Of a stretch of DNA of 64,000 nt, positions 1 through 64,000 are shown in pieces. The stretch spans positions 62,001 through 126,000 of the forward strand of contig NZ_JAOQNX010000002.1 of the NCBI RefSeq assembly GCF_025961575.1. The letters run 5' to 3'. The notes under the pieces are model-generated. The model made no database searches, was not told the origin of the DNA, and worked only from the letters and a program-made list of their open reading frames with translations. The DNA is from Rhodoblastus acidophilus. Lineage in GTDB: Bacteria > Pseudomonadota > Alphaproteobacteria > Rhizobiales > Beijerinckiaceae. The stretch's first letter is position 1. Every line of letters begins with the position of its first letter. A program made the translations under genes and the position numbers.

Positions 1-347
1 TAGCCGAGATCGCCGCCCATATTATAGACGCCCGGGCGCAGCGAGGCGCCGATGAAGAATTTGACGGGCGTCCCGCCCCGGGCCTGATGCTCCGCGCGCA
101 GATCGTCGGACAGCGCGTTGATCTCGCGCAGCATCGGCAGCGTCCAGCTCACGGAATTTTCGTGGCGCATGTTGCACCAGAGCGCGCCGTGGCGCGCGTC
201 GAAGCGCAGCTCGAGCGTGTCGCGCGACCGGTCAAGCCACGCAGGCGCCGCGTCGCCCGGCAGCGTCTCGCGCAGCATGTCCGACGCCGCGGCGCCATCG
301 AGGCGCCGCGCCGTTGGCAGCGATGAGAAGTCGATCAACGTCGTCAT
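1..347 (-). CDS. Crotonase-fold enoyl-CoA hydratase, DSF synthase (RpfF)-like, partial
   Basis: This is the N-terminal 115 residues of a gene that runs off the left edge; the ATG reads MTTLIDFSSLP. The visible part contains a segment reading FFIGASLRPGVYNMGGDLG, which resembles the FVAGAS..PGVFNLGGDL signature of RpfF-type crotonases that make diffusible signal factor (cis-2 unsaturated fatty acids) from acyl-ACP. The first half, with WCNMRH and FDARHGALW, also fits the N-terminal beta strands of that branch. The catalytic glutamates lie outside the window, so synthase activity cannot be checked. It lies downstream of recQ on the same strand, 289 bases away, so probably under its own promoter. 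A general enoyl-CoA hydratase is the alternative. Confidence 0.6.
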   Translation of the reverse strand, partial: MTTLIDFSSLPTARRLDGAAASDMLRETLPGDAAPAWLDRSRDTLELRFDARHGALWCNMRHENSVSWTLPMLREINALSDDLRAEHQARGGTPVKFFIGASLRPGVYNMGGDLG

Positions 348-636
348 GGCCGAACGCTCTCCGATCCGCTTTTTGTGCCGCCGCCGCGCCCCTTGAAATA
401 GGATGGGCTGCGGCTCCTCCGCTGCGTCTTGTCGCAGCGGCGACATGCAACCTTAACAAACAACTTTTGCGCGAAATGTTACGTTCGCGCTTGAAACGCT
501 CGATTTCGCAAGGAAACGCGAGAGCGCATTCTTTACGGAAATTCAGCTGGATATATTTCTCATCGCCATTGAAGGCGCCCCCCGCGAGCACGCGAGGGTT
601 GCAAGCTGTCCCTGCGCAGCTGGCGGCCGCGCAAGC

Positions 637-2238
<1,602 letters not shown>

Positions 2239-2432
2239 CGCCCTGCTTCCGGCTGTTGCATAAACTTTAGGCCCGATGCCGCGAAAGTACAGTTCCCAAG
2301 ACGAAGGCCGTGATTGTCAGCGTCGCGGACTCGTCTTATTTAATGGCTGCGCTGGAAATCCAGGCAGGTCACTGACGGTCGTTTCGCGCCGACCGGGGCG
2401 CTCGGCGCGCCCGAACTAGGAAGGAAACACGT

Positions 2433-2822
2433 ATGAAACTCGTTCACGCTTTGTCGGCCGCGGCCGTCCTCGCCCTCGCCTCTTCCTCGGCTTTCGCCGC
2501 CGGCGACCCCGAGGCGGGGCAGAAGGTGTTCACGAAATGCGCCGCCTGCCACAAGGTCGGCCCGGGCGCCAAGAACGGCGTCGGCCCCGAACTCAACGGC
2601 CTGAACGGCCGCCACAGCGGCTCGGTCGAAGGCTACGCCTATTCGGACGCCAACAAGAATTCCGGCATCACCTGGTCCGAAGCCAAGTTCAAGGAATATA
2701 TCACCGCGCCGCAGAAGGTCGTTCCCGGCACCAAGATGACCTTCCCGGGCCTGCCGAACGAAGCTGACCGCGACAACGTCTGGGCCTATCTGTCCCAGTT
2801 CAAGGCTGACGGCTCCAAGTAA
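2433..2822 (+). CDS. Class I c-type cytochrome (cytochrome c2 type)
   Basis: A 129-residue periplasmic electron carrier. Residues 1-22 are a Sec signal peptide ending SSAFA before AGDPEAGQ. The haem motif CAACHK has cysteines at 36 and 39 and the axial histidine at 40. The methionine ligand is in GTKMTFPGL, and the C-terminal helix carries WAYLSQF. This is the mitochondrial/cytochrome c2-like fold, including the insert around LNGRHSGSVEGYAYSDANK typical of alphaproteobacterial cytochromes c2 that shuttle electrons from the bc1 complex to oxidase. The ATG follows GGAAGGAAAC, a good ribosome-binding site. A strong intrinsic terminator follows at once, so the gene is probably monocistronic. Confidence 0.93.
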   Translation: MKLVHALSAAAVLALASSSAFAAGDPEAGQKVFTKCAACHKVGPGAKNGVGPELNGLNGRHSGSVEGYAYSDANKNSGITWSEAKFKEYITAPQKVVPGTKMTFPGLPNEADRDNVWAYLSQFKADGSK

Positions 2823-2845
2823 GCCCTCGGCATCGCATGCCTTCG

Positions 2846-2884
2846 ACGCCGGTCATCACGATGGGATGGCCGGCGTTGTTTTTT
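2846..2884 (+). terminator. Intrinsic terminator of the cytochrome c gene
   Basis: An inverted repeat (ACGCCGGTCATC, 7-base loop, GATGGCCGGCGT) gives a GC-rich stem of about 12 pairs with one G-T wobble, followed by TTGTTTTTT. It starts 23 bases after the cytochrome c stop codon. This is a textbook rho-independent terminator and separates the gene from the GNAT gene. Confidence 0.8.
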
Positions 2885-2909
2885 GCGTCGGATCGGGTAA
2901 ACCCCCTTC

Positions 2910-3407
2910 ATGACCGAATTGTCGCTCGCCTTCGCCCTGCAGACCCCCGCCGACCTGCACGCTATCCAGAAACTGGAGGAGCGCGCCTTCGGCCCCGGAC
3001 GGTTCGCCAAGACCGCCTATCGCCTGCGCGAGGGGGTCGCGCCCGAACTGTCGCTGTCCACCATCGCCCGCATCGGCGGCATGCTGGTGGGCGCCTGCAC
3101 CCTGACCCGGATCGCCGTCGGCGGCGCGCCGGCGCTGCTGCTCGGCCCGCTGACCGTGGAGGAGCCGTTTCGCGCCCGGGGCGTGGGCGAGGCCCTGGCG
3201 CAGAGATCGCTGGAGGCCGCCAAGGCCGCGGGGCACGCGCTCGTCCTGCTGGTCGGCGATCCCCCGTTCTACGAGCGCCTCGGATTTGTCCGCGCCTCCT
3301 GGGGACAATTCGTGTTTCCCGGCCCGGTCGATCCCGGCCGCATCCTGTTTTACGATTTGCAGCCGGGCGCCGGCGAGGCGCGACGCGGGCTGGTGACCTC
3401 GGGCTGA
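2910..3407 (+). CDS. GNAT family N-acetyltransferase
   Basis: A 165-residue acetyltransferase of the YhbS-like GNAT branch. It has the acetyl-CoA binding core LLGPLTVEEPFRARGVGEAL (the R/Q-x-x-G-x-G/A pyrophosphate loop is RARGVG) and a C-terminal segment with PPFYERLGFVRA, the usual beta5-alpha4 signature with YERLGF. The substrate is unknown. The ATG lies just after the terminator of the cytochrome gene, so a separate promoter is expected. The stop is followed by a REP-like repeat. Confidence 0.85.
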   Translation: MTELSLAFALQTPADLHAIQKLEERAFGPGRFAKTAYRLREGVAPELSLSTIARIGGMLVGACTLTRIAVGGAPALLLGPLTVEEPFRARGVGEALAQRSLEAAKAAGHALVLLVGDPPFYERLGFVRASWGQFVFPGPVDPGRILFYDLQPGAGEARRGLVTSG

Positions 3408-3423
3408 AGCCCGTGAACTGCTG

Positions 3424-3460
3424 CTTGAGACGCCCGCCAAGGCGAGCGCCTCGGGGTGAG
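3424..3460. repeat. Short REP-like repeat (same family as 22612-22650)
   Basis: The stretch beginning CTTGAGACGCCCGCCAAGGC and ending CTCGGGGTGAG closely matches a stretch at 22612-22650 that begins CTTCGAGACGCCCGCCAAGG. The inner part can form a small hairpin (CGCCAAGGCG). It sits in the intergenic space after the GNAT gene and is a partial copy of the larger palindromic element near 22.6 kb. Confidence 0.65.
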
Positions 3461-3583
3461 TTAAAATATATTGTAATATTTAGAGAAGCAGCCTGACGGC
3501 CCCTCCGAAAAACCGCGCCGCGCGGCGTGGGTTGCCGCTTGGCCTGACCTTGGCTATTTTTGAAGGCGATTGCGGAATTCCCC

Positions 3584-5218
3584 ATGAGCACACGGCAGCC
3601 GGACCGCTCAGAAATCGAGGCTGAACTGGCGCGACTGCTCGCGTCGCCGGACTTCGCGAAGAATCCAGGGGCGTCCAGCTTCCTCAAATTCGTCGTCGAG
3701 GAGACGCTGGAGGGGCGCGGCGACCGCCTGAAAGCCTTCACCATCGCCACCCAGGCGCTGGAGCGGAAGGATGATTTCGACGCCCGGCTCGATTCCGCCG
3801 TTCGCGTGCAGGCGCTGCGGCTGCGGCGGCTTCTGGACGCCTGGTACGAGGGTCCGGGCGCGGACAGTCCGGTGCGCATCCAACTCACGCGCGGAACCTA
3901 CAAGCCCGTCTTTGTCTATGTGAGCGCGCCTGTCGCCGGCGGCCCTGCGGCCGAGGCCGCCGCCGCCCCCGCCGCCGCGCCGGACCGCTCGCTGCGGCGT
4001 TACGCCGGCGCCGTGGGGCTCGCGCTGTCGATTTTCCTTTTCGCCCTGTTCGGGCTGATGACCGAACCGGCCTCCCCGCCCGGCGCCAGCAGCGCCAACG
4101 CCCCGCCGATCCCCAGCCTGCGGATCGAACGCGCCGAGGACGCCCCCAAAACCCTGACGGAAGTCGCGCAGGCGCTGGAAGTCGACTTCAGCGCCCTCGA
4201 CACTGTCATCCTGAGGAAACCCGACGCCGATCCCGCGACCGTCAACGCCTATGCCCTCGCCCTCAGGCCGCTGGAGAAGAGCTATGTCGCCGAACTCGTG
4301 CGCCTTAGCGACCGGACCATCGTCTGGGCCGAGCAACTCCCCCTGCCCGAGGGCGCCGGCGCCATCGCCCGGCAGGCCCGCGAACTGACGCAGCGGCTTG
4401 GCGACGCCTATGGCGTGATCGACGTGGACGCCCTGCGGCTGCTCAATAAATTCGACGGCATGCCGCGCGGTTTCAACTGCACGCTCACCGCCTTCACCTT
4501 CCTGAAGACGCAAAGCACCGACCGCATGCGGGTGGCGCGCGAATGTCTGGAGATCGCCGTCGCCGCCAATCCCCGCGACGATGACGCTCGCGCCATGCTG
4601 GCGATCGCGCTGGTCTATTATTACATCTACGCGCCGCTGGAGAGCGAGCGGGAGGCCGCTCTGGCCCGCGCCGAAAAGCTGGCGAAGGAGGCCTTCGATC
4701 TCGCGCCTCGGCGCGCCCGCTCCTATTTCGCCCGTTTCATCACGGCCTTCGCCGCGGGACGTTATGAGGAAGCGTTTTCCGCCGCCCGCGGCGCCCTGGC
4801 GCTCAACGACAATTCGACGCTGTTCGCCCGCGTGATCGGCACGGCCTATGTGGTGCGCGGCGAGGTCGAGGCCGGCATGGCCTTGCTGACTCCCCTGGCC
4901 AATCTGCCCGGCGAATATGCCGCCGCGCTCGGGGCCGCCGCGCTCGGCCACGAATTGCGCGGCGAAAAACGCGAGGCGGCGCAATTGCTGGCGCGCCCCG
5001 GCGCCTCCGAACGGCCGCTGGCGCTGATCCTGCAACTCAGCCTGTGCGGCGCCGACGCCGATTGCGCCCGCGATCCCTTCGCGGAGCTGCGGCGCAATTT
5101 CCCGGGAATCGCCGCCGACATCGGCTCCGCCCTCGACCGGATGGGCCTCGCCGAACCCGTCAAGGCGCGGCTGCTTCCCGGCCTGCGCGCGGCCAAGGTC
5201 TTGGCGGCGGAGCGCTGA
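3584..5218 (+). CDS. Membrane-anchored protein: N-terminal winged-helix-like domain, one TM helix, TPR-like C-terminal half
   Basis: A 544-residue protein of unknown role. Residues 1-110 contain a conserved block (FLKFVVEETLEGRGDRLKAF, then DARLDSAVRVQALRLRRLL and IQLTRGTYKPVF) that in many proteobacterial and acidobacterial proteins sits ahead of TolB-like or TPR modules and resembles a transcriptional-regulator DNA-binding domain. A single hydrophobic helix (AGAVGLALSIFLFALFGLM, near residue 145) follows an Ala/Pro-rich linker. The C-terminal half has helical, TPR-like repeats (ANPRDDDARAMLAIALVYY; APRRARSYFARFITAFAAGR). The architecture recalls one-component, membrane-anchored regulators of the CadC type. 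I chose ATG 3584; an in-frame TTG at 3560 would add eight residues. The specific function is not known. Confidence 0.65.
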   Translation: MSTRQPDRSEIEAELARLLASPDFAKNPGASSFLKFVVEETLEGRGDRLKAFTIATQALERKDDFDARLDSAVRVQALRLRRLLDAWYEGPGADSPVRIQLTRGTYKPVFVYVSAPVAGGPAAEAAAAPAAAPDRSLRRYAGAVGLALSIFLFALFGLMTEPASPPGASSANAPPIPSLRIERAEDAPKTLTEVAQALEVDFSALDTVILRKPDADPATVNAYALALRPLEKSYVAELVRLSDRTIVWAEQLPLPEGAGAIARQARELTQRLGDAYGVIDVDALRLLNKFDGMPRGFNCTLTAFTFLKTQSTDRMRVARECLEIAVAANPRDDDARAMLAIALVYYYIYAPLESEREAALARAEKLAKEAFDLAPRRARSYFARFITAFAAGRYEEAFSAARGALALNDNSTLFARVIGTAYVVRGEVEAGMALLTPLANLPGEYAAALGAAALGHELRGEKREAAQLLARPGASERPLALILQLSLCGADADCARDPFAELRRNFPGIAADIGSALDRMGLAEPVKARLLPGLRAAKVLAAER

Positions 5219-5344
5219 TCGGCGCAACACGCTGCAACACTTGCCGCATTTGCCGATCACCCTCCCGTAACCCCGTTAACCTATCGCCACGCATGCCGAT
5301 CCCTCATGTTCGCCTGGCCCAGGAGAGGGCCAGCGGAGGACCAA

Positions 5345-5566
5345 ATGGAACAGCATGTCGAGCAAGCGCTTTACGAAGTTCTCTTCGCGCTGGCCGAATT
5401 CTCGCAGGCCAATGGCGCGAACCCCGAGGGCTCGAACGAGGAGCCGGCTGACGCCGGCAAGGTCGACGCCCTCTATGATACGCTTTGCCTGTCGCGCTGG
5501 AGCCTGGAGACGGCCTTGCGCTCGTTGCGCCAGATCGACGCCGCGCAGCCGCGCCGCGCCCACTGA
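5345..5566 (+). CDS. Small hypothetical protein (73 aa)
   Basis: A short acidic protein starting MEQHVEQALYEVLFALAEF. The ATG at 5345 follows GGAGGACCAA, a good ribosome-binding site; an upstream in-frame ATG at 5306 has none, so the shorter form is preferred. No domain is recognised. It is predicted to be mostly helical, soluble, with one cysteine. It ends 19 bases before the convergent DUF1963 gene. Composition and codon use match the chromosome, so it is likely a real conserved small protein of unknown role. Confidence 0.55.
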   Translation: MEQHVEQALYEVLFALAEFSQANGANPEGSNEEPADAGKVDALYDTLCLSRWSLETALRSLRQIDAAQPRRAH

Positions 5567-5585
5567 GCCTGAGCGCGGGCCCTGC

Positions 5586-7214
5586 TTATTCCGAAATCTG
5601 CGAGCGCAGCCGCGTCAGATCGCCCTGGGCGAGCGCGCCCTGGTCGATGGTCGCCGCCAGCGTCCCGTCGTTTCCAAAACGCCATTTCAGCAGCGCGCTG
5701 GAGACAAATTCGACCAGCACCGCCTGGGTCTCGGGGTCGAAGCCGGGAAGGCCGCGGAACGGCGCATGCCCCAGGCCGCAGATTTCATGCGCCGCCAGCT
5801 TGCGCCAGCGCGCCTCGAAATAGGCGCGCTGCGCCTGCGGCAGGGGATGATGGGCGCAATAGGCGTGTTTGGCCCAATCCTCGCGCAACAGTTCGTAATC
5901 ATGGGCGAACAGCGCGGCGTCAGGGCGATGTTCGGTGAGGGCGAAGCGGATGAGGCGCGCCTGTTCGGCGCCGCTCTCGGGGTCGGGCGCGCGCTCGACA
6001 TGGATGAGTTCGATCTTCCGCAGCCGCTCCATCAGCGCCGCCGCCGTCTCTTCCGAAAAATCTTCCGTTTCCGCGCGGGCGCGCACATCCGCGGCGATGG
6101 CGCGCAGCTGTTCCGACGCCGCGTCCACCGCGGCGACCGCCGCCTTCCAGCCGTCGACGAGTTTGGGCAGATCCTCGGCTTTGCGCTCCATTTCGGCGAG
6201 CATCGCCTGGGTCATGCCGCCGAGCTCGATCTGCTTGCGGGCGCGGGCGAGCTGCTTTTCAACGTCCGGCAGCGCCGCCTTGATCAGCGTCTTGCGCCGC
6301 GCCATGGCGGCAAGCGCAAAATCGGTCAGGGCGAGGGCGGACGCCCAGCTGAACGGGTGATGTTCGGGCGCGGCGAGATCGAAGCCTTCGCGGAACAGGC
6401 GGTTGCGCGCCGCATGGGCGTCGCCCGGCGCGAGCGGGTCGGGGTCGCCGGGACCGACCGCAACAATGTCCAGGGGCCAGCGGGGGAAAGCGTCGACGCG
6501 GCGGGGCGCATCGGCGTCGCCCGCCAAAACGCCGGATAGCGGCCATGTGCAGCAGGCGCCGGGCGCCGGGGCCGGCCGGGGCGCGGCGCGCTCGGCGAAA
6601 TGCAGCGCCCGCACTTCGGCGCCGTCGTTGGGGTCGAGGAAGAAGGCGAGCCAGCCTTTTCGCGGTCCGCGTCCGTTCCACAGTCCCTCCGGCAGATCGG
6701 CGCAGCAGATTTGCGCCAGGAACAGGCCGCGCTTGCCGGAGAATTTCGGCCAGGGCATGGCGGCCGGCATTTCGGGGGCGCCGCCGAACCAGCTGCGCGC
6801 CGGCGCGTCGCGACGGATCGGAATTTGCGGAACGAGGCGGGCGACCACGCCTGCGTTTTCCTCTTTTTCCTCCTGACAGGGGACATCGGACGCTTCGCCG
6901 CCCGCAGCCTCGGGATAGCCGAGACGGCGCTCGAACGGAACGGGGCGCATATCGATGCGGCGCTCGAGCCGCCGCGGCGCCAGAACGCGCGCCACCCGGT
7001 CGGCCGAAGCATAACAATGCGGCTCGATGTCCGGCTTGTTCTTGGGCTTGGGCTTGGGCTTGGGCTTGGCCTTTGGCGTGGGCTTGGCCTTGGATTTCGG
7101 CTTGGGCGCGCTCTCCAGCTTGTCGCGCGCAAAATTGCGCACGGCAAGGCCGAGAGCGCCGAACAGCGCGAGAAAGGCAAGATTGCCGGCATAAGCAAAG
7201 ACATCGCCCGACAT
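5586..7214 (-). CDS. DUF1963 (YwqG-like) domain protein with N-terminal TM helix and Lys-Pro linker
   Basis: A 542-residue protein. A hydrophobic segment at residues 8-26 (AGNLAFLALFGALGLAVRNF) can anchor it in the inner membrane. It is followed by a low-complexity linker of K-P and K-A-K-P repeats (about residues 36-62), probably an extended spacer. The middle (FGGAPEMPAAMPWPKFSGK, then FLAQICCADLP and GWLAFFLDP) matches DUF1963/YwqG, and the later PLSGVLAGDADAPRR to GDPDPLAPGD belongs to the same fold. The last third is helical and possibly coiled-coil. The biochemical role of DUF1963 is not established. The gene is separated by about 100 bases from the MoxR operon upstream and may be transcribed on its own. 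Confidence 0.75.
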   Translation of the reverse strand: MSGDVFAYAGNLAFLALFGALGLAVRNFARDKLESAPKPKSKAKPTPKAKPKPKPKPKNKPDIEPHCYASADRVARVLAPRRLERRIDMRPVPFERRLGYPEAAGGEASDVPCQEEKEENAGVVARLVPQIPIRRDAPARSWFGGAPEMPAAMPWPKFSGKRGLFLAQICCADLPEGLWNGRGPRKGWLAFFLDPNDGAEVRALHFAERAAPRPAPAPGACCTWPLSGVLAGDADAPRRVDAFPRWPLDIVAVGPGDPDPLAPGDAHAARNRLFREGFDLAAPEHHPFSWASALALTDFALAAMARRKTLIKAALPDVEKQLARARKQIELGGMTQAMLAEMERKAEDLPKLVDGWKAAVAAVDAASEQLRAIAADVRARAETEDFSEETAAALMERLRKIELIHVERAPDPESGAEQARLIRFALTEHRPDAALFAHDYELLREDWAKHAYCAHHPLPQAQRAYFEARWRKLAAHEICGLGHAPFRGLPGFDPETQAVLVEFVSSALLKWRFGNDGTLAATIDQGALAQGDLTRLRSQISE

Positions 7215-7321
7215 GACGAAACACTCGAAACCAAAAGTTCAGATCGAAACGTTAGGGCCCTTCCGTTAAGGAAAGATGGGCGGCAAAACGCGCATTTGGC
7301 GCGTGTTTTCCGCAGGACGTG

Positions 7322-9406
7322 TCATTTTTTGGAGAGCACGCGGCCGCCGCGTCCCTCCCAGGCCCAGGCGATGACGACGAGTCCGAGCAAGACGAGCAGG
7401 CCGGCGAGCCCGACCGCGAGGGGGGTCAGCGACAGGCCGCGCGCGACGCTCGCTCCGGTGCGGCGAATCGCCACAAAGTCGGCGCCGGCGTAAGAAGGGC
7501 TGTCGCTCAGCGCGACGAGGCGGGGGAGTTTGACCGCATCGGTTCCGGCTTGGCCGATGCGGCGCGACGAGCCGCCCGTGGCCTCGGCGAGCGGTCGCAG
7601 TTTTTCCGTCGTCGACACGAGCTCGCGATATTCCAGCGGGTTTTCCGGGCCGACCGGGACCAGGGCGGTCAGCTCGCCCTGGCTCAGCCGGTAGAGGCCG
7701 AGTTCGGGCCGCGCGATTTTTCCCTTGAACAGGCCGGGTTCACTTGGCTCCAGGGTCAAATCGCTCTCCGCGCCGGAAGGCGCGGTGACATGGACCGGGC
7801 CGGTCTGTGCTGCAAGGGTCTGGCGCTCGATGAGCAAATCGCCGCCGGCGACGCGGCCGCGCAACACCTCTTCTTCGAGGTCCGGCTCCTTCATCAGCCA
7901 ATGCGAGGTGCGCCGCATCAGCTCCTCATAGGGGCCGCCGCCCTGGAACCCGCGCGCCCACAGCCAGAGCTGGTCGCTGAGCAGCAGGGCGACGCGGCCC
8001 TTGCCCTCGCGCGACAGGACCAGCAAGGGCGCGTCATTCGCGCCCTGCAACACGGCGGCCCCGCGCAAAACTTCGGATTGCTCCTGGCGGAACCATTCGC
8101 TCCAGGCCGGCGGTTTTTGCGCGGCGCCGGGGAGGCCTCGCGTCACCGGATGGCGGCCGCCGATCTCCGACAGGCTGGCGCGGAACGGCGCCTCAAAAAT
8201 TTGGCCGGTCGGCCGCGCCGGGCTGAGCCGGCCGATGGGCGTGTAGAACAGGCCGTCGCCGCGCGAAAAATTCGGGCCGGCGACGATGGCGAAGGCGCCG
8301 CCACGCCGCACGTAATTGACGATGTTATCAAAATAGATCGGCGGCAGCAGGCCCATGTTGGAATAGCGGTCGAACAGGATCAGGTCGAATTCGTTGATTT
8401 TTTGCCCGAACAGCTCGGCGGTAGGAAAGGCGATCAGCGCGAGTTCGCGCACCGGCGTGCCGTCGATCTTTTCCGGCGGCCGCAGGATGGTGAAATGCAC
8501 CAGATCGACATTGGCGTCGGCTTTCAAAAGGTTGCGCCAGGCGCGCTCGCCGGGATTGGGCTCCCCCGACACCAGCAACACTTTGAGATGGTCGCGCACG
8601 CCCTCGACCGAGGCCACCGCCTTGTTGTTGATGTTGGTCAGCTCATCCGGCAGCGTGGCCGCGTCGAATTCCAAAACATTGGCGCCGCCATGTTCAAGTT
8701 TTACCGGGACTTTGATGTCGCGGCCCGGCTTGGCCAGCACGCGGGTGACGAACACGCCGTCGCGCTTCACTGTCACCTCGACCGGTTCCCCCGGCCCGTT
8801 GCTCTCCTCGACCTGGAGCGTGAAGATGACGTCCTTGCCGATCAGGCCGTACCGGGGGGCCTCCTTGAGGACGATGCGGCGGTCGCGCTCGCCATCGTGG
8901 CCGGTGACCAGCGCATGAATCGGCGCCTTGACCCGCGGCGCTGCGGGGATGTCGTGGACGATCCCGTCGGTGATCATGAACACGCCGGCGAGGCGCTCCG
9001 CCGGCAGATCGGCGAGGCCATTGTCGAGGGCGGTGAACAGCCGCGTCCCCTCCCCGTCCGGGGCATCGCCGGCTTCGATCACCTTGATGTCGACATTGCC
9101 GAGTTTTTGCAGCGCGGATTCGAGCGCCTTCTTGGCGTTTTCCGTCTGCGCGGCGCGGTTTTCGAAATTTTGCGAGGCGGAGCGGTCGAGCACCACGGCC
9201 ACCACATCCCGAAGCGGCTCGCGCTGCTCCTCCACCAGCGCCGGGCCGGACAAAGCGAACAGCAAGGCGGCCAAAGCGAGGCCGCGCAAAACCGCGCCGC
9301 GCCGGCGCCGCCAGATCAGCAGGCCAGTGAGCGCGACCGCCGCCACGGCCAGAAGGGCGAGCGCCCACAGCGGCGCCAGCGGCGCAAAGGACAGGCCGTA
9401 GCTCAT
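7322..9406 (-). CDS. Membrane protein of the MoxR/DUF58/DUF4159 operon, glutamine-amidotransferase-like
   Basis: A 694-residue inner-membrane protein, last gene of the operon. Two helices near the N-terminus (LWALALLAVAAVALTGLLIW, VLRGLALAALLFALSGPALV) are followed by a vWA-like region with a DRSAS motif (residues about 72-76, reminiscent of MIDAS DxSxS). A segment VLLVSGEPNPGERAWRNLLK leading to FDLILFDRYS matches the class I glutamine-amidotransferase-like fold seen in this family, and a C-terminal helix (PLAVGLAGLLVLLGLVVIAWAW) closes the protein. It overlaps the upstream DUF4159 gene by 4 bases (ATGA), implying translational coupling. It probably works with the MoxR ATPase in envelope-protein maturation or stress response, but no substrate is known. 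Confidence 0.75.
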   Translation of the reverse strand: MSYGLSFAPLAPLWALALLAVAAVALTGLLIWRRRRGAVLRGLALAALLFALSGPALVEEQREPLRDVVAVVLDRSASQNFENRAAQTENAKKALESALQKLGNVDIKVIEAGDAPDGEGTRLFTALDNGLADLPAERLAGVFMITDGIVHDIPAAPRVKAPIHALVTGHDGERDRRIVLKEAPRYGLIGKDVIFTLQVEESNGPGEPVEVTVKRDGVFVTRVLAKPGRDIKVPVKLEHGGANVLEFDAATLPDELTNINNKAVASVEGVRDHLKVLLVSGEPNPGERAWRNLLKADANVDLVHFTILRPPEKIDGTPVRELALIAFPTAELFGQKINEFDLILFDRYSNMGLLPPIYFDNIVNYVRRGGAFAIVAGPNFSRGDGLFYTPIGRLSPARPTGQIFEAPFRASLSEIGGRHPVTRGLPGAAQKPPAWSEWFRQEQSEVLRGAAVLQGANDAPLLVLSREGKGRVALLLSDQLWLWARGFQGGGPYEELMRRTSHWLMKEPDLEEEVLRGRVAGGDLLIERQTLAAQTGPVHVTAPSGAESDLTLEPSEPGLFKGKIARPELGLYRLSQGELTALVPVGPENPLEYRELVSTTEKLRPLAEATGGSSRRIGQAGTDAVKLPRLVALSDSPSYAGADFVAIRRTGASVARGLSLTPLAVGLAGLLVLLGLVVIAWAWEGRGGRVLSKK

Positions 9407-12123
9407 TGGCCCAGCCTTTCCAGCAGCTCAGGCACATGCACCTGATCCGCCTTGTAATTGCCGGTGAGCGTGTACATGACGACATTGACCCCGCCGCGCA
9501 GCGCCAATTCGTGGGTGCGGATCGCGTCGGAGCCGGCGGGATAGAGCGCCTCGCCCCACTGGTCGCTGGCCCAGCCCGCCGCGAGATCGGTCGAGGCGAT
9601 GATCAGCGGCGACACGCCGTCGCCCGCGCGCGCCGGAGCCTTTTCGCCCTCGGTCTCCGCCGGCAAGGCTTCAATATAGGTCGGGCCGTTTTCGGAGCGT
9701 CCGGCGAGGCCGTCGAGCAGATAGAAGGTGCGGTAGATCACGTGATTCTTGGGCGCGGGGGCGAGCGGCGGCGGGTCGAGCTTCTGCAAGAAGCTCTTGA
9801 GCCAGTCCTGCGCCGGGGTGCTTTCGCCGCCATATTGCTGGCCGGCGTCGCGTGTGTCGAACAGGACCAGGCCGCCCTGCTTCATATAGGCGGCGATCTT
9901 TTGCGCGACCTGGGCGCTGGGCTGCGGCGCATCGGCCGACACCGGCCAGTAGAGCATCGGATAGAAGGCGAGTTCGTCGCGGGCGGGATCGACGGCGCGC
10001 GGCGGTCCCGGATTGAAGGAGGTGCGTTGCGACAGCGTGTCCGACAGCGATTTCAAGCCCTGCGCGCTGATGCGGTCGGCATGGGCGTCGCCGGTGACGA
10101 CATAGGCGAGCGAGGTGTTGAGCGCCGGGGCGAACCATTTGTCGCTGTTTTGTGGGCCAACTCGGCCCTGCTGCGCTTGCGCGGGCGGCGGCGCCAGCGC
10201 GAACAGCAGGGCGAGGGCGGCCGGCGCCGCCTGTCGCCGCCACGCGCCGCCCATCCAGAAGGACGCGAAGGCGTCGGCCAGGGCGAGCAGCGCCGCAGCG
10301 AGCAGCAGCGGACCGCGCAGGTCGACGGCGCGCGGCGCGGCGAAATTTTGCGGGCGCAGGTTCAGGCCGGAAATATCCAGAGGCTTGAAGGCCCCATCCG
10401 CAAATGTGTTGAGGGCGCGGGGGGCTTCTTGCGCGCCGTAATAGCCGGGCGGATGTTCGGCGTCGGGCGTGACATCCCCCTTGGGCAGCGCGCGGGCCTC
10501 CGCCGAGGGCGGGCCGAGCACGCCGAAACCGTCGAGGTTTTTCAGCACCGGCAGCAGGCCTTCGGCCTGGGCCTCGTTCGCCGGCCCGACCGCGCCGGCG
10601 CGGGCGAGAATCTTCTTCAGCATGTCGACGAACAGGCCTGACAGCGGCAGGTTCGACCAGGAGGTTTCCGCCGCAATATGGAACAGGACCAGCGTCCCCG
10701 CGCCGCGCGGCTCCGCCGTCACCAGCGGCGTGCCGTCCGCGAGACGCGCCCAGGTTTTTTGCGGCAGGCCGGGCTCCGGCTCAGCCAATATTTGCCGGGA
10801 GACATTGGCGTCGGTCGGCGGGGTCAGGCTGGCGAAGGGGGAGGTTTCGTCGAACGGGGCCAGGGTTTTGGGCTTGTCCCAGGACAGCGCGCCGCCCAGG
10901 GTGCGCCCGCCCCGCCGCAATTTGACCGGAAGCAGGTCGTCGGGAGCGCTAGCGAGGCGCGGCCCGGCGAAGCGGACGATCGTGCCGCCCGCGTCCAAAA
11001 ACTTCTTCAGCTTTTCGCGGGCGTCAGGGGCGAGCGTCATGTCGGCGAGGACGAGGACATCGGCGCCTTCGCCGATGATGCGGCCGATCGGGTCGGGTTC
11101 GCCCGGCTTTTCCTCGCGCAGGTCGGCATAGGGGGCCAGCGCCTTGCGCAAATAATAGAGCGGCGACAGCAGCGGCTGGTCGGCCTTGGCGCCGCCGATC
11201 AGGCCGACGCGGCGGCGGCGCGCGCCGGAATCGAGCAGGAAGACGCCGCCGGCCGAGGCCTCGCCCACCAGCGCGAGGCGGGCGACGTCATTGCGCAATT
11301 GCAGCGGCAGGGTGAGGCGCGCGACGGCGTGGTCTTCCGAGCCAAAACTGAAGGGGGCGTCGCCGAGCGCCGCGCCATGCGCGTCGAAGGCGCGCACCAA
11401 ACCCTCCGGCGCGCCATTTTGTGCGCGCAACACGTCGATTTCGAGCGCCTCCGAGGCGTTGCGGGCGCCCGTGAGCGCGCGGGGCGGCCGGTCGCCGGTG
11501 AGGATCGCGGCGCCGGGGGCGAGAGCCGAAAGTTTTTCGGCGAAGGCGCGGCCGTCGGCGTTCTGCTGGCCGTCGCTCAGCCAGGCGGCTTCGCCGCCAT
11601 GTTCGCGCAAAAAAGCTTCGATGGCCGGCAGGTTTTGCGCACGAGAGGGAAGCCAGGGGCGAGGCGCAAGCGCGCGCAGGCGGGCCAGAGCCGCGCCTGG
11701 GTCTTCCAGGGCGACAAACGGTTTTTCCGCGAGGCCGAGCACGGCGGCGGGCCGGTTTTCCCGCGCCGCGTCGTCCAACAATTTGGCCGCCGCCGCTTGG
11801 CGGGCCGCCCAATCGGGCGCGGCGGTCCAAAAATTGTCGATCAGCAGCAACAGAGGGCCCCTGCCCGCGCTGGCGCCGGAGGGGACGAGGCTCGGACCGG
11901 CCATGGCCAGCACGATCAGCGCGGCGAGGGCCATGCGCAGCAGCAGCAGCCACCAGGGCGTGCGCGCGGGGGTGGCGTCGTCGCGACGCTCGTCGAGGAT
12001 CAGCCGCAGCGGCGGAAAGGCGACTTGTTTGGGCGGCGGCGGCGTCACCCGCAGCAGGACATACAGAGCGGGAAGGCCGGCGAGCGCCAGCAGAATCCAG
12101 GGCGAGGCGAACACCCAGCTCAT
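9403..12123 (-). CDS. BatA/DUF4159 domain membrane protein
   Basis: A 906-residue protein. The N-terminus (FASPWILLALAGLPALYVLL, LLLLRMALAALIVLAMAGPS) is the BatA/aerotolerance-type membrane domain, followed by a vWA-like periplasmic or cytosolic region starting at LLLIDNFWTAAPDW. Two more hydrophobic segments near residues 605-650 precede a DUF4159 domain (SDKWFAPALNTSLAYVVTGD to the C-terminus, with FYPMLYWPV and FDTRDAGQQYGG). It overlaps the DUF58 gene upstream and the next gene downstream, each by 4 bases. The gene order MoxR - DUF58 - BatA/DUF4159 - membrane protein is widespread in alphaproteobacteria. The precise role is unknown. Confidence 0.85.
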   Translation of the reverse strand: MSWVFASPWILLALAGLPALYVLLRVTPPPPKQVAFPPLRLILDERRDDATPARTPWWLLLLRMALAALIVLAMAGPSLVPSGASAGRGPLLLLIDNFWTAAPDWAARQAAAAKLLDDAARENRPAAVLGLAEKPFVALEDPGAALARLRALAPRPWLPSRAQNLPAIEAFLREHGGEAAWLSDGQQNADGRAFAEKLSALAPGAAILTGDRPPRALTGARNASEALEIDVLRAQNGAPEGLVRAFDAHGAALGDAPFSFGSEDHAVARLTLPLQLRNDVARLALVGEASAGGVFLLDSGARRRRVGLIGGAKADQPLLSPLYYLRKALAPYADLREEKPGEPDPIGRIIGEGADVLVLADMTLAPDAREKLKKFLDAGGTIVRFAGPRLASAPDDLLPVKLRRGGRTLGGALSWDKPKTLAPFDETSPFASLTPPTDANVSRQILAEPEPGLPQKTWARLADGTPLVTAEPRGAGTLVLFHIAAETSWSNLPLSGLFVDMLKKILARAGAVGPANEAQAEGLLPVLKNLDGFGVLGPPSAEARALPKGDVTPDAEHPPGYYGAQEAPRALNTFADGAFKPLDISGLNLRPQNFAAPRAVDLRGPLLLAAALLALADAFASFWMGGAWRRQAAPAALALLFALAPPPAQAQQGRVGPQNSDKWFAPALNTSLAYVVTGDAHADRISAQGLKSLSDTLSQRTSFNPGPPRAVDPARDELAFYPMLYWPVSADAPQPSAQVAQKIAAYMKQGGLVLFDTRDAGQQYGGESTPAQDWLKSFLQKLDPPPLAPAPKNHVIYRTFYLLDGLAGRSENGPTYIEALPAETEGEKAPARAGDGVSPLIIASTDLAAGWASDQWGEALYPAGSDAIRTHELALRGGVNVVMYTLTGNYKADQVHVPELLERLGQ

Positions 12124-13052
12124 CGCGCCTCCAATCCGGCGCGCAGGCGCAACAGCGCTTCCGTCGCGGGGCGGTCGGTGGCGTGCAGGGCGAAGGCGAA
12201 GCCGCGCGTGCGCGCGGCATCCGCCAGCGCCGCGCGATGGCTTTGCAGTTTCTCTCCGTAAATGACGGCAAAATCCTCGGCGCGGCCGGCGCGCAGTTTT
12301 GCGCCGGCGTCATCGAAAAACTCGGTCTGGCCGGCGAACGGAAAGGTTTCTTCGACGGGATCGAACACCATCAAAGCGCAACCGCTCACGCCCTGCGCCG
12401 ACAGGCGGGCCAAGTTCGCGTCGAATTCATGGGGGTCGACGAGGAAATCGCCGATCAGCGCGACTTTTTCACGCGGACGCACCCGCGCAGGCGGCGGCAG
12501 ATCGGCGAACACGTCATGCGCGCGACGCGCCTGGGCGACCAGCGCCAGCGCCAGCCGCTCAATGACGTTTGCGGACGAAAACAGCGGGGTCAGGCCGAGC
12601 CATCCCGCGCGCTCGCCGCCGCGCACGCAGGCGTCGGCCAAGGCGAGGGCCAGGACCAGGGCGCGGTCGGCCTTGGTGTCCTGCGCGAGCTGCGAGCGAA
12701 AATTCATCGACGGCGACAGGTCGGCCCATAGCCACAGCACCTGCGCCGCTTCCCACTCGCGCTCGCGCACATAGAGGCGATCGTCGCGGCCGGAGCGGCG
12801 CCAATCGACATTCTGCGCGGCCTCGCCGGAGATGAAGGGGCGGAACTGCCAAAAGTTTTCGCCCATGCCCGCGCGACGGCGGCCATGCAGGCCGGCGGCG
12901 ATGGAGGCCGCGGCATGGCGCGCGGAAAGGATCAGGCCCGGCAAGCGCCGCGCCAGATCGACCGCCGCATGCTGCTTGGCGGCGTCGGGACGAACGCTTT
13001 GGCGCGGCTGAAACCCCGAAGACGGCGCCAGCCCGAAACCAGCCTCCCCCAT
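12120..13052 (-). CDS. DUF58 domain-containing protein
   Basis: A 310-residue protein of the MoxR-associated DUF58 family. The central block reads GENFWQFRPFISGEAAQNVDWRRSGRDDRLYVREREWEAA, the hallmark of DUF58 (D-W-x-x-x-x-R...L-x-V-R-E-x-E). It is followed by a vWA-like strand with ADLSPSM, where DxSxS-type metal binding would occur. No membrane helix is evident. Its stop overlaps the start of the BatA/DUF4159 gene (ATGA), and it shares one base with the moxR stop (TGATG). The family is thought to be a client or partner of the MoxR AAA+ ATPase; direct function is not established. Confidence 0.88.
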   Translation of the reverse strand: MGEAGFGLAPSSGFQPRQSVRPDAAKQHAAVDLARRLPGLILSARHAAASIAAGLHGRRRAGMGENFWQFRPFISGEAAQNVDWRRSGRDDRLYVREREWEAAQVLWLWADLSPSMNFRSQLAQDTKADRALVLALALADACVRGGERAGWLGLTPLFSSANVIERLALALVAQARRAHDVFADLPPPARVRPREKVALIGDFLVDPHEFDANLARLSAQGVSGCALMVFDPVEETFPFAGQTEFFDDAGAKLRAGRAEDFAVIYGEKLQSHRAALADAARTRGFAFALHATDRPATEALLRLRAGLEAR

Positions 13053-14050
13053 CAGGCGAATCTTTGCAGCAGGCGCTGGATGGCGGCGGGCACGGTGTCG
13101 CCGTCTGCGCGGGCCGCGTAATTCAGCGCCATGCGGTGTTTCAGCACCGGCGAAGCCAAGGCGACCACGTCGGCCTTGCTCGGCGCGAGCCGACCGCGCA
13201 AAAGCGCGCGGGCGCGCACCGCCAGCATCAGCGCTTGCGAGGCGCGCGGCCCAGGTCCCCAGGAAATGTTCTTGGTCAGCTCCTCCGGTCCCTCGCCGGG
13301 GCGGGCGGCGCGGACGATGTCCAAAATGTTGTCGACCACGGATTCGCCGACCGGCATCAGGCGCACCAGTTCCTGGATCTCCATCAGGCCGTGCGCGTCG
13401 AGAACCTCGCGCGGCTCCTTGCGCGCGGCGCCGGTGGTTTCGATCAGAATGCGCTTTTCGGCGGCGCGGTCGGGGTAATCCACGTCGATTTGCAGCAAAA
13501 AGCGGTCGAGCTGCGCTTCGGGCAGCGGATACGTTCCCTCTTGTTCAAGGGGGTTTTGCGTGGCCAGCACGTGGAATGGGCGCGGCAAATCAAAGCGTTC
13601 GCCGGCGATGCTGACGTGATATTCCTGCATGGCTTGCAGAAGCGCCGACTGGGTGCGCGGGCTGGCGCGGTTGATTTCGTCGGCCATCAGCAATTGCGCG
13701 AAGATCGGCCCCTTGATGAAGCGGAAGGCGCGCTTGCCGCCCTGCCCCTCCTCCAGAACTTCGGAGCCCAGAATGTCGCTCGGCATCAGGTCGGGCGTGA
13801 ATTGCACGCGCGCAGCGTGCAGGCCCAAAACCTTGCCCAATGTGTCGACCAGCCGCGTCTTGGCGAGGCCCGGCGCGCCGACGAACAGCGCGTGGCCGCC
13901 GGACAGGATGGCGGCGAGGGCTTCTTCCACCACCTCGTCCTGGCCAAAAATCTGCTCGGCGACGGCGGCGCGGGCGGCGGCGAGTTTGTCCAGCGCGTCC
14001 TGCGCCTTCTGCTCCATCTGGCTTGCGGTCAGGCCGGCGGGTAGATTCAT
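13052..14050 (-). CDS. MoxR family AAA+ ATPase
   Basis: A 332-residue AAA+ ATPase, first gene of a four-gene operon (14050 to 7322). Walker A is GAPGLAKTRL, Walker B is LLMADEINRASPRTQ, and sensor 1 is ATQNPLEQEGTYPLPEAQLDRF, all diagnostic of MoxR. MoxR proteins act as chaperone-like remodelers, usually with vWA-domain partners, which are encoded next to it here. The start ATG reads MNLPAGLTASQME. The region upstream, up to the divergent DUF1285 gene at 14141, is about 90 bases and must hold both promoters. Confidence 0.94.
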   Translation of the reverse strand: MNLPAGLTASQMEQKAQDALDKLAAARAAVAEQIFGQDEVVEEALAAILSGGHALFVGAPGLAKTRLVDTLGKVLGLHAARVQFTPDLMPSDILGSEVLEEGQGGKRAFRFIKGPIFAQLLMADEINRASPRTQSALLQAMQEYHVSIAGERFDLPRPFHVLATQNPLEQEGTYPLPEAQLDRFLLQIDVDYPDRAAEKRILIETTGAARKEPREVLDAHGLMEIQELVRLMPVGESVVDNILDIVRAARPGEGPEELTKNISWGPGPRASQALMLAVRARALLRGRLAPSKADVVALASPVLKHRMALNYAARADGDTVPAAIQRLLQRFA

Positions 14051-14140
14051 GCGAAAAGTTTCCCCTCATTGCGGCTGATTGTCGCGACCGGACCAACAAT
14101 ATAGGTTTGCCATGCTTTGCAAAGAAGGTTTGGTTCGACA

Positions 14141-14695
14141 ATGACAGGCGCCCTGCGCGGCCTTGAGCAGGTGTTTCCCGAGCGCGGCCCGGCCCCCGTG
14201 CACCTCTGGAACCCACCCTATTGCGGGGAAATCGACATGCGCATCGCCCGCGACGGCACGTGGTTTTATAATCGCACGCCGATCGGGCGGCCGGCGCTGG
14301 TTAAACTTTTTTCGTCGATCCTGCGAAAAGACCCCGAGCGCTACGTGCTGGTCACCCCCGTCGAACGGGTCGGCATTGTGGTCGAGGACGCGCCCTTTTT
14401 GGGGGTCGAGTTTTTACGCGAGGGCGAGGGTGAGGCGCAGGTGCTGAAGCTTCGCACCAATGTCGAGGAGTGGGTGGAGGTTTCGGCAAAGAATCCGCTG
14501 CGGTTCGAGCCGGGCGACAGCGGCGGGCTCAAACCTTATGTATTGGTGCGGGCGGAGCTCTGGGCTCTGGTCAAGCGCGCGCTGTTTTACGATCTCGCCG
14601 CCTGGGGGACCGAGCGCGACGGTTTTTTCGGCGTGTGGTCGGCGGGGACGTTTTTCCCTATGGCGTCCATGGACGAGCTCCCGGATTTTTCATGA
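14141..14695 (+). CDS. DUF1285 domain-containing protein
   Basis: A 184-residue protein matching DUF1285 along its full length: WNPPYCGEIDMRIARDGTWF, then PVERVGIVVEDAPFLGVEF, and a C-terminal FGVWSAGTFFPMA. The structure-only family has no confirmed enzymatic role. ATG 14141 is preferred; an in-frame TTG at 14117 would add eight residues. It is the first gene of a plus-strand cluster: its stop overlaps the NUDIX start (ATGA), followed by a secreted protein, DUF6111 and the CCA-adding enzyme. This order recurs in Hyphomicrobiales. Confidence 0.85.
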   Translation: MTGALRGLEQVFPERGPAPVHLWNPPYCGEIDMRIARDGTWFYNRTPIGRPALVKLFSSILRKDPERYVLVTPVERVGIVVEDAPFLGVEFLREGEGEAQVLKLRTNVEEWVEVSAKNPLRFEPGDSGGLKPYVLVRAELWALVKRALFYDLAAWGTERDGFFGVWSAGTFFPMASMDELPDFS

Positions 14696-15345
14696 TGTTT
14701 TCCGTCCCTGATTTTTTCGCCCGCGCCCGCGAACACTTGCGCGAGGGCTGGCCGGACTCGGATTTTGATCCGCGCGCGCGGCTGGAGAACGGCGATCATC
14801 GGCTCAACCAGCCGCTCAGCGCGGCGGAAGCGGCCTTGTTCGCGCCGGCCCGGCCCGCCGCCGTGCTCGCGCCCGTCGTTTTGCGCGGCGACAGGGCGTT
14901 TATGCTGCTGACCCAGCGCGCGGCGAGCTTGCGCGACCATTCCGGCCAGATCGCTTTTCCCGGGGGGAAAATCGAGGCGGGGGAATCGCCGCTCGAGGCC
15001 GCCTTGCGCGAGGCCGAGGAGGAGATCGGCCTGAGCCGCGACCGCGTCGAGATTTTGGGCTGTTTCGATCCTTACCAGACCTCCACCGGCTTTCGCGTGT
15101 TCCCGGTGCTTGGGCTGATCAAACCGCCGCTTGACCTGACGCCGGACCGCACGGAGGTGGAGGACGTCTTTGAGACGCCGCTGGAATTTTTGATGGACCC
15201 CGCCAACCATCAGCGCCACAAAAAAATGTGGCAGGGCAAGCAGCGCCAGTTCTTCGCCATGCCCTGGGAAGATCGCTATATCTGGGGCGCGACGGCGGGC
15301 ATGATCCGCAATCTCTATGAGCGGCTTTATTCCGGGGAGGCTTGA
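14692..15345 (+). CDS. CoA pyrophosphatase, NUDIX hydrolase
   Basis: A 217-residue NUDIX enzyme that probably hydrolyses coenzyme A to 4'-phosphopantetheine and 3',5'-ADP. The NUDIX box is intact: GGKIEAGESPLEAALREAEEEIGL (G-x5-E-x7-R-E-U-x-E-E-x-G-U). The preceding LLTQRAASLRDHSGQIAFPG carries the LLTxRxxxxrxHxGqvxFPGG pattern typical of the CoA-specific (NudL/YeaB-type) group. The start overlaps the DUF1285 stop (ATGA); ATG 14692 and ATG 14695 are adjacent alternatives. A much longer upstream extension in this frame is only an open frame through the previous gene. Confidence 0.9.
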   Translation: MMFSVPDFFARAREHLREGWPDSDFDPRARLENGDHRLNQPLSAAEAALFAPARPAAVLAPVVLRGDRAFMLLTQRAASLRDHSGQIAFPGGKIEAGESPLEAALREAEEEIGLSRDRVEILGCFDPYQTSTGFRVFPVLGLIKPPLDLTPDRTEVEDVFETPLEFLMDPANHQRHKKMWQGKQRQFFAMPWEDRYIWGATAGMIRNLYERLYSGEA

Positions 15346-15347
15346 CC

Positions 15348-15830
15348 ATGGCGGCGCGTTTCGCCCTCGCCCTGGTTTTGCTGGCGGGGCCGGCGCTGGC
15401 GGACAGCTGGCGCAGCTACCACAATGACCGCTTCGGCCCGACCGCGGATTATCCCGCCGGTTGGACAATGGAGCCCGAGCCCGAAAACAATGACGGGCGA
15501 CGTTTCGCCTCGCCCGATGGCGACGCTTCCGTCAGCATTTACGGCCATTTCGCCCTGGATTCCCGCGAGGAGGAAATGGCTCGCAAGGCCGAGGCCGACG
15601 AGGGCGAGACCGTCGCCTATTCCGCCAAGAGGGCGAATTGGGTGGTGCTCTCCGGAACCCGCGGCGACAGGATTTTCTACCGCAAGGCGCTGCTCTCCTG
15701 CGGCGATCAGGTCTGGAACAACATTTCCATCGAATATCCGGCGCAGGACAAGGCGAAATACGACAAGCTGGTGGCGCATATGGCCGCCTCGCTGCGGCCG
15801 GGGATCGGCTATAATATCACCTGCAAATGA
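15348..15830 (+). CDS. Secreted hypothetical protein (160 aa)
   Basis: The protein starts MAARFALALVLLAGPALADS, a clear signal peptide with predicted cleavage after ALA. The mature part (WRSYHNDRFGPTADYPAGWT, FASPDGDASVSIYGHF) has the look of a small periplasmic beta protein similar to PsbP/MOG1-like folds. Two cysteines (in LSCGD and ITCK) could form a disulfide. It begins 2 bases after the NUDIX stop and is likely co-transcribed. No function is assigned. Confidence 0.75.
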   Translation: MAARFALALVLLAGPALADSWRSYHNDRFGPTADYPAGWTMEPEPENNDGRRFASPDGDASVSIYGHFALDSREEEMARKAEADEGETVAYSAKRANWVVLSGTRGDRIFYRKALLSCGDQVWNNISIEYPAQDKAKYDKLVAHMAASLRPGIGYNITCK

Positions 15831-15860
15831 GCGCTTCGGCGCCAAATATGGAATGAGGCG

Positions 15861-16118
15861 ATGTCGCGCGCCCTTTTGGAAGCTCTTGGACTGTTTCTCA
15901 CGCCCTTCGCGCTTTACGTCGCTCTGCTGATTTTTCGCGCGCGCCATCCGCTGATCGCGGCGTCATGGTCGCGCGGGGCGCTGTCATGGCTCACCTTGGC
16001 GGGGCTGGCGCTCGCCATCGGCGGTCTTGTCTATGCCGGCATGTCCGGCTCGGAACAGGGGGCGTACACACCCGCCCATGTCGAAAACGGGCGGCTCGTG
16101 CCGGGCCATTTCCAATGA
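15861..16118 (+). CDS. DUF6111 family small membrane protein
   Basis: An 85-residue protein with two predicted membrane helices (LLEALGLFLTPFALYVALLIF and SWLTLAGLALAIGGLVYAGM) and a short tail ending HVENGRLVPGHFQ. This matches what I recall of DUF6111, which commonly precedes the CCA-adding enzyme gene in Hyphomicrobiales. Its stop codon overlaps the start of that gene (ATGA), so the two are probably translationally coupled. Role unknown. Confidence 0.78.
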   Translation: MSRALLEALGLFLTPFALYVALLIFRARHPLIAASWSRGALSWLTLAGLALAIGGLVYAGMSGSEQGAYTPAHVENGRLVPGHFQ

Positions 16119-17362
16119 CCGATGCGGAAAGGCTTTTGGGGCTGCTGGAGCGTCCCGGCGTCGCCCGCATTTTTGCCGCGCTGGACGGCGGGGGCGAGGA
16201 ATTGCGCATTGTCGGCGGCGCCGTGCGCAATGTGCTGTTGGGCGAGCCCATCGGCGACATCGACCTCGCCTCCACCGCTTTGCCCGAAGTGAATGTTTCG
16301 CGCGCGAAAAAAGCGGGTTTGAAGGTTGTTCCCACCGGAATCGAGCACGGCACCGTCACCGTGGTCATCGATGGCGCGCCGTTTGAAGTGACCACGCTGC
16401 GCGAGGATGTCGAAACCGACGGGCGCCGCGCAAAGGTGCGGTTCGGCAGGGATTTTGCCGCCGATGCGGAGCGGCGGGATTTTACCCTGAATGCGCTGTC
16501 GCTCGACGCGCGCGGGGGGCTGCACGATCCCGTGGGCGGTCGCGCCGATCTTGACGCGCGTCGCGTGCGCTTTATCGGGGAGCCGCGCCGGCGCATCGCC
16601 GAGGATTTTTTGCGCATCCTGCGGTTTTTCCGTTTTTCCGCGCGCTATGGCGCGGGGCTCGACGCTGCGGGCTTCGCGGCCTGTGTCGCCTTGCGCGACG
16701 GCTTGAAAAGTCTTTCGCGGGAGCGGTTGGGGGCGGAAACACTCAAGCTTTTGGCGGCGCCGCGCGCGGCTTTCGTGGCGGAGGCCATGGCGGGCGCGGG
16801 CCTGTTCGCCTATCTCGGCGGCGCGCCATGGCCGGCGCGGCTGAAGAATTTGCACGCCCCGGGCGACGGCTTGTTGGGACTGGCGGCGCTTGCTTTGTTC
16901 AGCGAAGGCGACGCCGAGCTTTTGGGTGCGGCCCTGCGACTGTCCAATGCGCAGAAGCAGCGGCTGTTGGGCGCCGCGCGGGCAAATGCGTTTTGGCATG
17001 GGGCGCGCGAGGCGCCCTCCCCTGCGTCATTGCGTGAAGCCCTGTTCCATTTCGGGCCCGCGGGCGCGCGCGACGGGCTTGAGCTGATTCGCGCCGAGGC
17101 CGGGATTTCGCCGCAGGATTTGGATTTTATGCGCGCGCAAGCGTTTCTGCGCGACACGCCGCCGCCCACCCCGCCGTTCCGCGCCGCGGATTTTTTCGCG
17201 CGCGGCATTCCCAAAGGTCCGGCGCTGGGCGCGGCGCTTAAAGTCCTGCAAGCTCTATGGATTCGCGCGGGATTTCCCACCGACCCGCAAATCGTGGCGC
17301 AATTGATCGAACAGGCCTGCGAAATGGGCGAAGATTCCCGCTGGACGCGTCGGGATCGTTAG
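16115..17362 (+). CDS. cca: CCA tRNA nucleotidyltransferase / poly(A) polymerase family
   Basis: A 415-residue class II nucleotidyltransferase that adds or repairs the 3' CCA end of tRNAs. The catalytic head has RIVGGAVRNVLLG, then GDIDLAS with the metal-binding DxD, followed by TLREDVETDGRRAKV and RRDFTLNALSLD. The RNA-binding neck reads FIGEPRRRIAEDFLRILRFFRFSARYG. The start ATG overlaps the DUF6111 stop by 4 bases. The long open frame upstream (from 15965) is an artefact of high GC. Confidence 0.93.
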   Translation: MTDAERLLGLLERPGVARIFAALDGGGEELRIVGGAVRNVLLGEPIGDIDLASTALPEVNVSRAKKAGLKVVPTGIEHGTVTVVIDGAPFEVTTLREDVETDGRRAKVRFGRDFAADAERRDFTLNALSLDARGGLHDPVGGRADLDARRVRFIGEPRRRIAEDFLRILRFFRFSARYGAGLDAAGFAACVALRDGLKSLSRERLGAETLKLLAAPRAAFVAEAMAGAGLFAYLGGAPWPARLKNLHAPGDGLLGLAALALFSEGDAELLGAALRLSNAQKQRLLGAARANAFWHGAREAPSPASLREALFHFGPAGARDGLELIRAEAGISPQDLDFMRAQAFLRDTPPPTPPFRAADFFARGIPKGPALGAALKVLQALWIRAGFPTDPQIVAQLIEQACEMGEDSRWTRRDR

Positions 17363-17424
17363 CGCAGGATGAAAATTAACGCATCCGGCTGCAAGCTTCT
17401 GTTCAGGGTATCGAAAGCAGGGCC

Positions 17425-17682
17425 ATGGCGATCCGCAACAAAACTCCGGGCGAACTGGCCGAACGGCTGGCGCGGCGCTTGAAGCCCGCCGGCGAACGGC
17501 GGCCGGCCGACGGCTGGCGGCGCGATTCCTTCACCCTGCCGCGCGAGATGGCGCGCGAAAAGGCCCGGGAGTTTTTCAACGATTTCCCGAAAGCCGCCTA
17601 TATGACCGAGATCGAAAGCTGGCGCGAACTTTCGGACGGGCAGATCGAGTTTACGATGCGGCGGTTGCCCAGCGCGGATTGA
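17425..17682 (+). CDS. Conserved small hypothetical protein (85 aa)
   Basis: A basic, soluble protein starting MAIRNKTPGELAERLARRLK, with a second half reading REFFNDFPKAAYMTEIESWR and RELSDGQIEFTMRRLPSAD. It looks like a small conserved alphaproteobacterial protein and shares the chromosomal codon bias. It lies 62 bases downstream of cca and may be co-transcribed. No domain recognised. Confidence 0.65.
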   Translation: MAIRNKTPGELAERLARRLKPAGERRPADGWRRDSFTLPREMAREKAREFFNDFPKAAYMTEIESWRELSDGQIEFTMRRLPSAD

Positions 17683-17753
17683 GCGCGGGGACTGGATGGA
17701 ACTGTCGGGCCCACAGATGCGCGAACATCCGACGATTCAAACACCATAATGTC

Positions 17754-17892
17754 GTCATGGCCGGGCTTGTCCCGGCCATCCACGCCGGCATGGAAGGCGG
17801 CGGGCCCGCCAGGAGCGCGGCGCGGTCCGTCCAATTCTACAGCGTCGAAGCGATGTCCCGGCGTGGATGCCCGGGACAAGCCCGGGCATGAC
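17754..17892. repeat. Inverted pair of REP-type palindromes
   Basis: Two 33-base units in opposite orientation, 17754-17786 (GTCATGGCCGGGCTTGTCCC...) and 17860-17892 (ending CAAGCCCGGGCATGAC). Each unit is itself a hairpin: GGCCGGG-CTTGT-CCCGGCC in the first and CCCGGG-CTTGT-CCCGGG in the second when read on the minus strand. The two copies differ only by base changes that keep the hairpin paired. Units with this core are common intergenic elements in Hyphomicrobiales. They lie between a small plus-strand gene and the convergent aspS gene. Confidence 0.8.
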
Positions 17893-17900
17893 GGCCGTTT

Positions 17901-19733
17901 TCAGGCCTTGGCGTCGATGTTCACCCGCATGTGCAGTTCGCGAAGCTGCTTGGGCGTCGCCGGTGACGGCGCGCCCATCAAAATGTCCTCGGCGCGCTGG
18001 TTCATCGGGAACAGCGCGACTTCGCGCAGATTCTGTTCGCCCGCCAGCAGCATGATGATGCGGTCTACGCCCGCCGCCATGCCGCCATGGGGCGGCGCGC
18101 CATACTGGAAGGCGCGGTACATGCCGCCGAACCGCTCCACCACCGTCTCCTCGCCATAGCCGGCGATTTCGAACGCCTTGACCATGGCCTCAGGGCGGTG
18201 GTTGCGGATGCCGCCCGAGGCGATCTCAAAACCATTGCAGGCGATGTCGTACTGGAACGCCTTGATCGTCAGCGGGTCCTGGGTGTTCAAGGCTTCCAGA
18301 CCGCCTTGCGGCATCGAGAAGGGGTTGTGGCCGAAATCGACCTTCTTGTCTTCCTCATTGTACTCGTACATCGGGAAGTCGACGATCCAGGCCAGTTCGA
18401 ACCGGTCCTTATCGACGAGATTGAGGTCTTCCGCGACTTTTGTGCGCGCGAGGCCGGCGAATTTCGCAAACTTTTCCGGATCGCCTGCGACGAAGAAGGC
18501 GGCGTCGCCGGCGTTGAGGCCGAGCTGGGTGCGGATCGCCTCGACGCGCTCCGGCCCAATGTTGTTGGCGAGCGGGCCGCGCCCGCCGACTCCCGTCGCG
18601 CCGGGGTTTTCCTTCTGCGTGGTCTCGTCCTTGGCGCGGTCGAAGAACAGGATGTAGCCGAGGCCCGGTTGGCCCTCCGACTGCGCCCAAGAGTTCATGC
18701 GATCCGCAAAAGTGCGCTGGCCGCCGGTCGGCGCCGGAATGGCCCAGACCTCGTTTTTCGCGGTTTCCAGCAGGCGGGCGAAAATCTTGAAGCCGGAGCC
18801 GCGGAAATGCTCTGAGACTTCCTGCATGATGATGGGGTTGCGGAGATCCGGCTTGTCGGAGCCGTATTTGCGCATGGCCTCGGCATAGGGAATGCGCGGC
18901 CAGTTTTTGGTGACCGGCTTGCCCTTGCCGAATTTCTCGAAAATGCCGGTGATGATCGGCTCCATCGCGGCGAAAACGTCGTCCTGCGTGACAAAACTCA
19001 TTTCGAGGTCGAGCTGGTAGAACTCGCCGGGCAGACGGTCGGCGCGCGGGTCCTCGTCGCGGAAGCAGGGGGCGATCTGGAAATAGCGGTCGAAGCCCGC
19101 CATCATCAGCAGCTGCTTATATTGCTGCGGGGCCTGCGGAAGCGCGTAGAATTTGCCGGGGTGGATGCGCGAGGGGACGAGGAAGTCGCGGGCGCCTTCG
19201 GGGGAGGAGGCCGTCAGGATCGGCGTCTGGAATTCGTTGAAGCCGGCGCCCTTCATGCTGGTGCGCATGAAATCGACCACCTGGCCGCGCAGCATGATGT
19301 TGTTGTGGATTCGCTCGCGGCGCAGGTCCAGGAACCGATATTTCAGACGCGTCTCTTCCGGATAATCCTGGTCGCCGAACACCGGGAGCGGCAGTTCGCC
19401 GGCCGGGCCCAAAACCTCGACGTCGCGAACGTAAACCTCGATCTTGCCGGTCGCCAGTTCGTCATTGTCCGTGCTCTTGCCGTCCATGGTCGGGCGGCGG
19501 CGGACGTCGCCGTCGAGGCGCACCACCCATTCGGAGCGGAAGGCTTCGGCCGTTTTAAAACCGGGCGAATCCGGGTCGATGACGCATTGGGTGATTCCAT
19601 AGTGGTCGCGCAGGTCGATGAACAGCACGCCGCCGAAGTCGCGGATGCGGTGGCACCAGCCGGAGAGGCGGGCTTTCTGGCCGATGTGCGTTTCGCGGAG
19701 TTCACCGCAAGTGTGTGTGCGATAGGCGTGCAT
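17901..19733 (-). CDS. aspS: Aspartate--tRNA ligase
   Basis: A 610-residue class IIb aminoacyl-tRNA synthetase. It starts [20 protein letters not shown], giving the N-terminal OB-fold anticodon-binding domain ([20 protein letters not shown]). Motif 2 is [21 protein letters not shown], the bacterial insertion (GAD) domain follows, and motif 3 is [17 protein letters not shown]. The ATG at 19733 is chosen because homologs begin there; the open frame extends about 160 codons further without a plausible start. Whether it is discriminating or also charges tRNA-Asn depends on GatCAB, which is not in the window. Confidence 0.96.
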
Positions 19734-19887
19734 GTCTTCCCGGCCTTGAAAGGAGTTTGGGGGCGTGCCTAGCCCAAAAAGCCCGCGGCGTGAAGGGGGC
19801 GGCTCGCGCTCAAACCGGCCTCGCTTGGCCTGTGGCGCGCGTTCCTTTATATCCAATCCTCCCATTCCCCGCGACCCAGGATGCTTT

Positions 19888-20709
19888 TTGCGCTCGTCTC
19901 CCGATCTCGCCGCGCAGTTTCGCGCCGACCTTCTCGATCTGCGCGCCCATTGGCGCCGCCGCGTTCCGCCGGCCGCCCCGCTCTGGCCGCGGGCGCTGGG
20001 CTTGACGGCCTTCGCGGTGTTGGCGATCGCCGCCGTCAGCGTGACCTTCGATGTGAGCGCGGCGCGCGGGGCCCGCGCCCTGCCCCGCGAGACCGTCGAG
20101 GTTTTTCGCGTCGTCACCCGTTTCGGCGAATCCAACTGGCTGTTCGCGCTGTCCATCCTGGCGCTCGCGGGCGCATTTTTCGCCCGCGCCAAAGCCGTGA
20201 CCCGCTTTTCCCGGGCCACTTACGGGCTTGTGGCCGGGCAGGCGTTCTATGTCCTGACTGTGCTGACGGTTTCGGGGCTGGTTTCGCAGGCGATCAAGCA
20301 TGTGATCGGGCGCGCCCGGCCGCCGCTGCTGGACAAGGTCGGCCCCTATTATTTCGAAATGTTCTCGACCACCGGGATCATGGCGAGCTTTCCCTCGGGG
20401 CACACGATCACCGCTTTCGCCACCACCGCCGCGCTCGGCTTCATCCAGCCACGCTGGACCGCGCCGCTGCTGCTGATCTTCGCGCTGCCGGTGCTGGCGT
20501 CAAGGATCATCGTCAGCTCGCATTATCCCAGCGACGTCTGCGCCGGCGCGCTGATCGGCTTCGCCAGCGCGCATCTGGTCGCGCTGGCTTTCGCGCGGCG
20601 GAACATCGTCTTCACCGTCGCGCCGGACTCGTTGTGGCCGAGGGCGCGGACGCTCAGAGCTCGCCGCCGCCGCGCAAGCGCGCAAAACCTTGTTCAAGAT
20701 CGTCCTTGA
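19888..20709 (+). CDS. PAP2-family phosphatase (membrane)
   Basis: A type 2 phosphatidic acid phosphatase of the inner membrane. The three signature motifs are present in order: [17 protein letters not shown], and [13 protein letters not shown], giving the catalytic histidines and arginine. Several hydrophobic segments ([57 protein letters not shown]) match the six-helix topology. The start is uncertain: no ATG precedes the first conserved residues in this frame; TTG 19888 after CCAGGATGC is plausible, and the frame is open back to 19765. The 3' end overlaps the convergent metC gene by 56 bases. Likely substrates are undecaprenyl pyrophosphate or phosphatidic acid. Confidence 0.85.
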
Positions 20710-21850
20710 GGTCCTCAATGTCCTCAAAACCGACGGAAAAGCGCAGCGCCGGGCCTTCCGGCGCCCAGACGCTGGCGGCGCGATAGCTGGAGCAATCGAA
20801 GGGGATGACCAGGCTTTCGAAGCCGCCCCAGCTGTAGCCCAGGCCGAACAATTCCAGGCCGTCGAGCATGGCGGCGACCGCCTGTTCCGACGCCGGCTTC
20901 AAAATCACCGAGAACAGGCCGGTTGATCCTAGGAAATCGCGTTTCCAGATGGCGTGCCCTGGAAAACTTTCGAGCGCGGGATGCAGGACGCGCGAGACTT
21001 CCGGGCGGGTTTCGAGCCAGCGGGCGAGCTCCAGGCCCTGCCGCTCCGCTTCGCGCAGGCGCAATTCCATGGTGCGCAAGCCGCGCAGCGCCAGCCAGGC
21101 GTCCTCCGGCCCGGCGCAATTGGAAAATTGCTGAAAGGTCGTGCGCAGGCGCTTCGCCCATTTCGCATTGGCGGAGACGAGGCCCAGCAGCAGGTCGGAA
21201 TGGCCGGACAGATATTTGGTGCCGGCGTCGGCGGAGAGATCGACGCCGCGCTCATGGGCCGGGAAGAACAAAGGCGTCGCCCAGGTGTTGTCCATGATCA
21301 CGCAGGCGTCGCGTTCATGCGCGATGGCCGCAATGGCCGGAATGTCCTGCATCTCGAAGCTTTGCGAGCCCGGCGCCTCGACCAGCACGGCCCGGGTGTT
21401 CGGCTTGAACAGTTTTGCAATGTCCGCGCCCACCAGCGGATCATAAAAAGTGGTCTCGATGCCCATGCGGGTCAAAAATTGTTCGCAAAAACTGCGGGTC
21501 GGGCCATAGGCGGAGTCGGTGACCAGCACATGGTCGCCGCTCGACAGCGCGGTCAGCAGGGCGAGGCAGCAGGCGGCGAGGCCGGACGGCGCGAGCACCG
21601 TGTCGGCGGCGCCGGAAATCTCGCTCCAGGCCTTTTCCAGCGCTTCCGTGGTCGGGGTGCCGTAGGTGCCGTAGCGAAAGCGGCAGCCGGCGCGGGAGTC
21701 CAGCGTGGCCGTGTCGGGAAACAGCACGGTGGAGCCGCGATAGATCGGGGTGTTGACGAAGCCGAACTGGTCCTCCGGCGCGCGTCCCGCATAAACCAGT
21801 TTTGTGCGCGCGCGCATGGCCTTGCGCGACTCCGGCGTGGATTTGGACAT
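20654..21850 (-). CDS. metC: Cystathionine beta-lyase
   Basis: A 398-residue PLP enzyme of the Cys/Met metabolism family, cleaving cystathionine to homocysteine, pyruvate and ammonia. The PLP lysine is K212 in DAGTKYLSGHSD. Other family marks are YRGSTVLFP, FRYGTYGTPTTEALE, VLAPSGLAA, and DNTWATPLFF. The SWGGFESLV segment near the C-terminus (YSWGGFESL) is typical of MetC rather than gamma-synthases. ATG 21850 reads MSKSTPESRKAMRARTKLVY. The C-terminal 18 codons overlap the convergent PAP2 gene. Confidence 0.9.
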   Translation of the reverse strand: MSKSTPESRKAMRARTKLVYAGRAPEDQFGFVNTPIYRGSTVLFPDTATLDSRAGCRFRYGTYGTPTTEALEKAWSEISGAADTVLAPSGLAACCLALLTALSSGDHVLVTDSAYGPTRSFCEQFLTRMGIETTFYDPLVGADIAKLFKPNTRAVLVEAPGSQSFEMQDIPAIAAIAHERDACVIMDNTWATPLFFPAHERGVDLSADAGTKYLSGHSDLLLGLVSANAKWAKRLRTTFQQFSNCAGPEDAWLALRGLRTMELRLREAERQGLELARWLETRPEVSRVLHPALESFPGHAIWKRDFLGSTGLFSVILKPASEQAVAAMLDGLELFGLGYSWGGFESLVIPFDCSSYRAASVWAPEGPALRFSVGFEDIEDLKDDLEQGFARLRGGGEL

Positions 21851-21903
21851 GGGATTCCCTTTCGCGCGAAGAGTGGCGGGGCGAAAGGGGGCGCGTCAAG
21901 AGC

Positions 21904-22278
21904 TCAGGCGCTGGAAGTATTTTCGTTCAGCCAAGCTCGGAGCGGTTCGAAGGCAAAATTGCCGGCGCGATAAAGGCCGAGGACAAATGCCTCCGTTTCA
22001 GCGGCGCTGGCGGTGAGCTTGGCGCCATTGATGACGAGAAAAGTGTACATGACGGCGAAGGCGGTGCGTTTGTTGCCATCGACGAAGGGATGGTTTTGCG
22101 AGAGACTTTCCCAAAGCGCGGCTGCCTCTTCAACAAGCCCTACGTAATATCCGGTCTGCGGCCGGAACAAGGCGCCTTCGAGAAGGCCCAAGTCTCGCAC
22201 GCCCGTCGCGCCGCCATAGCGGGCGATTTGATCCTCGTGAATCGCCAAGACTTCGACGAGGGTCGGAAAATCCCTCAC
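21904..22278 (-). CDS. doc: Doc-type toxin of a type II toxin-antitoxin system (Fic fold)
   Basis: A 124-residue Fic/Doc protein. The active-site loop HPFVDGNKRTA matches the Doc motif HxFx(D/N)xNKR. Doc toxins phosphorylate EF-Tu and so block translation. The N-terminal part (VLAIHEDQIARYGGATGVRDLGLLEGAL) is the standard Doc start. It overlaps the upstream antitoxin gene by 4 bases (ATGA), the usual antitoxin-first order. It lies in the chromosomal part, before the tRNA-Arg boundary. Confidence 0.9.
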   Translation of the reverse strand: MRDFPTLVEVLAIHEDQIARYGGATGVRDLGLLEGALFRPQTGYYVGLVEEAAALWESLSQNHPFVDGNKRTAFAVMYTFLVINGAKLTASAAETEAFVLGLYRAGNFAFEPLRAWLNENTSSA

Positions 22279-22505
22279 TCGGCCAGCTTCTTGTAGAGCG
22301 GCGCGAATTCCTCGTGGCTGGCCTGATAGGCGGCCATCACGTGAGCGCGCGGACGTTCCCGCCTGCGCTTTTCAACGAGATCGGACAGGGCTTCGTCAAA
22401 CAGCGCCTGAAGCTGACGCCCTTCGGCGCTGGCAATTTCCCGGACCGAACGAAGGATCTCGGAATCGACCTGCACGGCAAGGTCTTCGCGGCTTTGAACG
22501 GCCAT
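22275..22505 (-). CDS. Antitoxin of the Doc pair
   Basis: A 76-residue protein starting MAVQSREDLAVQVDSEILRS. The pattern of VQVDSEILRSVREIASAEGRQLQALFDEALSDLVEKRRR suggests a ribbon-helix-helix DNA-binding half followed by a toxin-binding tail rather than classical Phd. Neutralisation of Doc and autoregulation of the pair are expected from context. A longer in-frame extension to 22544 has no plausible start; ATG 22505 follows CAGGAGGCGTT, a strong ribosome-binding site. Confidence 0.82.
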   Translation of the reverse strand: MAVQSREDLAVQVDSEILRSVREIASAEGRQLQALFDEALSDLVEKRRRERPRAHVMAAYQASHEEFAPLYKKLAE

Positions 22506-22577
22506 AACGCCTCCTGATCGAAAGCAAAACATATAAGGATTCAAGAGACCACATCAAGGAAGCCAAGCCAGCCCTAA

Positions 22578-22743
22578 CAGGCTGCTGAAAAACCCGTGGC
22601 CCGCCCCCGCCCTTCGAGACGCCCGCCAAGGCGGGCTCCTCAGGTTGAGGGCTACTTGCATAAAGGAATCCCTCATGGTGAGGAGGCTGCGCAGCAGCCG
22701 TCTCGAACCATGGCCATGAGAACGGGACTTTTTCAGCAGCCTG
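22578..22743. repeat. 166-base nested palindromic element (MITE/REP-like)
   Basis: The outer ends are a perfect 15-base inverted repeat, CAGGCTGCTGAAAAA at 22578-22592 and TTTTTCAGCAGCCTG at 22729-22743. Inside lies a second inverted pair (TTCGAGACG near 22613 and CGTCTCGAA near 22700), plus local hairpins (CCGCCAAGGCGG; CTGCGCAGCAG). There is no coding capacity. It separates the toxin-antitoxin pair from the CBS-domain gene and shares its inner part with the short repeat at 3424-3460. Confidence 0.75.
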
Positions 22744-22834
22744 CTAAAGCCACGTTTTTTGATGCCGCGCTCGAACGCACTGAAATCTTTGGCGTTTTTT
22801 CTCGGGGCGCGCCGCGCCCGCAACCTGGAGAGAA

Positions 22835-23263
22835 ATGATGCAAGTCAGCAGCTGCATGAGCGAGGACGTGCTGGTGTGCGCGCCCAATCACAGCATCCGC
22901 GAGGCCGCCAAGGCGATGAAGGACATTGACGCCGGCCTGCTGCCGGTTGGCGAGAACAACCGGCTGGTCGGCATGATCACCGATCGCGACATCGCCGTGC
23001 GCGCCGTGGCCGACGGCAAGGACTGCGAAACGCCGGTGCGCGAGGTCATGACTTCCGATGTCCAATATTGTTTCGAGGATGAAGAGCTTGCCGAGGCCGC
23101 CGCCAAAATGGGCGCGTTGCAGCTGCGGCGGCTGCCGGTGCTGAACCGCGACAAACGTCTGGTGGGCATTGTCTCGCTGGGCGATATCGCCCGGATCGAG
23201 GGCGAGAGCGCGCAGCAGGCGCTGGAGCGGGTGACGACAGCCGGCGCGCGCCGCCAGAGCTGA
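22835..23263 (+). CDS. Tandem CBS-domain protein
   Basis: A 142-residue stand-alone CBS pair. CBS1 contains VCAPNHSIREAAKAMKDIDAGLLPV and LVGMITDRDIAVRAV; CBS2 contains VQYCFEDEELAEAAAKMGALQLRRLPV and LVGIVSLGDIARI. Such small proteins bind adenine nucleotides or NADH and signal energy state; no catalytic domain is attached. The ATG at 22835 (or 22838) follows GGAGAGAA. Confidence 0.9.
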   Translation: MMQVSSCMSEDVLVCAPNHSIREAAKAMKDIDAGLLPVGENNRLVGMITDRDIAVRAVADGKDCETPVREVMTSDVQYCFEDEELAEAAAKMGALQLRRLPVLNRDKRLVGIVSLGDIARIEGESAQQALERVTTAGARRQS

Positions 23264-23344
23264 GCCTCGCCTTGCTTTGTCCGGCGGAGTCCCCTATGGA
23301 AGTTGCATAATCCGTCGCCCGACGGGCAAGTTTCGAGGACTCCG

Positions 23345-23650
23345 ATGACGGCTCGCATCTTCCGCCCCGCGAAAACCGCCACGCAATCCGGACTGGGAAA
23401 AACCCGCTGCTGGCGGCTGGAATATGTTCCGGAAACGCCGCGCAGCATCGAACCGCTGATGGGCTGGACCTCCTCCTCCGACATGAAGAGCCAGATCAAG
23501 CTGACCTTCGAGACCAAGGAAGAGGCGGTCGCCTATGCGCAGCGCAACGGCATCGCTTATCGAGTGGAGGAGCCGAAGGAGGCGAAGCGCCGCATCGTCT
23601 CCTATTCCGACAATTTCAAGACCAATCGCCTGACGCCCTGGACGCATTGA
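23345..23650 (+). CDS. NDUFS4-like ETC complex I accessory subunit
   Basis: A 101-residue protein of the NADH-ubiquinone oxidoreductase 18 kDa (NDUFS4) family. It reads MTARIFRPAKTATQSGLGKT, then WRLEYVPETPRSIEPLMGWTSSSDMKSQ, and ends YSDNFKTNRLTPWTH, matching the conserved WxLEf...W.sS.D...q and NF...R..PWTH ends of the family. This subunit is a supernumerary part of alphaproteobacterial complex I. The ATG at 23345 is followed closely by the tRNA-Arg gene on the same strand. Confidence 0.92.
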   Translation: MTARIFRPAKTATQSGLGKTRCWRLEYVPETPRSIEPLMGWTSSSDMKSQIKLTFETKEEAVAYAQRNGIAYRVEEPKEAKRRIVSYSDNFKTNRLTPWTH

Positions 23651-23659
23651 GCGCGATTC

Positions 23660-23736
<77 letters not shown>

Positions 23737-23882
23737 AATCTTTGTTTTTTGTCGGTTCTCACTCAGACTGACTCTGATTCTCGCATTTTGACTCCTTTTC
23801 TCGATTTCGCTGACTCCTCATGTCAGGCGAGAGAATTTTTGATAATTTTGCAATGGCTTAGGTGATTCTCGAAGAGCAATTC

Positions 23883-24155
23883 ATGGACCGTGTACGGATC
23901 AGTCCGTCAGCATATGGAACACGTGGCGAAGTCGTTGCCGTCGAAGATGGTCGGGTCGTTTGGACGGGGCCGATCTCGGCGCTGAAAGAGGCCGGAAGCT
24001 TCGACTCTCTTTTCTGTCATGACGATGACGAAGCGCCGCTGAACGATCTCATGCGCGGCGGTGACGATGGCAGTAAGCAAATCAGCCGCTTAAGCGTGGA
24101 AATCAAGCCGACGAGGCGAACCAAGGTATCACCGCGTTCGCTCAAAGGACCATGA
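23883..24155 (+). CDS. Small hypothetical protein (90 aa), accessory
   Basis: A possible gene just inside the accessory region, 146 bases after the tRNA. It reads MDRVRISPSAYGTRGEVVAV and is acidic, with FCHDDDEAPLNDLMRGGDDG. The sequence around VAVEDGRVVWTGPISALKEA resembles an inner strand-turn-strand motif, but no family is recognised. The frame opens 21 bases upstream at GTG 23862. No good ribosome-binding site is visible, so the call is weak. Confidence 0.35.
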   Translation: MDRVRISPSAYGTRGEVVAVEDGRVVWTGPISALKEAGSFDSLFCHDDDEAPLNDLMRGGDDGSKQISRLSVEIKPTRRTKVSPRSLKGP

Positions 24156-24495
24156 CGAAACCGCGCGGTGCAGCGCAGCGCCAGTTTCAGGGGGTTTTTA
24201 CTGGTCTGGCTTAGACTTGGCGATCATCGATCAGATTTGACGCCCAATTATGCCGCCTGCTCCCCCTCCGCCTCCGCGAGTTCTTTCTGTTGCGCCGTCT
24301 AAGCTTGAGCCGTTTCCGCCCTATCGGCAGTTCCCTTTGACGTGCAGACTGTTCAATCTGCGCTGCAACAGCGAAGGCAACGTGAGAAAACGCGTTTTCA
24401 AGAATGAGATCATGTGTGACCTAATTCTGCACTCGTTCTCATTGCCCAAAACAAACAAACGATCAGAAGTTGCCCCATACATTTCTAAGATTTAC

Positions 24496-24801
24496 ATGTC
24501 TGAAAAATACGAACGCACTTCATTGATTCGAAATCATTACGATGAAATCGCTCATTTGGCTGAAAAGCATCTTTCATGGCTACGCGTTGCGGAAATTTTC
24601 CGGCTATCTGGCCTCGCCCGGAACCACGCCGATTTGGGCAGGAAGTTGGCTGATTTTGCCGCCATTACCAAAACGGAAGCGCCGAGCGAATCGATATTGA
24701 ACTTCATCCGGAAATGGACGGAGAGACCGTTAGATGAAGTTTTTGGTCGCACCGCCGATATCGTGATGGTCGAGTTCTATAAAAACCATCCCAACCTCTA
24801 G
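24496..24801 (+). CDS. Hypothetical protein (101 aa), AT-richer accessory gene
   Basis: The protein reads MSEKYERTSLIRNHYDEIAHLAEKHLSWLRVAEIFRLSG and later FIRKWTERPLDEVFG. The H-x-E-I-x-x-L...L-S-W-x-x-I/V-A-E-I spacing resembles small helix-turn-helix proteins found on plasmids and integrative elements, but I cannot name the family. The frame is open back to 24250, giving a proline-rich leader (MPPAPPPPP) that looks non-coding; ATG 24412 is another option. The base composition is lower in GC than the chromosome to the left, a sign of transfer. Confidence 0.45.
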   Translation: MSEKYERTSLIRNHYDEIAHLAEKHLSWLRVAEIFRLSGLARNHADLGRKLADFAAITKTEAPSESILNFIRKWTERPLDEVFGRTADIVMVEFYKNHPNL

Positions 24802-24890
24802 CGTCTCCCCAGCCGGGCGACGACGACCGATACTAAGTTGCCAGCGTGCGTTACCGCTTCGCCACATGGGGATACTCGGCCCCTTCTTCC

Positions 24891-25097
24891 CTAATCCGAA
24901 GCCATCTTAAAAGGATACAGCCTACCGCGAACGTAGCCGCGCGAAACCGTTGCCTCGCAGTCCAGCGCAAGCTGGGTCAAATCGTGCAACAGCGCTCGGA
25001 TTGCCGCTCTGGGATCCCCGCCAAACTCAGCGATGACCTTGTCGATGTCCTCGTCCGTCGCGTCGGCGACGGATGGCTGCTCAGACGCGCCCGACAT
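24891..25097 (-). CDS. Conserved small hypothetical protein (68 aa)
   Basis: The protein reads MSGASEQPSVADATDEDIDK and continues VIAEFGGDPRAAIRALLHDL, ending with VSRGYVRGRL. Small proteins with the pattern I-A-E-x-x-G-D-P-R-x-A-I-R-A-L-L...S-x-G-Y-V-R-G are frequent in alphaproteobacterial genomes and mobile elements; no function is known. ATG 25097 is preferred over the 9-residue extension to 25124. Confidence 0.55.
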   Translation of the reverse strand: MSGASEQPSVADATDEDIDKVIAEFGGDPRAAIRALLHDLTQLALDCEATVSRGYVRGRLYPFKMASD

Positions 25098-25486
25098 GAT
25101 TCCGCTCCACCCATGACGGAACATAAATAGAACACCCGATCCAACCTGGAGTCAATCTTCGCGCGTCGCCGCGTTGACAGGCGACCTTTCCTGCCCGTAG
25201 CGTTCGTCTATGGCAACGATCCGCGAAACGATGCGACTTATCTGACCGGTCTCCCCGGAGGCCGGTGCGCAGCCATTTTTCTTTCGCCATCGGAAAAATC
25301 ATGAATCCTGAAGCAGCAAACGCGAGATTGCAGACCAATTCACCCGTCAGGCCGGTCGGGTTCACCAGCGCCAAGGACTCCGTGAATCGGTATACTGGAT
25401 CGCGCGTGATCGGGCGCAGGAATTCGTGGCACCGCTGCGCGCGCCCGCTCCCCCGACACAGCCACCCGGCCTCTTGAGGGCGTGCG
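25098..25486. other. Intergenic stretch without a supported gene
   Basis: About 390 bases. A minus-strand open frame crosses it (25081-25698) but is antisense to the zinc-ribbon gene and has no family features. I see no RNA gene, terminator or repeat here. Confidence 0.5.
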
Positions 25487-25717
25487 ATGATCTGGCTTGG
25501 AGACGATCCCACTGTCGCCAAGATGATGGGCGCCGGCGTCGAGAGCGTCAAAGCCTTCTGCCTCTGCTGCGGCCATCTGTGGTCGGCACCGATCACGTTC
25601 CTGCCGTCCGCGACCACTTTGTCGAAGGTCACGGCCCTCATGGCTTGTCCCGCGTGCAACGGGAGGCGGGTTGAAGCGGAGTTGGTGTCGTTCGCCAAAC
25701 GCAGGCCGGAGCATTAA
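25487..25717 (+). CDS. Small zinc-ribbon-like hypothetical protein (76 aa)
   Basis: The protein reads MIWLGDDPTVAKMMGAGVES and carries two cysteine pairs: CLCC in AFCLCCGHLW and CPAC in ALMACPACNGRRVEAE. The spacing (CxxC-x(about 28)-CxxC) suggests a zinc ribbon. The stop is followed by a gap of 29 bases to the convergent ImmA/IrrE gene. No family name; a nucleic-acid or protein-binding role is only a guess. Confidence 0.45.
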   Translation: MIWLGDDPTVAKMMGAGVESVKAFCLCCGHLWSAPITFLPSATTLSKVTALMACPACNGRRVEAELVSFAKRRPEH

Positions 25718-25746
25718 GACGATTAAGACGAGTGGGTTGAGGTCGC

Positions 25747-26514
25747 CTACCCCAATCCGTTTTCGGGAATAGTTAGTATCGTCAGGACTTCGGCACCCGG
25801 CAGCATCACGGACTGCTCCTGCACTTCGTAATCGCCGGCACCCCGGAAGTCGAACCAAGCATCTGCGGGCATTTTCCGTGGCCACGCCTCCGGCGAGGCT
25901 CCATCGAAAAGCATTCGTCCGGCGAAAGTCTCACGATCAAGAGTGCGGTGAAGCCTCCACCAACTGGGCACCATTTTTGCTGGTCTGGACCAGCTGTAAC
26001 CTGATCTCCTGTAACACGCCAATATGATCGGAAGACGATTCAGTTCGACGCATTTTATTAATGTTGCCGTCAAGCTGACGTTAAATTCAGCGGCGATCTC
26101 CGCAGCCTCTTGAATCCTAAATCTTTTGAGCTTGGCGAAAATTGGCCTGAACATGTAGGTAGGCAAGACAAGGTCGGAAGCGAACCCGTCAGCTTGTCGC
26201 TCTGGATTAAGGGGGCCGGGTTTGGTTTCCTCGACCTCGTCGGAACTGCAATACAGGACCTTGCCTCGATGGTGGTGCCAATGACCGAGTTCATGGGCAA
26301 GTGAAAAGCGCTGGCGCGTCTCGCAACTGTTACTGTTCACCAGAATGACGGCTCGCTTCGACGAGCCGGCAATCATTGCTTCGCAGTTGTCGAGTGGCTG
26401 GTACTTTACAAAGGCACCACGGCTTGCGGCTATGGCCTCAAGATCGATCTCGCAGGGATGCCGAATTCCAAGTCCATACAGAATCCGCTCCGCCGGAGTC
26501 AGGGCGTCGGTCAT
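25747..26514 (-). CDS. ImmA/IrrE-family (M78) metallopeptidase
   Basis: A 255-residue zinc peptidase. The active-site helix reads HELGHWHHH, with the HExxH at residues 74-78 and the preceding RFSLAHE typical of ImmA/IrrE (DUF955). Members cleave transcriptional repressors in response to DNA damage or phage signals (ImmA on ImmR, IrrE on DdrO). The C-terminal part (from WRLHRTLDRETFAGRM) is an extra beta-rich domain. It overlaps the preceding gene by 4 bases (ATGA) and is the last of a three-gene operon that runs away from the CBASS genes. No XRE repressor lies next to it; the natural partner here would be the unknown protein or the sigma-like protein. Confidence 0.9.
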   Translation of the reverse strand: MTDALTPAERILYGLGIRHPCEIDLEAIAASRGAFVKYQPLDNCEAMIAGSSKRAVILVNSNSCETRQRFSLAHELGHWHHHRGKVLYCSSDEVEETKPGPLNPERQADGFASDLVLPTYMFRPIFAKLKRFRIQEAAEIAAEFNVSLTATLIKCVELNRLPIILACYRRSGYSWSRPAKMVPSWWRLHRTLDRETFAGRMLFDGASPEAWPRKMPADAWFDFRGAGDYEVQEQSVMLPGAEVLTILTIPENGLG

Positions 26515-26945
26515 TCTGTTCCATCCTCTGCCTCAAGCTTTTCTAAGTCGGCCAGCGCAGCAAGAAGCGCATCCTCGTCCCGAGACGACAGTCCTTTGCC
26601 CTTCCTTGCTGCAAGCATCATCGGGTTCTCCGAGGCGCGCTCATTCATTACCTTCAACTTGGCCTTTGCCCTGTCCCGGTCGAATGGGATCGCCGCCGCT
26701 CCGCTTGCTCCCTTGCGAAATGCTGCCGCAGCCGCTTTGGCGTCGGCAAACCGCGCCTTCGCACACATCGCTTCAGCCTCAATAATCATTTTATCGGCTA
26801 GGGCAACATAGGCATCAAAATCCTCACCGGCCTCCTTCAAGTCCTCCCGGAATTCGTCCGTCGGCGCCGCGATTACGCTTTCAATGAGAGCATCTTCCAA
26901 CTGCCGCAGTTCATCGCGTGACGATATCTTCTTTGAGACGCTCAT
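26511..26945 (-). CDS. Hypothetical protein between sigma-like and ImmA/IrrE genes (144 aa)
   Basis: A charged, almost wholly helical protein: MSVSKKISSRDELRQLEDAL, an acidic centre (FREDLKEAGEDFDAYVALADK), then an Ala/Lys-rich helix (ADAKAAAAAFRKGASGAAA) and PMMLAARKGKGLSSRDEDAL. No domain is recognised. It overlaps both neighbours by 4 bases (ATGA at each end), so it is almost certainly made in step with them. By position it could be the substrate or inhibitor linked to the ImmA/IrrE peptidase, but that is inference. Confidence 0.7.
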   Translation of the reverse strand: MSVSKKISSRDELRQLEDALIESVIAAPTDEFREDLKEAGEDFDAYVALADKMIIEAEAMCAKARFADAKAAAAAFRKGASGAAAIPFDRDRAKAKLKVMNERASENPMMLAARKGKGLSSRDEDALLAALADLEKLEAEDGTE

Positions 26946-27559
26946 TGTTTCCACCCATAAGGATAGAGCTTCAGCATCCGACGCCTGATCTTCTTGTGCA
27001 GGTAATCAATACGAGCCTGATCCACTCCAACGAATTCGCGCAATTCCTTACCGCGCAACCCTCCAGACAGGCCGAGTATGAGCATTTGGCATTGATCATC
27101 GCCTTGAAAATGACCTGCAATGATCTCGACCGTGTCCTTATCTTCCGGTCGCTCTTTTTCTAGAAGGTGCTGCTCCGGATCGAGAGAACGGGAAACGAGG
27201 GCACTAGGTTCAATAACCGCTGGCACTTGGCTCATGCGATCTTCATCCAAGACCACCATCTTCTTCTGGTGCTCCCGATCATGCGACGCAATGCTGCGCA
27301 TGGTTTCAATCATAAACGCGATGAATGGGACATCGCGCGGGCAGCGCCGTTTTCCCAAGATTGTGCGACAGACGGATTCCCGGAACAGTTCGCCACGCTG
27401 TCGTCCTGTCCCTGCAAGGAACCGCGCCTCCATCGCCATCAGCTTTCCCTTTTCGTCCGCAGAGAGCGAACGGATTGCCGCGTGAGCCTCTTCGGCGTCG
27501 AGGAAGTCAACCTCGTCATCCGTTTGACCGACCTCGTCCGCGTCGCTTGTCGAGACCAT
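26942..27559 (-). CDS. RNA polymerase sigma-70-like protein (region 4-type HTH)
   Basis: A 205-residue protein. The C-terminus (MLILGLSGGLRGKELREFVGVDQARIDYLHKKIRRRMLKLY) has the helix-turn-helix of sigma region 4, with the typical final basic recognition helix. The N-terminal half (RQRGELFRESVCRTILGKRRC) is consistent with a DNA/polymerase-binding helical domain, but sigma region 2 motifs are not obvious. ATG 27559 (MVSTSDADEVGQ) is preferred; the frame stays open to 27685. It is the first gene of the three-gene operon and lies divergent from the CBASS operon, 210 bases away. Confidence 0.65.
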   Translation of the reverse strand: MVSTSDADEVGQTDDEVDFLDAEEAHAAIRSLSADEKGKLMAMEARFLAGTGRQRGELFRESVCRTILGKRRCPRDVPFIAFMIETMRSIASHDREHQKKMVVLDEDRMSQVPAVIEPSALVSRSLDPEQHLLEKERPEDKDTVEIIAGHFQGDDQCQMLILGLSGGLRGKELREFVGVDQARIDYLHKKIRRRMLKLYPYGWKQ

Positions 27560-27769
27560 GCCTGTCTTGGCCTCCCTTCCAATATGCCCGCAAAATTTTC
27601 TTTTCGGACATGCTGGCTCGGTGTCCGAAAGCCAGGTCTTAACCGGCATGGTTAAGCAGGATGCCAGCTGACGCACGAAAATCAACCGGGTTCAGCTGCG
27701 ACTTCGTGCTCCGAGCGCGAGGAAGGCGAGGCGTCCGAAGACGAACGTCACCGACCTTGGAGTACCAAA
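27560..27769. promoter_or_regulatory. Divergent intergenic region between sigma-like operon and CBASS operon
   Basis: A 210-base gap between two operons that start in opposite directions, so it must carry both promoters. I cannot identify convincing -35/-10 boxes. The shared control region is the basis for suspecting that the sigma-like/ImmA module regulates the CBASS genes. Confidence 0.4.
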
Positions 27770-29020
27770 TTGAACCGACTGAAAATTCCGCAAGAAGAAG
27801 ACCCCTTCCTCAACCCTCTGGACACCATCTTGGCGGACATCGCCGTCAACGTGCAGCTGCCGCCGGGACTGCACGACAAGGCGACGGAGCGCTACGAAGC
27901 GGTCCGCAATTACGCGGAACGGGATGGAAGTCCCCTGAAGGGACGGATTCTTCGATTCTATCCACAGGGATCGATGGCGATAGACGCCACGATTTCCACT
28001 CGTGGCACCGACGATGAATACGACATCGACATCGTCGCAGAGCTGGACATCGACCATCTGTCCGATCCGCACGCGACCATCGGCGAACTCACCGACGCAT
28101 TGAAGGGGTATCCGACGAGCAAGGACGTCGAGCGCCAAACCCGCTGCGTGACCGTGCGTTACGCCGACGGGATGCACCTCGACGTCACGCCCGCTGCGCG
28201 GCTGCCGTACAGCAGGGAAAGGGAGAGTCATATCTTCCACGCGCACCCGAAGAAGCCGTCCGAGCATTCGCTGGTTCCCATGAACGCCTACGGCTTCGTG
28301 GAATGGTATCGCGAGCGCACGCCCCTTGAGGATCGCTTCGCCAAGGCTTTTAACCGCCGCCTACTTGAAGCCTACGGCATGATCATCAAGGCCGACGCCG
28401 AAGTGGACGAGGTGCCTGACCAAACGCCGCTTTACGTCAAGAACACTGCCACGGTTGCACTCCAATTGCTCAAGCGATTCCGCAACGTGGTCTACGCCTC
28501 GGCGGACTGCCGCATCCCCCCATCCGTGATGATGTCTTGCATTGCCGGCCATGCCGCCGCGCCGAACACCTCGTTGACCGACATGGTGATCAAGCAGGCG
28601 CGTATGTTGGCCAAGGAGATTTGGGCAGCCAGCGCAAAGCGGGAAAAACTCAGCATCGTGAACCCGGTATTTCCGCGGGACTGCTTCACGGACCGCTGGC
28701 CGGAAAACATCGCGCAGCAGAACGACTTCGCTGCCGCGCTGAAGAATCTCTCCGACGGCCTTGAAATCCTCAGGAAGCAAGGCGCCGACTTGGAGGAACT
28801 GCAAGAATGGCTTCGCGAACGCTTTGGCAGCCATGTGGTGTCGCGCTCGGTGAAGCAGTTCAATGAAAGGATGGGCGGCGCGGTCAGAACTTCGGCGCAG
28901 AGCTACTCCGGCAGAGGAGGTCTCTTCGTTCCCAGCGCCCCCGCGTTGGTTGGGATCGGTGTGGCTGCCTCACCCGCTGCGGCGAAGCCGCACACGTTCA
29001 TGGGCGGGCGCCGCCGGTGA
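27770..29020 (+). CDS. CBASS cGAS/DncV-like nucleotidyltransferase (CD-NTase)
   Basis: A 416-residue CD-NTase, which on phage infection should make a cyclic oligonucleotide messenger. The nucleotidyltransferase core is intact: GS at residues 67-68 in FYPQGSMAIDATI, the first metal-binding pair D85/D87 in DEYDIDIV, and the third carboxylate D138 in MHLDVTPA. Downstream are the helical lobe (TATVALQLLKRFRNVVYA) and a long flexible tail ending KPHTFMGGRRR. The tail fits targets of CBASS E2-type conjugation, where the C-terminal glycine is joined to a target, though here three arginines follow the Gly-Gly. Start ATG 27770 gives MNRLKIPQEE. The next gene starts inside its stop (TGATG). Which messenger it makes cannot be read from sequence. 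Confidence 0.9.
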   Translation: MNRLKIPQEEDPFLNPLDTILADIAVNVQLPPGLHDKATERYEAVRNYAERDGSPLKGRILRFYPQGSMAIDATISTRGTDDEYDIDIVAELDIDHLSDPHATIGELTDALKGYPTSKDVERQTRCVTVRYADGMHLDVTPAARLPYSRERESHIFHAHPKKPSEHSLVPMNAYGFVEWYRERTPLEDRFAKAFNRRLLEAYGMIIKADAEVDEVPDQTPLYVKNTATVALQLLKRFRNVVYASADCRIPPSVMMSCIAGHAAAPNTSLTDMVIKQARMLAKEIWAASAKREKLSIVNPVFPRDCFTDRWPENIAQQNDFAAALKNLSDGLEILRKQGADLEELQEWLRERFGSHVVSRSVKQFNERMGGAVRTSAQSYSGRGGLFVPSAPALVGIGVAASPAAAKPHTFMGGRRR

Positions 29021-29499
29021 TGGGTATGCCCTCCATAGAGGACCAGATTCGCGCAATGCGGGAATCTTGGCCATCGTTCGAAGTGACACGGATCGACGAA
29101 AGGACCGCTGTCTGGCGCGGCACGTTACGCCCGCTCCTCGCGACCCATCACGTCCGAATCCAGTACCGGGCCCCCTTGGTGATCGAGCGCATCGATCCCA
29201 TGGAGCAGCAGCCGCAGGTTCGGGTGATCCGCCCGTTGCTCAAGAAGATGACGAGCAGCGAAGGAGCGCTGCCCCACGTGTACTGGGACGACCCGGATTT
29301 TCCGATGCTTTGCCTTTTCGATCCCGATGCAGGGCAATGGTCCCCGTGCGAGCTGATTTCGAAGACAACGGTGCTTTGGACCCTTGATTGGCTGGCCTGT
29401 TACGAAGGCTGGCGCGCAACGGGTGAATGGACCGGCGGCGGACGCCACGTCGACGCCAATGACATAGACGCCAATGACATAAAGGACTCCCAGCCTTGA
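29020..29499 (+). CDS. CBASS E2-like conjugating protein (short type II)
   Basis: A 159-residue protein between the CD-NTase and the phospholipase, the position of the stand-alone E2-like component of short type II CBASS. Family marks are YWDDPDFPMLCLFDPDAGQW, WTLDWLACYEGWRATGEWTGGG. The catalytic-cysteine candidate is C98 in PMLCLF; C110 and C127 are others. In studied systems the E2 conjugates the CD-NTase C-terminus and tunes its activity. The start could be GTG 29017, ATG 29020 or ATG 29026; 29020 overlaps the CD-NTase stop. The C-terminal tail contains a perfect 5-residue duplication (DANDI twice). There is no E1 or deubiquitinase-like gene next to it, as expected for the short type. Confidence 0.82.
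   Translation: MGMPSIEDQIRAMRESWPSFEVTRIDERTAVWRGTLRPLLATHHVRIQYRAPLVIERIDPMEQQPQVRVIRPLLKKMTSSEGALPHVYWDDPDFPMLCLFDPDAGQWSPCELISKTTVLWTLDWLACYEGWRATGEWTGGGRHVDANDIDANDIKDSQP
29452..29481 (+). repeat. 15-bp perfect tandem duplication in the E2-like gene
   Basis: GACGCCAATGACATA occurs twice in tandem (29452-29466 and 29467-29481), encoding DANDI-DANDI in the tail of the E2-like protein. The period keeps frame, so copy-number change would alter the tail by multiples of five residues. Confidence 0.9.
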
Positions 29500-30533
29500 A
29501 TTACGTGCCTCCCCGCCGTTCAGATGGAACGATTCAACATCGCCGCAAGATGCAGCCGTGGCCGAAAGACCGACCTTTTCGAATTCTTTCGATCGACGGC
29601 GGCGGCATCTGCGGCCTGCTTCCCGCCTCGATTCTCGCCGAACTTGAACGGCGGTTCTTGGGGGGCGAGTCGATCTCGCATCACTTTGACCTTGTGGCCG
29701 GAACCTCTACCGGCGGCCTCATCGCCTTGGGCCTTGGCGCCGGTATGACGGGTGATCAGCTCCGCCATTTCTATGTCACCCGCGGCCCCTTCATTTTCCC
29801 GGCGAGCAAGGGCGTTGCGGGCGCGGTGCGCGGCTTTTGGAAGTGGGGAAAACAAAAGGTTCGCACGGCTTACGACGTGAAGCCGCTGGAAACCGAACTA
29901 ATGGAGGTCTTCGGCCAGCGTTTCTTTGGGGATTCGAAACTTCGCCTTTGCGTTCCTTCTTTCGAGGGCCGCCACGGCGAGCCATGGATATTCAAGACTC
30001 CCCACCATCCGGACTACAAGAACGACCGCAACGAACGAATGTTTACGGTTGGCAGGGCGACATCCGCTGCCCCCACCTACTTCAGGCCCCTCGACGCATT
30101 CGGCTATCGGATGGTCGATGGCGGCCTATGGGCCAACAATCCGGTGATGATCGGCCTTGTCGACGCCTTGGCCTGCTTCGAAATCGACCGGGAACAAGTG
30201 CAAATTCTCACGCTCGGCTGCGGCGAGACCTCTTTCCAGGTGAGCGACTCTCAGGCGACCGGCGGCGAGTTGCAATGGCGAAACGCAATTCGTGGCGCCA
30301 TGCGCGCCCAATCTCACAACGCGCTGGGTCAGGCCTTTCTTCTGGTTGGGAAAGACAGCGTTGTGCGCCTTGACGCCCCCGAAACGCCTAACCCCATCGC
30401 GATGGACGACGTCGATCGTGCGCTTGCCGAACTCCCCAATATGGCGCGTTCGCTCGTCGAAGGTGCCGGCCACCGGATCAACGAACTCTTTCTCCACGAC
30501 AAGGTCGCACCCTATCAGCCGATTCCAATGTGA
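29496..30533 (+). CDS. CBASS patatin-like phospholipase effector (CapV-type)
   Basis: A 345-residue patatin-domain lipase that should degrade the cell membrane when activated by the cyclic nucleotide, killing the infected cell. The oxyanion loop is DGGGICGLLPA (residues 34-44), the nucleophile is S71 in GTSTGG, and the second catalytic residue is D208 in VDGGLWANNP. Start is TTG 29496 overlapping the E2-like stop (TTGA); ATG 29550 (MQPWPKDR) is the alternative and leaves the catalytic domain intact. No membrane segments, as for CapV. It is followed after 63 bases by a second lipase gene. Confidence 0.92.
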   Translation: MNYVPPRRSDGTIQHRRKMQPWPKDRPFRILSIDGGGICGLLPASILAELERRFLGGESISHHFDLVAGTSTGGLIALGLGAGMTGDQLRHFYVTRGPFIFPASKGVAGAVRGFWKWGKQKVRTAYDVKPLETELMEVFGQRFFGDSKLRLCVPSFEGRHGEPWIFKTPHHPDYKNDRNERMFTVGRATSAAPTYFRPLDAFGYRMVDGGLWANNPVMIGLVDALACFEIDREQVQILTLGCGETSFQVSDSQATGGELQWRNAIRGAMRAQSHNALGQAFLLVGKDSVVRLDAPETPNPIAMDDVDRALAELPNMARSLVEGAGHRINELFLHDKVAPYQPIPM

Positions 30534-30596
30534 GCCGCCAAATCCAATAGGTCCAGCCGGCACAGCCGGAAGTATCACCACCACAGGAATACGGAA

Positions 30597-32162
30597 ATGC
30601 CCAAGAACATCGTGGTCTTCTCCGACGGAACGGGACAGGACGGCGGCGTCCGCCCTGAACAGCGCTTGAGCAACGTCTATAAGCTATATCGCGCCTGCCG
30701 CGTCGGGTCGCAAAACAACATCGACCCCAGCCAGCAGGTGGCTTTCTACGATGCCGGCCTCGGCACGGATGTCGGCGCCACAGCCATGTCGGCGCCGGTT
30801 CGTTTCGTGGAGAAGTTGCTAGGCTCCGTCATCGGGCGTGGCATCACGAAGAACATTGCCGATTGCTATGAATTCATAATCACCCACTATCAGTCGGGCG
30901 ACCGGATTCACCTCATCGGCTTCAGCCGCGGCGCCTACACGGTTCGATGCCTAGCCAACCTGATCATGCTTTGCGGGGTCCCGACGAAGACTCCCGCAGG
31001 CCAGTTACCGCTTCTCCGCTCGGACATCCGCGACATTGCCAAGGAGGCCGTGGAAACGGTCTTTGAGCATGGCGCGGGCCATCCGCGAGCGAAATTCGAG
31101 GCCGAGCGCTTCGAACTCGCCCGCCGCTTCCGAGAGAGGTACGGCTCCAACCATGAAGATGGCGAGGACGGTCGCTCCAACGTGGCGCCGCATTTCATCG
31201 GCGTGTTCGACACCGTCGCAGCTCTGGGGGCAAGCGGAACACGATGGTTGCTGATCGTCGTTGGTCTTGCGCTCGGCGCCGCCGTCGGCGCCTCTCTGGT
31301 TGCAGCGATCCCGGCGGCGGTGATCGCGGAGCTGCTTCATCTCACGGTCGGTTGGCCGTTTTGGAACTGCGCGCTTTCTATCGTGGCCTTGGCCGTCGCA
31401 ATAGCCAGTGGCAGCCTCGTCTATAGCCACCTGAGATCAAGCCTGAAGATCATCCGCGACTTCCCTAACAAGGGAGATTTGCGTTGGCATTTCGCGGGTT
31501 GGAAGGGCAAGAACTTCGACCGGCTCCTGAGCAAGTATGTATGCTATGCAAGGGCAGCCAACGCGATCGACGAGAAGAGGGCCGATTTCGACCGCGTCGG
31601 GTGGGGCGGCGTTCAAGACGATGCTCCGATGTCCGTGGACGGCCACACCCGGCTTGTGCAGATGTGGTTCGCGGGCAACCACTCGGACGTGGGGGGCAGC
31701 TATGACGACACCGAATCGCGGCTTTCCGACATCTCGCTTGAGTGGATGGTTCAGCAGGCCACGCGAGTGCCCGGTGGCCTGATCGTCGCGGGACAGAAAG
31801 CGCCCGGCGACACCAGCGACATCCCCAATCTGCGGCTATTCCCCGCTGCCGATGGCATGCAGCACTGCGAAGTTGCCGCGATGCAGGACACGATCGCAGG
31901 ACGCTTGCCGAAATGGTTGCTGAAGATTTGGACGCCACCAACGTGGGCTGTAAAGGTGCGCGAAATCAAGCACGACGCTCCGGTTCATCCATCAGTGAAG
32001 GAGCGCTTCAAGCTCGCGTCCGTTGTCAATGCCGCCGGATCGGGGCCGTATCGTCCAAAAGCGCTGGAAAACCACGACGATTTCAAAAACTATTACGGCG
32101 GCGATACCGTGTCATCGGCGGTTCCGTCAGAAAGCGCGCCGTTGAAGGAGGGCGTTCCCTGA
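30597..32162 (+). CDS. DUF2235 (Tle1-like) alpha/beta-hydrolase lipase with two membrane helices
   Basis: A 521-residue DUF2235 protein, the catalytic domain of type VI secretion phospholipases of the Tle1 class. The nucleophile S110 is in GFSRGAYTVR, the acid is D205 in FIGVFDTVA, and the histidine is H362 in AGNHSDVGGSY. Between residues about 217 and 276 lie two hydrophobic helices (WLLIVVGLALGAAVGASLV; NCALSIVALAVAIASGSLV), so it is probably anchored in the membrane. There is no secretion partner or immunity gene nearby. It follows the CapV-type gene with 63 bases between, in the same direction, so it is probably part of the operon. Whether it is a second CBASS effector is inference. Confidence 0.85.
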   Translation: MPKNIVVFSDGTGQDGGVRPEQRLSNVYKLYRACRVGSQNNIDPSQQVAFYDAGLGTDVGATAMSAPVRFVEKLLGSVIGRGITKNIADCYEFIITHYQSGDRIHLIGFSRGAYTVRCLANLIMLCGVPTKTPAGQLPLLRSDIRDIAKEAVETVFEHGAGHPRAKFEAERFELARRFRERYGSNHEDGEDGRSNVAPHFIGVFDTVAALGASGTRWLLIVVGLALGAAVGASLVAAIPAAVIAELLHLTVGWPFWNCALSIVALAVAIASGSLVYSHLRSSLKIIRDFPNKGDLRWHFAGWKGKNFDRLLSKYVCYARAANAIDEKRADFDRVGWGGVQDDAPMSVDGHTRLVQMWFAGNHSDVGGSYDDTESRLSDISLEWMVQQATRVPGGLIVAGQKAPGDTSDIPNLRLFPAADGMQHCEVAAMQDTIAGRLPKWLLKIWTPPTWAVKVREIKHDAPVHPSVKERFKLASVVNAAGSGPYRPKALENHDDFKNYYGGDTVSSAVPSESAPLKEGVP

Positions 32163-32363
32163 CAGCCGAGTTGCATGTGAGTCAGGGCTGGATCGACAAC
32201 ATGGGAACTTCACATATCCGTTTGTAACTAAAATCTATCGAGCGGAGTGGAAACTCCGACAAGAAGAGGTGGAATAGAAACGCTTGCGAGAGGAATGGGA
32301 GCCGCTAAGCGCAGTTTCTTCGCGGCCAGCGGACTTTTGAGGTTCTGAACGGGACTGAACGTG

Positions 32364-32546
32364 TCATTTCGATTTCGGCGCCGCTGATGGCTTGACGGTT
32401 CCGGTTCCTGATGGCGCGCTTGGGCGCATCGGAGCTGGTGGAGCAGGTCGCTCAACAATTTTTGAGGGTGCCTTTACTCCACCCCTCTTGCCAACCTGAC
32501 CAATTTTTCCGTAGCCCTCCGCACGGATCATGTTTTCGTCGACCAA
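32364..32546 (-). CDS. Small protein, tandem paralog B (60 aa)
   Basis: Reads MVDENMIRAEGYGKIGQVGK and continues RGGVKAPSKIVERPAPPAPMRPSAPS. It aligns along its length with the neighbour at 32579-32770: a G-[YF]-x-K start, a KGGV-x-AP-[ST]-[KR]-I core, then RPxPPAPM[RK]P and a Ser/Thr-rich lysine-ending tail. It is proline-rich and likely disordered, with no enzyme features. It lies 32 bases after its paralog and is the last gene of the DUF499/DUF1156 operon. Function unknown. Confidence 0.65.
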   Translation of the reverse strand: MVDENMIRAEGYGKIGQVGKRGGVKAPSKIVERPAPPAPMRPSAPSGTGTVKPSAAPKSK

Positions 32547-32578
32547 GACGCATCCCTCCCAATGCTATGATGACCCAA

Positions 32579-32770
32579 TTACTTTTTCGGTGACGCTGGA
32601 CGTGACGAGCCAGATGTCGAAGAGCTAGATGCCGGCTTCATTGGGGCGGGAGGAGGCGGTCGCACGGCTATCCGCGTGGGAGCGTTAACGCCTCCCTTGT
32701 TTACGTATCCCTCGCTGACTGGTTTAACCTTGCTAAATCCGTCCATCGCCATTTTGTTGTCGTCGCTCAT
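32579..32770 (-). CDS. Small protein, tandem paralog A (63 aa)
   Basis: Reads MSDDNKMAMDGFSKVKPVSE and continues GYVNKGGVNAPTRIAVRPPPPAPMKPASS. The start overlaps the DUF6338 stop by 4 bases (ATGA), which argues strongly that it is translated. It is a paralog of the protein at 32364-32546, with the same KGGVxAP and PPPAPM blocks. The Pro-rich middle suggests binding to a partner protein rather than catalysis. No family is recognised. Confidence 0.72.
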   Translation of the reverse strand: MSDDNKMAMDGFSKVKPVSEGYVNKGGVNAPTRIAVRPPPPAPMKPASSSSTSGSSRPASPKK

Positions 32771-33420
32771 TGCGGCGTCTCCGTCTTCACAGTTCCGGCC
32801 TCGACGTAGGGAAATTCAATGTGAGCGCTTTCGGGCGCGCAGGCAACATATAGGCGGGGACTCTTATAAACTTCTTCTCCATCGAAATTGTAGACGATCA
32901 CATCCAGAAGCACCAATTCCCTGAGCTTGTCAGTCTCCGAAAACATATTGACGAAACCGGCATAGACAAGCTCATGCTCGAAATCTCGGAAATGGACGAA
33001 TTCAGTTTCGATGTCGTTCGAGTTGAACGTGAAGTCCCAAACGTCTTCATCGCCGTATTTTTTCGTTGCCCGGATTTTTTGAAGAAGCTGTGTCAACAAT
33101 TTATGTCTCTGTACATAAAGCCATAAAATCGAAAGCACGAAACCTATTATAAGCGCGTACCCGACTTCCGCAAGAATATCACTCTCTATTATTTCATCTG
33201 TCGCCGCCGTTTTGAAGTTTGCAATCTTAAATGGTACGTTGAATGCGCGGAACAACGCAAACTCAGCAACGTATGTCACAACGCCAAATAGGAAGGCATT
33301 GATGATAAACTCAAGGTCAGATGGCTTTTGCTTGGCGGCGTACCTTGCATCGATTCGTGCCCAGATGATGCCGGGCAAAAAGATCACCGCTAGCTGAAGA
33401 ATTAAGAGGTCGATTTTCAT
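32767..33420 (-). CDS. DUF6338 family membrane protein
   Basis: A 217-residue protein starting MKIDLLILQLAVIFLPGIIW. Three hydrophobic segments (LILQLAVIFLPGIIW; INAFLFGVVTYVAEFALF; ALIIGFVLSILWLYV) are followed by a cytosolic beta-rich domain with YAGFVNMFSETDKLRELVLLDVIVY and GEEVYKSPRLYVAC, matching DUF6338. Such proteins occur often in bacterial defence regions; a role in sensing or membrane damage is unproven. The start overlaps the stop of the PLD-helicase gene (33417) by 4 bases and its stop overlaps the small paralog gene, so it is a coupled member of the operon. Lower GC than its neighbours. Confidence 0.8.
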   Translation of the reverse strand: MKIDLLILQLAVIFLPGIIWARIDARYAAKQKPSDLEFIINAFLFGVVTYVAEFALFRAFNVPFKIANFKTAATDEIIESDILAEVGYALIIGFVLSILWLYVQRHKLLTQLLQKIRATKKYGDEDVWDFTFNSNDIETEFVHFRDFEHELVYAGFVNMFSETDKLRELVLLDVIVYNFDGEEVYKSPRLYVACAPESAHIEFPYVEAGTVKTETPQ

Positions 33421-36212
33421 TGCGTCGTACTGGCGGTTGGTTGCCGCTCTCCCCATCCCAATGACAACCGCTTCGTTACGTCGGCGCGAGCCAGCACGCG
33501 TTCGCAAAGCTCCCAGCGCTGATCGTCCGATGTCGCCCCAGCGCGGTATCGGAGGTCGAAGGCGTTGGCTTGCTTCTTCTTTTCCGTGAATTCCTTGAGC
33601 TTTGCGTCAAGCCTCTCGATGTCCTCGATCCAGTCGTCTTCGATCACGTCGGGGAGCGTGCCGAAGATATCGAAGCGCTCGCGCATCCGCTCGGACAGGG
33701 TCTCGTAGACCTTCTCGTCGATTGTCCCGTGATAGACGAGGTTCAACATGTCCACGCGCTCACGCCGCTGGCCGAAGCGCTTTATCCGGCCAATGCGCTG
33801 TTCGAGGCGCGAGGGGTTCCACGGCAGGTCGATGTTGATCAGGGTGCCAAGCGTTTGCAGGTTCAAGCCTTCGCACGCCGCGTCTGTGGCGACGACAAGC
33901 CTGATCCGGCGTTCGCGCACAGCCTTCTTGATGTGGTCGCGCTCGATGCTCTTCCATTCCCCATCTAGGAAGAGGCCGGACCGGCCCGCGCCGGCGTAAA
34001 CGGCGACGGTTTCGCCCCCAAGATGCTTGGTGAGGCGCTCCGCGACCCAGTAAGCGGTGTCGTAATACTGGCTGAAGATGATGCAACCGAGGTCAAGCCA
34101 GCCCCTTTCGGTCAGGAAGTAGAGAACCGCTTCCAGCTTCGGATCACTTGGCTTCGGACCAAGACTGTCAAAGATTGTCTGGAGGTGCCTCCGCTCCTCG
34201 TCGATGATCTCGCCGACATCGAGTTCGAGGTCGTCTTCCTGAAGATCGACTTCCTCGAACTGGTCGAGCTTCCGGCCTTCCAGCAACTTCCTGACCGTAG
34301 CCAGCCCGGCTGCCACGCTTGAACACAATCTTTGCCTGACGAGTCCCTTCAGGAGACCCGCTGATTTCTGTCGCTTGCCATATGCCTTCGTGAATTTTTC
34401 AGCCGCCTCATAGGCGATATCGAAATCGCCGTTCGTCCTCAGACCGAGACCGTCGAACAGATAGGGCAGCGGTTGCCCTTTCATGGGGTGGACATCGACC
34501 GCGATGGGGGAAATCAGTCCCTCCTCTTCAAGGGTCGATCTTCGGCGAAGCACCACGTGCCGCAGGACGGGGTTATTCCTCTGGAAGAAGGTCAGTCCGT
34601 TTGCCGAGGAAAGAACATCGTCCTCGAACTGGAGGCGAACAAAATCATCCTCGTCGGGGATTTGGCTGAAAGGAACGCTGGTCACAAACTGGTCGTCGGG
34701 AAGCGACAGGGCGGTGCGAACGTGACCGAAAATAACGTCCTTCTCCTTAGAGGGCGCGATGGGATTGCGGAACCATGTCCACGCGTCGCGCTCATCGGTA
34801 ACGCTGACTTGGCCGGTGATCAGCGGCACGGCCTTGGATTGGTCGCGCCAACTGCTCGACCAGTCGCCTAGAACAAAATCGACTCCATTGTTCAAGGCCT
34901 CCAACAGGTCCCATAAGTCGGCCACATCTGTTTGAATCGGAGTCGCCGTGCCGAGCAACATATGGCGGGTGCGGCTGGCGACGCCATTCAGGAATGTGAG
35001 AAGGTTGTTTGGCTTCCGCGCCTCCTGTCCAAGAACCTTGCCACCTCTGGCTCTGTGCGCCTCGTCAAGAATAACGAGACCATAAGTCTTTGATAGCAGC
35101 CTCTTTCGTTCCTCGGTCATCCTGAAGATCAGGCCGGTGGACACGATCGCAATCTGGCGAGGACACTTCGTGATGCCTTCGGCGCCAACGGAGGGAAGTG
35201 GGAGTTCGTCAGGATCGAGCTGCCATGCCTTGTCGCTGGACAACCATACGGCGGACGGGATGTTCAGCTTGTCCTTCAGCTCCATTTGCCATTGCGTGGT
35301 CAGCGTGGCCGGGCAGAGGATGAGAACGGGGCCGTCGCCCAGCAGCGATGACACCAACGCACTGCCCGCCAGAGAAAGCGTTTTGCCGACGCCAACCTCG
35401 TCGGCGAGCAGCAAGCGCACCGCGCCGTAAACATCCCGGTGTTGGAGGAAAAGGCCGACGAACGCTCTCTGCCAAGGCATGAGTTGCTCGCCACCACGAT
35501 ACAGGTCGCTTTCGACAAGGGCAGCCGGAGCCACGTCTTCCGGCTTCAACTCCTCCATCTGAACTTCGACGCGACGCGCGCTGCGCCCGATCTCGTCGAT
35601 GATCGCGTCCGGCAATGGCTTGCCGATCGCCCATAGGTATTCGAACTCAGCCTCGACCCACGCTACGCCGTCGGCGGAGGAATCCTCCCAGACGAGTTCG
35701 TAGTTCTGGCTCCAACCCTCCCGCGTCTCATTTAGGCTTCCCATGAACGCCGACGCCGATCCGTCAGATCGGCGGATGACGCCAGCCTTCCCGTGGAGAA
35801 ACGGGGCGTCGGCGCGCGAGACCACCCGCACCTCCACGTTGCCCCGCTTCAGGATTTCATAGAGTCGCCGGTAGCGCGGGCGCCGAAGGAAGCTCTCGAC
35901 CGAGTCGTTGATGTCGTTCCAGCGCTCCTTGAGCAACTGCTCGCGAACGTGCTTGGCGACGTTGATGTCTCCGGGATCAAGGTCGGCATTGCAGACGACC
36001 CGCACCCTGCCTATCGATTCGATTTCCTCGTTGACGAGGTCGAAGATCGAAGACCTGAAATAGCCGGCGATGCGGAGGTATTCGGATGCCCCGGCGAGCC
36101 GATCCTTCAGGTAGACGTGCGACAAGCGGCCAAGGCGCGAGGAGAAACGGCTTAGCCTTCCTCCGCCTTCAAGGCCCGTACCTGGCTGCACGGCGCCGTT
36201 GGCGGCGGACAT
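33417..36212 (-). CDS. PLD-nuclease/SNF2-type helicase of the DUF499/DUF1156 anti-phage cassette
   Basis: A 931-residue protein. Residues 1-230 form a phospholipase D-like domain with HGKAG (H140, K142) and GSLNETREGW. The SNF2/DEAD-like helicase follows: DEVGVGKT (271-278), DEAH at 383-386, and a helicase C-terminal part with ATDAACEGLNLQTLGTLINIDLPWNPSRLEQRIGRIKRFGQRR. This is the helicase of the cassette sometimes annotated as anti-phage-associated (DUF499, DUF3780, DUF1156, PLD-helicase), related in logic to DISARM. The gene shares one base with the upstream methyltransferase gene (TGATG). PLD histidine-lysine residues suggest nuclease activity; only one HxK is clear. Confidence 0.9.
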   Translation of the reverse strand: MSAANGAVQPGTGLEGGGRLSRFSSRLGRLSHVYLKDRLAGASEYLRIAGYFRSSIFDLVNEEIESIGRVRVVCNADLDPGDINVAKHVREQLLKERWNDINDSVESFLRRPRYRRLYEILKRGNVEVRVVSRADAPFLHGKAGVIRRSDGSASAFMGSLNETREGWSQNYELVWEDSSADGVAWVEAEFEYLWAIGKPLPDAIIDEIGRSARRVEVQMEELKPEDVAPAALVESDLYRGGEQLMPWQRAFVGLFLQHRDVYGAVRLLLADEVGVGKTLSLAGSALVSSLLGDGPVLILCPATLTTQWQMELKDKLNIPSAVWLSSDKAWQLDPDELPLPSVGAEGITKCPRQIAIVSTGLIFRMTEERKRLLSKTYGLVILDEAHRARGGKVLGQEARKPNNLLTFLNGVASRTRHMLLGTATPIQTDVADLWDLLEALNNGVDFVLGDWSSSWRDQSKAVPLITGQVSVTDERDAWTWFRNPIAPSKEKDVIFGHVRTALSLPDDQFVTSVPFSQIPDEDDFVRLQFEDDVLSSANGLTFFQRNNPVLRHVVLRRRSTLEEEGLISPIAVDVHPMKGQPLPYLFDGLGLRTNGDFDIAYEAAEKFTKAYGKRQKSAGLLKGLVRQRLCSSVAAGLATVRKLLEGRKLDQFEEVDLQEDDLELDVGEIIDEERRHLQTIFDSLGPKPSDPKLEAVLYFLTERGWLDLGCIIFSQYYDTAYWVAERLTKHLGGETVAVYAGAGRSGLFLDGEWKSIERDHIKKAVRERRIRLVVATDAACEGLNLQTLGTLINIDLPWNPSRLEQRIGRIKRFGQRRERVDMLNLVYHGTIDEKVYETLSERMRERFDIFGTLPDVIEDDWIEDIERLDAKLKEFTEKKKQANAFDLRYRAGATSDDQRWELCERVLARADVTKRLSLGWGERQPTASTTQ

Positions 36213-39200
36213 CAGCCGAAGCGCTCGTTACGGATCAGGCCGTGGAGGATGCTCGCTGCGCGAGCTTCCTCTTCGTCGGTCTTGCCCCTTTTCGAGGCAA
36301 GATAGCGGGCGATAGCCATCAAGTGCTCGCGCTCCTCGAAATAGTTCGGGACCAGATCACGCAAATGCGACAGAACCTCATCGCCCTCGACGTTTCGCTC
36401 GATCTCAAAAATCGCGTAAAGGGCCGCCCGAGTTCTTGAAGAACCGAATTCGCTACCTTCGAACCCGGCTTTGCCGAATTCCTTGGCATTCTTCAGCCGT
36501 GCGCTGTTCGGGTCAAGGTCACCCATCAGGCCTTCGTATTTCGCGGCGCGGAACGCCCGCGCGAAATTCTGATAATTATCGAGCTGTCGGAGGCCAGTCT
36601 CCTCAATGTCAAGCATCTTAAGGTAAAAGCGCTCGGAGCCGGTCAGCGTCTCCCATACGTTAGATTGCATGCCGTCGGGGACCATATGCTCGTTGGCGAC
36701 CTGTACCGCAAATTCGATGATTTCATTGACTGTGTTCTTCTCTCCCTTGGCACGGGGTCGAAGAGCCTCGCTAGTCATGTCGGTCCCGTCGATCACCGAA
36801 TAGCGGGTCAGCACACGCAACGCAGCAGCGTAGCCCGCCATCTGCAAATCGGAGTCCTCGAAGAGATTCTCGATCCTGCCGTGTCCCTTTAGCGTCTGAT
36901 TAAGCCCGGTCATCGTCTCAATTTGGTCCGAGACCTCGACCTTCACCTCCTGCACGATTTCGTCTTTAAACCCCACTTCTCCGGCCTTGCGCTTCCGCAA
37001 GACCAGCGTGACGGTGCCCTGAACGTAGCCACCCTTTTTGGTGCCAGACGTGACCTCGGTCGAAACGTACCATGCGGAAATGACTTGCAGGCCTGCACCC
37101 CAAAAGATTCCTGCCATTTCGGCCCACACCGAAGCATCGGTGTGGGTGAACATGACGATTTGCAAGCCATTGTCAGGCATGTTGTCGGCCATCGCCTTAT
37201 AGGCGGCGATCATCGCATGCTTGAAGCCCTCTCCATCGCCCTTGATTGCAAGCGGACGACGTGAATCCCATACCCAGTTTGAGAAGGGGCCGGGCGGGTT
37301 CTTCCTCAACCAAGCAATGAAGAATTCCGTAATTTCATGGTAATTCACCGCATCGGCGTAAGGCGGGTCTGTGATGTAGATATCTGCACTGCGGGAAACC
37401 TGATGCGCCGGCTGGGTTTCAACAACTGAATCACCAAAAACTTGAGCCGATTTGTAGTAGTTAGCTTCAGGACGAACCATTAGGAACGAGCGACATCCGA
37501 AATTAAAGAACGTATTCAAGGCTTGATTGTAGAAAACATGCTTAACGGTGTCTGCGGATGGGGCCCTTCCCTCGCGACCAGGCGTTCCCGGAAGCCACTG
37601 AGATAGACGTGCGGAATTATGCGCAACAAAGGTTCGATCAAAGGATAAACAGGCGCGGATGGTTTCGTCATCCGTCTTGACAATTTCCTGAGAAATCAAG
37701 GCGGCAATCAAAAGCTGCCTTGGCGTGAATAGGTGATGCCAGTGCGTCCAACCACGCTCTCGTAGGAGCCTTGTTGTTTCCTTTCCGGCTTCAATTTCCA
37801 TGTTGGGAACGTGGCCGGCGTCCTGCCACTCCTGCAAATGCATTTTAACATATTCGATTACGTCGGCTTCACGTTTGATATCCGCTTCTGTCGGCGTGGC
37901 GAAATAGGTTTCTTGTCGCCCTTTGTCGAGAGTCTCGCGGGTAATCCATTGGATGCAATAGAGCCGCTCGCCCAAGATGTCGTCCGAACGGGGGACTACA
38001 TCGTTTTTGCTCCACTTTCGAAGGTCGTTTCCAGTCTCGCCCGAAGCACGTCGCCCATCTTTTCGAATGGTAGCGATCGGTGTCCGATAGGTCTCGCCAT
38101 CCAAAACGTAGGTCAACGCCTTGTTCTGAACCGTGCCCTTCTTTGCAGCCTCAAGCTCTTCTGGAGTTGCGCCTGAAATCACCTCTATGTCGATGCGCTT
38201 TTCATCATGATTGGGAACGAGTCTCGCAATCGTCCGCCGAATCTTGCTGATGACGAGCGAGGTCAGAAGCGGAACCGTCCAGCCGGTGATCGGGCATTTC
38301 GTTTCAACGCAGTAGAGATACGCCTTTGCGCGATTGCCTTCTTCGTCGTGTTCTACACCGAGTTCCGAGATTCGACGGTCAACGGCATCGACAACCCTTT
38401 CTTGCTCTGCCTCCAATTGTTTTTTGAACCGCTCGCCGCCACCGATGAGGTTGAGCGCGCCCCACGTCAGCATACAGGCGATCGGGTTGAGGTCGGATGC
38501 ATAGACATCGCAGCCTACCCTCGCCGCCTCGAACGGGATCGAGCCGGCGCCGGAGAAGGTATCTGCGACCACCGGACGGTGGCCAAAGCGCATGATCCCT
38601 AACTGTTCCACCAGTTGCGTGTGCGACCGCGCCGAAGTACCGAGGTGGTCGTTCACGTCGTCCCAAATTTGGTCGTATGCAGAATTCGGGAGTTCTTCGG
38701 GGCGCAAGCATTTCCCGACCTTGTCGAGATATGACCAGCGCGAGTAGGCAGAAAGACGCAGGCGGTCTTGGTCCTCTTTCGAGCCGCAGTTCCAAGTAAG
38801 CGAGTTGGTCTTCAAGGCGACGATCGCGTCGTCGGTCGTCGGCTCGTCGATGCGACGAACGCCGAAATACCTCAGCAAATCGCCTTGCTCAAGCTCTCCA
38901 GCCTCTATGGCGAGACGAGCTATCTCGGACGGCTTCAGCTTATTTTCGCGGGCGAGGAACGCCCTGTCATCGATGGCCATCAGCTTCTCGAAAACGTCGA
39001 GATCGCGTTCGGGGTCATCGGTGGCTGGCAAGAGCGCGCCAAGCACGCACGCCCGGACGTAGACCAGACGCTTGCGTCCCTTCCAATAGGAACCCAAGGG
39101 CGTAAGCGTCTGGGCGCCATGCGCGTCAAATTCACGCTTGGTCTCGACAGAGATTTTCTGCGCCGGCCAAATCCGTTCGATCAATGAAGGGGCATTTTTG

Positions 39201-39241
39201 AGCGAAAACGGCTCAATCTTATTTGGCGCCATGGCGTCCAT
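36212..39241 (-). CDS. DUF1156 DNA methyltransferase
   Basis: A 1009-residue methyltransferase. The DUF1156 N-terminus (LIERIWPAQKISVETKREFD) is followed by an SAM-binding segment VVADTFSGAGSIPFEAAR (about 224-241) with YASDLNPIAC, and the catalytic motif DPPYADAVNYHE near residue 625. DPPY implies N6-adenine or N4-cytosine methylation of DNA, probably marking self. Start ATG 39241 (MDAMAPNKIE); ATG 39232 is nearly as good. It is 13 bases downstream of DUF3780. Composition is less GC-rich between about 37.4 and 38.3 kb than elsewhere in the gene. Confidence 0.9.
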   Translation of the reverse strand: MDAMAPNKIEPFSLKNAPSLIERIWPAQKISVETKREFDAHGAQTLTPLGSYWKGRKRLVYVRACVLGALLPATDDPERDLDVFEKLMAIDDRAFLARENKLKPSEIARLAIEAGELEQGDLLRYFGVRRIDEPTTDDAIVALKTNSLTWNCGSKEDQDRLRLSAYSRWSYLDKVGKCLRPEELPNSAYDQIWDDVNDHLGTSARSHTQLVEQLGIMRFGHRPVVADTFSGAGSIPFEAARVGCDVYASDLNPIACMLTWGALNLIGGGERFKKQLEAEQERVVDAVDRRISELGVEHDEEGNRAKAYLYCVETKCPITGWTVPLLTSLVISKIRRTIARLVPNHDEKRIDIEVISGATPEELEAAKKGTVQNKALTYVLDGETYRTPIATIRKDGRRASGETGNDLRKWSKNDVVPRSDDILGERLYCIQWITRETLDKGRQETYFATPTEADIKREADVIEYVKMHLQEWQDAGHVPNMEIEAGKETTRLLRERGWTHWHHLFTPRQLLIAALISQEIVKTDDETIRACLSFDRTFVAHNSARLSQWLPGTPGREGRAPSADTVKHVFYNQALNTFFNFGCRSFLMVRPEANYYKSAQVFGDSVVETQPAHQVSRSADIYITDPPYADAVNYHEITEFFIAWLRKNPPGPFSNWVWDSRRPLAIKGDGEGFKHAMIAAYKAMADNMPDNGLQIVMFTHTDASVWAEMAGIFWGAGLQVISAWYVSTEVTSGTKKGGYVQGTVTLVLRKRKAGEVGFKDEIVQEVKVEVSDQIETMTGLNQTLKGHGRIENLFEDSDLQMAGYAAALRVLTRYSVIDGTDMTSEALRPRAKGEKNTVNEIIEFAVQVANEHMVPDGMQSNVWETLTGSERFYLKMLDIEETGLRQLDNYQNFARAFRAAKYEGLMGDLDPNSARLKNAKEFGKAGFEGSEFGSSRTRAALYAIFEIERNVEGDEVLSHLRDLVPNYFEEREHLMAIARYLASKRGKTDEEEARAASILHGLIRNERFG

Positions 39242-39254
39242 TTCCTAAAAATCC

Positions 39255-39833
39255 TCAGTAGTCTTCGAAGAGTGGAAGATTAACTATTGAATCTGTCGGC
39301 TTGCCTTTGTTTTTGCGTCGTTCTGCCGTCTCGGCACCGGTGGGGTTCTCTGTCAGGGCGACCTTGATCGCCTTGCGCCATCCAATGTCCACGTCCTCGG
39401 CGGCCCCGGTCGTCGCTGAAGCCATGGAAAACAGCCACCAACGTTCTTCTGGCCGGAGCGCAACCCAATTTCGCAGCGCGTTGGGAATCAGCTCCTTCGG
39501 CGCCGCCTCAACGCCCCACGCCAATACGCAGAGTTCACGACCAAGAAGCCGTTCAACGCGATTGATGCCGCTGGTCCAACGGCTGGTCGAAAGCTTCTTT
39601 CCCTTCAGGCGTTCATTCAAAAGCCGCTTGGATTCTTCCGCGATCGCCGTCCAAGTGGCGCGAGGCAGCCTGCAACGGACGACGGTTTCCGGCAGACCAT
39701 TTGCGCCGCCCTTAAGCCCATAATCTTCAATGATGACCACCGGCTCAGTGCGCGCCGCCGGTATCTCCACCACGAAGTGGTGGGGGTCCATCTCGTTGGG
39801 CACACCGAAGCCGGTTGTCTTTTTGTCGCTCAT
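39255..39833 (-). CDS. DUF3780 protein of the anti-phage cassette
   Basis: A 192-residue protein: MSDKKTTGFGVPNEMDPHHF, then VEIPAARTEPVVIIEDYG and REL-CVLAWGVEAAPKELIPN. It matches DUF3780, which travels with DUF499 and DUF1156 in defence cassettes. No catalytic motif is visible; a structural or DNA-binding role is possible. The start overlaps the DUF499 stop by 4 bases (ATGA). Confidence 0.85.
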   Translation of the reverse strand: MSDKKTTGFGVPNEMDPHHFVVEIPAARTEPVVIIEDYGLKGGANGLPETVVRCRLPRATWTAIAEESKRLLNERLKGKKLSTSRWTSGINRVERLLGRELCVLAWGVEAAPKELIPNALRNWVALRPEERWWLFSMASATTGAAEDVDIGWRKAIKVALTENPTGAETAERRKNKGKPTDSIVNLPLFEDY

Positions 39834-42800
39834 TGCTGCACGTCCGACGGATCGACCTTGAAGTCGGAAACCTCTTTCAGGAATTCTTCGAGATCGCGTC
39901 CGCTCTCGAACTTGAATTCCCCGAACCCAATCTCAACCTCGGCTGCATCCTCGCCGATGGCGGCGCGCGCGGCGGAGATGAAGGACTCTATGGTCTCCGG
40001 ATTGAGCGCCGTTCCCGGCCCGAAGCGGGTCGTGGCGTTCTTGTCGCCCTTGCCAACGGTGACGGAAACGCCGTTGCCGAACAGTGCTTTTGATTTCTTG
40101 GCAGCCTTGATGACGCCGAAGGTTTCCGCGGTCGTGACAAGCTTCATTCGCTTGGCGACGACCGCAGGCTTTTCCGGGTCGATTGGAGTCTTGCCGGACG
40201 ACGCTCGGATTGTGAATTCCTTCTTCGCCTCCACGCCCTCGTCCTCGGCGTAGGCGTAGAGCGTCACGTCGCCGTCTCCCGGAATCTCGATTGGTCCCGT
40301 ATACTCCCGTCCTTCCTTGACGTTCGTTCCGTCGAGATTCCATCGAATTTTTCCGCGCGGCTTGACGTCGAGCGTAACCGTGCGCTTGCCCATTACGTCC
40401 TTCGGCTGGTGGGTCAAGCTCAGCGAATTCGTCCATTTTTCGGCTGCGCCAGTCGGGAACTTGCCGTCTGGATCCACCGCTAGGAACCAGAGAACTGTGG
40501 CGTCGGAATCGAAAACCACGTCAGGCACCGCGTCCGAAGCCTCCGATATGTCGGAGCTTTTCGAATAAAGAATTTTCGCCTTCGGGCCGGCGCTGATGGC
40601 GGTTACTTCAATGGTGGCCTTGCCAGAGTCGTCGCGTGAACGGGTTACGGCCTTGACCGAAGTCGTTGATGGCGGAAACGGACCTTTTTCAACGTAACCG
40701 TCGTTGTTGTCGCGCCAGTCGCCGGTCGCCAGAGCGCGCTTACGAATTTCGTCGAGTCCCTTCGGCGGAAGCCACGTCCACCTGACATTGCAGATCGCCT
40801 GTTCTTCGATGTCCTTCCAGCGTGCGCGCCGCTCGCTGCCGGCAATCCAGAGCATCTGCTCGGCGCGCATACGCAGCGCGTCGATGTTCGTGTCATCGAC
40901 CTCCTTGTAGAGCTTGGAGGCGCCGGTCGCGGCGAGCGCTGACTCGATGGCCGTCTCGCCATCCACGAAATTGGACTTTCCGTCCTTCGACTTCGTCGGC
41001 GACATTTTCAGCGGCGTGGCAATGAGGCATTCGCCATCTTTGGGATGCCTGCCGGGATAGTAGAGGCGGTTGAACAGGTTGACGAGTGTCGCCAGAAAGT
41101 CGAACTCGGCGTTCTCGGCCTCCTCGTTCAACTCGGCAACGTTCTGCGACTTGTCTCCGCCTTCTTCATCGCGGACCTTGGCGACGGCCCATATGCGCCG
41201 GACCTTGTCCTCAAGCCTGCCGAGATCGGACCCGTCGCCGGTGACCACGCAGAAGTTGTTCTTGTGCGGCACAGCGGCGAAGAGCTTTTGGGCATCCTCT
41301 GGGGGCACGCGCTTGTCTGGACTCAAAACGAGAAGGAGGCGCCCAGCCGACGTCTTGATCTCGTCGAGCTTGGGAAGCGCCAGCACTTGGGAATAGGCGA
41401 TCTTGCGTTTCGGTTCGAAGGCGTCGGTCAGGCGTCGGGCCATTTCCGCGTCGATCTTCGGCTGCGGGGCGCCCTCGGCGTACTTTTCGATTTTCTTCCT
41501 GAGGTTTTCGTTGCGGGCAAAGTTCCACGCGTCGTTCTCACGCTTGTGCAGATACCAGCACTCGGTTCTCAGCTTCTCGAAGGCGTCGTCGAACTCGATG
41601 GCGGAACGGTGCGGGGCGACAAGATTCTCGATGATCTGAGCCTGCGTGAGACCCTTTACGGCGCCGTTCGCCTCAGGCAGGGACGACATCAACAGCAGGG
41701 TCGCGACCTGGCTGGCCGCGTCGCTGTTCATCTGCTCGTCGATCACCTGCGCGTGGCCGCGTTCCTGCCCGGAACCAGCGATGTCATGGGCAATGGCGCC
41801 CGACAGGTCGTAGATGTGGGTCACGCCATCACGAATGTCCTGCTGCGACAGATCGAGATGCTGACAGCCGATCAAATAGACATCGTTGAGTTTGCGCTCT
41901 TGGACGGAGCGAACCATCATGGCCGCCAACGTCATCAGGCCGCGTGTCTGCCTGAACTTCTCGTTGTCCTTGAACAGGGCGAGAATGTGCTTGAAGGACG
42001 GGTGGAACGGATAGGACGCGTCGATATCGCCGGCGATCTGCTCGGCTGACTTTGCCACGGATTTCGCCTTCACGGCGTCGGAGATGGCTTCAGAAAAGGC
42101 TGCTGCAACCGAGTCGACGATGTTGGCATCGGGTTTTTCGGTCAGAAGGCGCGTGCGCAGGATGTGGTAAAGCTCGTCCGAGCCGAGATCGACCGGCGTG
42201 ATCCCTTTCGCTTGGCGAGATGCTTCCTGCTGGAGATTGCCGATGGCTTTGTGGACCAGCGCTGAGATTTCTTGCGTGGCGCCGTGATAGCTTCCCGACA
42301 GGTTGGAAACGACGATGCAGAGTCTCTTCAGTTTCAGCGACGCGGACAGAAGGTTGGACAGCGCATACGTTGCAACTTCCGCGAGGGTTCCGCCCCCGAC
42401 GCTCTGTGTCGCCGCGTAGCTGAAATAAGGAGGCAACTCGTCCAGAAGGATCAGGGTCGGTTCGTCGCCAATCAGGCCTATCCAGTCCTTCTCGTTCGGC
42501 GCCTGAGCTGCACCCTTGAAGAACTCAAGAAACTCCTCGGCTTTGCCCAGTTGTTCGGCTATGTCGCCCCAAAGGTGCTTGTCGCGCGAGACAGAACGCC
42601 CGGAAATCGCCACGACCCGTGCCTGCTGCGGCGAGAACCCCTTGGTGATTTCATGCGGGACAAGATTCGAAAGCGAGGGATTGGCCGCCAAATATCCCAG
42701 AGCGAGCATGGAGTGGGTCTTGCCGCCACCCATGGCTTGCTTCAGTTCGAAAACCGCCTGCCCGGAAACGCCTGCGAGGCGCTGAAGCCCCTGTCGAAGG

Positions 42801-42961
42801 AGAATCGACATGCCTCCGGTGACGTAAGTTTTCCGGAAAAACTGCTCGGCGGAGGAATGGCCGTGGCCGATCAGGTCTTCGAGGCTCTCGATCTGTTCGC
42901 TGAGGGCGTACTCGATGGCCTTCGGATCAAATTTACACGTGTCTCTTACGGTTTGCAGCAT
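39830..42961 (-). CDS. DUF499 ATPase of the anti-phage cassette
   Basis: A 1043-residue ATPase, first large gene of the operon. Walker A AMGGGKTH is at residues 76-83 and Walker B is LILLDELPPYF (D174, E175), as in DUF499/BrxC-like P-loop ATPases. The long C-terminal half has immunoglobulin-like or beta-sandwich segments (RWNLDGTNVKEGREYTGPIEIPGDGDVTLYAYAEDEGVE) that may bind partner proteins or DNA. In defence cassettes of this type the ATPase probably drives complex loading on phage DNA. Start ATG 42961 reads MLQTVRDTCK. Confidence 0.9.
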   Translation of the reverse strand: MLQTVRDTCKFDPKAIEYALSEQIESLEDLIGHGHSSAEQFFRKTYVTGGMSILLRQGLQRLAGVSGQAVFELKQAMGGGKTHSMLALGYLAANPSLSNLVPHEITKGFSPQQARVVAISGRSVSRDKHLWGDIAEQLGKAEEFLEFFKGAAQAPNEKDWIGLIGDEPTLILLDELPPYFSYAATQSVGGGTLAEVATYALSNLLSASLKLKRLCIVVSNLSGSYHGATQEISALVHKAIGNLQQEASRQAKGITPVDLGSDELYHILRTRLLTEKPDANIVDSVAAAFSEAISDAVKAKSVAKSAEQIAGDIDASYPFHPSFKHILALFKDNEKFRQTRGLMTLAAMMVRSVQERKLNDVYLIGCQHLDLSQQDIRDGVTHIYDLSGAIAHDIAGSGQERGHAQVIDEQMNSDAASQVATLLLMSSLPEANGAVKGLTQAQIIENLVAPHRSAIEFDDAFEKLRTECWYLHKRENDAWNFARNENLRKKIEKYAEGAPQPKIDAEMARRLTDAFEPKRKIAYSQVLALPKLDEIKTSAGRLLLVLSPDKRVPPEDAQKLFAAVPHKNNFCVVTGDGSDLGRLEDKVRRIWAVAKVRDEEGGDKSQNVAELNEEAENAEFDFLATLVNLFNRLYYPGRHPKDGECLIATPLKMSPTKSKDGKSNFVDGETAIESALAATGASKLYKEVDDTNIDALRMRAEQMLWIAGSERRARWKDIEEQAICNVRWTWLPPKGLDEIRKRALATGDWRDNNDGYVEKGPFPPSTTSVKAVTRSRDDSGKATIEVTAISAGPKAKILYSKSSDISEASDAVPDVVFDSDATVLWFLAVDPDGKFPTGAAEKWTNSLSLTHQPKDVMGKRTVTLDVKPRGKIRWNLDGTNVKEGREYTGPIEIPGDGDVTLYAYAEDEGVEAKKEFTIRASSGKTPIDPEKPAVVAKRMKLVTTAETFGVIKAAKKSKALFGNGVSVTVGKGDKNATTRFGPGTALNPETIESFISAARAAIGEDAAEVEIGFGEFKFESGRDLEEFLKEVSDFKVDPSDVQQ

Positions 42962-42980
42962 CGTCCAATTCCCGCATGAA

Positions 42981-43106
42981 TCACTGAATCAAATCACAGG
43001 TCCGAACGACCTTTTGCTCAAGATGAGCGAACCCCTGTTGCGAGGCTTGCTCGGCGACTTCAAAGGCGTCGGCCTCGTCGTCTATTGGCTTCCTATTTTC
43101 CGGCAT
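42981..43106 (-). CDS. Possible 41-aa leader protein ahead of DUF499
   Basis: An open frame of 41 codons plus stop, 19 bases upstream of the DUF499 start and on the same strand. The translation begins MPENRKPIDDEADAFEVAEQ and is acidic and helical; it ends HLEQKVVRTCDLIQ. The composition is protein-like, with a purine-rich stretch upstream (TTGGGGCC). It could be a small accessory protein or a leader controlling the operon. Codon statistics are too few to be sure. Confidence 0.4.
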   Translation of the reverse strand: MPENRKPIDDEADAFEVAEQASQQGFAHLEQKVVRTCDLIQ

Positions 43107-43880
43107 GTCGGTCGGCCCCAAGAAATCACTCGACAAAAATCACAGGAACGTCCGAGGAACGGCTCCTGAGTTTTCGAAACCCACGGGCACAAGACCCGAA
43201 TCTTTGCGAATCAAAGCTAGCACGCTAACCTGGCATCGTCCGGAGCGTCACACGGTCCCAAATCTAGATTTTCGTCACCTTTATCTCGCCATGGTAACCG
43301 ATGCTCGAGGATGTTGTCGCGGATTGTCTGGCGGCCCGCTTTCCCCTTGCGCTGGATTATCGACTTCGCCGTTTCACCTGCGGCACGGGCTCTAACGCGA
43401 TCTGATATGACGTGCGCCCACTGACCGCGCGGCGGCAGGCGTCATCGGCACAACAAGCCATCCTCCCCCGCCGTTGCAAAAGGCGCGGATAGCACCCCGC
43501 CCTATCCGCCTCGGACCCCTCTTTTTTCCTACGCAATTCCAGCAATAACTGAGCCATTGACTCGGGATTCGGGATCTGCGCTTTTTAACAAAGAACATAA
43601 GTTGAACCTGAAATTCGTTATATTCGGCAGTTCGTTGCCGCACTTTAACCAGCGTGGAGTTCGCCATGCGTATTGCAGGCATCGACATTCCCAAGCTCAT
43701 CGCTCCGGCGGTCCTAAGGGAACGACTGCTCGGTCTCGCCGCACTGATATGATGCGCGCTGTCGCCTGAGCGCAGCTCCGCCGGGCAATCCTCCGCAAGC
43801 AAATCATCACGCGCTGCCGCCGGTCAACCGGACGGCCTTCGCTGCCCTTTGCCCCTCCGGGGCGGAAGAGGAGAACGATC
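43107..43880. other. Intergenic region upstream of two divergent operons
   Basis: About 770 bases between the DUF499 operon (minus) and the DUF6634/FtsH-like operon (plus). It must contain both promoters. Only a 28-codon open frame (43666-43752) is protein-like. No RNA gene, transposon end or repeat array is evident to me. Confidence 0.45.
43666..43752 (+). CDS. Possible 28-aa peptide upstream of DUF6634 gene
   Basis: ATG 43666 follows GCGTGGAGTTCGCC and opens a 28-codon frame starting MRIAGIDIPKLIAPAVLRER, ending in TGA. The peptide is amphipathic. It lies 128 bases before the DUF6634 start. It could be a leader peptide; evidence is limited to the start context. Confidence 0.25.
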   Translation: MRIAGIDIPKLIAPAVLRERLLGLAALI

Positions 43881-44213
43881 ATGCACGCCCGCATCATTTA
43901 CCCCGGAACTGGCCCGGACATCTATCGCCTATCCAAGGCTCTGACGGAGGACTTGGAGAAGATCGTCGCCGGCCTTGGGCCGACCGCCGCCGAATTGGCG
44001 TCAGCGCCCATCATCGACAACTGGTCGTTTGTGCCTCGACCGGAGATGGCGCTGGCAGGGCTGATTTCCGGCCATCCTCTCTTGGGGACAAAACACGGAA
44101 TCACATCAGAAATTTTCGCGTTGGACGAGACACGTTCGTGGGTCCGGACGTGGACAAGATGGTACCGCCTAGGCCGCCAAGCCGGCGTTGACGATGATCG
44201 GAAATCCCAATGA
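43881..44213 (+). CDS. DUF6634 family protein
   Basis: A 110-residue protein that reads MHARIIYPGTGPDIYRLSKA and later LISGHPLLGTKHGITSEIFALDETRSWVRTWTRWYRLGR. The GHPxLG...I-T-S-x-x-x-A-L-D...W-x-R-T-x-x-R-W-Y-R-L-G pattern matches what I recall of DUF6634, small proteins of mobile regions in rhizobia. It starts 6 bases after GGAGAACGATC (good ribosome-binding site) and its stop overlaps the FtsH-like start (ATGA). Role unknown. Confidence 0.65.
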   Translation: MHARIIYPGTGPDIYRLSKALTEDLEKIVAGLGPTAAELASAPIIDNWSFVPRPEMALAGLISGHPLLGTKHGITSEIFALDETRSWVRTWTRWYRLGRQAGVDDDRKSQ

Positions 44214-46168
44214 CCGACGACGACAGGCCTGACGACAGCGACGACGACGACTCCAGGAACGATGTCGTCGCTCCCTGCCCTTCCGACGGAAGGAAAAAGC
44301 GCTTGAAAACGTCCGCGCGCCGAGAGCTGATCGACCTGATCGTCGGTCAGGCTGTTGGCGCCTCGCTCATGCGGCGGCTGAAAACTCTAACCGGGAGGCC
44401 GCTCGTCGTCTCGGTGAAAGCTCCGGGCGCGGACTGGTGCAAACCGCTGGTTGGCGCGTTTCTTCGAACAAACGCCATGGCCATCCTCCGGGACGGTTCC
44501 ACGAAGGGTGACAATGCCGAGAAAGGCAACGATGTCGTTTCCGAAGCTCTGAGCGAGGGCAAGCATGTCGTCGGTGTCAGCCATCTACCGGAGGCCCTGC
44601 TGCCGGCGACACTGACGCGGGCCGCCGACGCGCGGGTGGAGGCGAAGCATCCCGATGGCAAAATTATCCGGCGGCTGATCTCTATGTGCGTCGGCAGACC
44701 GCCGAAGAACATTCCCGAAGACATCGTCGCCGGGCTGTCGTTCGACGACATCGTTTCGGCCTTCCGGCGCGGCGCGACGCCGTCGCAGGTGGTTGCGGCG
44801 CTGGCGGCGGCGTCCTCCGCGAAGTGCCGCGTCTCCGTTGAGGACAGCACGCCGCCACTGGACCGGATGCCCGGATATGCGCGGGAGCTGCGGGAGTGGG
44901 CGTTCGCCCTCGCAGAGGATGTCGATGCATGGCGGCGCCACGAACGGGAGTGGCGGTCGATCTCGTCGTCTGTCGTTCTCGCCGGCCCGCCGGGCACCGG
45001 AAAAAGTTTGTTCGCACGATCACTGGCGGCCACTCTTAAGGTTCCGATGATCGCGACCTCTGTCGCCCAGTGGTTTGGGACGACCGCCGGCTATCTTGAT
45101 TCCGTGATCAAGGCTGCCGACGCCGCGTTCGAGGGCGCACGCGCCGCCGCTAGGAACGGCGGCACGGGGTGCCTGCTCCTGCTCGATGAACTCGATGCGA
45201 TTCCGAACAGGAACAATGTCGATGATCGGCATGCAGCGTGGTGGACGACCCTGACGACCGGCCTCCTGCTCAGGCTGGACTCGGCCACCAGCGACCGCGA
45301 GGGCGTCATCCTTGTCGGCGCGACCAACCATGTCGAGAACCTCGACCCCGCGCTCATCAGGCCGGGCCGCTTCGACAAGATTCAAGTCGTTGGTTTTCCT
45401 GACTCGGTTGGGCTTGCAGAGATTATTTCCTTCCACATGGACGGCGCCATGTCGCCTGCCGATGTCCTGCCGCTTGCCCGCACGCAGGCCGGTTCGACGG
45501 GCGCCGAGGCAGCGCAGTGGGCGAAGGACGCGCTCAGGAGGGCGCGGACGGCGGGGCGGAACGTCTGTTTCGACGACCTCGTCGCCGCCATCACCAGCGG
45601 CGCCGAGATGTCGCCGGGCGACCGCCGGGTGACCGCCATCCACGAAGCCGGCCACGCCGTCGTCGGCGTCGTCGTCGGCAGGAGGATCGAGGCCGTCTCC
45701 ATCCTGAGCAAGGGAAGCACCGCAGGCGCGACGTCGATGCGCCGCGCAGGCAGCTGCTTCCTCCCGATGGACGATATCGAAAAGGAAGTCACCGTGCTGC
45801 TGGCAGGCAGGGCGGCGGAGATGGTCGTCCTCGGACGGGCGTCCGGCAGCGCCGAAAGCGATATCCGGGAGGCGACGAGCCTCGTCGCCGCCGCGCACGG
45901 CAGCTTCGGCCTCGGCGACGACCTGCTGTACCGCGGGTCGAGAGAAAAGGCGACCGAGCTGATCACGTTCGATCCGGCCTTCCGGCGTCTGGTCTCCGAG
46001 CATCTCGGCAGGCTGATGGACGCGACGCTCGACATCGTCAGGCGCGACCGGGCCGCGGTCGAAGCCATCGCCGACGCGTTGGTCGAGCGTGGATATGTCG
46101 AGGGCGACGACGCCGAGCGGATCGTCAAAGGCGCCGCGCCGATCATCGAAAAAGGAGACACACGATGA
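44210..46168 (+). CDS. Soluble FtsH-like AAA+ zinc protease (M41)
   Basis: A 652-residue protein combining an AAA+ ATPase and a zinc peptidase. Walker A GPPGTGKS is at 259-266, Walker B is LLLLDELDAI, the second region of homology is GATNHVENLDPALIRPGRFDK, and the M41 site HEAGH is at 478-482. Unlike FtsH, the N-terminus has no membrane helix; instead a highly acidic start (DDDRPDDSDDDDSRND) precedes a 250-residue unknown domain. It would therefore work in the cytoplasm, degrading unknown substrates. It is coupled to the DUF6634 gene and the small gene after it by ATGA overlaps at both ends, and stands just upstream of the Tn7-like genes on the same strand. Confidence 0.85.
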   Translation: MTDDDRPDDSDDDDSRNDVVAPCPSDGRKKRLKTSARRELIDLIVGQAVGASLMRRLKTLTGRPLVVSVKAPGADWCKPLVGAFLRTNAMAILRDGSTKGDNAEKGNDVVSEALSEGKHVVGVSHLPEALLPATLTRAADARVEAKHPDGKIIRRLISMCVGRPPKNIPEDIVAGLSFDDIVSAFRRGATPSQVVAALAAASSAKCRVSVEDSTPPLDRMPGYARELREWAFALAEDVDAWRRHEREWRSISSSVVLAGPPGTGKSLFARSLAATLKVPMIATSVAQWFGTTAGYLDSVIKAADAAFEGARAAARNGGTGCLLLLDELDAIPNRNNVDDRHAAWWTTLTTGLLLRLDSATSDREGVILVGATNHVENLDPALIRPGRFDKIQVVGFPDSVGLAEIISFHMDGAMSPADVLPLARTQAGSTGAEAAQWAKDALRRARTAGRNVCFDDLVAAITSGAEMSPGDRRVTAIHEAGHAVVGVVVGRRIEAVSILSKGSTAGATSMRRAGSCFLPMDDIEKEVTVLLAGRAAEMVVLGRASGSAESDIREATSLVAAAHGSFGLGDDLLYRGSREKATELITFDPAFRRLVSEHLGRLMDATLDIVRRDRAAVEAIADALVERGYVEGDDAERIVKGAAPIIEKGDTR

Positions 46169-46395
46169 TCGAACTGGACGGCCTCGACGAGCTGATCGCG
46201 AAAATCTTGATGCTTCGAAAAAGCCTCGGCAAACGGATTTATCGCGATGCGATTACGAAGGCATCGGCGGCAGTCGGACAGACCGCCCTTGCCGAAGCGG
46301 AAAGGCGCGCTGCGAAGCGATCAGGAAAGCGACGACCTACCGCCGTTGTCATCAGATTTCCAGTGACGAGACGGAAACCGGGAGAACAACGCTGA
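46165..46395 (+). CDS. Small basic hypothetical protein (76 aa)
   Basis: Reads MIELDGLDELIAKILMLRKS, then YRDAITKASAAVGQTALAEA, with a basic C-terminus (RRAAKRSGKRRPTAVVIRFP). The start overlaps the FtsH-like stop (ATGA), so it is likely translated. The basic tail could bind nucleic acid. Not recognised. Confidence 0.55.
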   Translation: MIELDGLDELIAKILMLRKSLGKRIYRDAITKASAAVGQTALAEAERRAAKRSGKRRPTAVVIRFPVTRRKPGEQR

Positions 46396-46814
46396 TGCTC
46401 TTCAGTCCGATTTCTTCAATCTCGAGTCGATCGATTCGATCGCTACTTCCGGAAAACGCTGGGTATTTTCGGAAACCAACATTGGGGCGACTCAATTATC
46501 GCCGGTCGTCAAGATAGATTCTGCAATCGTCTTGGCTCATATTTGCGCTGTTCCGCACGGGGCGCGTTGGTGCCTCGCTGGAGTCGAGGAGACCGACGAA
46601 GAAAGCTTAGCCTAATAAGAACGCTCCGAGGATTTGCGTCCCCGGAGCGCGCATAAATCCACGCCGTTCGACCGATTGGGAAAGGGAGCGAACGGCATTT
46701 CACCGACGTCGCTGCCGCGACGGCGACAGGGACAATTTGCGCCGGCCTCCACCCGAACGTCAAGCGCGAATATCCCTGACCGAAGCGGCGGACGTCCTAA
46801 CGGGGACGACCACA
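46396..46814. other. Region upstream of tnsA, expected site of a transposon end
   Basis: A 420-base non-coding stretch ahead of tnsA. In Tn7-type elements the end with TnsB-binding repeats lies here. Two loosely similar stretches (TTCCGGAAAACGCTGGG near 46448 and TTTCGGAAACCAACATTGGG near 46468) are visible but too divergent to call as binding sites. An open frame running into tnsA from 46737 begins with TTG and is not used. Confidence 0.4.
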
Positions 46815-47630
46815 ATGGCGGAAACCGAAGGCGGCGCCAATTGCACCCCCATGCCATTATGGCGGGGCGTGGACATAGAGAACGAGCGCCGTTTTGCGCT
46901 TGATAAGAGGGTATTTAACACTGCGGCCACCATTGTCGTTGCGGAGAACGGCGGTCCGCTGCGCACGATCGTGACCGGCGGCAAGATCCACTACACGGGC
47001 GACTTCCAAAGCCGCAAGAACGGACGGACCTGCTCGTGGGAATCGGAGCAGGTCGAGCTGCCCGGAATGATGGAAGCCGAGGTGCTCACCACCGTAAAAT
47101 GGTGGCTTGCTCAGCCCTTCCGGTGCGAGATCCAGGACGGCCCCAAGAAGCTCGTCTACACGCCAGATCAAGTGCGCCGCGTGCTGGAAGGCGACACGTG
47201 GCGTGTCCTCGTTATCGAGTACAAGCGGGACTTATCCGAGGCCGAAAGGGACGAGGACTACGCGCGCAAGCTGGATGCGTTCAGGCAGCTCTGCCGCGGC
47301 GTGGGCTGGCGGTTCGAAATCCGCGACAAGAAAAGCCTCGGCACGCCGACCTACCGCCGCAATGTCGAAATGATTGCACTCGACCGGCGGACCCACGTGG
47401 CGCTGCGAGACCTCGACGCCATCCGCGCGCTCGCCGAGGACGGCGCCTTCGCATACGGCGCGGGATGCGAAAGACTCGGCGGCTACGTGGCCGGCAAAAA
47501 GAAACTGCACGCGATGATGGTGCGCCGTCTGGTCTCGATTCCGCTGACCCGCACAATCCTCCGCGATACACCTGTCGCGCTCGTCGATCGCTCGCGCGAG
47601 CCGATTGGCGGCAGCGGCCTGTTCGACTGA
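46815..47630 (+). CDS. tnsA: TnsA-like endonuclease
   Basis: A 271-residue protein of the TnsA family, which cuts the 5' ends of the transposon during cut-and-paste transposition. The catalytic core is a restriction-endonuclease fold: an E in SWESEQVELPG (E76 or E78), D118 in VYTPDQV, and E135/K137 in VLVIEYKRD. A wHTH C-terminal part (RNVEMIALDRRTHVALRDLDAIRAL, then RLVSIPLTRTILRDTPV) follows. ATG 46815 is preferred over TTG 46737. TnsB starts 9 bases after its stop. Length matches Tn7 TnsA (273). Confidence 0.9.
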   Translation: MAETEGGANCTPMPLWRGVDIENERRFALDKRVFNTAATIVVAENGGPLRTIVTGGKIHYTGDFQSRKNGRTCSWESEQVELPGMMEAEVLTTVKWWLAQPFRCEIQDGPKKLVYTPDQVRRVLEGDTWRVLVIEYKRDLSEAERDEDYARKLDAFRQLCRGVGWRFEIRDKKSLGTPTYRRNVEMIALDRRTHVALRDLDAIRALAEDGAFAYGAGCERLGGYVAGKKKLHAMMVRRLVSIPLTRTILRDTPVALVDRSREPIGGSGLFD

Positions 47631-47639
47631 GGCGGGCCG

Positions 47640-50000
47640 ATGGGGACGCAACTGATCCTTGATTTCGGGCGCGAGGCCGTCGTGACGAAGCACGCGCTGA
47701 AGTCCGGCGACGTCTACGAACTCGACGGTGTGCGGTACGTTTACAATCAGTCATTCGCCGCTCCCGAGGGCACGGCTCCCGAGGATTGGGCGGAACTGAA
47801 CGAATACCTCTTCCTCAGGGAGCGCGACGGAGTCCGGCTGCAACTCACCGAGCGCAGGCTCGACGAGTTAATCTACGACCGTCTGTTCAAGCCGGCAAAG
47901 GAGGGCAAGTCGCTGCCGCGACCGCTTCCGCCCGATGGCCCCAAGGACCCCAAGGCGCGGATGCGTCAGTTCTGGTGCGAACGCTACGACGAAATCCAGC
48001 CCATGAAGTCGGACGCCTCGCTGAAGGCGTTCGTCGAGGACGTGATCGCCAAGTATAAGAACGACGCCGAGTTCCAAGGCTTTCCCGGTTACCCGGAGAA
48101 AATCCCTCATTACTGGTCCATCTGCGACTGGGTCGAAAAGCGGGGATATCCCGGTTGCCGCCCCCTGTACTTGATGTGTTCGAAACGCTCCGGACGCAAC
48201 CATTTTCCGCGCGTCGTCGAGGATCTGATCAACGAGGCGATCGTCTGGTATTGGAGCGGGACTACGCGCGATCGGGTGAGCGCCCACATCCAGATCAAGG
48301 AGGCAATACGGCAGCTCAACAAGAAGGCGGAGCAGGATGGTGGCAAGCCGCTGCCAGTGCTGGCCTATTCGACGTTCTGCCGCAGGGTGTTCGAGTCCGA
48401 GAACAGAGCGACGTGGGGCGCCAAGTACGGCGAGAAGGCGGCGATAGCGCGCTTCGACGGCACGAACCCGCTGCCGGAGGCGAAGCGGATACTCCACGTC
48501 GTGTTGATCGATTCCACGACCGTGGACACGCACCTCGTTCTCGGAGACGACCTCCTGCCATTGGGCAGGCCAACGGTGAATTTCGCCGTGGACCTCTATT
48601 CGCGAGCGCTGCTCGCGATCTTCCTCACCTTTGAGCAGCCCAACCTCCACATGGCTATGGCGACACTTAAGAGGGTGCTGCTGCCGAAGCTGGATCTGAT
48701 GAACGCATTCCCCGAAATGCGGGTCACGCTGGAGCCGTATGGCACGCCATCGATCGTCGTCGTGGACAACGCGTGGGCGCAGGCGGGACACTCATATCGC
48801 GACGCCTGTGCCGACATGGGCATCGACCTGCGCTTCGCGCCGATCCATACGCCGCAAGCGAAGCCTTACGTTGAGCGGATCGTCGACACGTTCCACCGGC
48901 TCGTCTTCCACAAGGCGCCGGGGGGCATCCCCTACGACACCAAGGTTCTCCGCAAGCTCGGCTTCGATCCGCAGAAGACGCAAGTCCTCGACATCAACGA
49001 GCTTTGGGAGCGGGTGATCGAGGCCATGAACGTCTACCACCTCAAAGAGCACGACGGCATCGGCGTGGCGCCGATCATTGCATGGAGGGCAAGCGCCTTG
49101 GTTCACGGCATAGACGTATGCCCGAACCCGGATCATCTCGAAGCCGCCGCCGGCGAGGTGCTCGAGGCCAGCCTGACGCGACAGGGCATCAAGCTCGAAG
49201 GCGTTGTCTACCACGACCAGCGAACCGTGACGCACCTGATGGACAGGTTGGCGCCCATCGATTCATTGAAGTCAAAGCGCCGGACCTCGCAGCGCGCGCG
49301 TGTGAAGATCAAGCGCAACCCGGCGGACCTGACAGTCATCCATGTCTGGAACCGGCGCGACGAGGAATACGTGCCGCTGCCAGCGGATAACGCGAATTTC
49401 CTTATGGGCCTGACCAAGACTCAAGCCAAGACCATCAAGATCATGGCGGAGCAGGCCGGACTGCCGTTCGACACGGACGTGGAGTGCTGCAAGGCGCGCG
49501 TTCAGCTCATCCAGAGACTGGAGGACGCCAAGCCACAGTGGCTGAAGGATGAGGAGAAGAAGCGGCAACGCATTCTGCTCGCCGATCGCCCCGGGCTGAT
49601 CTCCGGCAGCATTCTCCGCGTCGCCGCCGCGCCCGCCCGCCACGATGGCATGGCGCCGATCATCGACGAGTCTGGCGTCCACGTCCCCATCGACCACGGA
49701 AGGCGCGCCGGCGGGGGCGAAGCCGTAAAGGGTTCGCGGCGCGGCGGGAAAGCTGCAACCCGCAAAGCCACGGCGACCCGGCGCAACTCCAAGGCGCTTT
49801 CGGACGCCCTGAACGCGCAGGCCGCGGCAGAGCGCGAGAGCCCTTCGGTCAAAACAGTGCATCCGGCGAAGGTCGAGTTTTCGGTGCCGCCGCGTTCGCC
49901 GCCGTCCGAAGGAAAGCTTTCAATGCGCGAGCAAATTTTGGCCAGCCTGGCGGCATCAGAGGGATGGGGCCCGGGCTCCCAGCCATCGAAGAAGGAGTAG
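47640..50000 (+). CDS. tnsB: TnsB-like DDE transposase
   Basis: A 786-residue Mu/TniA-type transposase that joins 3' ends to target DNA. The RNase H catalytic triad is D291 (VLIDSTTVD), D376 (VVVDNAWAQ) and E412 (KPYVERIVD); D376 to E412 leaves 35 residues between, a DD35E spacing. N-terminal helix-turn-helix domains (residues about 80-270) bind the ends; the C-terminal beta barrel and tail (Arg/Ala-rich, ending PGSQPSKKE) contact TnsC. TnsC begins 5 bases after its stop. The C-terminal 100 residues are low-complexity. Confidence 0.93.
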   Translation: MGTQLILDFGREAVVTKHALKSGDVYELDGVRYVYNQSFAAPEGTAPEDWAELNEYLFLRERDGVRLQLTERRLDELIYDRLFKPAKEGKSLPRPLPPDGPKDPKARMRQFWCERYDEIQPMKSDASLKAFVEDVIAKYKNDAEFQGFPGYPEKIPHYWSICDWVEKRGYPGCRPLYLMCSKRSGRNHFPRVVEDLINEAIVWYWSGTTRDRVSAHIQIKEAIRQLNKKAEQDGGKPLPVLAYSTFCRRVFESENRATWGAKYGEKAAIARFDGTNPLPEAKRILHVVLIDSTTVDTHLVLGDDLLPLGRPTVNFAVDLYSRALLAIFLTFEQPNLHMAMATLKRVLLPKLDLMNAFPEMRVTLEPYGTPSIVVVDNAWAQAGHSYRDACADMGIDLRFAPIHTPQAKPYVERIVDTFHRLVFHKAPGGIPYDTKVLRKLGFDPQKTQVLDINELWERVIEAMNVYHLKEHDGIGVAPIIAWRASALVHGIDVCPNPDHLEAAAGEVLEASLTRQGIKLEGVVYHDQRTVTHLMDRLAPIDSLKSKRRTSQRARVKIKRNPADLTVIHVWNRRDEEYVPLPADNANFLMGLTKTQAKTIKIMAEQAGLPFDTDVECCKARVQLIQRLEDAKPQWLKDEEKKRQRILLADRPGLISGSILRVAAAPARHDGMAPIIDESGVHVPIDHGRRAGGGEAVKGSRRGGKAATRKATATRRNSKALSDALNAQAAAERESPSVKTVHPAKVEFSVPPRSPPSEGKLSMREQILASLAASEGWGPGSQPSKKE

Positions 50001-50005
50001 TGGAG

Positions 50006-51085
50006 ATGGACGACAGGAAACGGACGTGGTCGCAGGATTATCGGGCGCTGCATTGGGCGATCAACGACGCGCCCGACGTCACCATGCACCCGGACTACGA
50101 TCGTCACATTGCGGAGTTCCGGAACATATTCATCGAGCACCCTCGTCTCACCTACATGCACAAGGCTTTCAACAGCCTCAGGAGGGAGGCGCTTATCAAT
50201 CGCGGGAAGGAGCAGTTCGTCGTGCCTGTCATCGGGCCATCACAGTCGGGCAAGACGACGGCCATCGAGAGCTATGTTGAATTGATCAAGAAAAAGAAGG
50301 ACATACCAAAGGGCCACATGCCTGTCGTGCGCGTCAACCTTTCGCCGCGCTCGAGCTTGAAGCAGTTCCAGTCGGACATTCTGGCTCCCCTCGTCATTGA
50401 CGACACGGGCTATTGCGACACTTCCGAACTCACCAGCGGGACGGAAGCCGAGTTCCGGGCCCGGGTTCGGCGCTATGCTGAGCTTCGAAGGACCGAATTG
50501 ATCGTAATCGACGAAGCGCAGCACGTTCTTCGGGCCAACAACCCCCACAGGGCGAAGCAAGTGGCCGACATGGTGAAGCTGATGTCGATCGAGGGAGCGA
50601 CGGCCTTTGCCGTCGTCGGCACCGAGGAGTCGTGGCCGATCTTCCACTCCAATGGAGACCAGACGCCCTATCGTTGCATGGAGCCGTTGATCCTCAGCCC
50701 GCTCGACTTCGAGGACGAGAAGGAAGCCAAGATGTTCAAGGGCTACGTCGCCTTGCTGGACGAGAAGCTCACACAGCATCACTTAACGTCCGAATACAGC
50801 GATTTCGCTGAAGGAGATATGCCAGCCGCCTTTTGGGAGGTGACCCGCGGAATTCTGGAACGCGTGTCGCGGGTCGTCAGAACCGCTTGGCAATATTCTT
50901 TTGCGCTCGGCTCTCCTCGCGTGGAAAGGATGCACCTCGCCGCGGCGATCGACAGGTGGGCATTCCCTCTCAACCTGTGCCGCACTAATCCCTTCCGCGA
51001 CGGCGCCCGCGAAATCCACGTGATCAAGGACGAATGGGTTAGGAATCCCTCTCCTGAGAGGGCATGGGAAAGAGCCTGCATATGA
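50006..51085 (+). CDS. tnsC: TnsC-like AAA+ ATPase
   Basis: A 359-residue ATPase of the TniB/TnsC family that links target recognition to the transposase. Walker A is GPSQSGKTT, Walker B is LIVIDEAQHVL, followed by FAVVGTEESWP as sensor. The ATG at 50006 reads MDDRKRTWSQDYRALHWAIN and follows GGAGTAGTGGAG; a longer frame upstream to 49964 overlaps the TnsB end. The stop overlaps tniQ by 4 bases (ATGA). Confidence 0.9.
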   Translation: MDDRKRTWSQDYRALHWAINDAPDVTMHPDYDRHIAEFRNIFIEHPRLTYMHKAFNSLRREALINRGKEQFVVPVIGPSQSGKTTAIESYVELIKKKKDIPKGHMPVVRVNLSPRSSLKQFQSDILAPLVIDDTGYCDTSELTSGTEAEFRARVRRYAELRRTELIVIDEAQHVLRANNPHRAKQVADMVKLMSIEGATAFAVVGTEESWPIFHSNGDQTPYRCMEPLILSPLDFEDEKEAKMFKGYVALLDEKLTQHHLTSEYSDFAEGDMPAAFWEVTRGILERVSRVVRTAWQYSFALGSPRVERMHLAAAIDRWAFPLNLCRTNPFRDGAREIHVIKDEWVRNPSPERAWERACI

Positions 51086-53076
51086 CCCGCTATGGCGTAA
51101 GCAGGGCCGAAGACCTGCCCGACGAGATCGGGATTGCAGTTACGGACACCGAGGGCGGAACGCTAAAGTCTTTCGTCGGCACAACGGGACCGATGCCCGA
51201 TGAAAGCTTGATCGGGTGGCTCGCTCGCACAGCCGCTTTCAACGCCCATCGCTCGCTGGTTAAGACGCTCTGGAGCAAAGTGGGCGTCCGCGCCCCAAGC
51301 CCAGCCGCGATCAGCCAGTCGCTGCGGGGCGAGGCCGCGCGTGTTGCCTTTCTGCTCAGGGCGGACCCCAATGAAGTGTTGGCGCGCGCCTGTCCGGAGA
51401 TTGTCGGCGCCGGCTCGGCGGCCCGCATCGACTTTTTCGGCGTTCCGATCAGGCCACACTATCGCAACCTCGGCGTCAGACGCGTGTCGCCGCTGGCGCT
51501 GCGCCAAAGTGGGTACCATCGCGCCGTGTGGGAACTGAGGCCGCTCGCCTTCGATCCGGGCACGATGGAGCGCCTGCTCCAGAACTGCCCGGTCTGCGGG
51601 AGCGTCCTCGGATGGCGCCGCACCTTCGGGATATGCCATTGCGACCGCTGCAAGGATCGTCACCGGCGCCCGACCGTGGATCTCCGCGCTTTCCCGCAGC
51701 CGCTCGTCGAGGTGGAAGACATGGAGGCGCTCGCCTTCGTGGCCTCCCTCGTTGACCCGCTTCGCTCCGAACCGACCGTTTGGGGTTCGCGCCTTTCGTC
51801 CGAGGTGCGGGAGCTCTCGCGCGGAGAAATGTTCGACCTCTCCGTGGCGCTCGCCGCCGTGTTGGAAAACGACTCGCTGCCACCGGGCGAGCGGCGCGCG
51901 CTTCGGTTCTCAAAGGCGGTGGGGGCGCTGGGCCTTGAGCCGAGGTTCCTCGCTCTCGCCGGCAGGGCGTTGCTCGACTGGCCGAGGGGCTTCTTCCGCG
52001 TTGCCGACGCTCTGCGCGAGGGCATGGACGAGCGGGGGGGCGCCTTCGGCCTAAACAAGGAGCTGGGATCCCTCCTGCGGGCAAAGCGCGCCGCCCGTTT
52101 CGGCGGGCGCGTGGACGCCCTGCTCGACCGAGGCATCGCCGCGGACGTGGCGCGCACGGACATGGACGAGCTGCTGCTGAGGCGCGAGGAGTACCGCTCG
52201 GCGAACAGGATCAACGTGCGCGAAGCCGTGCGTGAGTTCGGCATCGATCAGGACAGGCTGGTGCGGCTCGCAGACAGCGGCGCCCTCAAGTGCGTCCGAC
52301 ATCGTCGCATTATCGTCTTCGACCGCGCCGAACTCGAAGAGGTCATCTTGCAGCGCGCCGATGCCGTCGGCGCCATGAGGACGGCGGCGCTGATCGGCGT
52401 CCCACTCGGCGCCCTGCCGGACCTCACGGCGCACGGCCTCGTTGAGAAAATCAAGGGACCGGTGGTGGGGATGCTGAAGGAAAAGGAGCAGTACCGCCTG
52501 TCGGCGCTTGACGCACTGCTGGCGAAGCTGCGGGACCGGGCGCATGAGCATGCCCGAGTAGGAGACGAGCGGCTGACGCTGTCGGCAAGTCACCTGTTCG
52601 TTGGCCCCAAGCCGTGGGCAGGAATCGTCGAGGCGGTGCTGTCGGGCATGCTTCCTGTGCGCTCGCTGAATAATCGACTGGAAGGCGTCCTTGACCGCAT
52701 GGCCGTTGACCCAGACGAGTTCGGTGTCCTGTCAGCGCGCTTCGGCACACCGGTCGCGGCTGATCTCGACGGAATGACCAATTACGTCGAGGCCGCCGCG
52801 TTCTTCGGCGTTTCTCGCGCCTGCTTCAGCGAGCTGACATCGGCAGGACTGCTGCCGGCGCGCGACCGCGTCAACCTGCGCATCCGGCGCGGCGACCTCG
52901 CCGACTTCGCCGACAAATTCCTGTTCACCGGGGAGGCTGTGCGGCGACTTCGCCTGACAAAGGCCGAGGGGATCGCCTTCCTGCGAGCACAAGGGGTCGA
53001 ACCTGTCGCCATCATGCTCAAGGGCAAGATGCAGCTTTGGGCCAAGGCGGACGTGCAGGTGTTCTTCGTGGCCTGA
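51082..53076 (+). CDS. tniQ: TniQ/TnsD-family target-selection protein
   Basis: A 664-residue protein. Residues 1-190 form a TniQ domain: PMPDESLIGWLARTAAFNAHRSL, then CPVCGSVLGWRRTFGICHCDRC with the zinc-binding cysteines. Downstream are repeated helix-turn-helix-like units (NVREAVREFGIDQDRLVRLADSGALK; YVEAAAFFGVSRACFSELTSAGLLP), suggesting a sequence-specific DNA reader, like TnsD which targets a fixed chromosomal site. The targeted site is unknown. Starts at ATG 51082, overlapping tnsC. The long C-terminal array of winged helices is larger than in stand-alone TniQ. Confidence 0.88.
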   Translation: MTRYGVSRAEDLPDEIGIAVTDTEGGTLKSFVGTTGPMPDESLIGWLARTAAFNAHRSLVKTLWSKVGVRAPSPAAISQSLRGEAARVAFLLRADPNEVLARACPEIVGAGSAARIDFFGVPIRPHYRNLGVRRVSPLALRQSGYHRAVWELRPLAFDPGTMERLLQNCPVCGSVLGWRRTFGICHCDRCKDRHRRPTVDLRAFPQPLVEVEDMEALAFVASLVDPLRSEPTVWGSRLSSEVRELSRGEMFDLSVALAAVLENDSLPPGERRALRFSKAVGALGLEPRFLALAGRALLDWPRGFFRVADALREGMDERGGAFGLNKELGSLLRAKRAARFGGRVDALLDRGIAADVARTDMDELLLRREEYRSANRINVREAVREFGIDQDRLVRLADSGALKCVRHRRIIVFDRAELEEVILQRADAVGAMRTAALIGVPLGALPDLTAHGLVEKIKGPVVGMLKEKEQYRLSALDALLAKLRDRAHEHARVGDERLTLSASHLFVGPKPWAGIVEAVLSGMLPVRSLNNRLEGVLDRMAVDPDEFGVLSARFGTPVAADLDGMTNYVEAAAFFGVSRACFSELTSAGLLPARDRVNLRIRRGDLADFADKFLFTGEAVRRLRLTKAEGIAFLRAQGVEPVAIMLKGKMQLWAKADVQVFFVA

Positions 53077-53107
53077 CGGCTCGCGCGGACGATGGAAATA
53101 GCCGCCG

Positions 53108-53560
53108 ATGGTGGCGCGAATGATCCGGATGGAGGAGGTCTTGGGAATCGATTTTGAAGCCCTCAGGGCGGAGTGGATGTCGGGCCGGCGCTGGATCGTC
53201 ACGTTGCGCCCAGTCGGACCGGTCTGCAAAGCCAACAGGGTCGCAGTCACGGTGCTCGACCCTGACACGCGCACCGTTCTCGTTGAAGCGAAGATCGGAC
53301 GCAGCGACAGCGTCAAATTTATCGATATTCTTTCGCTGCTCTGCCGGACGCACGGCGCCCCTGTCGCGATCGCGATCGAGCGCGAGGCGCTGCCGATCAG
53401 CGCGCGGTTTTCGGTCTTCGTCCATGGGCTCGGAATTGACGTTTATCAGATGCCCGGATCGAGCCTGATCAGGCGCACACCCTTGCCGCCCCCCAAGGAC
53501 TTGGAGTGGCCCGTGCCGAAGCGGCCTAATCGATGCGTTCGCAGGGGAGGCGCAAAATGA
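53108..53560 (+). CDS. RNase H-fold integrase-like protein lacking catalytic residues (150 aa)
   Basis: Reads MVARMIRMEEVLGIDFEALR and then RWIVTLRPVGPVCKANRVAV, VLDPDTRTVLVEAKIGRSDS. It aligns with the next protein and with retroviral-type integrase cores: RWIVTLRP versus RWVLDACP, and LDPDTRTVLVEAK versus IDADTRLLLDVYI. The first aspartate (D in LDAC) is a threonine (VTLR), the second (D in FVDYA) is replaced (AIAIERE), and the glutamate region is missing, so it is probably inactive. It starts 31 bases after tniQ and its stop overlaps the next gene by 4 bases (ATGA). Possibly a structural partner. Confidence 0.6.
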   Translation: MVARMIRMEEVLGIDFEALRAEWMSGRRWIVTLRPVGPVCKANRVAVTVLDPDTRTVLVEAKIGRSDSVKFIDILSLLCRTHGAPVAIAIEREALPISARFSVFVHGLGIDVYQMPGSSLIRRTPLPPPKDLEWPVPKRPNRCVRRGGAK

Positions 53561-54378
53561 AGATCTCGGTTTGCGGAGACGGCCGCCGCCTGAGGGGCAT
53601 AGCAAAGAGGCTGAGGTCGCGATTGGCGACGAATGGCAAAGATATCGGCGTGCTGGAGTCACGAAATCTCGTCGCAAGAATGTTCGGGTACCTAGACGTT
53701 CACCATGCAAGCTTTGCCCGCTGGGACGATGAGCAGGCGCCGCTCGACGGGTTCGCCTCGCCCGAAGTGGAGGAGACCAGGCGCGCGCATTACGTGGACG
53801 TCCTCGTTGAATGGGGGCTTGATGAAGACGAGGCGCGACAGGTCGTCCACGACATCGGTCCGTCAAGGCGCGAAGTCTGGCGCGCGGGGCGGCGGCGTAA
53901 GCCGATCCTCGCAGACGTTTTCTGCAAAGACAGCGAGGCGCAGCCCCTAGACGCGGGCGCGCAGGGCGATCAGCCGCCGGTTGTCCCGAACAGAAATCTC
54001 TTTGCGCCGACGAGGGCAACACGGGCCAAGATCGCGGGGGAGATGCGCTGGGTTCTCGACGCGTGCCCGGCGGGATTTCCGGGCGTGACGAATGCCGGGT
54101 GTTGGGTCGCGATCGACGCCGACACTCGCCTGCTCCTTGACGTCTACATAAGGTCGGACGATCGAGCCAACGACGAGGTCAATTTCCTCCGGCACCTGCT
54201 AGTAAAGTTCGGCTGCCCTCGTCAGCTTTTCGTCGATTACGCCTTGTGGTGTTCGGAGGAATTCAGGGACGCCGTTGTGCGTCAGGGCATCGATCTGTTC
54301 GTCGGCACAAAACCGTGGGCTGAGATCGCCGAGCGGGTGCTGTTGCGCGAGATTCGGCGCGCTCGCTATAGGGAGTAA
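53557..54378 (+). CDS. Minimal RNase H-fold integrase-like protein with D,D,E set (273 aa)
   Basis: Reads MKISVCGDGRRLRGIAKRLR; the C-terminal half is an integrase core: D168 in RWVLDACPAGF, D227 in LFVDYALWCSEEF and E256 in TKPWAEIAERV. The block KPWAE aligns with KPYVE of TnsB and FVDYALWC with VVDNAWAQ. The interval between second D and E is only 28 residues (35 in TnsB), so loops are trimmed. The N-terminal half (LSSRDRLA-like helices, FGYLDVHHASFARW) is unrelated to TnsB. It ends at 54378 and is the last gene of the module. It may be a second recombinase or an accessory DNA-binding factor; no family name is known to me. Confidence 0.6.
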   Translation: MKISVCGDGRRLRGIAKRLRSRLATNGKDIGVLESRNLVARMFGYLDVHHASFARWDDEQAPLDGFASPEVEETRRAHYVDVLVEWGLDEDEARQVVHDIGPSRREVWRAGRRRKPILADVFCKDSEAQPLDAGAQGDQPPVVPNRNLFAPTRATRAKIAGEMRWVLDACPAGFPGVTNAGCWVAIDADTRLLLDVYIRSDDRANDEVNFLRHLLVKFGCPRQLFVDYALWCSEEFRDAVVRQGIDLFVGTKPWAEIAERVLLREIRRARYRE

Positions 54379-54553
54379 AGACCAGTTTGGGACGAGGACG
54401 GATGTGGCGCGGTTCTTCGTCGGTTCAGTTTTTCAACGATCAGCGCCGACAATCACGGAAAAATATTGGATAGCCACAAAAAAGTTTGACGTCTCCAATT
54501 CAGCTGCGACCATCGATGAAAGTGATTTGGTCGCAATTAGTAGAGAGACGCGG

Positions 54554-55630
54554 ATGACCGTGAACCCGCCACATATTCCTTCCCGCGAACTGATCGAGAA
54601 CGGCACGATCCGGGAAGATCGCTTCTATGAGTTCAAACATCGCGATGCGCTCGACGACAGCGACAAAAAGAAGTCCGACATCGTCGATGACGTTATCGGA
54701 TTTCTGAATGCTGAACGCGTCGGCCACATCGTGTTCGGCATTAGGGACAAACGTGGCGCGTTCGGCGAATGGGTCGGCTTTTCAGATGATCAAGACAAAA
54801 CCAAGCGGAAAATCATCTCGTTCCTGCACGATCTGATTGACCCGAAGCCAACTGGACTAGCCATCGGATTCATTGAACTCGACGGCGGCGAATATGCCAT
54901 TGACCTCAGGATCGCACAGCACCGTTTTCAGCCCTATCAGAACAGGCGAACCGGCGGGTTCAAGATTCGCATGGACGCAGAGAACGCCGTGATTAAGCGC
55001 GACGATATCTACGCCCAATTCAAGAAGATTGAGGACTTTAAGGCCGATCTCGTCAAACGGTGCCTAGAGGAAGACCGCGCAGTCGCAGAAGCAAACGACA
55101 TGGCGGACGAGGGCGCAATCCTGACGATCAGCATCCTTCCCCGGGATCATTACGAAAACTTGCCGCCCCTATGCGTGGGCGACAGACATGTAATGCGGCT
55201 GTCCGGGAGGGATTACCATTATCACCGACAGATATGGTTCAAGGGGTGTGGAAACGGCCAAGAGGCAGTCAGCATTGACGGAAATAGCAAGGTGATTACG
55301 CGGCTGATGGTGGCCGACGATTGGTTTATCCACGCAACGGTTGCCCACCCGATACAATGCGACGAAGAACGCGGGCGCAGTTTTTCGGCATTGAAGGAAA
55401 TGCTGCACGACTTCCTGTCCGGAATCGAAGAACTCGCCAAGGCATCGAACGTGCGCGGTCCGTTCCTGCACAGAGCCGAGTTCACCAATCTGGGTAGAGG
55501 GAGGATCAAGGGAGCGTTTCACAGGCATGCGCCGCTCGTCGTCATGGGCGGCTTGGTTGAACAGATCACGGATGAAGGCTTTGTTGATCGCGTCTACGAG
55601 AAGGCCCTTTCCGTTTCGATCTATCGTTAA
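54554..55630 (+). CDS. AlbA_2 (Schlafen-like) domain protein
   Basis: A 358-residue protein. The N-terminal domain carries EDRFYEFKHRDALDDSDKKKSDIVDDVIGFLNAERVGHIVFGIRDKRG, the AlbA_2/Schlafen-type ATP-binding signature (E-F-K...D-V-x-x-F-x-N-x-x-G-G-x-I-x-x-G-I). The C-terminal half is an unknown beta-rich domain ending YEKALSVSIYR. ATG 54554 is preferred; the open frame goes back to 54275 through the previous gene. It precedes gajA by 45 bases in the same direction and is plausibly an accessory or regulator of the Gabija operon. The region upstream to 54379 shows an AT-richer composition. Confidence 0.75.
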   Translation: MTVNPPHIPSRELIENGTIREDRFYEFKHRDALDDSDKKKSDIVDDVIGFLNAERVGHIVFGIRDKRGAFGEWVGFSDDQDKTKRKIISFLHDLIDPKPTGLAIGFIELDGGEYAIDLRIAQHRFQPYQNRRTGGFKIRMDAENAVIKRDDIYAQFKKIEDFKADLVKRCLEEDRAVAEANDMADEGAILTISILPRDHYENLPPLCVGDRHVMRLSGRDYHYHRQIWFKGCGNGQEAVSIDGNSKVITRLMVADDWFIHATVAHPIQCDEERGRSFSALKEMLHDFLSGIEELAKASNVRGPFLHRAEFTNLGRGRIKGAFHRHAPLVVMGGLVEQITDEGFVDRVYEKALSVSIYR

Positions 55631-55675
55631 AAACCCGGCTCCCGGACGCACGCCGAAATTTTGAGGGCATCGCAT

Positions 55676-57571
55676 ATGCATCTCGCTTCCATTTCAATAT
55701 CGAATTTCAGGTCCTTCGAGCGCGAAGAGATCACCTTGACCCCGCATGTCAGCATTCTCGTCGGCGAGAACAATGGGGGGAAGAGCAACGCCATCGACGC
55801 GATAAGGCTTCTCATTTCTCCGCTGAACGAGCGGCGTGAAATCTATTGCGAGCAGACCGATGTGCGTTTCGGTTCGGAAGCTCGCCAGTTCGAGATATCC
55901 GCGACGTTTGAAGGCTTGAGTCCTTCGCAGCAGGGCAGGTTTATTTCGGCGGTCATTGACCAGAAGATGGACACGGCTGTCCTTGGGATGACCTATGATG
56001 AGAAGCTGGGGCGCATACCCGCGCGACCGAGCTATTGGGGCGGACAGTTCAAGGCCGAACCGGAAGCCGGATGTCGAGACATGGTGCGGCACGTCTACCT
56101 GCCGCCGCTAAGGGACGCCAAACGCGCGCTCGCTTCAGGAAATCCCACGCGGATTCATGCACTCCTACAGCATTTTCTTGGGGAAACGGATCCGAAGGCG
56201 TTGGCTCAACGCCTCGGTCGCCAAGCCCATGACGAAGTTCTCAAGGCTGTGGACATGGCCGTTGACGACAATCTCAAGCAGCTTTCTTCAGGGGTCCGCA
56301 AGCAGGCATCTTCGCTGGGGTTCTCTTCCGACGAAACCCTCATAGACATCGCCCGCGACCTTCGCTTCAAGCTCGCAGATCACGGGATCGAACCGGAGGA
56401 TCTGCGCTATTCCGGCCATGGGTACGCCAACCTGCTCTACATGGCGACGATCGCGGTCGAACTCGAAAAGGTCGGGACCGCCGACCTGACCCTGTTTCTT
56501 GTCGAGGAGCCTGAGGCGCACCTGCACCCGCAGCTACAGGCCGCAGTCCTTTCGTTCCTTGAGGAGCAGGCGGAAAAGTCTAGAAAGAAGCAGACTGGCT
56601 TTGGGCCAGCCGGACAATTGCAGGTCGTCGTGGCGACGCACTCCCCAAACCTTTCTGCATGGGTGCCGTGCAAGAACCTGATCGTGATCAAATCTCAGCC
56701 GGCGCAAATCACAGCGGTCGCAAGCGCACCAGAAAACGGGTCAGACGCATCAGCAGCAACGGCGACAACGGCGACAACGGCGGCGGCAACTCAAGAGCCG
56801 GCAGCGGAGCCCACCCGTCAGGAAGCAACTTCTGCTGCTGCGGCTCAGGATTCATTGCGCAGATCGACGCGTTGCGTCCCGCTCAGTGTGCTCGAAATGA
56901 GTGCCGCCGATCTGGCGAAGATCGATAGATACCTCGACGTGACCAAGTCATCCTTTCTGTTCGGAGGCAGAACCCTGCTCGTCGAAGGCATTGCCGAGGC
57001 GATCCTCTTTCCCGTGTTCGCAAAGCAATACGTGCTGAAGGAATCCATTGAGAAAATGCGCGCCTTCCGCACCGCCGTGTTCGTGCCTATCGACGGGGTC
57101 GATTTCAGGCCGTACGCCAGCTTGCTACTGACTCCCCACAATGGCGTTCGAGTGGCCGACCGCCTCGTCGTCGTAACTGATGGCGACGGCTTCAAGGCAG
57201 CTCCGGGAGAGGTGGCGCCGGGCGCGAAAAGGAAGACCGAGTTGGAGGCGCTCGCCACGGGCCTGAATGCCGCTGACGTGCTTGATGTCATGATCAACAC
57301 CTATTCGCTGGAAAGCGAACTGGTCGAGGCGGGGAACGGCGACATCCTGAAGGAGATATACCTCACATTTCATTGCAGATCGGAAGAAAAATGGGACGCA
57401 GCCGTCGCGAAGACCGGGCTCGATAGGGCAAAGGCGATACAGTCGTTGTTCGAGGACACGCGAAAGGGCGACTTTGCACAGAGGCTGGCCGAGCGCCTGT
57501 CCGGCGACCATCCGCCGGTCTTCCATGTTCCGAATTATATTAAGGAAGCGATCGAGGCTCTGGTGCGATGA
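55676..57571 (+). CDS. gajA: Gabija GajA, OLD-family ATPase/Toprim nuclease
   Basis: A 631-residue protein with an ABC-type ATPase (Walker A GENNGGKSN at 30-38; signature YSGHGYANLLYMA; Walker B LTLFLVEEPEAHLHP) and a Toprim nuclease domain (LLVEGIAEAILFPVF with the catalytic glutamate; VVTDGDGFK with DxD). GajA is a sequence-specific DNA nicking enzyme that is released when nucleotides are depleted. Between the ATPase and Toprim lies an Ala/Thr-rich insert (about residues 341-405; PENGSDASAATATTATTAAA). ATG 55676 is used; ATG 55661 would add five residues. It overlaps gajB by 4 bases (ATGA). Confidence 0.9.
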   Translation: MHLASISISNFRSFEREEITLTPHVSILVGENNGGKSNAIDAIRLLISPLNERREIYCEQTDVRFGSEARQFEISATFEGLSPSQQGRFISAVIDQKMDTAVLGMTYDEKLGRIPARPSYWGGQFKAEPEAGCRDMVRHVYLPPLRDAKRALASGNPTRIHALLQHFLGETDPKALAQRLGRQAHDEVLKAVDMAVDDNLKQLSSGVRKQASSLGFSSDETLIDIARDLRFKLADHGIEPEDLRYSGHGYANLLYMATIAVELEKVGTADLTLFLVEEPEAHLHPQLQAAVLSFLEEQAEKSRKKQTGFGPAGQLQVVVATHSPNLSAWVPCKNLIVIKSQPAQITAVASAPENGSDASAATATTATTAAATQEPAAEPTRQEATSAAAAQDSLRRSTRCVPLSVLEMSAADLAKIDRYLDVTKSSFLFGGRTLLVEGIAEAILFPVFAKQYVLKESIEKMRAFRTAVFVPIDGVDFRPYASLLLTPHNGVRVADRLVVVTDGDGFKAAPGEVAPGAKRKTELEALATGLNAADVLDVMINTYSLESELVEAGNGDILKEIYLTFHCRSEEKWDAAVAKTGLDRAKAIQSLFEDTRKGDFAQRLAERLSGDHPPVFHVPNYIKEAIEALVR

Positions 57572-59310
57572 CCGTGAAGCGTTTCGATCCGACCGCGCAG
57601 CAGGCAGCCGTCATCGGTCATGTCGGTTCGGCTTTCGTGGAGGCTTGTCCAGGAGCGGGTAAGACACGGGTCATGGTTGAACGGGCGCGGAGACTGCTCA
57701 GTTCCAGAACGGCAACGCAGGGCATAGCTTTTCTGTCTTTTACCAATGCAGCGATCGATGAGTTGGCTTCGAGACTGCGGCGAGAAGGAATCGTTTCGCC
57801 GACACCATTCCCGCATTTCTTGGGAACTTTCGACAGCTTTCTGTGGAGCTTCTTCGTTGCCCCCTTTGGCGCGCCAGACTGCCCTTTGCCACCGAGGCTG
57901 ATGCCTGACATGGAGCGCATTCAAATCAAACCTTACGACGGAGCGCGGCCTTTGCCGCTCTCCTGCTTCGACAAGGTCACGGGGAGCATCATCGTCGGGT
58001 CAAGAGATTTAGGGGGCTTCGATCCGACGCAACGCAGCGCCAGAGCTTATGAGACCGCTGCCAAACAAATTCGGCAGAGCCTGAGCGAGAAAGGTTTTCT
58101 CGACTACGGAGACGTTAGATCGATCGCGTTAGCGCGCATCGCCGATTCGACGACTGCGTCCCGCTTGGCTGCTGCTTTGGCTACCCGTTTCAGCGAAGTC
58201 ATTGTGGACGAGGCTCAGGATTGCAATCCAGACGACTTGAACGTGATCCGCTGGCTCCGCACATCCGGCATCCCGACCATGGTGATCTGTGACCCCCATC
58301 AGTCGATCTATGGCTTCAGGGGCGGCGTAACGGATCATTTGTTCGCATTTCGAGATGAATGTTCAGTCTCCAAGCATTTGCCCATGTCGGGGAATTTCCG
58401 GTCGAACGCCGCCATCTGCAACGGGATCGTCGCGCTGAGGAATAAGGATCATCGCGACCAAAGGGATGAGCCGCTGGGACTGAACAAGGACGATGCCACG
58501 CCCGTTCACATTCTCTCCTACCGCGGAACGCTGTCATCAGCCGTGGGCGAGGCATTCAAGAAATTGCTGGACGACCATGGCATCGAAGCCTCGGCCTGCC
58601 CCGTGTTGGCCACCACGCGAGACTGTGGCGGTAACGCGATCGGCCAGCCTGCGTCGAACAAATCCGAACACATGTCCATTCGATTGGCGAGCGCCGTCAG
58701 CGAATTTCATTTCGCCGGCGAACCCAGCGAACGTATCGCCGCGATGGAAGCTCTCCACCAGATAATCCTCAAGATGGAGGGGCGTCTCGACGGCACGACC
58801 TACCGGAAGTATTTGTCCGAGGGCCGCATCAAGCCCGACAGTTGGCGCCCGCGCGTGATTTCCCTCATGGATGCGTTGCGGTACGACGCGACGACCTTCG
58901 CGACCCCAGACGCATGGCTGGAACGCGCTCGAACTGTATTGGCGGAATACGCGACGGGTGGCAGGTCAATGGGCCAGCTGCTTCGCTCAACAACAGACCT
59001 TGGCAATGCGCTGGCCACGCCCTCGACTTTGGAACTCGCAGCGCGCACGATCCACTCCGTGAAGGGCATGGAGTTTCCCGCTGTGTGCGTGGTCCTGAGC
59101 ACCGCTATCGCGAAAGGCGTCATCGATCACTTGATTGATGGGGGTGGCTCTGAAACCGCGCAGGAGAACGCGAGAAAAATCTATGTAGCGGCCTCGCGCG
59201 CTGAGAGATTGCTTGTATTCGGCGTTCCCCACAAGCAGGCGCGAAGGTTTGGAGACCATTTGATTTCGAATGGCGCGCAGGTAGTCCACGGTGAGATGAT
59301 TGCTCAATAA
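57568..59310 (+). CDS. gajB: Gabija GajB, UvrD/PcrA-like helicase
   Basis: A 580-residue superfamily 1 helicase. Motif I ACPGAGKTRV, motif Ia FLSFTNAAIDELASRL, motif II VDEAQDCNP, motif III QSIYGFRGG, motif V TIHSVKGMEFPAVCVV and motif VI YVAASRAERLLVFGV are all present. With gajA upstream it forms the two-gene Gabija system, in which GajB senses DNA ends and consumes ATP, triggering GajA. The start codon overlaps the gajA stop. Its 3' end lies 38 bases before an IS1595-family insertion. Confidence 0.92.
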   Translation: MTVKRFDPTAQQAAVIGHVGSAFVEACPGAGKTRVMVERARRLLSSRTATQGIAFLSFTNAAIDELASRLRREGIVSPTPFPHFLGTFDSFLWSFFVAPFGAPDCPLPPRLMPDMERIQIKPYDGARPLPLSCFDKVTGSIIVGSRDLGGFDPTQRSARAYETAAKQIRQSLSEKGFLDYGDVRSIALARIADSTTASRLAAALATRFSEVIVDEAQDCNPDDLNVIRWLRTSGIPTMVICDPHQSIYGFRGGVTDHLFAFRDECSVSKHLPMSGNFRSNAAICNGIVALRNKDHRDQRDEPLGLNKDDATPVHILSYRGTLSSAVGEAFKKLLDDHGIEASACPVLATTRDCGGNAIGQPASNKSEHMSIRLASAVSEFHFAGEPSERIAAMEALHQIILKMEGRLDGTTYRKYLSEGRIKPDSWRPRVISLMDALRYDATTFATPDAWLERARTVLAEYATGGRSMGQLLRSTTDLGNALATPSTLELAARTIHSVKGMEFPAVCVVLSTAIAKGVIDHLIDGGGSETAQENARKIYVAASRAERLLVFGVPHKQARRFGDHLISNGAQVVHGEMIAQ

Positions 59311-59348
59311 TCTTTTTCTAACTGTTACGATCAGACCGGCACCCACGC

Positions 59349-60551
59349 GGCGCAATTCAACTTGAATGTTGATAATGGACGGCGCGAGCCAGCCAGCGCC
59401 CTTTATCCCGCGGCGAATGCGGCTTGCAGCGTGTCCTGAGGGGCGGATGGCGGGCGGCAAACCAGTCGCAGCATGGCGAGATAGTTTGGCAGGAATTTCG
59501 TTGATACGCCGCGCAGGACTCGGTTGATCAGGGTTTTCATCCTCTCGTGGTGGCCGTTGACCCGACCGAGGCCGAGCGCGCCCTTCTGGCGCGACGGATG
59601 GCCCATCGCCTTCTTCAGCCAATCGTCTTCTGGCGGGTCGAAGACGCGATGCTCGGCGCCAACCGTTTTCGCCAGCGTGGCATAGGCCGACAAGCCGTCC
59701 GTGCAGAGGACGGAGTCAGGCGCAACCGCCCCGCCGAGCGCGGCGACGATCTGGTCCGTGCTGCGCCGGTCCATTCGCTTATCGATGCAGCGGCCATCAC
59801 GGTCAATGCCGGTCAGGACCGGAACGTGCTGGTGCGACAGTCCCGACAAAAGCGCTTTGGAACCGGGGTAGCGCGGCGGGCGATTCTCCGGTGCCTTGCC
59901 TCGCTTCCAGCCCCTGTGTCCTTTGAAACTTCTCAGAAAAAACGTCTCGTCCGCCTCGACGACGCCGCCCAGGCGCTCCGGCTTCGTCGCCGCCAGCGGG
60001 GTGAGCAGCCGGTGGCGCCAACGCCACGCCGTGTGCCGACTGATGGCCATGTCGGAGCACTCGACAATCTTCGTCAGCGACGTTCCCGAGGCGAGATGCC
60101 TGGCGTATCCGCTCCAAAGTTCGGGCTTGCGCATCCGGGCGAAAGCCGTGCCGGACAGGCCGTTGAAGGTCCGCCCACAGCCATGCGACTCGTCGGTCTT
60201 CAGGCAGCGGAAACGCTGCCGACCACCTCCGTCTCGTCCGTGTCGGACGATCTTCGTTCCGGAGCAGTGCGGGCATTGGCGGACGGCTGTCGTCCGCCGG
60301 GCGACCAGCGCCTCGGAGACGCGCTCGGCCAGCAGACGCGCGGTGCGCGTCTCAAGATCGAGCAGTTGCTCGACCGTGGCCTGCGCGGCGATCTCTTGCG
60401 TCAGCGTCTCGAATCTGGCCCTGTCCATGCTCGTCGCCCCGTTCTCGCCGGAAGATAGGCGAACGAAGGCAGAACATCAATTGCTGGCAGGCCGGAAACG
60501 CCTGATTTTCAAGGGGTGTAGTTAAAATCAACAGTCAAGTTGAATTGCGCC
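59349..60551 (-). mobile_element. IS1595-family insertion sequence (1203 bp)
   Basis: Terminal inverted repeats of 25 bases: GGCGCAATTCAACTTGAATG... at 59349-59373 and its near-perfect complement at 60527-60551 (one mismatch, A to C). An 8-bp direct repeat ACCCACGC flanks both ends (59341-59348 and 60552-60559), the target duplication expected for this family. One transposase gene, on the minus strand, fills most of the element. The intact repeats suggest a recent insertion. Confidence 0.95.
59403..60428 (-). CDS. IS1595-family transposase (ISXO2-like)
   Basis: A 341-residue transposase. A zinc ribbon (CPHCSGTKIVRHGRDGGGRQRFRC, then HGCGRTF) at residues 52-88 precedes the DDE nuclease domain: D in VVEADETFF, D in LCTDGLSAY, and a last acidic residue in VNGHHERMKTLINRVLRG. 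The order zinc ribbon then DDE_Tnp_ISXO2 is typical of IS1595. The gene reads MDRARFETLTQEIAAQATVE. It appears full length and probably functional. Confidence 0.94.
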   Translation of the reverse strand: MDRARFETLTQEIAAQATVEQLLDLETRTARLLAERVSEALVARRTTAVRQCPHCSGTKIVRHGRDGGGRQRFRCLKTDESHGCGRTFNGLSGTAFARMRKPELWSGYARHLASGTSLTKIVECSDMAISRHTAWRWRHRLLTPLAATKPERLGGVVEADETFFLRSFKGHRGWKRGKAPENRPPRYPGSKALLSGLSHQHVPVLTGIDRDGRCIDKRMDRRSTDQIVAALGGAVAPDSVLCTDGLSAYATLAKTVGAEHRVFDPPEDDWLKKAMGHPSRQKGALGLGRVNGHHERMKTLINRVLRGVSTKFLPNYLAMLRLVCRPPSAPQDTLQAAFAAG

Positions 60552-60721
60552 ACCCACGCTGATAGCCTCGTCACGCTGTTCTTGACAGCCGAAAGGGATC
60601 TGAGACCATTTTTCTACCACGTTTCGGATGAGTCGCCCATGAACACGTCTGGCGATAATATCTCCATAAAACTGGCACTGGAATTTATCCGCCAATTGGC
60701 ATTAATTTAAGGCGATCAACT

Positions 60722-61474
60722 GTGAGCAACAAGCAGGCATGGCTCCAATTTTCTGAGAAACTCTTAGAGAATGGGAGTGACATATTCGAAAACGCTATTG
60801 CCAATTATGAAACACCTCCGAACGATTCGAAGAGGTACGCGCTTACTCTGCTTGCGCGCACAATCAACAACTTTCAAGCCGGCATATTACTAGTTAATAA
60901 TGATTTTGTTGTTGAAGCAAGAACGATGGTAAGGTGCTGCTACGAAAACTTCTTCTGGATTGCATCTCTTTCTAAAATGGGAAACTCCTTCATCGATAAG
61001 ATGAACCTAGATGACGCAGCGCACAGAATAACACATGCCAAAAGCCTTATTGAATGGTCAAAATCCAAAAATAATTACGATTTTGAAGAACAACTTAATA
61101 AAATTATTTCCAGTTTGACGACAAAGTACGGTAAGACCTCAACTATTAAAAACTATGATGCCGCCAGCGATGGAGACATAGGCGAGACATATATCATATA
61201 TAGACAACTATGCGGTGATTCTGCACATCATTCAGCAACATCTTTGAGCCGCCATGTCTCATTAAATGGCGATGCACCACATCTGTTGCCGCTTGATGAT
61301 CCTTACGAAGTGGAGGAAACACTGGAACTTGCTTGCAAAGCGTTGATTGGCGTACTCGTCGACGCCAATATAATCTTGGAACTTCCAGATAACGAAGCTA
61401 GGCTGTCTTCTCTTTGGAATGAATTTGCCACTCTTAGAAACGAGAATAATGCAAGCAAGGCTTCTGATCATTGA
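60722..61474 (+). CDS. DUF5677 domain-containing protein
   Basis: A 250-residue helical protein: MSNKQAWLQFSEKLLENGSD, then TLLARTINNFQAGILLVNNDFVVEARTMVRCCYENFFWIASL. This fits DUF5677, with R-x-x-x-E-x-x-x-x-x motif around ARTMVRCCYENFF, and a second helical block with CGDSAHHSATSLSRHVS. Start codon is GTG 60722. The gene is clearly AT-rich compared to its surroundings, a sign of recent transfer. Such proteins occur in defence and mobile regions; no mechanism is known. Confidence 0.8.
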   Translation: MSNKQAWLQFSEKLLENGSDIFENAIANYETPPNDSKRYALTLLARTINNFQAGILLVNNDFVVEARTMVRCCYENFFWIASLSKMGNSFIDKMNLDDAAHRITHAKSLIEWSKSKNNYDFEEQLNKIISSLTTKYGKTSTIKNYDAASDGDIGETYIIYRQLCGDSAHHSATSLSRHVSLNGDAPHLLPLDDPYEVEETLELACKALIGVLVDANIILELPDNEARLSSLWNEFATLRNENNASKASDH

Positions 61475-61567
61475 ATTTGTTTGAGCCAGAGCACTCATCG
61501 GGCCGAAGATGTCTTCTTCATGACTTGATCATGCAATATCGATCATTCGGCGGCGTTGCCGATCTGG

Positions 61568-63283
61568 TCAATAGCGGTCCAAAAACCGACGCTGCATTTC
61601 GCCTTCGCCGCCGCAGTCACGGCACTCGTAGCCATCAACGGTCCGTCGCCCTCTACAAACCGGACATTTGACCATCGCATAATCGCGCAAGTCGATTTGC
61701 TCCGCCTGACGGCGCTCGACCTCACCGTCTCCTCCGCAGGCGGGGCAGTCCTCCCCCATGTATGTTCGCTTGCCACGGCACAGCGGGCATTTGACGTCGG
61801 CGTAGTCTCGGAGATCGATCTGATCGGCGAGATAGCGCTCCATCGTCCGCTCTCCGCCGCATGCAGGACATTCCATGCCGCGGCGTGAGCCCTTCCCGTC
61901 GCAGACGGGGCAATTCACTTCATTGTAGGCGCTGAGGTCGACCCGGTCTGCCAAGTGGCGTTCAATTTCGCCCTGACCGCCGCACTCTGGACAGTCTGTA
62001 CCGTGATACCGGCCATCGCCGCCGCAAAGCGGACAATTCACGTCTTCGTAAGCGGTTGCATCGAACAATTGCGCGAAGCGTCCTTCCATCTGGCCCTGCC
62101 CCCCGCACTCGGGGCAATCGCGTCCTTTGAACTTGCCGGAACCGCCGCAAAGAGGGCATCTTACGTCTTCGTAGTCACGCGGATCGATCTCCTCGAAATA
62201 ATAGCGCCGTATCGTTTTCTCGCCACCGCAGACAGGACAAAAATCTCCCTTTCGGGTGCCATTGCCATGGCAGACCGGGCAAGTGACGGGCTCGAAGTCG
62301 CGAGTATTGACCCGGCATGCGACGCTTTCGGGAACCTCTCTGTCGCCATCACATACCGGACATTCGCTGCCCTCATAGTAACCTTTGCCTTCGCACAGAG
62401 GGCAGCGCACGTAACCTAGGGCGGCGGCGTAGCGTGCGCGGATGCCTGCCGCCGTTTTCAGCCTGGTTGGGAGCCTTGAAATGCTTTCGTTTCCGAGCGC
62501 GGCGACATCTTTTTGAACTGATACGAAAGCCAGGATGTGCGGATCGGCAGATGGCGGAGGACCAAGCTTAGGCAGCGCTGCAAGGGTCTTCTCCGCCAAG
62601 TCCTCAACAGCCTTGACCTGAGAAGGAGTTGTCGCCGCCGCGAGCTGCTTCTCAAGGCTGTCACAGTTTTCCAAGAGGAGGAACGCCCTGCGGCAAGCCT
62701 CAGCCTGCTTAGTCCAGAGCACTCGATTGAAGCGTTGCAGAGCGAGCTTGAAACCGTGGATGAAACCCTCGTCTTCTTTTCGCGGCCCATACACCCCCTT
62801 GAGCAGCCCCTTATCAAAGCAGGTGTGGTGGTTTGCGCAGAGCCAAATCAGGTTGTGGGGGTGGTTATTGTTACTCTTGGCCACAGGGTCGATATGAGCG
62901 GCTTCACAACTGTCCTTGTGGGAATGACAAATGGCACAGGAACCGCCGGCCTCGTCGATGATCTCGTCTTTAATGCCTTTTGGAACGGGCGGGCGCGCGT
63001 CGCCTTTCCGCGGCCACGGAGCTCGCAGCCAAGCGTCAAAGTCGCGGATTTCCTTATCTTCGAAGAAAAGCTCCTCACCTACCTTATCAGCGACCTTCAG
63101 CTTCCGCTTTTCTCCAGACTTGGGGGCGTACGATGTCAACCACTCCAAGAGCTTCGGCGAAAGCCCAACAGCGGCGGCAGCTTGATACTGGTTGAGCAGT
63201 TCACTTTTTTTGGCGTGCGACATGAGAGGCTTCAACGCTACCGAATCTCGGGTTAATATAGCTGGATCGGCGGCGGGATCCAT
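61568..63283 (-). CDS. HNH endonuclease fused to seven DnaJ-type zinc-finger repeats
   Basis: A 571-residue protein (MDPAADPAILTRDSVALKPL; an internal ATG at residue 21, MSHAKKSELL, is an equally good start). N-terminal helices (AAAVGLSPKLLEWLTSYAPK) precede an HNH nuclease core at residues 112-160: GGSCAICHSHKDSCEAAHID (zinc cysteines and H130) and NLIWLCANHHTCFDKGLL. A helical spacer (residues 160-290) follows. Residues 292-571 are seven tandem repeats of 41 residues, each with CP(L/V)C-x-G-x(6)-(D/E)C-P-x-C-G-G, the cysteine-rich zinc-binding type of DnaJ. The HNH part could cut DNA and the repeats may bind proteins, unfolded chains or RNA. Convergent to the DUF5677 gene; the next gene on the same strand ends 158 bases away. 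Confidence 0.85.
   Translation of the reverse strand: MDPAADPAILTRDSVALKPLMSHAKKSELLNQYQAAAAVGLSPKLLEWLTSYAPKSGEKRKLKVADKVGEELFFEDKEIRDFDAWLRAPWPRKGDARPPVPKGIKDEIIDEAGGSCAICHSHKDSCEAAHIDPVAKSNNNHPHNLIWLCANHHTCFDKGLLKGVYGPRKEDEGFIHGFKLALQRFNRVLWTKQAEACRRAFLLLENCDSLEKQLAAATTPSQVKAVEDLAEKTLAALPKLGPPPSADPHILAFVSVQKDVAALGNESISRLPTRLKTAAGIRARYAAALGYVRCPLCEGKGYYEGSECPVCDGDREVPESVACRVNTRDFEPVTCPVCHGNGTRKGDFCPVCGGEKTIRRYYFEEIDPRDYEDVRCPLCGGSGKFKGRDCPECGGQGQMEGRFAQLFDATAYEDVNCPLCGGDGRYHGTDCPECGGQGEIERHLADRVDLSAYNEVNCPVCDGKGSRRGMECPACGGERTMERYLADQIDLRDYADVKCPLCRGKRTYMGEDCPACGGDGEVERRQAEQIDLRDYAMVKCPVCRGRRTVDGYECRDCGGEGEMQRRFLDRY
61571..62410 (-). repeat. Seven 41-codon (123-bp) zinc-finger repeats inside the HNH gene
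   Basis: Starting at residue 292 the motif VRCPLCEGKGYYEGSECPVC recurs every 41 residues for six full units, and the seventh is 34 residues long. The conserved frame is V-x-CP[LV]C-x-G-x-x-x-x-x-G-x-[DE]-CP-x-C-x-G, then an acidic-aromatic linker ending [DN]-x-x-[DA]-[YF]. The repeats differ from each other in about a third of positions, so the array is not a recent duplication at DNA level. Confidence 0.92.
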
Positions 63284-63441
63284 CTCGACAGTAAAAAGCT
63301 AGAGTCAGTCATCGTTAATTTCGATTTGTCACACTCCGCGCTCCGCTGACCGTGTAGGTTCTCGCTCCGACAACGTCTTGGAGATCAGGGGATCACTGGA
63401 AGCGCCCGATCGCGAGCAAGCCGACCGGGCTAAAGCCAGCG

Positions 63442-64000
63442 TTAGTGCCGCTCCTCGCAGGCTTGGTCCGGAGCTACCTCATAATCCAACTCGGTCTTCG
63501 TACCCGGCTGAATCATTTGTACGTACCGCAATGATGGAATGTATTTAAAGCGTTGTCCATTTGGCTGAGGAGGGGCAACACCCCGAGCCTCAAGTGTTAT
63601 TGTGAATTTGAGATCTGGCTTGTCCATTGGTAACGTGTAATATTCACGAATAAAGCTCCCTTCAGGGGAGTTCCAAATCAACATCAATGGATCAATGGTG
63701 TCACAGGGTAATTCTGCCTGTGGGCTTGGGACGTTCATGCTTGTTACAGGACCATCTTGATGTTCAATGGCGCCCCCCGAAGAGTTTTCTTGAGCGGGCG
63801 GCGTACCGTTCAACGCCGGCTTTATCCCTGCTTCACAAATTAGGTCATGCAACCGCCTTGCGGCGGAAACCTTTCTTGCCAGAAACGGGATTGAACACCT
63901 AACAACCGCTTCGTACGAACCTGCGGCTTTTTCGATTTCCTGATATTTTTTCCATTTTTCGCCGTTTTCGTTCCAATGGTAGAGCATTCCATAGAGGAAT
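63442..64000 (-). CDS. Hypothetical protein, partial
   Basis: A frame of at least 181 codons ending TGA-complement at 63442. The first methionine in the window reads MLYHWNENGEKWKKYQEIEK, but the frame stays open to the window edge, so the true start may be outside. The N-terminal part is helical (WKKYQEIEKAAGSYEAVVRC); the C-terminal half is beta-rich (TITLEARGVAPP, YIPSLRYVQMIQ). No family is recognised. It ends 158 bases upstream of the HNH gene on the same strand, so the two may be co-transcribed. Confidence 0.5.
   Translation of the reverse strand, partial: FLYGMLYHWNENGEKWKKYQEIEKAAGSYEAVVRCSIPFLARKVSAARRLHDLICEAGIKPALNGTPPAQENSSGGAIEHQDGPVTSMNVPSPQAELPCDTIDPLMLIWNSPEGSFIREYYTLPMDKPDLKFTITLEARGVAPPQPNGQRFKYIPSLRYVQMIQPGTKTELDYEVAPDQACEERH

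Follow-up and report, generated by a model that had tools for sequence, protein, structure and literature searches.

A translationally coupled pair of shortened integrase-core proteins encoded behind tniQ in a Tn7-like transposon of Rhodoblastus acidophilus

Directly behind its tniQ gene, a Tn7-like transposon of Rhodoblastus acidophilus carries two coupled open reading frames for proteins of 150 and 273 amino acids, here termed P150 and P273, which are related to each other and to the catalytic cores of DDE transposases. We suggest that both would be accessory proteins of an intact, tRNA-Arg-associated element, each with a shortened DDE core, and that they act as non-catalytic partners or regulators of the transposase TnsB, a reading to which we assign a probability of roughly 40%. 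In its core genes the transposon is an ordinary one of the Tn7-like type; what is new is the accessory pair of integrase cores.

The transposon and the gene pair

The window (the whole stretch of 64,000 nucleotides that was analysed) contains the left end and the core gene cluster of an element of about 45.5 kb. The element is complete in sequence; positions beyond the window are given as extended coordinates, that is, as the window continued with L070. The relevant features are the following.

23660..23736, + strand: tRNA-Arg (TCT), the attachment site; the element starts 13 bp past this tRNA
23750..23819, + strand: left end, TGTCGGTTCTCACTC..., with a TnsB-type repeat at 23798 and TTTTT ahead of it at 23745-23749
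43881..44213, + strand: DUF6634 protein, the first of the core gene cluster
44210..46168, + strand: FtsH-like AAA and peptidase M41 protein
46737..47630, + strand: TnsA-like endonuclease
47640..50000, + strand: TnsB transposase with an intact DDE triad (D291, D376, E412; DD35E)
49964..51085, + strand: TnsC/TniB AAA ATPase
51064..53076, + strand: TniQ/TnsD-like protein of 670 amino acids with an HTH array
53108..53560, + strand: P150, a predicted integrase (RNase H-like) core of 150 amino acids without catalytic residues or Glu helix
53557..54378, + strand: P273, 273 amino acids, an N-terminal Glyoxalase_8-like helical domain and a predicted C-terminal minimal integrase core (D168, D227, and E259 or E256)
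Extended coordinate 69276 (L070 position 5276), beyond the window: right end, inverted TGTCGGTTCTCACTC, followed by TTTTT at 69277-69281

TnsA, a DDE-type TnsB, a TnsC AAA ATPase and TniQ are thus encoded in a single cluster, and the element is bounded by TGT...ACA ends (TGTCGG...) with repeated TnsB-type sites and a 5-bp target duplication (TTTTT). TnsB-type repeats (TTCTCGATTAGnTTGACTCGTC) occur close to the left end and in two further places, 64.8-65.0 kb and 68.7-69.2 kb; with at most six mismatches allowed, 104 kb contain 11 sites, all of them in or close to the left end or in the stretch from 64.8 to 69.3 kb. Two extra repeat clusters at extended positions 64839-64971 and 68709-68866 (L070) lie inside the right end (69.05-69.28 kb) and are possibly old or nested ends. 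A search of the genus for an empty site found the tRNA-Arg flank in 11 of 11 genomes, and no other genome that matches across the junction. A miniature of about 0.57 kb in genome G123 (L112, 3231-3799) has a nearly identical left end and sits 14 bp downstream of another tRNA; tRNA targeting therefore characterises this family of ends.

The cargo includes several defence genes. An AlbA_2 protein follows the gene pair, and then come the Gabija genes gajA and gajB (window 55661-59310; PADLOC E 7.6e-291 and 9.3e-241), behind which lies an IS1595-like transposase gene; its inverted repeats of 25 bp are at 59349-59373 and 60527-60551. Further upstream in the element, at 33417-42961, a PLD helicase, a DUF1156 methyltransferase, DUF3780 and DUF499 make up a defence set listed by PADLOC, and a protein with a T6SS Tle1-like phospholipase domain is encoded at 30597-32162.

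Both reading frames of the pair, described in an earlier note on this DNA, exist and are open, and the genes stand in the cotranscribed order tnsABC-tniQ-P150-P273. P150 begins 32 bp downstream of the tniQ stop codon; several in-frame start candidates exist, and its exact start is uncertain. The ATG of P273 at position 53557 overlaps the P150 stop codon as ATGA and is preceded by AGGGGAGG, a good ribosome site, so that the translational coupling proposed earlier is well founded; an upstream start at 53533 would give a longer P273 of 281 amino acids. In their choice of synonymous codons the two genes are like the tns genes (for the pair, z is 7.2 and 8.3 relative to uniform recoding), with z 3.0 for a long antisense reading frame.

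Predicted integrase cores of P150 and P273

The alignment of P150 with P273 in the earlier note is borne out by BLASTP (E 2e-4, 28% identity over 99 amino acids) and by a Smith-Waterman score (z 6.5) that none of 500 shuffles equalled. A profile with two rows, P150 and the C-terminal portion of P273, matches IS3-type transposases, which occur in multiple copies in genome G947, at E 4e-4, with the match falling on the columns around the second Asp. The profile comparison with rve and TnsB families that had been proposed as a check bears out the relationship as well: the pair aligns with a 44-row profile of the TnsB core at a score of 31.6, the null maximum from 150 column shuffles being 19.3. 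With the DDE core of TnsB and rve proteins (Pfam PF00665, both Tn7-like and IS3-type), the pair shares the order of its predicted RNase H-like core elements, the spacing around the second Asp and similarity at the profile level; it differs from them in that the loop is shortened, that P150 has lost catalytic residues, and that the proteins are too short for a transposase and carry no N-terminal end-binding domain, no barrel and no Mu_C domain. None of these flanking domains was found by Pfam, which has no match for either protein apart from a weak one to Glyoxalase_8; the PDB sequence search, PHROGs, PADLOC and NCBIfam have no match for P150 and none above cut-off for P273. Tyrosine recombinase families are missing from the Pfam and NCBIfam matches of both proteins, an absence from match lists that does not amount to proof.

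An AlphaFold2 model of P150 (five sequences) has the strand and helix order b-b-b-a-b-a-b, with pLDDT values of 76-89 across most of the core, and the RNase H fold that the earlier note had expected is seen in this predicted structure. Foldseek places retroviral integrase cores at E 5e-5, with 81 chains below 1e-3, and VIA superimposes the model on residues 57-140 of HIV-1 integrase with a Z of 10.4 and an rmsd of 2.2 over 83 residues. This match ends ahead of the catalytic loop and the helix that bears Glu152. It should be kept in mind that the models of P150 and P273 were built on five to six sequences that include IS3 transposase cores and are hence not independent of the homology to IS3. 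P150 had been described as devoid of all three acidic positions; this holds for the first, which is T32, and for the third, which is missing, while the second is still acidic (E91). P150 cannot be catalytic.

P273, which had been described as a minimal integrase-like protein, turned out to be a two-domain protein. Its first 110 residues or so form a separate helical domain, modelled with pLDDT values mostly of 75-95 over residues 10-50 and 70-100. Residues 20-58 of the 281-amino-acid reading frame match Glyoxalase_8 (PF20066) at E 0.049, with 14.1 bits against a Pfam gathering score of 23.7. Among the 199 genomes of the family, two proteins besides P273 itself match this protein, both to the N-terminal domain only. 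One, in genome G142, which itself matches Glyoxalase_8 at E 1.6e-4, is a plausible relative of that domain; the other, in genome G125, was discarded as a 40-residue stretch within a membrane-like protein. The P273 domain and its G142 relative resemble only the N-terminal part of Glyoxalase_8, both below the Pfam cut-off, and the P273 domain differs from that family in being fused to an integrase core. The core itself is modelled with low pLDDT; its best matches are still integrase cores, although below significance and with a Z of at most 6.0, and its putative RNase H-like nature is supported by the homology to P150.

The earlier note had assigned D168, D227 and E256 as the catalytic set of P273. 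The two aspartates are in place. In the alignments with IS3 transposases and with the TnsB profile, however, it is E259 that stands opposite the catalytic Glu ('AER' against 'NER' and 'VER'), which would give a DD31E spacing, as compared with DD28E for E256; the third acid is therefore more likely E259. The tail of P273 (LFVGTKPWAEIAERVL) is identical at 12 of 16 residues to residues 511-526 of TniQ (LFVGPKPWAGIVEAVL), and a pattern of the form G..PW..vi..ll.G recurs in the TniQ proteins of related elements. Because of this resemblance, the match of KPWAE to KPYVE of TnsB is unsafe as evidence for a catalytic Glu, and the alignments cannot decide whether the end of P273 is a true Glu helix or a TniQ-like tail. 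The two segments are also similar as DNA (window 54295-54342 and 52594-52641), which is consistent with a shared segment and falls short of proving a duplication. With E259, the loop is four residues shorter than that of TnsB, with E256 seven, and the chain stops 14 residues past E259; P273 has none of the domains that follow the core in DDE transposases, and neither barrel nor end-binding domain. The description of P273 as active-looking is thus doubtful, given a misassigned or uncertain third acid, a short loop and the missing domains C-terminal to the core, and by itself P273 is probably no working strand-transferase. Profile, fold and gene order sustain the earlier view to the extent that the pair derives from a transposase-type integrase core and has at least one dead member; the case for an active one is weak.

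Small TnsB-like proteins in related elements

Searches with P273 or with the combined profile of the pair found no orthologue of the pair in 994 genomes; this includes 199 genomes of the family, for which P273 alone was used, and 385 genomes from the class together with the full set of 11 from the genus, for which the profile was used. Plasmids and viral contigs yielded none either. A TnsB search of genome contigs returned only two Brevundimonas loci, both without the pair. Searches with TnsB in 397 genomes of the order and 385 of the class revealed elements with the same order ftsH-tnsA-tnsB-tnsC-tniQ in genomes G512, G413, G232, G273 and G556, the last with two elements; in none of these do P150 and P273 follow tniQ. 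An FtsH-like AAA and M41 gene lies beside tnsA in five to six related loci (L035, L036, L037, L038, L039, L040), at 30-36% identity to the copy in the window, and a search of a library of PMC papers found none that joins FtsH, Tn7-like elements and TnsB. Related elements at L037 3640-6069 and L038 4139-6682 directly adjoin gyrB, which suggests that this group uses a different target.

Four of these elements, all from one genus (those of G232 and G273 and both of G556), carry between ftsH and tnsA a small reading frame of about 141-149 codons, accompanied by a second one of 166-174 codons. The small proteins, termed minis here, match the TnsB core at a score reached by none of 150 shuffles, and one copy weakly matches Pfam rve (E 0.018); one of the G556 copies is frameshifted. 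With dN/dS values of 0.29-0.31, the minis are under purifying selection. Neither Glu of their EIAE-like motif is invariant, which speaks against catalysis as their conserved role. In a direct profile comparison, the minis and the R. acidophilus pair are not significantly similar (the score was reached by 139 of 150 shuffles), and we therefore do not call them one family; they would have arisen independently or have diverged past detection. The two closest TnsB relatives, in G512 and G413, have no mini-like reading frame beside their tns genes.

Other TnsB fragments occur upstream of tnsA. Genome G587 encodes two TnsB-like proteins there, of 428 and 360 amino acids, in which an HTH and a degenerate core can be made out by eye; neither has a Pfam match, and the larger one gets no better than E 0.019 against the TnsB-core profile. 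In G142 (L046, 6704-8905), a TnsB-like protein with N-terminal similarity to the R. acidophilus TnsB (E 1e-4) has a Mu_C barrel above the Pfam cut-off and no catalytic core; a separate barrel-like protein of 126 amino acids and the Glyoxalase_8-like relative of the P273 N-domain are also encoded upstream of tnsA. The suggestion that described Tn7-like elements have no such pair consequently stands insofar as no recognisable orthologue was found in the relatives, and needs amending in that other small integrase-core or TnsB-fragment genes occur there in different positions. From seven element loci we put forward the hypothesis that small non-catalytic TnsB-like proteins are an accessory that recurs in this lineage.

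Possible functions of the pair

Translational coupling would allow P150 and P273 to be made in a fixed ratio. The two proteins might cap TnsB so that assembly happens on the proper target only, in the manner of truncated-transposase regulators. Tn5 Inh is such an inhibitory truncated transposase, produced from the transposase gene itself with its fold kept; like it, P150 and P273 would be element-encoded, transposase-derived and non-catalytic, whereas they are separate and strongly diverged genes. Alternatively, the pair may occupy or contact structural positions of the TnsB-TnsC-TniQ assembly. In the strand-transfer complex of the V-K TnsB, two of the four DDE domains play a structural part and are inactive; they contact the active subunits at the latter's N-terminal domains (PMC9527255). 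The use of non-catalytic DDE domains as a scaffold is the likeness that we propose for the pair; the inactive protomers of the V-K complex are copies of the active polypeptide in a different conformation, while P150 and P273 are encoded by separate genes.

The main rival to this reading is that the pair has been co-opted as a target selector that reads the target together with TniQ. Such a protein is TnsF of the Tn7-like element Tn6022, an inactivated tyrosine recombinase encoded beside tniQ (PMC10293859); this recombinase fold without catalytic activity occupies the very slot of P150 and P273 and follows the same logic of lost catalysis, and the additional helical domain of P273 could bind DNA or protein. 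The pair, however, is predicted to be RNase H-like rather than of the tyrosine recombinase type and consists of two proteins, for which a role in targeting is only putative, and P150 has no recognisable DNA-binding module. We regard a selector function as rather unlikely, since the TniQ of this element is already long and TnsD-like, with an HTH array of its own that suffices for tRNA targeting in known systems, and since the minis of the relatives sit upstream of tnsA and not after tniQ. It is highly improbable, in our view, that P273 works as a minimal DDE recombinase and that P150 serves it as a structural partner: although a Glu (E256 or E259) accompanies D168 and D227, that Glu lies within the TniQ-like segment, no Glu of the corresponding helix is invariant in the minis, and the shortened loop, the early end of the chain and the missing C-terminal barrel and end-binding domain all weigh against it.

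The loss of catalytic residues, the shortened loop, the lack of orthologues and the tail of P273, which possibly derives from a tniQ segment, could also be read as the marks of decaying remnants of a duplicated TnsB or of an insertion sequence. This we think improbable, because both reading frames are open, coupled through ATGA behind a good ribosome site and written in the codon use of the element, because the ends of the element and the target duplication are intact, and because the analogous genes of the relatives are under purifying selection. The border position of the pair, between the tns genes and those for the AlbA_2 protein, GajA and GajB, would in turn fit unrelated cargo, such as a part of the AlbA_2/Gabija defence block; we consider this a poor prospect in view of the 32-bp distance from tniQ, the ATGA coupling, the absence of PADLOC and PHROGs matches for the pair, and the fact that a different Tn7-like locus encodes, beside tnsA, a Glyoxalase_8-type protein related to the N-domain of P273.

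A broader proposal can be formulated, which we offer as speculation and ourselves rather doubt: dedicated non-catalytic TnsB-core proteins might be standing parts of the machinery in the FtsH-carrying lineage of Tn7-like elements, forming hetero-oligomeric transpososomes in which dead subunits license or limit transposition and are possibly turned over by the FtsH-like protease of the element.

CRISPR-associated transposases are built on Tn7-like transposases, and their strand-transfer complexes hold inactive DDE subunits for which the same TnsB chain is used. A natural element with non-catalytic cores as separate genes would, if our reading is true, provide a handle on the function of these subunits and on the restraint of transposition, and, with TnsF as the first case, it would be the second in which a Tn7-like element has recruited a dead recombinase fold. 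The stripped-down copies found in other such transposons suggest that these parts help or restrain the main enzyme.

Follow-up and report, generated by a model that had tools for sequence, protein, structure and literature searches.

The zinc modules of the chaperone DnaJ and of anti-TRAP (RtpA) bind proteins. Anti-TRAP, a 53-aa oligomeric regulator that carries no nuclease, binds TRAP (PMC2896485). A zinc part of DnaJ/anti-TRAP type is joined to an HNH part in the PADLOC candidate defence protein PDC-M01B (PDLC04253), whose 366-position profile has the HNH part at about positions 96-167 and the C-terminal zinc part at 289-364; its companion gene is PDC-M01A, and where PDC-M01B was called in Bacillus cereus the calls overlap with those of Septu (PMC11758030, PMC11811056). 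Tn7-like transposons carry cargo that is rich in defence genes (PMC8649781). Here we describe a gene of Rhodoblastus acidophilus, lying within a 64,000-nucleotide stretch of DNA that we analysed as a whole (the window), in which an HNH domain is followed by a long zinc array. The initial annotation knew of no described system with such a layout, a claim that PDC-M01B contradicts, having both HNH and DnaJ-type zinc parts, though its HNH is a different one. In the literature we found no description of the HNH-array protein, including as Tn7-like cargo; most subscription journals lay outside this search, and because so many did, the result is weak evidence of novelty.

The HNH-array gene occupies 61568..63283, as first annotated, and lies on the minus strand of the window. 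It encodes 571 aa, although alignment with homologs suggests that the true start may be Met21 (window 63223). The layout originally proposed, an HNH core followed by seven 41-residue units with two CxxC motifs each, was borne out. Pfam HNH_2 (PF13391) scored 34.6 bits (cut-off 21) on residues 116-161 (62801..62938), and the array consists of fourteen CxxC motifs in seven 41-aa units, with a spacing of 14, 27, 14, 27 and so on, without a single exception. Each unit has the form CxxC-x10-CxxC. In order from the N-terminal end, and like the HNH domain all on the minus strand, the units are unit 1 (62294..62416, residues 290-330), unit 2 (62171..62293, residues 331-371), unit 3 (62048..62170, residues 372-412), unit 4 (61925..62047, residues 413-453), unit 5 (61802..61924, residues 454-494), unit 6 (61679..61801, residues 495-535) and unit 7 (61571..61678, residues 536-571). 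A nucleotide pattern spanning two successive units matched the window six times, versus no match in 100 dinucleotide shuffles. Units 3 and 4 have CPECGGQG in common and are likely a recent duplication specific to the window protein, while the last unit is divergent across the family, its inner spacing being shorter in three homologs.

The description of these units as DnaJ-type fingers held in part. Pfam DnaJ_CXXCXGXG (PF00684) matched the window protein above its cut-off (1.5e-21), and the knuckles resemble the CxxCxGxG type of the DnaJ Cys-rich domain; the units are, however, closer to single-zinc anti-TRAP modules. Pfam Anti-TRAP was likewise above its cut-off (1.6e-11), NCBIfam RtpA scored 83 bits against a cut-off of 65, and anti-TRAP shares with the window units both the CxxC-x10-CxxC one-zinc module and the best PDB fold match. 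Judged by its motifs, each unit appears to be a complete one-zinc anti-TRAP-type C4 module and not half a DnaJ domain. The label "anti-TRAP-type" therefore seems at least as exact as "DnaJ-type", because a single CxxC-x10-CxxC unit is the whole anti-TRAP zinc module. Further, DnaJ has four motifs that form two zinc sites, whereas the window protein has fourteen at the regular 14/27 spacing. The array is predicted to bind zinc. That the protein is itself a DnaJ was ruled out by the lack of a J-domain match, TIGR02349 matching the Cys-rich part only (86 versus 377 bits).

HNH_2 was matched in all nine members scanned (best 1.1e-9), and residues C116, C119, H130, C149, H152, H153 and D157 are conserved in each of the eight distinct family members, while the Asn of the HNH motif varies (the Methylobacterium aquaticum protein reads HPAGL). 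In Foldseek searches of the PDB, the folds nearest to the HNH domain were those of ScoMcrA and of the Gme HNH nickase (probabilities of 0.95-0.99, but weak E-values of 0.26-0.40). The domain is predicted to cleave DNA. Ahead of it, the AlphaFold2 model shows an N-terminal domain (63020..63202, minus strand; residues 28-88) built in the order strand, two helices, hairpin, helix, with a pLDDT of about 82-92 over most of its length. This domain would be winged helix-turn-helix-like and possibly DNA-binding. No Pfam HTH model matched it, and a PDB search with its profile was rejected as giving designed or helical chance matches only. When the first 274 residues were modeled from nine sequences (mean pLDDT 77.7), the result contained the winged-helix-like start, then the HNH domain and then a helical bundle, the models placing a helical region between HNH and array at residues 168-288 (62420..62782, minus strand). 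In the full-length AlphaFold2 model, built from four sequences, the array is predicted with confidence, most pLDDT values lying at 84-90 from unit 3 onward, and a strand-helix-strand pattern repeats in every unit. The best PDB fold matches of the modeled array were anti-TRAP, with weak Foldseek E-values (0.2-0.5, including the HNH search).

The array has a net acidic charge in all 11 copies of the gene (-10 to -21, the zinc thiolates not yet counted), which speaks against a nucleic-acid grip, one of the roles offered in the initial annotation, and for protein binding or scaffolding. The same charge weighs on the idea of a type IV-like restriction enzyme, in which the array would recognise the modified or unusual nucleic acid that the HNH domain cuts. 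Such an enzyme would suit the defence setting of the loci (below), the weak match of the HNH domain to PT-DNA restriction enzymes in NCBIfam, and an HNH fold nearest to that of ScoMcrA, a phosphorothioate-dependent type IV enzyme with the same McrA-type zinc knuckle (CxxC plus C-x2-H). No match to the sulfur-binding domain of ScoMcrA was found in the window protein, however; NF045808 gave 20 bits against a cut-off of 180, over the HNH part only, and the zinc array stands in place of that domain. We consider this explanation unlikely.

Eleven intact full-length copies of the gene were found, corresponding to eight distinct sequences. Of 397 genomes in the GTDB family of the host, profile searches recovered it in 8, one of them the window's own. 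They also recovered it in 2 of 299 Pseudomonas genomes, and among 385 genomes of the class they returned no full-length relative other than the window's own. A tblastn search of plasmids added a full-length relative on an M. aquaticum megaplasmid (aligned over 90% of the query at 39% identity). The relatives within the host's genus have DnaJ alone and no HNH-array homolog. A plain-sequence scan of genome contigs for relatives found nothing; a relaxed Cys-spacing pattern run on genome contigs was overwhelmed by matches to other Cys-rich proteins and is not a census, but a Pseudomonas homolog was first met among its listed matches. No family member occurred in 50,697 records of phage collections, and scans of IMG/VR viral sequences gave no relative, a stricter pattern returning only viral DnaJs and low-complexity matches. 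Several viral contigs (L143, L159, L297-L302) encode DnaJ-like chaperones whose zinc-motif spacing fits the 41-residue pattern. In one genome of the same order (G1335; L329 / L340), a family copy is broken by a frameshift. Loss of the HNH-array gene thus also occurs.

The N-terminal domain, the HNH domain and the array are present in all eleven intact copies, so that no intact homolog has dropped the HNH part. In 349 genomes from the phylum, matches to the array profile (E < 1e-8) were limited to the HNH-array family, the broken G1335 copy among them, and to DnaJ-sized proteins, indicating that the array goes with HNH in this sample. The window protein has seven units and the ten other copies have six. 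As six units are found even in distant members, the array is old, as had been supposed; that it is also selected is upheld by its cysteines, which are invariant in the alignable units of the eight distinct members, and by dN/dS values of mostly 0.1-0.3 among four close copies. These values are alike in the N-terminal part and the array, and both parts are under purifying selection. Unit-by-unit positional orthology between distant members was not discernible, save between the two Pseudomonas proteins. In the tree, one genus (g4) occupies two widely separated positions, and its G983/G1003 sequence type groups with other genera; the disagreement between sequence types and host genus in g4 fits horizontal transfer.

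Gabija and Tn7-like genes had been reported near the gene, and both are indeed in the window: GajA (55661-57571) and GajB (57568-59310) on the plus strand, and TnsA-like, rve/TnsB-like, TniB/TnsC-like and TniQ genes at 46737..53076 on the same strand. Immediately ahead of Gabija is a Schlafen/AlbA_2 domain protein (54275-55630). Elsewhere in the window, a PLD-type helicase, a DUF1156 methyltransferase and a DUF499 ATPase (33417-42961) form a three-gene defence set according to PADLOC models, and a patatin-like phospholipase adjoins a T6SS Tle1-like phospholipase domain protein (29496-32162). Upstream of the HNH-array gene lies a gene of 349 aa (63442..64000, minus strand) that is cut by the window end, continues at L021:7443-8492 and matched no Pfam or PADLOC model. 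Past the window end, further upstream and on the strand of the HNH-array gene, are a short pAgo and a DUF4365-APAZ nuclease (SPARDA-type pair, L021:9462-11228 and 10904-12232, equivalent to window coordinates 65461-68231).

The neighborhoods of the homologs are for the most part rich in defence genes as well. One locus (G1072) has a GajA/GajB-like pair 72 bp downstream on the shared strand, a distance of about 135 bp if its likely start is taken, and others contain a Dsr1-type SIR2 and a DUF4238 protein (G1066), a cytosine methylase, an HATPase and a Z1-type helicase (G1003), or KAP (PifA-like), PLD, SIR2 (ThsA-like), zeta toxin and DUF4365 proteins (Pseudomonas G395). Conversely, loci of the M. 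aquaticum type have transposases and metal transport or efflux genes and no clear defence gene. A gene for an AAA plus peptidase M41 protein (FtsH-like; IetA-like in PADLOC) lies about 5-17 kb from the HNH-array gene in three loci (window 44210-46168; L318:2024-4324; L319:14952-16928) and is absent at the others. The three proteins are 34-35% identical to each other, yet among background genomes of the host's family only about one in ten has a full-length relative; the recurrence may mean that the islands are of one type or that the two genes are functionally linked. No neighbor gene is common to most loci, a TnsB-like gene being found in two, and for this reason the HNH-array gene probably acts alone.

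These neighborhoods bear on two further explanations. The protein could be a nuclease effector that serves as an add-on to neighboring systems such as Gabija or pAgo, and does not act alone; the Gabija genes near the window gene, the Gabija-type pair in G1072 and the AAA-M41 protease gene in three loci would agree with this. The two Gabija pairs are unlike one another, however, matching different PADLOC models, several loci have neither Gabija, pAgo nor AAA-M41, and no gene is common to most loci. We regard an add-on role as improbable. Equally improbable, in our estimation, is a toxin or regulator spread by islands, with no direct anti-phage role, in which the HNH domain would serve self-killing or gene control and the array would hold it in a chaperone-like manner. 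The protein-binding habit of DnaJ and anti-TRAP zinc modules, as in the binding of TRAP by anti-TRAP, and the RES and zeta toxins near the gene in Pseudomonas loci are compatible with such a role, but no conserved antitoxin-like partner accompanies the gene.

Pseudomonas G913 has its comM gene in two pieces, the C-terminal one near position 3766 of the contig and the N-terminal one near 53022. Between them is a 49-kb Tn7-like element (3772-52995) with TnsB-like, TniB and TniQ genes inside, a TTTAG 5-bp target duplication and end repeats that agree in 23 of their 30 bases. The HNH-array gene (12213-13718) is shown to be cargo of this Tn7-like element, because it lies inside an element with target duplication and end repeats in a split comM. 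For the window gene, two kinds of search found no flanking Tn7-like ends. A homing or mobile-element endonuclease is scarcely credible, even though HNH domains are common in homing enzymes and the gene travels with a Tn7-like element, since it is absent from the phage records, was not found in the IMG/VR scans and lies outside any intron or intein, and since we know of no role in homing for an array of six or seven units.

The best explanation, to which we give evenly balanced confidence, is a stand-alone, modular HNH nuclease of mobile islands with a multivalent, protein-binding zinc array, probably directed against invaders. In such an enzyme, the N-terminal winged-helix-like domain would help to position the protein on DNA and the McrA-like HNH domain would cut it, with the helical bundle connecting these two parts to six or seven one-zinc modules of anti-TRAP/DnaJ type in a stiff row. 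The row would present repeated protein-binding faces, and its partner may be either (i) a protein assembly of the invader, serving as the trigger, or (ii) a host or self partner for oligomerisation; binding would either hold the HNH domain in check or bring it to its target. Protein binding by the array, triggering, and protection against phages or plasmids would be properties of such an enzyme. A more specific version, which we think doubtful, is that the array is a valence-counting protein sensor: its six or seven near-equal faces would attach to a structure of the invader that is itself repetitive (capsid, portal, filament or coat), and multivalent engagement would release or assemble the HNH domain. 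Against the island nuclease as a whole stand the HNH motif Asn, which is not conserved (HPAGL in M. aquaticum), the M. aquaticum-type loci, which sit among metal-transport and transposase genes, the weak Foldseek E-values (0.2-0.5), and the nature of the island context: neighbors are mostly defence genes, and a defence role presumed from them is guilt by association.

The family matters as a nuclease joined to a long array of protein-binding modules, encoded by a mobile gene with no fixed partner that is found mostly beside defence systems, and with a unit number that is nearly fixed. If it is an immune enzyme, a zinc module of chaperones and regulators would have been multiplied into a sensor or scaffold. 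Anti-TRAP has its module in a small separate protein, whereas here the units are fused into one protein of 571 aa. PDC-M01B is matched by the window protein in its zinc part (3.9e-24), the best match spanning profile positions 295-364 and all matches of the window gene falling within 291-364, so that its HNH part is unmatched. That HNH belongs to another subfamily, and PDC-M01B has one short zinc region in contrast to the six or seven units here; no PDC-M01 or Septu-like partner ATPase is common across the HNH-array loci. We class the HNH-array proteins as a distinct family of predicted HNH nucleases, each encoded by one gene in an island and bearing a multiplied zinc array of anti-TRAP type.
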